The notes beneath the pieces were generated by a model. It ran no database searches. It was not told the DNA's origin and was given only the letters and a program-made list of their open reading frames with translations. Below, in pieces: positions 1 to 20,955 of a stretch of 20,955 nucleotides of DNA (the first letter of the stretch is position 1; each line of letters begins with the position of its first letter). This DNA is from Larix sibirica. Its lineage: Eukaryota > Streptophyta > Pinopsida > Pinales > Pinaceae. A program made the translations under genes and the position numbers. The stretch spans positions 10,029 to 30,983 of the forward strand of contig NWUY0300000815.1 in assembly GCA_004151065.3 (NCBI GenBank), given 5' to 3'.

Positions 1-154
1 TTGGATCCAATATTTTTCTTTTGGTGCTCTTCTTTCTCTGGAAATATGATCAACATAGGTGGAGGCTTCATATCCATACAAGGATTTGAAGGGGGACATG
101 CCAATAGACATGTGATAATAAGTGTTGTAGCAGAATTCACCCAAATCTAGCCAT

Positions 155-520
155 CTAATCCAAGTCTATAACATAGTTTTTGAGATATCCTTCCAGCCAC
201 TGATTGGCCCTCTCAATTTTCCCATAAACTTGATGGTGGTAGCTTCTACTAATATCCAAATATGTTCCCACCAATTTAAACAATTCTTTCCAAAAATCAC
301 TAGTGAAGTTACTGTCTCTATCACTGACTATTTTTTTTGGAAACCCATGTAATCTAAACACTTCTTTAAAGAAAAGATAAGTAATTTGAGCTTCTAAACT
401 AGTTGATGGAACAAAAAATGAGTGCGCAAATTTAGTAAGTCTATCTACTACAAAAAAATATAGTCTTTTCATTGTACTTTGGGAAGACCAGTGATGAAAT
501 CCATGGAGATGCTTTCCCAC
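155..520 (-). pseudogene. Integrase catalytic core, copy 1 (decayed)
   Basis: This is the rve-type integrase core, which joins retroelement cDNA to host DNA. The three acidic residues are recognisable: Asp in VVDRLTKFAH, Asp in IVSDRDSNF, and Glu in GKIERANQW. The segment lies in a different frame from the rest of Gag-Pol because of a one-base shift at a run of seven A's (452-458). Just before that run the main frame has a TGA (469-471) after a normal-looking integrase start region. Past about position 165 toward 1 the family-like reading continues in another frame (LGEFCYN, SIGMSPF), so copy 1 keeps a slightly better text there than copy 2. The C-terminal part lies outside the window. Confidence 0.85.
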
Positions 521-717
521 TGCTGCTCCGGAATTGGTGGTGGTTGTAGTATCCTAGCTAGATGTATGTGCTAAATTTTATTCTATTTGCATGTGTTTCA
601 CTCTCTCACATGCTTCAACACATCCATATCGAGGCGCTTCCATGAGAGCCTCTCTCTAACTTTCCCGTAAGTCTTCAAGTAACCAGGATGTACTGCCAAG
701 GGTGAATCATGGGAAAC

Positions 718-1503
718 TTAAAAAATATTCTTCTTCAAAGTTGATCCTGGCACCAAATAGACTTTTTCTTTGTAATAGATGACTCCATATAACACTTTGT
801 ACAAATCATCTCGAATCAAGCCATCTAATACTTCACATGCAAATTTATTTTTAGAGTACTCTACTGCTAACTGAGCCTTCCAATCAACAAGAAATTCCAT
901 TGAAGTAAGGGACAATCTCCTAGAAAGAGAATCTGCCACTACATTCATCTTACCCTTCTTGTACTCTATGTCAAAATCATGGGATTGAATTTTACTCACT
1001 AATTTTTTATGCCTATCATTGAGCTCCGTCTGTGTCAGAAAATGCCTTAGATTGTTTTGATCAATCTTGACAACAAACTTACTCCCCACCAAGTACTGTC
1101 GAAACATTCCCAATGCATGCATAATGGAAAACATTTATTTATCATAAATGGAGTAGTTCCTTTCATGTGGCTACAACTTTCTACTCTCAAAATCTATAGG
1201 GTGCCTATTCTGCATCAAAACTTCTCCAATGCCTTCACTAGATGCATCACACTCAAGCACAAATGGTTGAGTGAAATTGGGTAAGGAAAGGACCAAGAAG
1301 CTACTCATCACTTCCTTCATTTTTTTGAAGGCCTTCTCATCATCCTCACACCAACAAAAAGCTTCCTTATTTGTAAGGTCAATCAAAGATGCTTTCAATT
1401 GAGAGAATCGCTTGAAAAGTTTTCTATAGTAATTGCAGATCCCAATGAATCCTCTCAATTCAGTTACAATCTTGGGGCTTCGCCAAGCAAGAATAGTTTT
1501 CAT
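718..1503 (-). pseudogene. RT connection and RNase H domain, copy 1 (decayed)
   Basis: This covers the RT thumb/connection (motif ELRGFIGICNYYRK) and the RNase H domain, which degrades RNA in the RNA:DNA hybrid. Visible RNase H features are the first Asp in VLECDASSEG, a later Asp in KIDQNNLRHF and the last Asp in VVADSLSRR. In-frame stops lie at 1171-1173 and 1135-1137. The second falls where the family has the conserved catalytic Glu (after YDK), so the domain would be inactive even with readthrough. The residue before the first Asp is Cys here and Arg in copy 2, one of the few differences between the copies (position 1252). The frame is the same as gag and RT. Confidence 0.85.
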
Positions 1504-1560
1504 CTTCTACATGTGGACATTTAAACCCTCTTCTCCAATCACATGGCCAAGGTGCAAGAG

Positions 1561-2190
1561 CTACTTCATTCCAAACTCACATTTGAACAACTTTGCATAC
1601 AGTGATTGTTCTACAAAAATTGTTAGTACATCATCCAAATGTTGCAAGTGTTCATCCCAAGTCTTGCTATAAATCCGAATCTCATCAAAAAATAATAACA
1701 CATACTGATGGAGATTCTTACTGAAAACTCTATTCATGCAATATTGAAATGTAGATGGATCATTAGTCAAGCCAAAGGGCATGAGTAAAAACTCAAAATG
1801 TCCATAGTGGCAGCGGAAAGCTGTCTTCTGAATGTCTTCCTCCCTCATCCTGATTTGATGGTAACCAGAATGAAGGTATTTCTTGGAAAATAATTTGTCC
1901 CTATATAGCTCATCCATTAGCTCATCAATTCTTTGGATTGGGTACTAGTTCTTAATGGTCCTCTTGTTTAGAGCCCAGTAATCTATGCACATCCTTAGTG
2001 TGTCAGCTTTCTTCTTCACTAGAACTACTGAGGAAGCAAAAGGACTTGGACTTGGCTTGATGAGTCCCATTTCAATAAGTTCCTTAATAGACCTATTGAT
2101 TTCATCCTTGGAATTCTTGGGGTGCTTATAGGTTCAATTCATGATGGGTTGAGTTCCCACCTCTAACTAAATCACATTCTCCACTCCTCT
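1561..2190 (-). pseudogene. Reverse transcriptase, copy 1 (decayed)
   Basis: RT fingers and palm are clear: SPFASSVVLVKKK, CIDYWALNKR, SGYHQIRM, KTAFRCHYGHFEF, LMPFGLTN and LYAKLFKCEF, in family order. In-frame stops lie at 2167-2169, 2134-2136, 1945-1947 and 1561-1563. The palm motif before SGYHQIR has Tyr in place of its catalytic Asp, and the FxDD-type box reads FFDEI, with Glu for the second Asp. The polymerase is therefore dead at the residue level as well as by nonsense. The sequence looks base-for-base identical to 13703-14332. Confidence 0.9.
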
Positions 2191-2478
2191 ATGTGGTGGT
2201 CTACCATGAAGAAGGTCTCCAAAAAAATTCTCATGTTTTTTTAGTAGCCTCTTGATGTCCTTCGGATGTTGTGATACATCAATGGTGATGCCTTGAGTGG
2301 TGATGAGGCATTCAGCAACCCAATCAATGTCTCCATGCCTCAAAATTGACCTCATACTATGTGAGGAAACCACTTGATTTGGATAAGTGTTGATACCTTG
2401 CAAATCGATCTGCTTTCCATCCAAATCTTGGAATCATATTTGGGGAACTTTATAATTCACAAAATGCTCCCCAATGGA

Positions 2479-2910
2479 TTACAACCAATGCACTCCCAAC
2501 GTCACATTAGTATCAGCCACATTCACCGCATAAAAGTTGTCTGTCAAGGTATAGTCTCCTATGGTCACTTGCATCTTTGGAATCCACCTAGTACATCCCA
2601 TGGAGTTATTGCCAGGTATGATGACTGTGAAACCTTCAAAAGTTTCAATAGGAAACTTCCTTCTTTCGACCAAGGATGCATCAATGAAATTATGGGTAGC
2701 ACCTCCATCCACCAAAACTGAAACCTTCTGTCCTTGGAACACTCTCTTGAATCTAAGAGTGTGGAAACGAGGCACTCCTACCAAGATTGCAATCTTTCCA
2801 CTTGCTAGTGGCAGTTTCTCTTCATTTGCAATCTCATATTCACCATCAAATTCAACTAGATCCTCCTCATATTTCTCCTTAGCTTCGCTCTCTAAGAACA
2901 TCTCAATTTA
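2479..2910 (-). pseudogene. Retropepsin-type protease, copy 1
   Basis: The aspartic protease would cut the Gag-Pol polyprotein. The active-site region reads VLVDGGATHNFID, where D[ST]GA is typical; a Gly in the second position is frequent in this plant lineage. The following text to GVHWL fits the family. A stop at 2479-2481 ends the open stretch and one at 2908-2910 precedes it, both in the common Gag-Pol frame. The domain itself has no internal stop and its catalytic Asp is intact. It is identical to 14621-15052. Confidence 0.85.
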
Positions 2911-2991
2911 AAGTGCCTTTCCTTTACATTTGTGGCCTACAACCCATGGTTCTTGGTAAGTGAAACATTACTTTCTCCTCCTCAATTCATC

Positions 2992-4176
2992 TCAATATTT
3001 GGAATTGTAATCCTTCTCTAAGGTGCCAGTCAAATTACTCAAGGGATTCCTTTGAATATTGAACTTGGTAGGCATAGGATCCTTAGGAGGAAATCTAGTC
3101 CTTGGGATGGCATCTTGTAAATCTCTAGTTCTTCTCATTGAATCCCACCGACAATATGGTCTATAGGATTTGACCAACCCCTTCAATGGTTTTGCTAATC
3201 CTTCTATGAATAAGACGATCAAGTGAGCTTCTGATATATCACTAACCATTACAGCTAGCTTCTGGAACTTAGAAATATAGGCCTCGGGACTTCTCGATTG
3301 TCTCATATGCACTAGCTCCCTGAAGGATATCTTAGGATCCTTCCAATCAAACCTCTCTGTCAACCTCATTGTGAAATCCTCATAGGTTGACACCTGATCA
3401 TGCCCCAATGTTTTCATACCATGGAACCACCAATCATTTGCTTCTCCCTCAAGATGCAAGGTTGCCATTTTGATGGCATCCTTTTCAATCATGGGATTCA
3501 ATCAAAAATAGGTATCTAATTTCTGGATCCATGCACTGGCAGTACACTTGGATGAACCATTGAAGTATGGGAGAGATATCTTAACAATAAAATTCCTTAG
3601 ATCAAAATTCTGTGCATCCATCATGTTTCCCCCTCTTGGATGGTTTTTGTATTGAGCTTCACATAAATCCTTAAATGGAAAATCTCTTTCTCAATCTTCA
3701 CTCAAAGTTTGATACTCTGCATAGCGATCCTCCCATGTAGCAATGGATTCACTCTGCACTCTTGGTTCCTCTTTATTCTCTTCGGTGAACTTGGGAATGG
3801 TATGTCTTGTCTGACCCTTGATATGACTTTTGAATTCATGGGGACTATTGTGGGGTCCTTTTTAAAAAAATAGAGTCTCCCCAAATACCTTCTTCCCTTC
3901 ATGTTGGTATCCATTGCCACTCCCTTTTCCATCTTTGTTTACCAATCGCTTGGCAAGGAATTCTCGAGTCTCTTGAACCAAATTGATGATGTTTTGAGAT
4001 ATGTCTTGCAGGAATTTAAGAATGCTCTGAACAAAGTACATGATATATTCTCTTTCATCCATTTTAGACATATATTTGTCCCCTTGAAGCTTTCCTTCTG
4101 CGGAATCGACCTCATCTTCAACAAGACATTCTTCTGGACCTTTCCCTTTGGGAGGGGGAATTCTCTTATGACTCAT
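2992..4176 (-). pseudogene. Gag (capsid-type) region, copy 1 (decayed)
   Basis: Gag would form the virus-like particle. The Retrotrans_gag core is recognisable in 3501-2992 (HLEGEANDWWF, RLTERFDW, FRELVHMRQ, YISKFQKLA). Reading in the same frame upstream gives a likely start ATG at 4176, only 33 nt after the PBS. In-frame stops lie at 3862-3864, 3691-3693, 3502-3504 and 2992-2994; no frameshift is needed to read through. A nucleocapsid zinc knuckle follows at 2926-2967, preceded by a stop at 2968-2970 and with its second Cys changed to Tyr. Confidence 0.85.
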
Positions 4177-4209
4177 GAAAGATAATCAAGAGAAGGTTCA
4201 TAGGACCAT

Positions 4210-4221
4210 GCTATGATACCA
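4210..4221 (-). other. Primer binding site, copy 1 (tRNA-iMet type)
   Basis: The minus strand reads TGGTATCATAGC, one mismatch from the usual initiator-Met PBS TGGTATCAGAGC of plant gypsy elements. One base separates it from the LTR terminus (…TTACA on the minus strand). It marks 4223 as the LTR edge and shows that a 5' LTR should follow, but only 8 bp of it is present before the N. Confidence 0.85.
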
Positions 4222-4230
4222 CTGTAATAT

Positions 4231-4231
4231 N
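4231..4231. other. Single N, likely contig join
   Basis: One N sits between the LTR start tgtaatat and an unrelated, CpG-rich sequence. The N at 16373 follows the same eight bases, and there the true LTR continues. This looks like an assembly join, not biology. Confidence 0.8.
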
Positions 4232-4740
4232 TAAACGTTGGTCAATTAATGGTGTAAACGTTATACATGGGATCGCGCACATGTTTTAGCGCATATGCAT
4301 TGATGGCATGTACGCGCTACAAACACGCGTGTGCGCATATATTTGTGTACGCATTAATAACGTGTGAGAGCACATTTTGTCCATGTCAACTCACCAATGT
4401 GGACGATAAGCACTGTCGAACCAGGGGCGTGTACGTGTGTTTGAATGCGCGTGCATGCCCTTGGTTTTTTTCCGCTTGCGCTCTTCCATTGTGGCCTTTT
4501 TTGGTACCATATTTTTGCGGGTACCTAGATGCTACTATCCATGATGGTTTTCTTGCATCTCGAATTATTCATTTCATAGTATTTGTGAATATATATCACT
4601 TTTCTAACCCACATTTTTATGATAAATCCATGTCATATGATTTGATTGAACATATTCTTGAGAATTTTACCCTACAAAAATTTACCCTTTTAGTTGCAGT
4701 CTAGTTGTTCAGAAGTCTAGCAAAAATAGTTTTCAATTTT
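4232..4740. other. CpG-rich segment with alternating purine-pyrimidine runs
   Basis: This stretch holds many CpG sites (for example gatcgcgcac, acacgcgtgtgcgcat, atgcgcgtgcatgc) in a window that is otherwise CpG-poor. It opens with a direct repeat taaacgtt at 4232-4239 and 4254-4261. An open frame spans 4267-4704 on the plus strand, but its Cys-rich translation resembles no family I know and it is probably chance. No gene is supported. Confidence 0.5.
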
Positions 4741-4789
4741 TTTTAAGGATTTCAAGGTGGTTTTTAAACCCCCCTCTCCCCAAAACAAG

Positions 4790-5060
4790 TCATGAGAATT
4801 GAACTTGAGGTGCTTTTTTTACAACCACCTCTAAAAGTTCAATTCCTATGAATTTTTTTTGGGAGAGGGGTTGGTTTACAACCACCTCTAAAGTTCAATT
4901 CTTATAACTTTTTTTTGGGGGGGGAGTCATTTTTTTGGAAATCCCCCCTAAAAGACATGAAAATTTAACTTTTGGAGGTGTTTTTTTTATGAAAATTGAA
5001 CTTTTGGAGGTGTTTGTTTGTACAACCACTACTAAAAGGAAAATTTTCATGATATTTTTT
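4790..5060. repeat. Cluster of direct and inverted copies of a ~24 bp motif
   Basis: The motif acaaccacctctaaaagttc(aattc) occurs at 4821-4845 and, one base shorter, at 4878-4901. Its reverse complement, of form gaaaattgaacttttggagg(tg), occurs at 4959-4980 and 4991-5012, with weaker copies near 4793-4811 (inverted) and 5021-5050 (direct). Long T and G homopolymers separate the units. Opposed copies could fold into hairpins, so this may be the remnant of a foldback or MITE-like element, but I see no target-site duplication. Confidence 0.6.
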
Positions 5061-6788
5061 TCGGGGGAAAGGGAGGTGAGGTTTGAAAATGCCAACCTAG
5101 AATATCTATTTTTAAGGCATTTTTTTGGCACCCCCTAAAAGTCAAAATGAAGCATGATAATTCAAAATTCATGGTCATGGGATATTTTCATTTTCATTCA
5201 CCTCCATCCCACACTTGGCCTTTTCATACTAACTATTTTTCAAGAGTTTTTTATTGGTTCAATCCCTATTCAAGGATCATATAGGGATGGTCAACGCACC
5301 TATTGAGCCTCTCTGGCCTTCATTACCTCTATGAATTGTTTTCAGGATTCACAGAACACACAAGTATGTAGTGGTGTCTTTGTGGATCCCTAGTTCCTAT
5401 GTCATTACTAGAGTGCGTGAAAAAAAAGGAAGCTTAAATCATTGCAAGAGAATCAACACCGATTAGAGAACTACAAGGTTCAAAACATATTTGAGGTTGG
5501 TTCTATAATATTTTTCTAATGGTTGAATCTGTCATTGTTTATAGAGTACCATTAAATGACCACATATTTCCATAATTAACACATTTTTGTGATACATACA
5601 AGCTCACTTCTCAAACCTCCTTTTCGTGTTTTCTAGTTTTTCCAAGATTCCATTGGTTTCATCTCTTCCATTGGTTTTTGTTCCAACCTTCCAGGTTAAC
5701 TCTCTTAATCATCAATGAGAATTCATTTTTTTAGGCCTTATGTTTGTTAGGGCTACAAACATTTGTGTCAATGAAAATTCCATGGGATTTTAGTCTTGCA
5801 TAGTGAATTCCCATCTGATGATTCCAAAAAAAGGAGCTAAACAAATATGAATCCCTACACCTACAACCAACCATTTTATTAATTTTGTCTATACAATTCT
5901 ACACTAAGTTTTGCCTCTAGGATTTCTCTTGATCTCTCTTTATTGATCCTAATTCACCTACTACCATTAGTATCTCACAAATATATATATAAGGAGAATA
6001 AGGAAACAACCTAAGTACCTTCGAACCACATATTCAAATGGTTGGAAACCTTCACACTCATTACACTTAGATATTTTTGATAAATTGCAAATTTAACATT
6101 CATGACACTATAAATGCATATAAAGGATTTGATTGACATGTCACCATGCATATATCAAGTCCACATGCTCGAAAGTTCCCACGGGTTATTTAAAAAATGT
6201 CTCCACGTTGATTAAAAATGCCTCCTCCAACTTAAAACCCAATTCTTAGTATTGAAACATAGTGCAAACCAACCAAAGAATGCATGTTAAACAGTAAAAC
6301 CTCTTAAACATTTTCCACATGGAATCCAAAGGTACCTAACTGAAGTATTCCTTAACATGTTAGATAGGTATTTTTTTACATGCAGGGTTCAATAAAATGA
6401 CACCAACAATCATTTTTTTGAAATTGTAAATATATGTATCTTACATAGAAAGGCCTTTCGTAAGGCCTCGATTATGCGTAACTGTTATGCCGAGACTTTA
6501 AGTCAAACATCTTTGTTGCAAATTTATTTGGATATGAATTGTGAATCCAATATTGACTCCATAATTCAATTAAATTGATAATATGCTTTGGATAGGGTAG
6601 CTTGATTGAAGTTTGGAATTTATATTTGAATATGAAATTTATTGTGGTTTCATTATTGCAAACATAGATAATGTATAATTAACATTTCTGCTTGTGGAAA
6701 CTAATTTACATAGTAGTGTAAATATCGTTTGGTTTTGTATCTCTTGCTTCCTAAGTTTATCTTGCTCTTTAGTTTGGGTGGGATAATT
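5061..6788. other. AT-rich intergenic DNA, nothing recognised
   Basis: There is no open frame of interest, no RNA gene and no mobile-element motif. Minor items are an ATATATATAT run near 5972-5981 and a short palindrome aggcctttcgtaaggcct at about 6451-6468. It ends at the N at 6789. Confidence 0.6.
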
Positions 6789-6789
6789 N
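6789..6789. other. Single N, likely contig join
   Basis: The sequence texture changes here, from AT-rich spacer before the N to a more balanced, coding-like composition after it. This is consistent with an assembly join of two different pieces. Confidence 0.6.
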
Positions 6790-7510
6790 CCATCGATCGA
6801 AATAACTAGTTTCTGCGGGTCAAAGCATATGTCTCTTCGTTTGGTCTAGTAAGCTTATCTGCGTCAAAGTGAATTATAGCTGCTCCTCGTTCAATTCTTC
6901 ATGGTGGGGATAAATCTCCCAATTATCTAGATAGAAAAGGGCCGGCTTCATCAATAAGCTCTTTTATGCCTCAACTTGGTTATATGCCCCGGCATCAATT
7001 GCGGGATGCTAGGACTATATTGATCCCCATTCTTAAGTAATAATCCCTGCTGTACCAATAGAGGTGGGATAGGTTGATGTGTGGGCAGATAAGATTGCGG
7101 AACCAACTGAGATATCTGAACGAGCAGAACTATAGTTACCATTATAGAATTAATTTATTGCTCGGGTGGACCAGAATTAAATTTACTTACTTATTTCCTA
7201 TTATATATTCAATAACGAAAGGGAAATTGTTCTTATCTATATCTTAAGATACATAAATGTAAAGCTAGAAAGAAAGCGAGTGAGAATGTAATGCGGAGCC
7301 GTTAGAGGGGCTTCTGGTCGACCTAAAGATCCTATTCGTTTGGACTTCAGATTTATAAGAACCTTAAGAGAGAGTGCCACTTACTTTTTATTCCTTCTAA
7401 GTTCAGAAATAGAGGCTCTGCCCATCTCACCCACCCATACATATAGGGGACTTCATTTTACGCAATTTGCAGTTTACCCAATTAAGCCAGAGAAGTATAT
7501 CTTGTAAAAG
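6790..7510 (+). other. Unidentified block with two stop-free stretches; possibly organelle-derived
   Basis: This block is visibly richer in G and C than its flanks. On the plus strand, 6873-7037 is free of stops for 55 codons, including the text SPNYLDRKGPASSISSF and LGYMPRHQLRDARTILIPIL. A second stretch, 7292-7504, is open for 71 codons without a start Met, including GRPKDPIRLDFRFIRTL and PISPTHTYRGLHFTQFAVY. I do not recognise either product. Composition and texture (for example agaaagaaagcgagtgag) suggest an organelle insertion (NUMT or NUPT), but no known organelle gene is evident. Old transposon or host exon sequence is also possible. Confidence 0.3.
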
Positions 7511-7514
7511 GGGA

Positions 7515-7870
7515 TTTGAATAGTTTCAATCCTCAATCTCACTATTTGATATGAAATTCAGTTAGTATTCAAACATTTTGCAACAATAATATCCTATCCT
7601 CAAATTAAGTATTTTCTATCATACTAAGTTAGTATTCAAACATTTTGCAACAATAATATTAATGAAGTAATGATAAGGATAAAACATAGATATCAACGAA
7701 TGTGTTCTAATTTAATTTTGGATAAAAAATAAAAGGAAACATTTCAATCCTCAATCTAACTTTTGTCTATGACATTAATTAGTATTTAACCATTTTGTTA
7801 CACTAATCATTAATTGAATGATCATAAAGATAAGGCATAGACAACAAGCAATGTGTTACTTCTCATTTAG
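7515..7870. repeat. Nested local duplications
   Basis: A 32-bp sequence starting gttagtattcaaacattttg is exactly repeated at 7561-7592 and 7628-7659. A diverged third copy lies near 7783-7815, with matching downstream text (…aaggcatagacaacaagc…aatgtgtta) that parallels 7660-7710. The tract tttcaatcctcaatct also occurs twice (about 7522 and 7743). This fits successive small tandem duplications in non-coding DNA. Confidence 0.65.
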
Positions 7871-9030
7871 TTTGGCATATAATTTTATTATTAATATCAT
7901 TTCTCTTTTCGGAGATTCTGAAACAAAGTGAAAAAGTGATTGACAAATTGATTGCATTCAAAGATTATAAATTCAAACAACAAAGCTAATTGTAAATGAA
8001 TTGTTTTAATTTGGCTAAACAATAAGTTTGTGACCTTAGTAGTCCCACAAACTATTTAACAAATTTAGACCAAAACATGAAATTAATTTATTGTTTCTTT
8101 AATACAACAAACTCATGTTCCTTCATCTAATAAATAGCTCATAAAAATGTACTATATATCTTTCCAAAAAATGACATATGCAATACATTTTGTAACGAGA
8201 AAAATTAACCGTAAAATGAAGGGCAGTGAAAAGATTTAAGTGTAATCAAATTTTCATTTGACCGGTAAAGTAAAAGTGAAATTCAAAGCCTGAATCCATA
8301 CAAGATAGAGATGAAAAAACCACATCTAACACAAACTATATTTTATTTGTCTTTGAAACACACAAATCTGACCTCTAATTTGCAATCATAGAATCAAGAA
8401 TATAACTAGAATTATAAGAAATATTAATATACAAAATTATGAAAGAAACAAGGCTCTACACAACTGGGGCATTCAAAGATACACTGCCAGTTGGGTTGTT
8501 TATCTTCTTAATCTTTTTGTAATTTCAATTCATGCCATACATTTATGAGGTAAAATAACCAAATTCATTATAGTGTTGCATGCACTAGATTAATTATTTT
8601 ATCCTACGAAATATGTGTCATACATTGTCCGGTCCTTTGAGGTGTCTTATGATCAATCAAATTTTAATAGAGTTATATTTAAAGATTTGAGGATTATACC
8701 AAATCACTATGTGAAAGCTACATGTAGGTGGTAGCTAAATAGCATATGTCATATTTGAGCTAGTTGTACAACAAGTAATCATAGTCTATTACTTGGAATA
8801 TTTTGAGAAGCAAAAACAAGAGATATGGTTCATCATGGTCTGCATGATGAACTAATCGACGGCTTGATAATTATGCTAACTTGGTATCATATCCACATGT
8901 TTGAAAATACATTTGAACCACGTGTGACTTCTTTTCAATAAATCTAGTAAAACCCATTTCATTAATTCCATAGTTTTTCCAAACCAATCCCCTTCAAAAA
9001 TAGGTCAAAAGCAACCTTTATAATTTCCAA
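7871..9030. other. AT-rich intergenic DNA, nothing recognised
   Basis: There is no supportable gene, RNA or element on either strand. Only short AT-rich motifs are present. Confidence 0.6.
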
Positions 9031-9245
9031 AAACAACCTTTCTAAAGTGCAAAATGGAGTTCCAAAAGTGCCAATATAGGGTCTCAAAACTGCACTTTTG
9101 GGTTTGAAATTAGCACTTTTGGAACTGGATTTTCACTTTTTGCACCCAATACTAACACTTTTCGAACTGATTTTTGTGCTTTTGAAAGTTGATATTGGTA
9201 CTTTCAGAATTAGGTTTTCACTTTCCAAAATCAAGATAGGCATTT
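9031..9245. repeat. Degenerate repeat field built on 'gcacttttggaact'
   Basis: Variants of the motif gcacttttggaact(g) recur about every 25-40 bp (9092, 9113, about 9160, about 9180, about 9200). One copy is inverted: 9058-9071 is the exact 14-bp reverse complement of 9113-9126. It is probably a decayed minisatellite. No coding potential is supported. Confidence 0.5.
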
Positions 9246-9560
9246 TTAGAATCTGATTGTTCACATTTTAATTTAGATACTAACAATGATTTGCTCTTTA
9301 TAAACCCCAATCTTGGGATTTGTAAATTTTCAATACCATTTAGCAAAATACTATTCAAAAATTTTAAAGTTGGTAACATATCACTAAAAATATCCTTCAA
9401 AAAATCAAACACAACTAGATAACAATACCACATATAGAGTCACTAAAACAAAAATTGGATTTGAGTCATATTTACCGTCAGATTTTAGTGTAATTTTTTC
9501 CCAATTTTGGTGAACAATCCGACAATAAACCTAGTGCTATTGTACAATTTCGTAAAGTGA

Positions 9561-9749
9561 CAAATTTTGCATCCCTTTTTGCATCCTTTCTTAATTCCAA
9601 TTTTGCATCCAATTTTGCAGCCAAATTTTTGCATCCTTTTTTGCATCTTTTTTTGCACCCTTCTTTGCACCCAATTTAACATCTAGTATTGCATACTTTG
9701 TTAGTACATCATTGTTTGCACCCATTTTTGCACCTAGTTTTTCATCCAA
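9561..9749. repeat. Degenerate 12-bp minisatellite (aattttgcatcc), left part
   Basis: Units close to aattttgcatcc / tttttgcaccc recur with a period of roughly 12 bp from about 9561 to the insertion point of the retrotransposon. The same repeat resumes at 18201, after the element and its target-site duplication, so it was one field before insertion. The period is a multiple of three, which creates an apparent minus-strand open frame rich in Cys, Lys and Gln at 9485-9682; I regard that as an artefact of the repeat. Confidence 0.75.
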
Positions 9750-9754
9750 TGTTG
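9750..9754. repeat. Target-site duplication TGTTG (left)
   Basis: These five bases, tgttg, directly before the LTR terminus tgtaat are repeated exactly at 18196-18200 after the other LTR. Five bp is the usual target-site duplication of Ty3/gypsy integrases. Confidence 0.9.
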
Positions 9755-11597
9755 TGTAATATCCCCAATCAGATTTATGGAGATATTAACTCAATTAGAA
9801 AGGACCAAGTCAAAAAAATTAAAAAGCTAGTAGCTAGAATTAAACTAGAATTGACAGAACTAGTGTTAAGCACAATTAGACCTCCCAAATTATTCACAAG
9901 GTGGACCTGAGGATATGACAAGGATGCAATTAATATGAACAATGGGCCAATACTTTGGAAGTGGCACATTTATGGGTGCTTCACGCCTGGGAATATTTCC
10001 TTGGCAGAGCCAAGGCTATCAATACGCATTCCTCGAGCACTTCTATGGAAACCCAAGGCTTCTATGCTCACTCAAAGTAATAATACCTGTGGTAGACTAT
10101 ATGGAATGTTTCCACCCTAATACACTAGTAATACCAATGTTTAGAAGCAATTTCACAGGGTTTGGAGACCAAACAAGTAAGTGCACTACCCATGACTACT
10201 CAACTAGTTAACTTCCAGACTTTTGCAAATGATCGTAGAGGGTCATAATTCATGAATTAAGGTTGGGGATGGATTCAATAGAGTCATAAGAATATGCAGT
10301 AACTTACAAACTAATAAATGGACTCACAAAAAAAAAATTAAAACAACTTCTATAAAACTTGTCAAGTTTTTAGGCATAGGGCACAAGCCTTGAAAAAGAG
10401 AAATACAAACAACCTAAGGGGATCACGAATTCTTTCTCAGAAATATCACATGAACTCAAATACATATAAATGAATAGAATCAATCTCCTTTATAATTTTA
10501 TAGCAGCATTTTAAATCATTTAGGATCCAAACTTAATAGATAGTTCTCAATCTTTGAGATTTTACAAGATAGGAGCATAAATCTTAAATATGAGAAGGAG
10601 GAGAAGAGATGGAACCATTGTATTAGAGACATAGGAAGAATATGATCATATGTATGCTCATGAAAGGAATAAAAACATTTAATGTATCTCACAAGGGGCG
10701 CAATCACTCCAACTGCTTTCTTCAATGGATGAATCTCATGACACTTTCACATCAATCTTGCATTAATCTTTGCACCAACTTTGGAGGCTCGAATCATTAT
10801 GGATGTTGGATGAATCATACCTACAACTCAGAATATAATGGATGCATTGGAACTATGAATAATACTAGAACAATTTTGCTATGGGGCACATCACGCAAAG
10901 CTGGCTAGGGGCTCATCTCCCAAGTGTCTAAGAAGCGAAGCTCTTAGGACAAATATCGAGAGTGACAAAATAAGTGCACTGGGGCACACCACCTTCCTTT
11001 ATAGAATGAACTATTCTTGAATATACATCACATGTGGTCATTGAAATCACTAATGTACCCTCATTGACTTCTATTGGCATATTCAACTTTTACCTTCTTT
11101 TTTCCTTGCTTTGTTGCCTTTCCGCTTTAGACTAATTTTCTACTTTTGCAACATCTTGCTTTTCTTGGTTTTTCTATGCTTTCCTTCTTTTCCTATACTT
11201 TTTCTTGCATTTCTACTTCTTTATGCTTTTATGTACTTTCCTACCTTTCTACATGCTTTCTTCTTTTCGAAGTTTCCTTCTTTTGTGCCTCCTTCCATCT
11301 TTTTATTGTCTTTGTCTATTTTTCTTATTTTCATCTAATTTCCATTGTGTATGACAACTCATAGGGTCCACAAGACCACTTATGCACCCCCCAGGCCACC
11401 TAGGAATATCACTCAACAAAAAATTAAATAATTACAAAAATAATCATGGCAGAATATCCTAAGTCTTAAAAATTAATTATATCGATAATTAATGCCTAAA
11501 AAAATTAAGCCCTTCCTTATTAAATTTTTATGCCAAAATCTATAGGGTTTGAAGATGTAGTACAATGACTTTAGAGCCTCAGGTATGGAACATTACA
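9755..11597 (-). repeat. 3' LTR
   Basis: This LTR is 1843 bp, with plus-strand ends tgtaatatcccc…ggaacattaca. It aligns over its length with 16365-18195: shared text includes the first ~150 bp, the pyrimidine-rich tract (11092-11330 against 17690-17930) and the end segment gaagatgtagta. The PPT lies directly outside it at 11598. The several open frames within it on either strand are not supported as genes. Confidence 0.92.
11092..11335 (+). repeat. Pyrimidine-rich tract inside the 3' LTR
   Basis: About 240 bp of mostly T and C, with few purines, built from loosely repeated ttctatgctttcct-like units. On the element's own strand it is polypurine. The equivalent lies at 17690-17935 in the other LTR. 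Lack of purines removes stop codons and yields a 75-codon hydrophobic open frame in both LTRs (11111-11338 and 17708-17935), antisense to the element. Confidence 0.7.
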
Positions 11598-11827
11598 GTC
11601 CTCCCCACCCAAAATTGCTTATCCTTAATATGTTGTAGTCTTGGATGGTGCAATGCTTGCGCATTCTCCCAAGTGGCATCTTCATTGGGTAGGACTTTCC
11701 ACAAAGCTAGATACTCCTTAATAATCATATTCCACAACTTCCTTTCTCTTGTTTGCAGAATTATTTTTGATACCAAGATTAGTTGTCCTTCATCATCTAG
11801 TGGTGGAATTTCTACTGACATTGTCAC
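11579..11827 (-). pseudogene. Integrase C-terminal chromodomain segment
   Basis: The text IKEYLALWKVLPNEDATWEN matches the chromodomain that follows integrase in chromoviruses and is thought to guide insertion through histone marks. Aromatic positions (Tyr, Trp, Trp) of the expected fold are present. It is preceded by PPLDDEGQLILV, also typical of the family. A stop at 11828-11830 separates it from the rest of integrase in the same frame. The open frame ends inside the 3' LTR, so the PPT doubles as coding sequence (FWVGRT). Confidence 0.8.
11598..11612 (-). other. Polypurine tract
   Basis: The minus strand reads TTGGGTGGGGAGGAC immediately next to the LTR start TGTAATG. A purine-rich run in this position primes plus-strand DNA synthesis. 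Confidence 0.85.
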
Positions 11828-11887
11828 CTACTTCCCAACTTCTTTCTTAATACATGAGACATGAAATACATAGTGTATTTTTCTACC

Positions 11888-12157
11888 TTAAATTGGAAGA
11901 TCCAATTCATAAGCAGTTTCTCCTACCTTCCACACAACTCTGTAAGGACCATAGAACCTTGGATTTAAATTTTCAGCCTCTTTACCTTTCAAGGATGATT
12001 TCTCGTATGGTTGTATCCTCAAATATACTAGATCATCCACTTGGAAGATACGCTCAGCTGCGCTCCTATCTGCATACATTTTCTATTGATTTTAAGCAGT
12101 CTAGAAGTTGTCCTGGAGTGCCTCCAAAATATTGGGACTTTCTTGGATCCAATATCA
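11888..12157 (-). pseudogene. Integrase C-terminal domain with GPY/F motif (decayed)
   Basis: The segment RFYGPYRVVWKVGETAYEL carries the GPY/F motif of gypsy integrases, which helps DNA binding and multimerisation. The preceding DDLVYLRIQPY is also typical. In-frame stops lie at 11888-11890, three between about 12086 and 12106 (upstream of MYADRS), and 12155-12157. Beyond the first stop the same frame continues with VFHVSCIKK, another family hallmark. Confidence 0.85.
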
Positions 12158-12299
12158 TGCCTTTGGTGCTCTAAAATATCCAAATATCTGATCAACATAG
12201 GTGGAGGCATCATATCCATACAAGGATTTGAAGGGGGACATGCCAATAGACATGTGATAGGTAGTATTGTAGCAGAATTCACCCAAATGCAAAAGTTTT

Positions 12300-12662
12300 T
12301 TATTTCCCTATAACATAGTTTTTGAGATATCCTTCCAGCCACTGATTGGCCCTCTCAATTTTCCCATAAACTTGATGGTGGTAGCTTCTACTAATATCCA
12401 AATATGTTCCCACCAATTTAAACAATTCTTTCCAAAAATCACTAGTGAAGTTACTGTCTCTATCACTGACTATTTTTTTTGGAAACCCATGTAATCTAAA
12501 CACTTCTTTAAAGAAAAGATAAGTAATTTGAGCTTCTAAACTAGTTGATGGAACAAAAAATGAGTGCGCAAATTTAGTAAGTCTATCTACTACAAAAAAA
12601 TATAGTCTTTTCATTGTACTTTGGGAAGACCAGTGATGAAGTCCATTGAAATGCTGTCCCAC
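12300..12662 (-). pseudogene. Integrase catalytic core, copy 2 (decayed)
   Basis: The translation equals copy 1 apart from its ends: acidic residues in VVDRLTKFAH, IVSDRDSNF and GKIERANQW are retained. The frame differs by one from gag-RT because of an extra base in the run of seven A's at 12594-12600. In the main frame the start of the core (SMDFITGLP) is intact and is followed by a TGA at 12611-12613. At 12148-12307 this copy differs from copy 1 by roughly a fifth of bases, in clusters. Confidence 0.85.
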
Positions 12663-12699
12663 TGCTGCTCCGGAATTGGTGGTGGTTGTAGTATCCTAG

Positions 12700-12862
12700 C
12701 TAGATGTATGTGCTAAATTTTATTCTATTTGCATGTGTTTCACTCTCTCACATGCTTCAACACATCCATATCGAGGCGCTTCCATGAGAGCCTCTCTCTA
12801 ACTTTCCCGTAAGTCTTCAAGTAACCAGGATGTACTGCCAAGGGTGAATCATGGGAAACTTA
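12700..12862 (-). pseudogene. Integrase N-terminal HHCC zinc-finger region (decayed)
   Basis: In the main frame the text HDSPLAVHPGYLKTYGK supplies both His ligands, and NTC supplies the second Cys. The first Cys of the HHCC finger is replaced by TGA (12740-12742). More stops follow at 12725 and 12713, and one precedes it at 12860. The stretch LQPPPIPEQQWDSISM leads into the catalytic core. The equivalent in copy 1 is 558-720. Confidence 0.8.
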
Positions 12863-13645
12863 AAAAATATTCTTCTTCAAAGTTGATCCTGGCACCAAAT
12901 AGACTTTTTCTTTGTAATAGATGACTCCATATAACACTTTGTACAAATCATCTCGAATCAAGCCATCTAATACTTCACATGCAAATTTATTTTTAGAGTA
13001 CTCTATTACTAACTGAACTTTCCAATCAACAGGAAATTCCATTGAAGTAAGGGACAATCTCCTAGAAAGAGAATCTGCCACTACATTCATCTTACCCTTC
13101 TTGTACTCTATGTCAAAATCATGGGATTGAATTTTACTCACTAATTTTTTATGCCTATCATTGAGCTCCGTCTGTGTCAGAAAATGCCTTAGATTGTTTT
13201 GATCAATCTTGACAACAAACTTACTCCCCACCAAGTACTGTCGAAACATTCCCAATGCATGCATAATGGAAAACATTTATTTATCATAAATGGAGTAGTT
13301 CCTTTCATGTGGCTACAACTTTCTACTCTCAAAATCTATAGGGTGCCTATTCTGCATCAAAACTTCTCCAATGCCTTCACTAGATGCATCACGCTCAAGC
13401 ACAAATGGTTGAGTGAAATTGGGTAAGGAAAGGACCAAGAAGCTACTCATCACTTCCTTCATTTTTTTGAAGGCCTTCTCATCATCCTCACACCAACAAA
13501 AAGCTTCCTTATTTGTAAGGTCAATCAAAGATGCTTTCAATTGAGAGAATCGCTTGAAAAGTTTTCTATAGTAATTGCAGATCCCAATGAATCCTCTCAA
13601 TTCAGTTACAATCTTGGGGCTTCGCCAAGCAAGAATAGTTTTCAT
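12860..13645 (-). pseudogene. RT connection and RNase H domain, copy 2 (decayed)
   Basis: The text is the same as copy 1 with a few substitutions: Arg replaces Cys just before the first catalytic Asp (ERDASSEG, codon 13388-13390), and changes cluster around 13004-13035. Stops lie at 13313-13315 and 13277-13279, the latter at the expected catalytic Glu. Downstream text (PVDWK, ACEVLDGLI, VIYYKEKVYLVPGS) is the linker between RNase H and integrase typical of this lineage. Confidence 0.85.
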
Positions 13646-13702
13646 CTTCTACATGTGGACATTTAAACCCTCTTCTCCAATCACATGGCCAAGGTGCAAG
13701 AG

Positions 13703-14332
13703 CTACTTCATTCCAAACTCACATTTGAACAACTTTGCATACAGTGATTGTTCTACAAAAATTGTTAGTACATCATCCAAATGTTGCAAGTGTTCATCCC
13801 AAGTCTTGCTATAAATCCGAATCTCATCAAAAAATAATAACACATACTGATGGAGATTCTTACTGAAAACTCTATTCATGCAATATTGAAATGTAGATGG
13901 ATCATTAGTCAAGCCAAAGGGCATGAGTAAAAACTCAAAATGTCCATAGTGGCAGCGGAAAGCTGTCTTCTGAATGTCTTCCTCCCTCATCCTGATTTGA
14001 TGGTAACCAGAATGAAGGTATTTCTTGGAAAATAATTTGTCCCTATATAGCTCATCCATTAGCTCATCAATTCTTTGGATTGGGTACTAGTTCTTAATGG
14101 TCCTCTTGTTTAGAGCCCAGTAATCTATGCACATCCTTAGTGTGTCAGCTTTCTTCTTCACTAGAACTACTGAGGAAGCAAAAGGACTTGGACTTGGCTT
14201 GATGAGTCCCATTTCAATAAGTTCCTTAATAGACCTATTGATTTCATCCTTGGAATTCTTGGGGTGCTTATAGGTTCAATTCATGATGGGTTGAGTTCCC
14301 ACCTCTAACTAAATCACATTCTCCACTCCTCT
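13703..14332 (-). pseudogene. Reverse transcriptase, copy 2 (decayed)
   Basis: Fingers and palm motifs appear in order. The first catalytic Asp is Tyr (codon 14018-14020) and the FxDD box is FFDEI (Glu at codon 13823-13825). Stops lie at 14309, 14276, 14087 and 13703. CIDYWALNKR has Trp where the family has Arg, and LHSGYHQIR has His for Arg; both fit CpG-to-TpG or CpA decay. Confidence 0.9.
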
Positions 14333-14620
14333 ATGTGGTGGTCTACCATGAAGAAGGTCTCCAAAAAAATTCTCATGTTTTTTTAGTAGCCTCTTGATGT
14401 CCTTCGGATGTTGTGATACATCAATGGTGATGCCTTGAGTGGTGATGAGGCATTCAGCAACCCAATCAATGTCTCCATGCCTCAAAATTGACCTCATACT
14501 ATGTGAGGAAACCACTTGATTTGGATAAGTGTTGATACCTTGCAAATCGATCTGCTTTCCATCCAAATCTTGGAATCATATTTGGGGAACTTTATAATTC
14601 ACAAAATGCTCCCCAATGGA

Positions 14621-15052
14621 TTACAACCAATGCACTCCCAACGTCACATTAGTATCAGCCACATTCACCGCATAAAAGTTGTCTGTCAAGGTATAGTCTC
14701 CTATGGTCACTTGCATCTTTGGAATCCACCTAGTACATCCCATGGAGTTATTGCCAGGTATGATGACTGTGAAACCTTCAAAAGTTTCAATAGGAAACTT
14801 CCTTCTTTCGACCAAGGATGCATCAATGAAATTATGGGTAGCACCTCCATCCACCAAAACTGAAACCTTCTGTCCTTGGAACACTCTCTTGAATCTAAGA
14901 GTGTGGAAACGAGGCACTCCTACCAAGATTGCAATCTTTCCACTTGCTAGTGGCAGTTTCTCTTCATTTGCAATCTCATATTCACCATCAAATTCAACTA
15001 GATCCTCCTCATATTTCTCCTTAGCTTCGCTCTCTAAGAACATCTCAATTTA
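14621..15052 (-). pseudogene. Retropepsin-type protease, copy 2
   Basis: The active-site text VLVDGGATHNFID keeps the catalytic Asp, and the domain has no internal stop between 15050 and 14623. It is the least damaged domain of the polyprotein. It is identical to copy 1. Confidence 0.85.
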
Positions 15053-15067
15053 AAGTGCCTTTCCTTT

Positions 15068-15109
15068 ACATTTGTGGCCTACAACCCATGGTTCTTGGTA
15101 AGTGAAACA
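15068..15109 (-). pseudogene. Gag zinc knuckle (one Cys lost)
   Basis: The text CFTYQEPWVVGHKC is a CCHC-type nucleocapsid knuckle of the spacing found in plant chromoviruses, but its second Cys is Tyr (TAC, a single base from TGC). A TAA lies directly before it (15110-15112). RNA binding by this finger would be lost. Confidence 0.7.
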
Positions 15110-15133
15110 TTACTTTCTCCTCCTCAATTCATC

Positions 15134-16318
15134 TCAATATTTGGAATTGTAATCCTTCTCTAAGGTGCCAGTCAAATTACTCAAGGGATTCCTTTGAATA
15201 TTGAACTTGGTAGGCATAGGATCCTTAGGAGGAAATCTAGTCCTTGGGATGGCATCTTGTAAATCTCTAGTTCTTCTCATTGAATCCCACCGACAATATG
15301 GTCTATAGGATTTGACCAACCCCTTCAATGGTTTTGCTAATCCTTCTATGAATAAGACGATCAAGTGAGCTTCTGATATATCACTAACCATTACAGCTAG
15401 CTTCTGGAACTTAGAAATATAGGCCTCGGGACTTCTCGATTGTCTCATATGCACTAGCTCCCTGAAGGATATCTTAGGATCCTTCCAATCAAACCTCTCT
15501 GTCAACCTCATTGTGAAATCCTCATAGGTTGACACCTGATCATGCCCCAATGTTTTCATACCATGGAACCACCAATCATTTGCTTCTCCCTCAAGATGCA
15601 AGGTTGCCATTTTGATGGCATCCTTTTCAATCATGGGATTCAATCAAAAATAGGTATCTAATTTCTGGATCCATGCACTGGCAGTACACTTGGATGAACC
15701 ATTGAAGTATGGGAGAGATATCTTAACAATAAAATTCCTTAGATCAAAATTCTGTGCATCCATCATGTTTCCCCCTCTTGGATGGTTTTTGTATTGAGCT
15801 TCACATAAATCCTTAAATGGAAAATCTCTTTCTCAATCTTCACTCAAAGTTTGATACTCTGCATAGCGATCCTCCCATGTAGCAATGGATTCACTCTGCA
15901 CTCTTGGTTCCTCTTTATTCTCTTCGGTGAACTTGGGAATGGTATGTCTTGTCTGACCCTTGATATGACTTTTGAATTCATGGGGACTATTGTGGGGTCC
16001 TTTTTAAAAAAATAGAGTCTCCCCAAATACCTTCTTCCCTTCATGTTGGTATCCATTGCCACTCCCTTTTCCATCTTTGTTTACCAATCGCTTGGCAAGG
16101 AATTCTCGAGTCTCTTGAACCAAATTGATGATGTTTTGAGATATGTCTTGCAGGAATTTAAGAATGCTCTGAACAAAGTACATGATATATTCTCTTTCAT
16201 CCATTTTAGACATATATTTGTCCCCTTGAAGCTTTCCTTCTGCGGAATCGACCTCATCTTCAACAAGACATTCTTCTGGACCTTTCCCTTTGGGAGGGGG
16301 AATTCTCTTATGACTCAT
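15134..16318 (-). pseudogene. Gag (capsid-type) region, copy 2 (decayed)
   Basis: The Retrotrans_gag core is HLEGEANDWWF through YISKFQKLA. Upstream in the same frame are a charged N-terminal segment (MSHKRIPPPKGKGPEE…) and the text SLPYFNGSSKC, typical of the region before the core. Stops lie at 16004, 15833, 15644 and 15134. It is identical to copy 1 by eye. The ATG at 16316-16318 is chosen because it is the first after the PBS and in frame with everything downstream. Confidence 0.85.
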
Positions 16319-16351
16319 GAAAGATAATCAAGAGAAGGTTCATAGGACCAT

Positions 16352-16363
16352 GCTATGATACCA
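16352..16363 (-). other. Primer binding site, copy 2 (tRNA-iMet type)
   Basis: The minus strand reads TGGTATCATAGC, separated by one base from the 5' LTR end. One mismatch from the usual initiator-Met PBS. Confidence 0.9.
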
Positions 16364-16364
16364 C

Positions 16365-18195
16365 TGTAATATNCCCCAATCATATTTATGGATATATTAA
16401 CTCAATTGCAAAAGACCAATTAAAAAAAATTAAAAAACTAGTAGCTAGAATTAAACTACAATTGACAGAACTAGTATTAAGCACAATTAGACCTCCCAAA
16501 TTCTTCCCAATATGGAACTAAGTATATGATAAGGCTGAAATTAATATGACAAATAGGACAATACTTTTACAATGGCACATTTATGGGTTCTTAACACCTA
16601 GGAATATTTCCTTGGCAGAGTCAAGGCTATCAATGCACATTCCCCAAGGACTTCTATGGAAAATGAAGGCTTCTGGTGTTCAGTGAAAGTTATAAGACAT
16701 GTGGTAGACTATATGGAATGTACCCACCTTGATACAACATTAATACCAAGTTTTAGAAGCAAATTTATATGGTTTGGAGTCCAAACAAGCAAGTGCACTA
16801 CCTAGGACTACTCGACTAGTTCACTTCCAGACTTTTCCAAATTCCCTCAGAGGGTCACGAATTCATGAATTAAGGATGGGGATGGATTCAAAATATTCTT
16901 TATAATATTTATTAACTTACAAACTGAGAAATGGACTCACATACAACATTTTATAACAATTTCTGTAAAACTAGTCAATTTTCAAGGCATAGGGAGCAAG
17001 CCTTGAAAAAGAGAAATAGAAAAGACCTCATGGGATCATGAATTATTTCTAGGAACTTCCACATGAACTGAAATACATGTAAATGAACAAAAAAAAATCC
17101 ATTATAATTTTATAGCAGCATTTGAAAGTATTCATGACCCAAACTTATCATATAGTTCTTAATCTTTGAGATTTTACAAGATAGGAGTAGAAATATTCAA
17201 TAGGAGAAGGAGGATAATTGCTGGAACCAATGGATCAGATCCATAGGAAGATGATGATAATATGGATTATCATGTAAGGAACCCAAAAATTTAATGTATC
17301 TCACAAGGGGAAAAATCACTCCAAATGCTCTCTTCTTTGGATGAATATCATCACACTTTCACATCAATCTAACATTAATCTCTACACCAATTCTAGAGGA
17401 TCGAATTATTCTAGATGTGGGATGAATAATACCTAAAAATCAGACTCTAATGGATTCACTCAAAATATGAAGAAGACTTGAACAAGTTTTCTATGGGGCA
17501 CATCACTGAAAGCTGGCTAGGGGTGCATATCCCAAGCCTCTAAGAAGCAAATATCTGAAGGACAAAATATGTGCACTGGGGAAAACCAAATTCCTTTATA
17601 GAATGAATGAGTGTTCAAAATACATCGAATGTGGTCATCCAACTCACTAATGTGCTCTCATTAACTGCTTTTGGTAACTTCATCTTTTACCTTCCTTTTT
17701 CCCAGCTTTGTTGCCTTTCCACTTTAGAGTGATTTTATTCTTTGGCAACTTCTTGCTTTTCCTGGATTATCTTTTATTTCTTGATTTTCCTATGATTTTT
17801 CCTACTTTTATGCTTCTTTCTTGTTTTATGTACTTTCTTGGATTTTTGCATGCTTTCTGCTTTTCAATGTTGCCTTCTTTTGTGTTGCCTTCCATATTTT
17901 TAGTGGCTTTGTGGATTTTTCTAATTTTCTTCTAATTGCCATTGTGGATGACAACTCATCGGGTCCACAAGATCACTTATGCGCCCTCCTTGGCCACCTA
18001 GGAACATCACTCAACACATAATTAAATAATAACAAAAATAATCATGGAACACTATCCTAAGTCTTAAAAGTTAATTATCTTGACAATTAGTGCGTCAAAA
18101 ACTTAACCAATTCCGTATTAATTTTTAATGCCAGAATCTATAGGTGTTGAAGATGTAGTAGAATGAGCATAGAGCCTTAGGGAGGGGACATTGCA
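16365..18195 (-). repeat. 5' LTR
   Basis: This LTR is 1831 bp, with plus-strand ends tgtaatat(N)ccccaat…ggggacattgca. It is homologous to 9755-11597 with numerous substitutions and small indels. It contains an N at 16373 where the other LTR has no extra base, so the N probably replaces nothing. Its T/C-rich tract is at 17690-17935. Confidence 0.92.
16373..16373. other. Single N, likely contig join
   Basis: It sits at the same point, eight bases into the LTR, as the N at 4231 in copy 1. The undamaged LTR at 9755 reads tgtaatatcccc with no intervening base. Confidence 0.8.
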
Positions 18196-18200
18196 TGTTG
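18196..18200. repeat. Target-site duplication TGTTG (right)
   Basis: Exact match to 9750-9754; it marks the end of the element. Confidence 0.9.
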
Positions 18201-18272
18201 TGTCGAATTTTGCACCTAGTTTTACATTTCGTTTTACATCAAGTTTTGTGCCTCATTTTGCATCCAATTATG
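18201..18272. repeat. Degenerate 12-bp minisatellite, right part
   Basis: Continuation of the field interrupted by the retrotransposon, with units such as gaattttgcacc, gttttacatcaa and cattttgcatcc at about 12-bp spacing. Confidence 0.7.
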
Positions 18273-19191
18273 TCACAACCCCAAATTTACGCAATTTTAA
18301 TTTTTTATATATAATTATGTTGATGACATTAATTCTTATGTCGCAAGTTTGTAAAACAATAAGGATTTTGTTCGACTCAGCATCACTTGTCTATAAGGTA
18401 TAAATTGAATTTCAGTATTCTATGCGTCACATAATTACTGATGCAGTTTGGGGAATAAAGTGTCATCCTTATAATGACGACTACATGTTTTTATTACACT
18501 CATGATTGACTCCACTACTGTATTGAATGATTACAGTTTATAATTTTATTTCATACATCTTAACTTGTGAACCTGGTAATATCATTATTATGGTTCTAGC
18601 TTAATGGCCAAGCCATGGCCAACCCTAAGCTATCAACTTACCACTACTTATACTATGGTAATAATAATTCCATGATACATTATAAATAAAAACTTGTTAT
18701 TTTATTAACCTATATGAGGATTATGTCGAAGGTCTAACTTATGGTATTGCTACCATAGTAGACCCCATCCATGATTTGTAACTATATAAGTTTCCATAAC
18801 TTATAAAATATGTACAAATCCTATTTATTATGATCATCGATCTTCTTATTAACATAACCATAGCAACTTGTAAACTATGCACCATCCCTATGCGTATATA
18901 TATAAGTCAAATCATATTCCCGTGTGTCGTATCAAGACTATATGGAAATCGTAATGTTGGTTATGATATCTATGCTATGATGATAGTTTAACTTTGGTTC
19001 TTATGTGTTGTATAGTATAACCATTAAATCTCTATACTGTATTTGATTACGATTTCATTAATTAATGCTGCGATTTTCTTTGGCTTTGGAAGAACCACAA
19101 CGAGGTGCCAACACATATATAGTTTGGTAGAGCCATGTGATGGAATTTATATAGGTCAGTTGTACCAACCTGGACCTGTACGTGGATTTCT
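18273..19191. other. AT-rich intergenic DNA, nothing recognised
   Basis: No gene, RNA or element supported. It begins with tgtcacaacccc, which resembles some LTR termini, but no matching terminus or PBS follows. A small palindrome, ggccaagccatggcc, lies near 18607-18621. Confidence 0.5.
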
Positions 19192-19344
19192 ATGCATCGT
19201 CAAGATTTATTTCTTGAGATTGTAACCGATCTTTCCATTGTATTGTTGAGCAAGGTCGCTTGTTCAACCATTTGTTTCTTCGCAGCACAGGGTTATGCTG
19301 CTGCGTTGAAGAGCTCGGCTTTGCGCAGAGCTTACCCTGGTTAA
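19192..19344 (+). CDS. Small open frame of 50 codons, hypothetical
   Basis: ATG at 19192 opens a frame ending in TAA at 19342-19344. The product has a hydrophobic middle (LSIVLLSKVACSTICFFAA) and an Ala/Arg/Ser-rich end (GYAAALKSSALRRAYPG). Local composition is less AT-rich than the flanks. The same text holds a good splice acceptor (tttgtttcttcgcag, ending 19285), so it could instead be an exon, and a donor-like aaaag|gtaagc follows at about 19391. I do not recognise the product; it may be chance. Confidence 0.2.
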   Translation: MHRQDLFLEIVTDLSIVLLSKVACSTICFFAAQGYAAALKSSALRRAYPG

Positions 19345-19399
19345 TAATTTTTTTGCGAGTGATAGCACACTATTAATGACATTGATATAAAAGGTAAGC

Positions 19400-19900
19400 T
19401 ACTATGACCTCCTCATGGAGTGTACGTAGTGCTTAACGAGCGATTTCCCTCCAGTTGCAATATCATTTTGTTTCAAATTGCCTTTGTAATCTTATTTAGC
19501 TCTGTAATGTGTCAAAGCTTGACTCTGCATTTTCAAAGCTTGTCTCTATGTTTTGTTTGTATATACTTCACGAGGATTTTCCATTCAGTATGCAAAATTA
19601 GAGTGTTTATGATTTGACTCTGTAAATAGCTTGGTTCTATGCTTTAACTCTGTAGATCGTATTCACTTGGATTTGTAGTTTAAATGCTTGACTCTGTATT
19701 TTAGCTCAACAAGATAAACTGGTTTGGTTGTTGTGCTTTGGAGTTTGACTATGAAGTTATCATTAATGAGTTCTAGAGCATCGTGGTTCTTCCAACGAAG
19801 CTCTCAAGAAATTTTTGCTTGCGCACTGGTTCTTGTTATCAATTTTTGTGTAAACCAGTAAGGTTACTAAAGCCTTGGATACCACCAGGGTTTGCATATG
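19400..19900 (+). other. T-rich, intron-like sequence
   Basis: The sequence carries loosely repeated phrases (agcttgactctg, gcttggttctatgc, tttgactctgtaaa) and the T-rich texture of plant introns or untranslated leaders. A degenerate duplication pairs 19784-19832 with 19896-19935 (ggttcttccaa…tttttgctt). It may lie in the 5' part of the candidate gene that follows. Confidence 0.35.
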
Positions 19901-20140
19901 GTTCTTCCAATGATGTTTTTGCTTCGCAAGATTCCTGGAAAATGGTAAGGGTTCGGCTCTCTGTTGAAAGTTTTAAAATCATTTTGGTAGTGTTTAAATA
20001 TTGTATACATATTGATTCTAACAAAATCCATTTAATCTTTTGTGTAGGTGTTTCGAAGAATCCTGTAGGGTTCAAAATACTGAAGTATTACTACCTAAAC
20101 TTAATGGTCGACGCGAAAGAGAGGCTACACAAATAATATA

Positions 20141-20516
20141 ATGGATTGGTTCGCTTCCTTAACCGACGTCTATGACTTCCAAAGGTAAACTACAAACCTC
20201 CTTTTGTAAGGGTTTAACATATATTTCTTTTCGAGTTTATCTATTAAAAGGTTTTAATGTTTGGTTATTCCAATCTTCGTTCACAACCCTAACCGTATTT
20301 ATTTTGGTTGTCTTGCAAGTGGTCACATGGATGCAACCGCATCGTTCTTGATCCAGGTAGATTCTTGTTACTTATTTATGCCATGGTGAAAATTCTAATA
20401 GCATACTCCATATTCGAAATTTGTCCATGGCATGAATAATGATTTTCCTATGTTTACTATTTACATGATTCGCATAGGCTGAGGAAACCATACAAATTCT
20501 TTCAGAGTTACTTTAA
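20141..20516 (+). CDS. Candidate spliced gene (exons 20141-20184, 20320-20356, 20478-20516)
   Basis: ATG at 20141 starts MDWFASLTDVYDFQ. A donor (aaag|gtaaac) ends the exon at 20184. The first intron (135 nt) has a good branch sequence (ccctaacc), a T-rich tract and an acceptor ttgcaag ending at 20319. The second exon continues in frame as SGHMDATASFLIQ to 20356; the next intron (gtagat…cgcatag, 121 nt) joins in phase to AEETIQILSELL and TAA at 20514-20516. The joined product is 39 residues, mildly amphipathic, and unknown to me. A further well-formed intron upstream (19945-20047, with tgattctaac branch and tttgtgtag acceptor) suggests 5' exons. The stop may be real, or the end of a decayed or longer gene. 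Splicing is predicted by eye only. Confidence 0.3.
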
Positions 20517-20882
20517 CATTTTTATGTGATGTATAAAGCCATTCATCATTTCACACTCTCTTTCGAAATACCTGATGGCCATTCCGATCTTATAAAATTT
20601 CGACTTGTTCTGGCTTAAATGCGTTTATCTTGTCCCATCGCATTATATGAAAAATGGTGTTATTTTTTTATATGCTTCAATGAATTGTTTCGTGGCCTCT
20701 TGGATCTGCATTAATGTTAGGTTTATATAATTTGGACTTGAATAAAAATGCGTTTGAGCCTTACGACTATATCTTTAATATTACTTTGTATATGAATACT
20801 AAGTTGTTTGGATCTATGCTCTTTGTTATAAGGTGATAGTCTTTCGGCTCTAATGCCTTGAAGTCAAACTAAACTCATTTGA
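20517..20882. other. AT-rich DNA, nothing recognised
   Basis: No open frame or element seen. It may be 3' or intronic sequence of the candidate gene upstream. Confidence 0.4.
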
Positions 20883-20916
<34 letters not shown>

Positions 20917-20955
20917 ATATGTATACATATATATGTACATATATATATGTGTGTG
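20883..20955. repeat. Compound TA/TG microsatellite
   Basis: Runs of (ta)n, (tg)n, then alternating tatg/tacat units to the window end. Such tracts are unstable in length and adopt non-B structures readily. Confidence 0.95.

Follow-up and report, generated by a model that had tools for sequence, protein, structure and literature searches.

Collapsed and duplicated repeat contigs, in which the same repeat stands in two places between different flanks, have been described for SAMBA (PMC8849508) and, in the available part of its report, for the Pinus taeda v2.0 mega-reads (PMC5437942). SAMBA duplicates repeats deliberately where long reads span them (PMC8849508). According to the same part of the Pinus taeda report, super-reads of distinct repeat copies can merge into a chimeric mega-read, and such merges seldom occur and are very unlikely to persist in the assembly (PMC5437942), a statement that counts against the explanation we favor below. 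In the window analyzed here, a stretch of 20,955 bases from Larix sibirica, one retrotransposon interior is found twice, and the features on which the comparison rests are as follows.

1..165, minus strand: integrase sequence to the left of copy 1, homologous but diverged; 1-146 is 87% identical to 12143-12288
166..4230, minus strand: copy 1 of the retrotransposon interior, from part of the integrase to the putative primer-binding site (PBS) plus 8 LTR bases; 10 of 4065 positions differ from 12308-16372
4231: single N, a join without LTR continuation; 15 of the 60 bases to its right match the LTR
6789: single N, the third apparent join in the window
9750..9754, plus strand: left target-site duplication (TSD), TGTTG
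9755..11597, minus strand: 3' LTR (TG...CA), 82.6% identical to 16365-18195
11579..11827, minus strand: weak chromodomain-like ORF piece (Pfam Chromo, E 1.1e-4, 22.5 bits)
12308..16372, minus strand: copy 2 of the interior, with integrase, RNase H, RT, protease and gag pieces, the PBS and 8 LTR bases
16365..18195, minus strand: 5' LTR, broken by the N at 16373
16373: single added N with no counterpart in the other LTR, at a join backed by LTR and TSD; 53 of 60 bases match
18196..18200, plus strand: right target-site duplication, TGTTG

The two copies run at a constant offset of 12142, and the exact count of 10 differences bears out the original prediction of about ten. In copy 1 numbering, the mismatches are at positions 499, 505, 508 and 514, at 864, 866, 875, 877 and 890, and at 1251; they form two tight groups and one single, all about 1.1 kb or less from the left edge. 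The stretch predicted to be clean, 1253-4230, is mismatch-free already from 1252, leaving 2979 identical bases up to the N. Both copies terminate in TGTAATAT, the opening eight bases of an LTR that reads TGTAATATCCCC at 9755-9766, and a single N follows in each; the claim that both halt eight bases into the LTR at an N was correct to the base. Among the ORF pieces of at least 80 amino acids on the minus strand of the repeat, seven of eight share their coordinates between the copies at this offset, the exception being the piece at the left edge.

Copy 2 is inside a complete Ty3/gypsy LTR retrotransposon that occupies 9755-18195 on the minus strand. Its paired TG...CA LTRs are bordered on both sides by the 5-bp duplication TGTTG. 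On the minus strand, matches to Retrotrans_gag (E 1.5e-11), RVP_2 (1.9e-10), RVT_1 (7.2e-19), RT_RNaseH_2 (1.3e-13), rve and Chromo follow one another in this order, so that an RT of the RVT_1 family precedes RNase H, as in Ty3/gypsy elements, and the integrase lies downstream of both. The rve match (E 2.6e-5, 24.9 bits) is under its curated cutoff of 32.6, and the weak Chromo match, which adjoins the 3' LTR, is likewise below its own (22.5 bits versus 25.1); the element is probably of the chromovirus type. For the integrase, a search at E up to 1e-3 gave 338 relatives, and the best 120 of these include 88 with PF00665 as well as a Taxus chinensis protein with 55% identity. Among the best 120 of 1362 RT relatives, the closest is 72% identical, and two (65% and 66%) carry names beginning with PITA_, which we take to be the prefix for Pinus taeda. 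For gag, 25 relatives were found. One base off the LTR, TGGTATCATAGC on the minus strand is a candidate PBS, presumably of the initiator-tRNA (tRNA-Met) kind that it resembles. The element looks dead, because its coding region is split into short ORF pieces. Short TTTTGCACC/TTTGCATCC-like repeats flank it at 9562-9754 and 18200-18260, which is consistent with insertion of the element into an array of such repeats.

In a global alignment, the two LTRs of this element are 82.6% identical (81.9% by BLAST), with mismatches in 317 of 1827 ungapped columns, or 17.4%. These mismatches are unclustered (59 adjacent pairs versus 54.8 expected). Of the 317, 106 are transitions and 211 transversions; this proportion departs strongly from one to one (P = 4e-9) and is what substitution with no preference for any kind of change would give. 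As plant LTRs decay, they usually become rich in transitions, and by that standard this pair is unusually poor in them. Should the shortage of transitions stem from assembly rather than mutation, dating the element by its LTRs would be uncertain as well.

Single Ns stand at 4231, 6789 and 16373, and the window has no others. We infer that every one of them marks a join, the case being best supported at 16373. If so, the contigs are 1-4230 (perhaps longer leftward), 4232-6788, 6790-16372 and 16374-20955, and each repeat forms the right-hand part of a contig of its own. At 16373, the second LTR reads TGTAATAT, N, CCCC where the first reads TGTAATATCCCC, with no base missing; the N is thus an added letter relative to the first LTR and marks a join, not an unread base. 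The claim that the LTR goes on after one N only was confirmed by comparing the 60 bases to the right of each, since 53 match the LTR after 16373 and 15, which is chance level, after 4231. Given the LTR continuation, the matching TSD and the absence of a missing base, the join at 16373 is probably right. The right end of copy 1 is suspect, since nothing comparable backs the join at 4231. A suffix/prefix overlap of 4-200 bases above 80% identity was found across none of the three Ns.

Next to the N at 6789, the region 6789-7500 had appeared organelle-like by eye, and this impression was unsupported: a search of 6700-7700 against Rfam at E up to 1 was empty, and the G+C content of 6501-7500 (0.34-0.38) is unremarkable. 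The window as a whole had no Rfam match at gathering thresholds, and ARAGORN, run with the bacterial code, found no tRNA in it. A direct repeat of about 65-135 bases in three diverged copies occupies 7524-7882.

The left edge of the match is of another kind, as neither copy has an N there (165/166 and 12307/12308). To the left of 166 the homology goes on in an unchanged register: 1-146 and 12143-12288 are 87% identical, and at 147-165 only 4 of 19 bases match. A tblastn search with relatives runs on across 1-165, in another frame. By HSP arithmetic, about 11 nucleotides relative to the integrase relative P0044 are lacking from each copy at its left edge, at neighboring but different places. 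The 87% homology, the 4 of 19 matches and the absence of an N argue that each left flank is a diverged family member that passes directly into near-identical sequence. Between 1-165 and 12143-12307, the offset stays constant although two patches, at about 31-46 and 147-165, give a better alignment when mutually cancelling gaps are allowed.

How much weight the clean stretch can bear depends on how the differences are counted. With all 10 taken as independent, a clean stretch of 2979 bases has P = 2.5e-5, and none of 200,000 random placements was as tightly grouped as the observed positions. With two groups and one single counted as three events, a gap of that size has P = 0.075 anywhere and P = 0.019 in the right-hand tail, so the stretch is only suggestive as evidence. 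The four differences of the 499-514 group all fall at third codon positions in the frame matching relatives, three being silent and one an E/D exchange; for this reason the group resembles a patch contributed by a diverged member of the family. The five differences at 864-890 show no such third-position restriction. Transitions account for 8 of the 10 interior differences, which is an ordinary evolutionary pattern and fits a real duplication equally well. The spacings of the groups, 333, 350 and 361 bases, were weighed as a trace of tile length, and these are three intervals only.

We consider an assembly artefact, in which one collapsed repeat was traversed by two contigs that both ended at its fork, the best explanation, with a probability of about 0.72. 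The window would then hold one old, complete and decayed Ty3/gypsy element (9755-18195) and part of a family relative (1-4230). The assembler may have collapsed much of the family's interior and written it a single time. The contigs 1-4230 and 6790-16372 would have entered this stretch, each from its own left flank and each retaining a few copy-specific variants near that flank. Both would then have carried one consensus rightward to the first fork that the assembler left unresolved, which we would place eight bases into the LTR. The scaffolder would have joined each contig to its right-hand neighbor with an estimated gap of 0 or less, presumably writing one N. A single n is how some scaffolders record a gap of zero or an overlap between contigs. 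No statement of this one-N convention was found in the literature searched; passages in PMC5368935, PMC3158087, PMC8110574 and PMC4177539 deal with overlapping contigs or gaps of negative size and do not mention it.

Three observations lead us to favor the artefact: the contrast between the LTRs (317 of 1827) and the interior (10 of 4065), the 13% divergence to the left of the repeat, and the unsupported join at 4231. An old element should have a near-identical partner for its interior only through recent copying, whether real or artificial. An apparent join lies at the breakpoint of both copies (N 4231 and N 16373), as the artefact predicts; a real recent duplication or conversion likewise predicts contig breaks at the boundary of identity, and this agreement counts against reading the joins as proof of an artefact. 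The original prediction had taken the coincidence of an N with each breakpoint as a point against a real duplication. That argument is weak, since a true near-identity of 4 kb stops contigs there too: short-read contigs would break at the exact end of real identity, and the coincidence of the Ns therefore separates nothing.

Real copying is the alternative that survives best, and we regard it as unlikely but far from negligible: a recent gene conversion or duplication would have copied about 4 kb of interior between members 12 kb apart and left the LTRs diverged. Its left edge lies within homologous sequence (1-146, 87%), as the edges of conversion tracts do, its right edge is the end of homology, and a real repeat would itself cause the contig breaks at these places; the 8 transitions among the 10 differences also suit it. 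Two features speak against it, namely, that the right side of copy 1 is joined through an N only, with no LTR match, and that the differences come in patches instead of being evenly spread (P = 2.5e-5 if independent, 0.075 as three events). Its narrower version, a genuine conversion tract of at least 4 kb that homogenized two decayed gypsy interiors lying 12 kb from each other and ended where the LTR begins, seems to us a shade less likely again. If such a conversion did take place, LTR divergence can badly misdate the interiors of elements.

The original prediction had proposed one contig placed twice in the scaffold. Of this, an assembly artefact still stands as the best reading, whereas the mechanism gives way before the 10 differences and the lack of an N at the left edge. 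In its strict form, a single contig of about 4 kb set twice, the proposal is improbable. It draws on the 2979 identical bases that reach the same N in both places, but the copies differ at 10 positions and neither left edge carries an N, so that verbatim placement, with identity to the letter and a join on either side, is not what we found. The strict form fits only a shorter unit that starts at 1252 or later and was merged leftward without a gap. Two independent recent insertions of one near-identical dead element are very improbable: plant LTR elements often reach high copy numbers, and seven of the eight ORF pieces match in coordinates between the copies, yet a recent insertion should have near-identical LTRs, those of the element around copy 2 differ by 17.4%, and in copy 1 no LTR follows the PBS. 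Tandem duplication of a 12-kb unit was rejected, as the sequence that follows copy 1 does not recur after copy 2 in a self-comparison of the window at E up to 1e-5.

Under the collapsed-repeat reading, the locus serves as a warning that the reuse of repeats in drafts of repeat-rich plant genomes can shape element counts, ages and apparent conversions, and single Ns beside LTR boundaries may flag such reuse. The element itself is like plant Ty3/gypsy chromoviruses in the order gag, protease, RT, RNase H and integrase, in its TG...CA LTRs, in its 5-bp TSD and, less surely, in its weak chromodomain-like piece, and unlike them in being decayed and in the low share of transitions among its LTR differences. 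With chimeric or duplicated repeat contigs, the pair would have in common that patches may derive from different copies. A duplication of the SAMBA type, unlike the artefact proposed here, would make both copies real.
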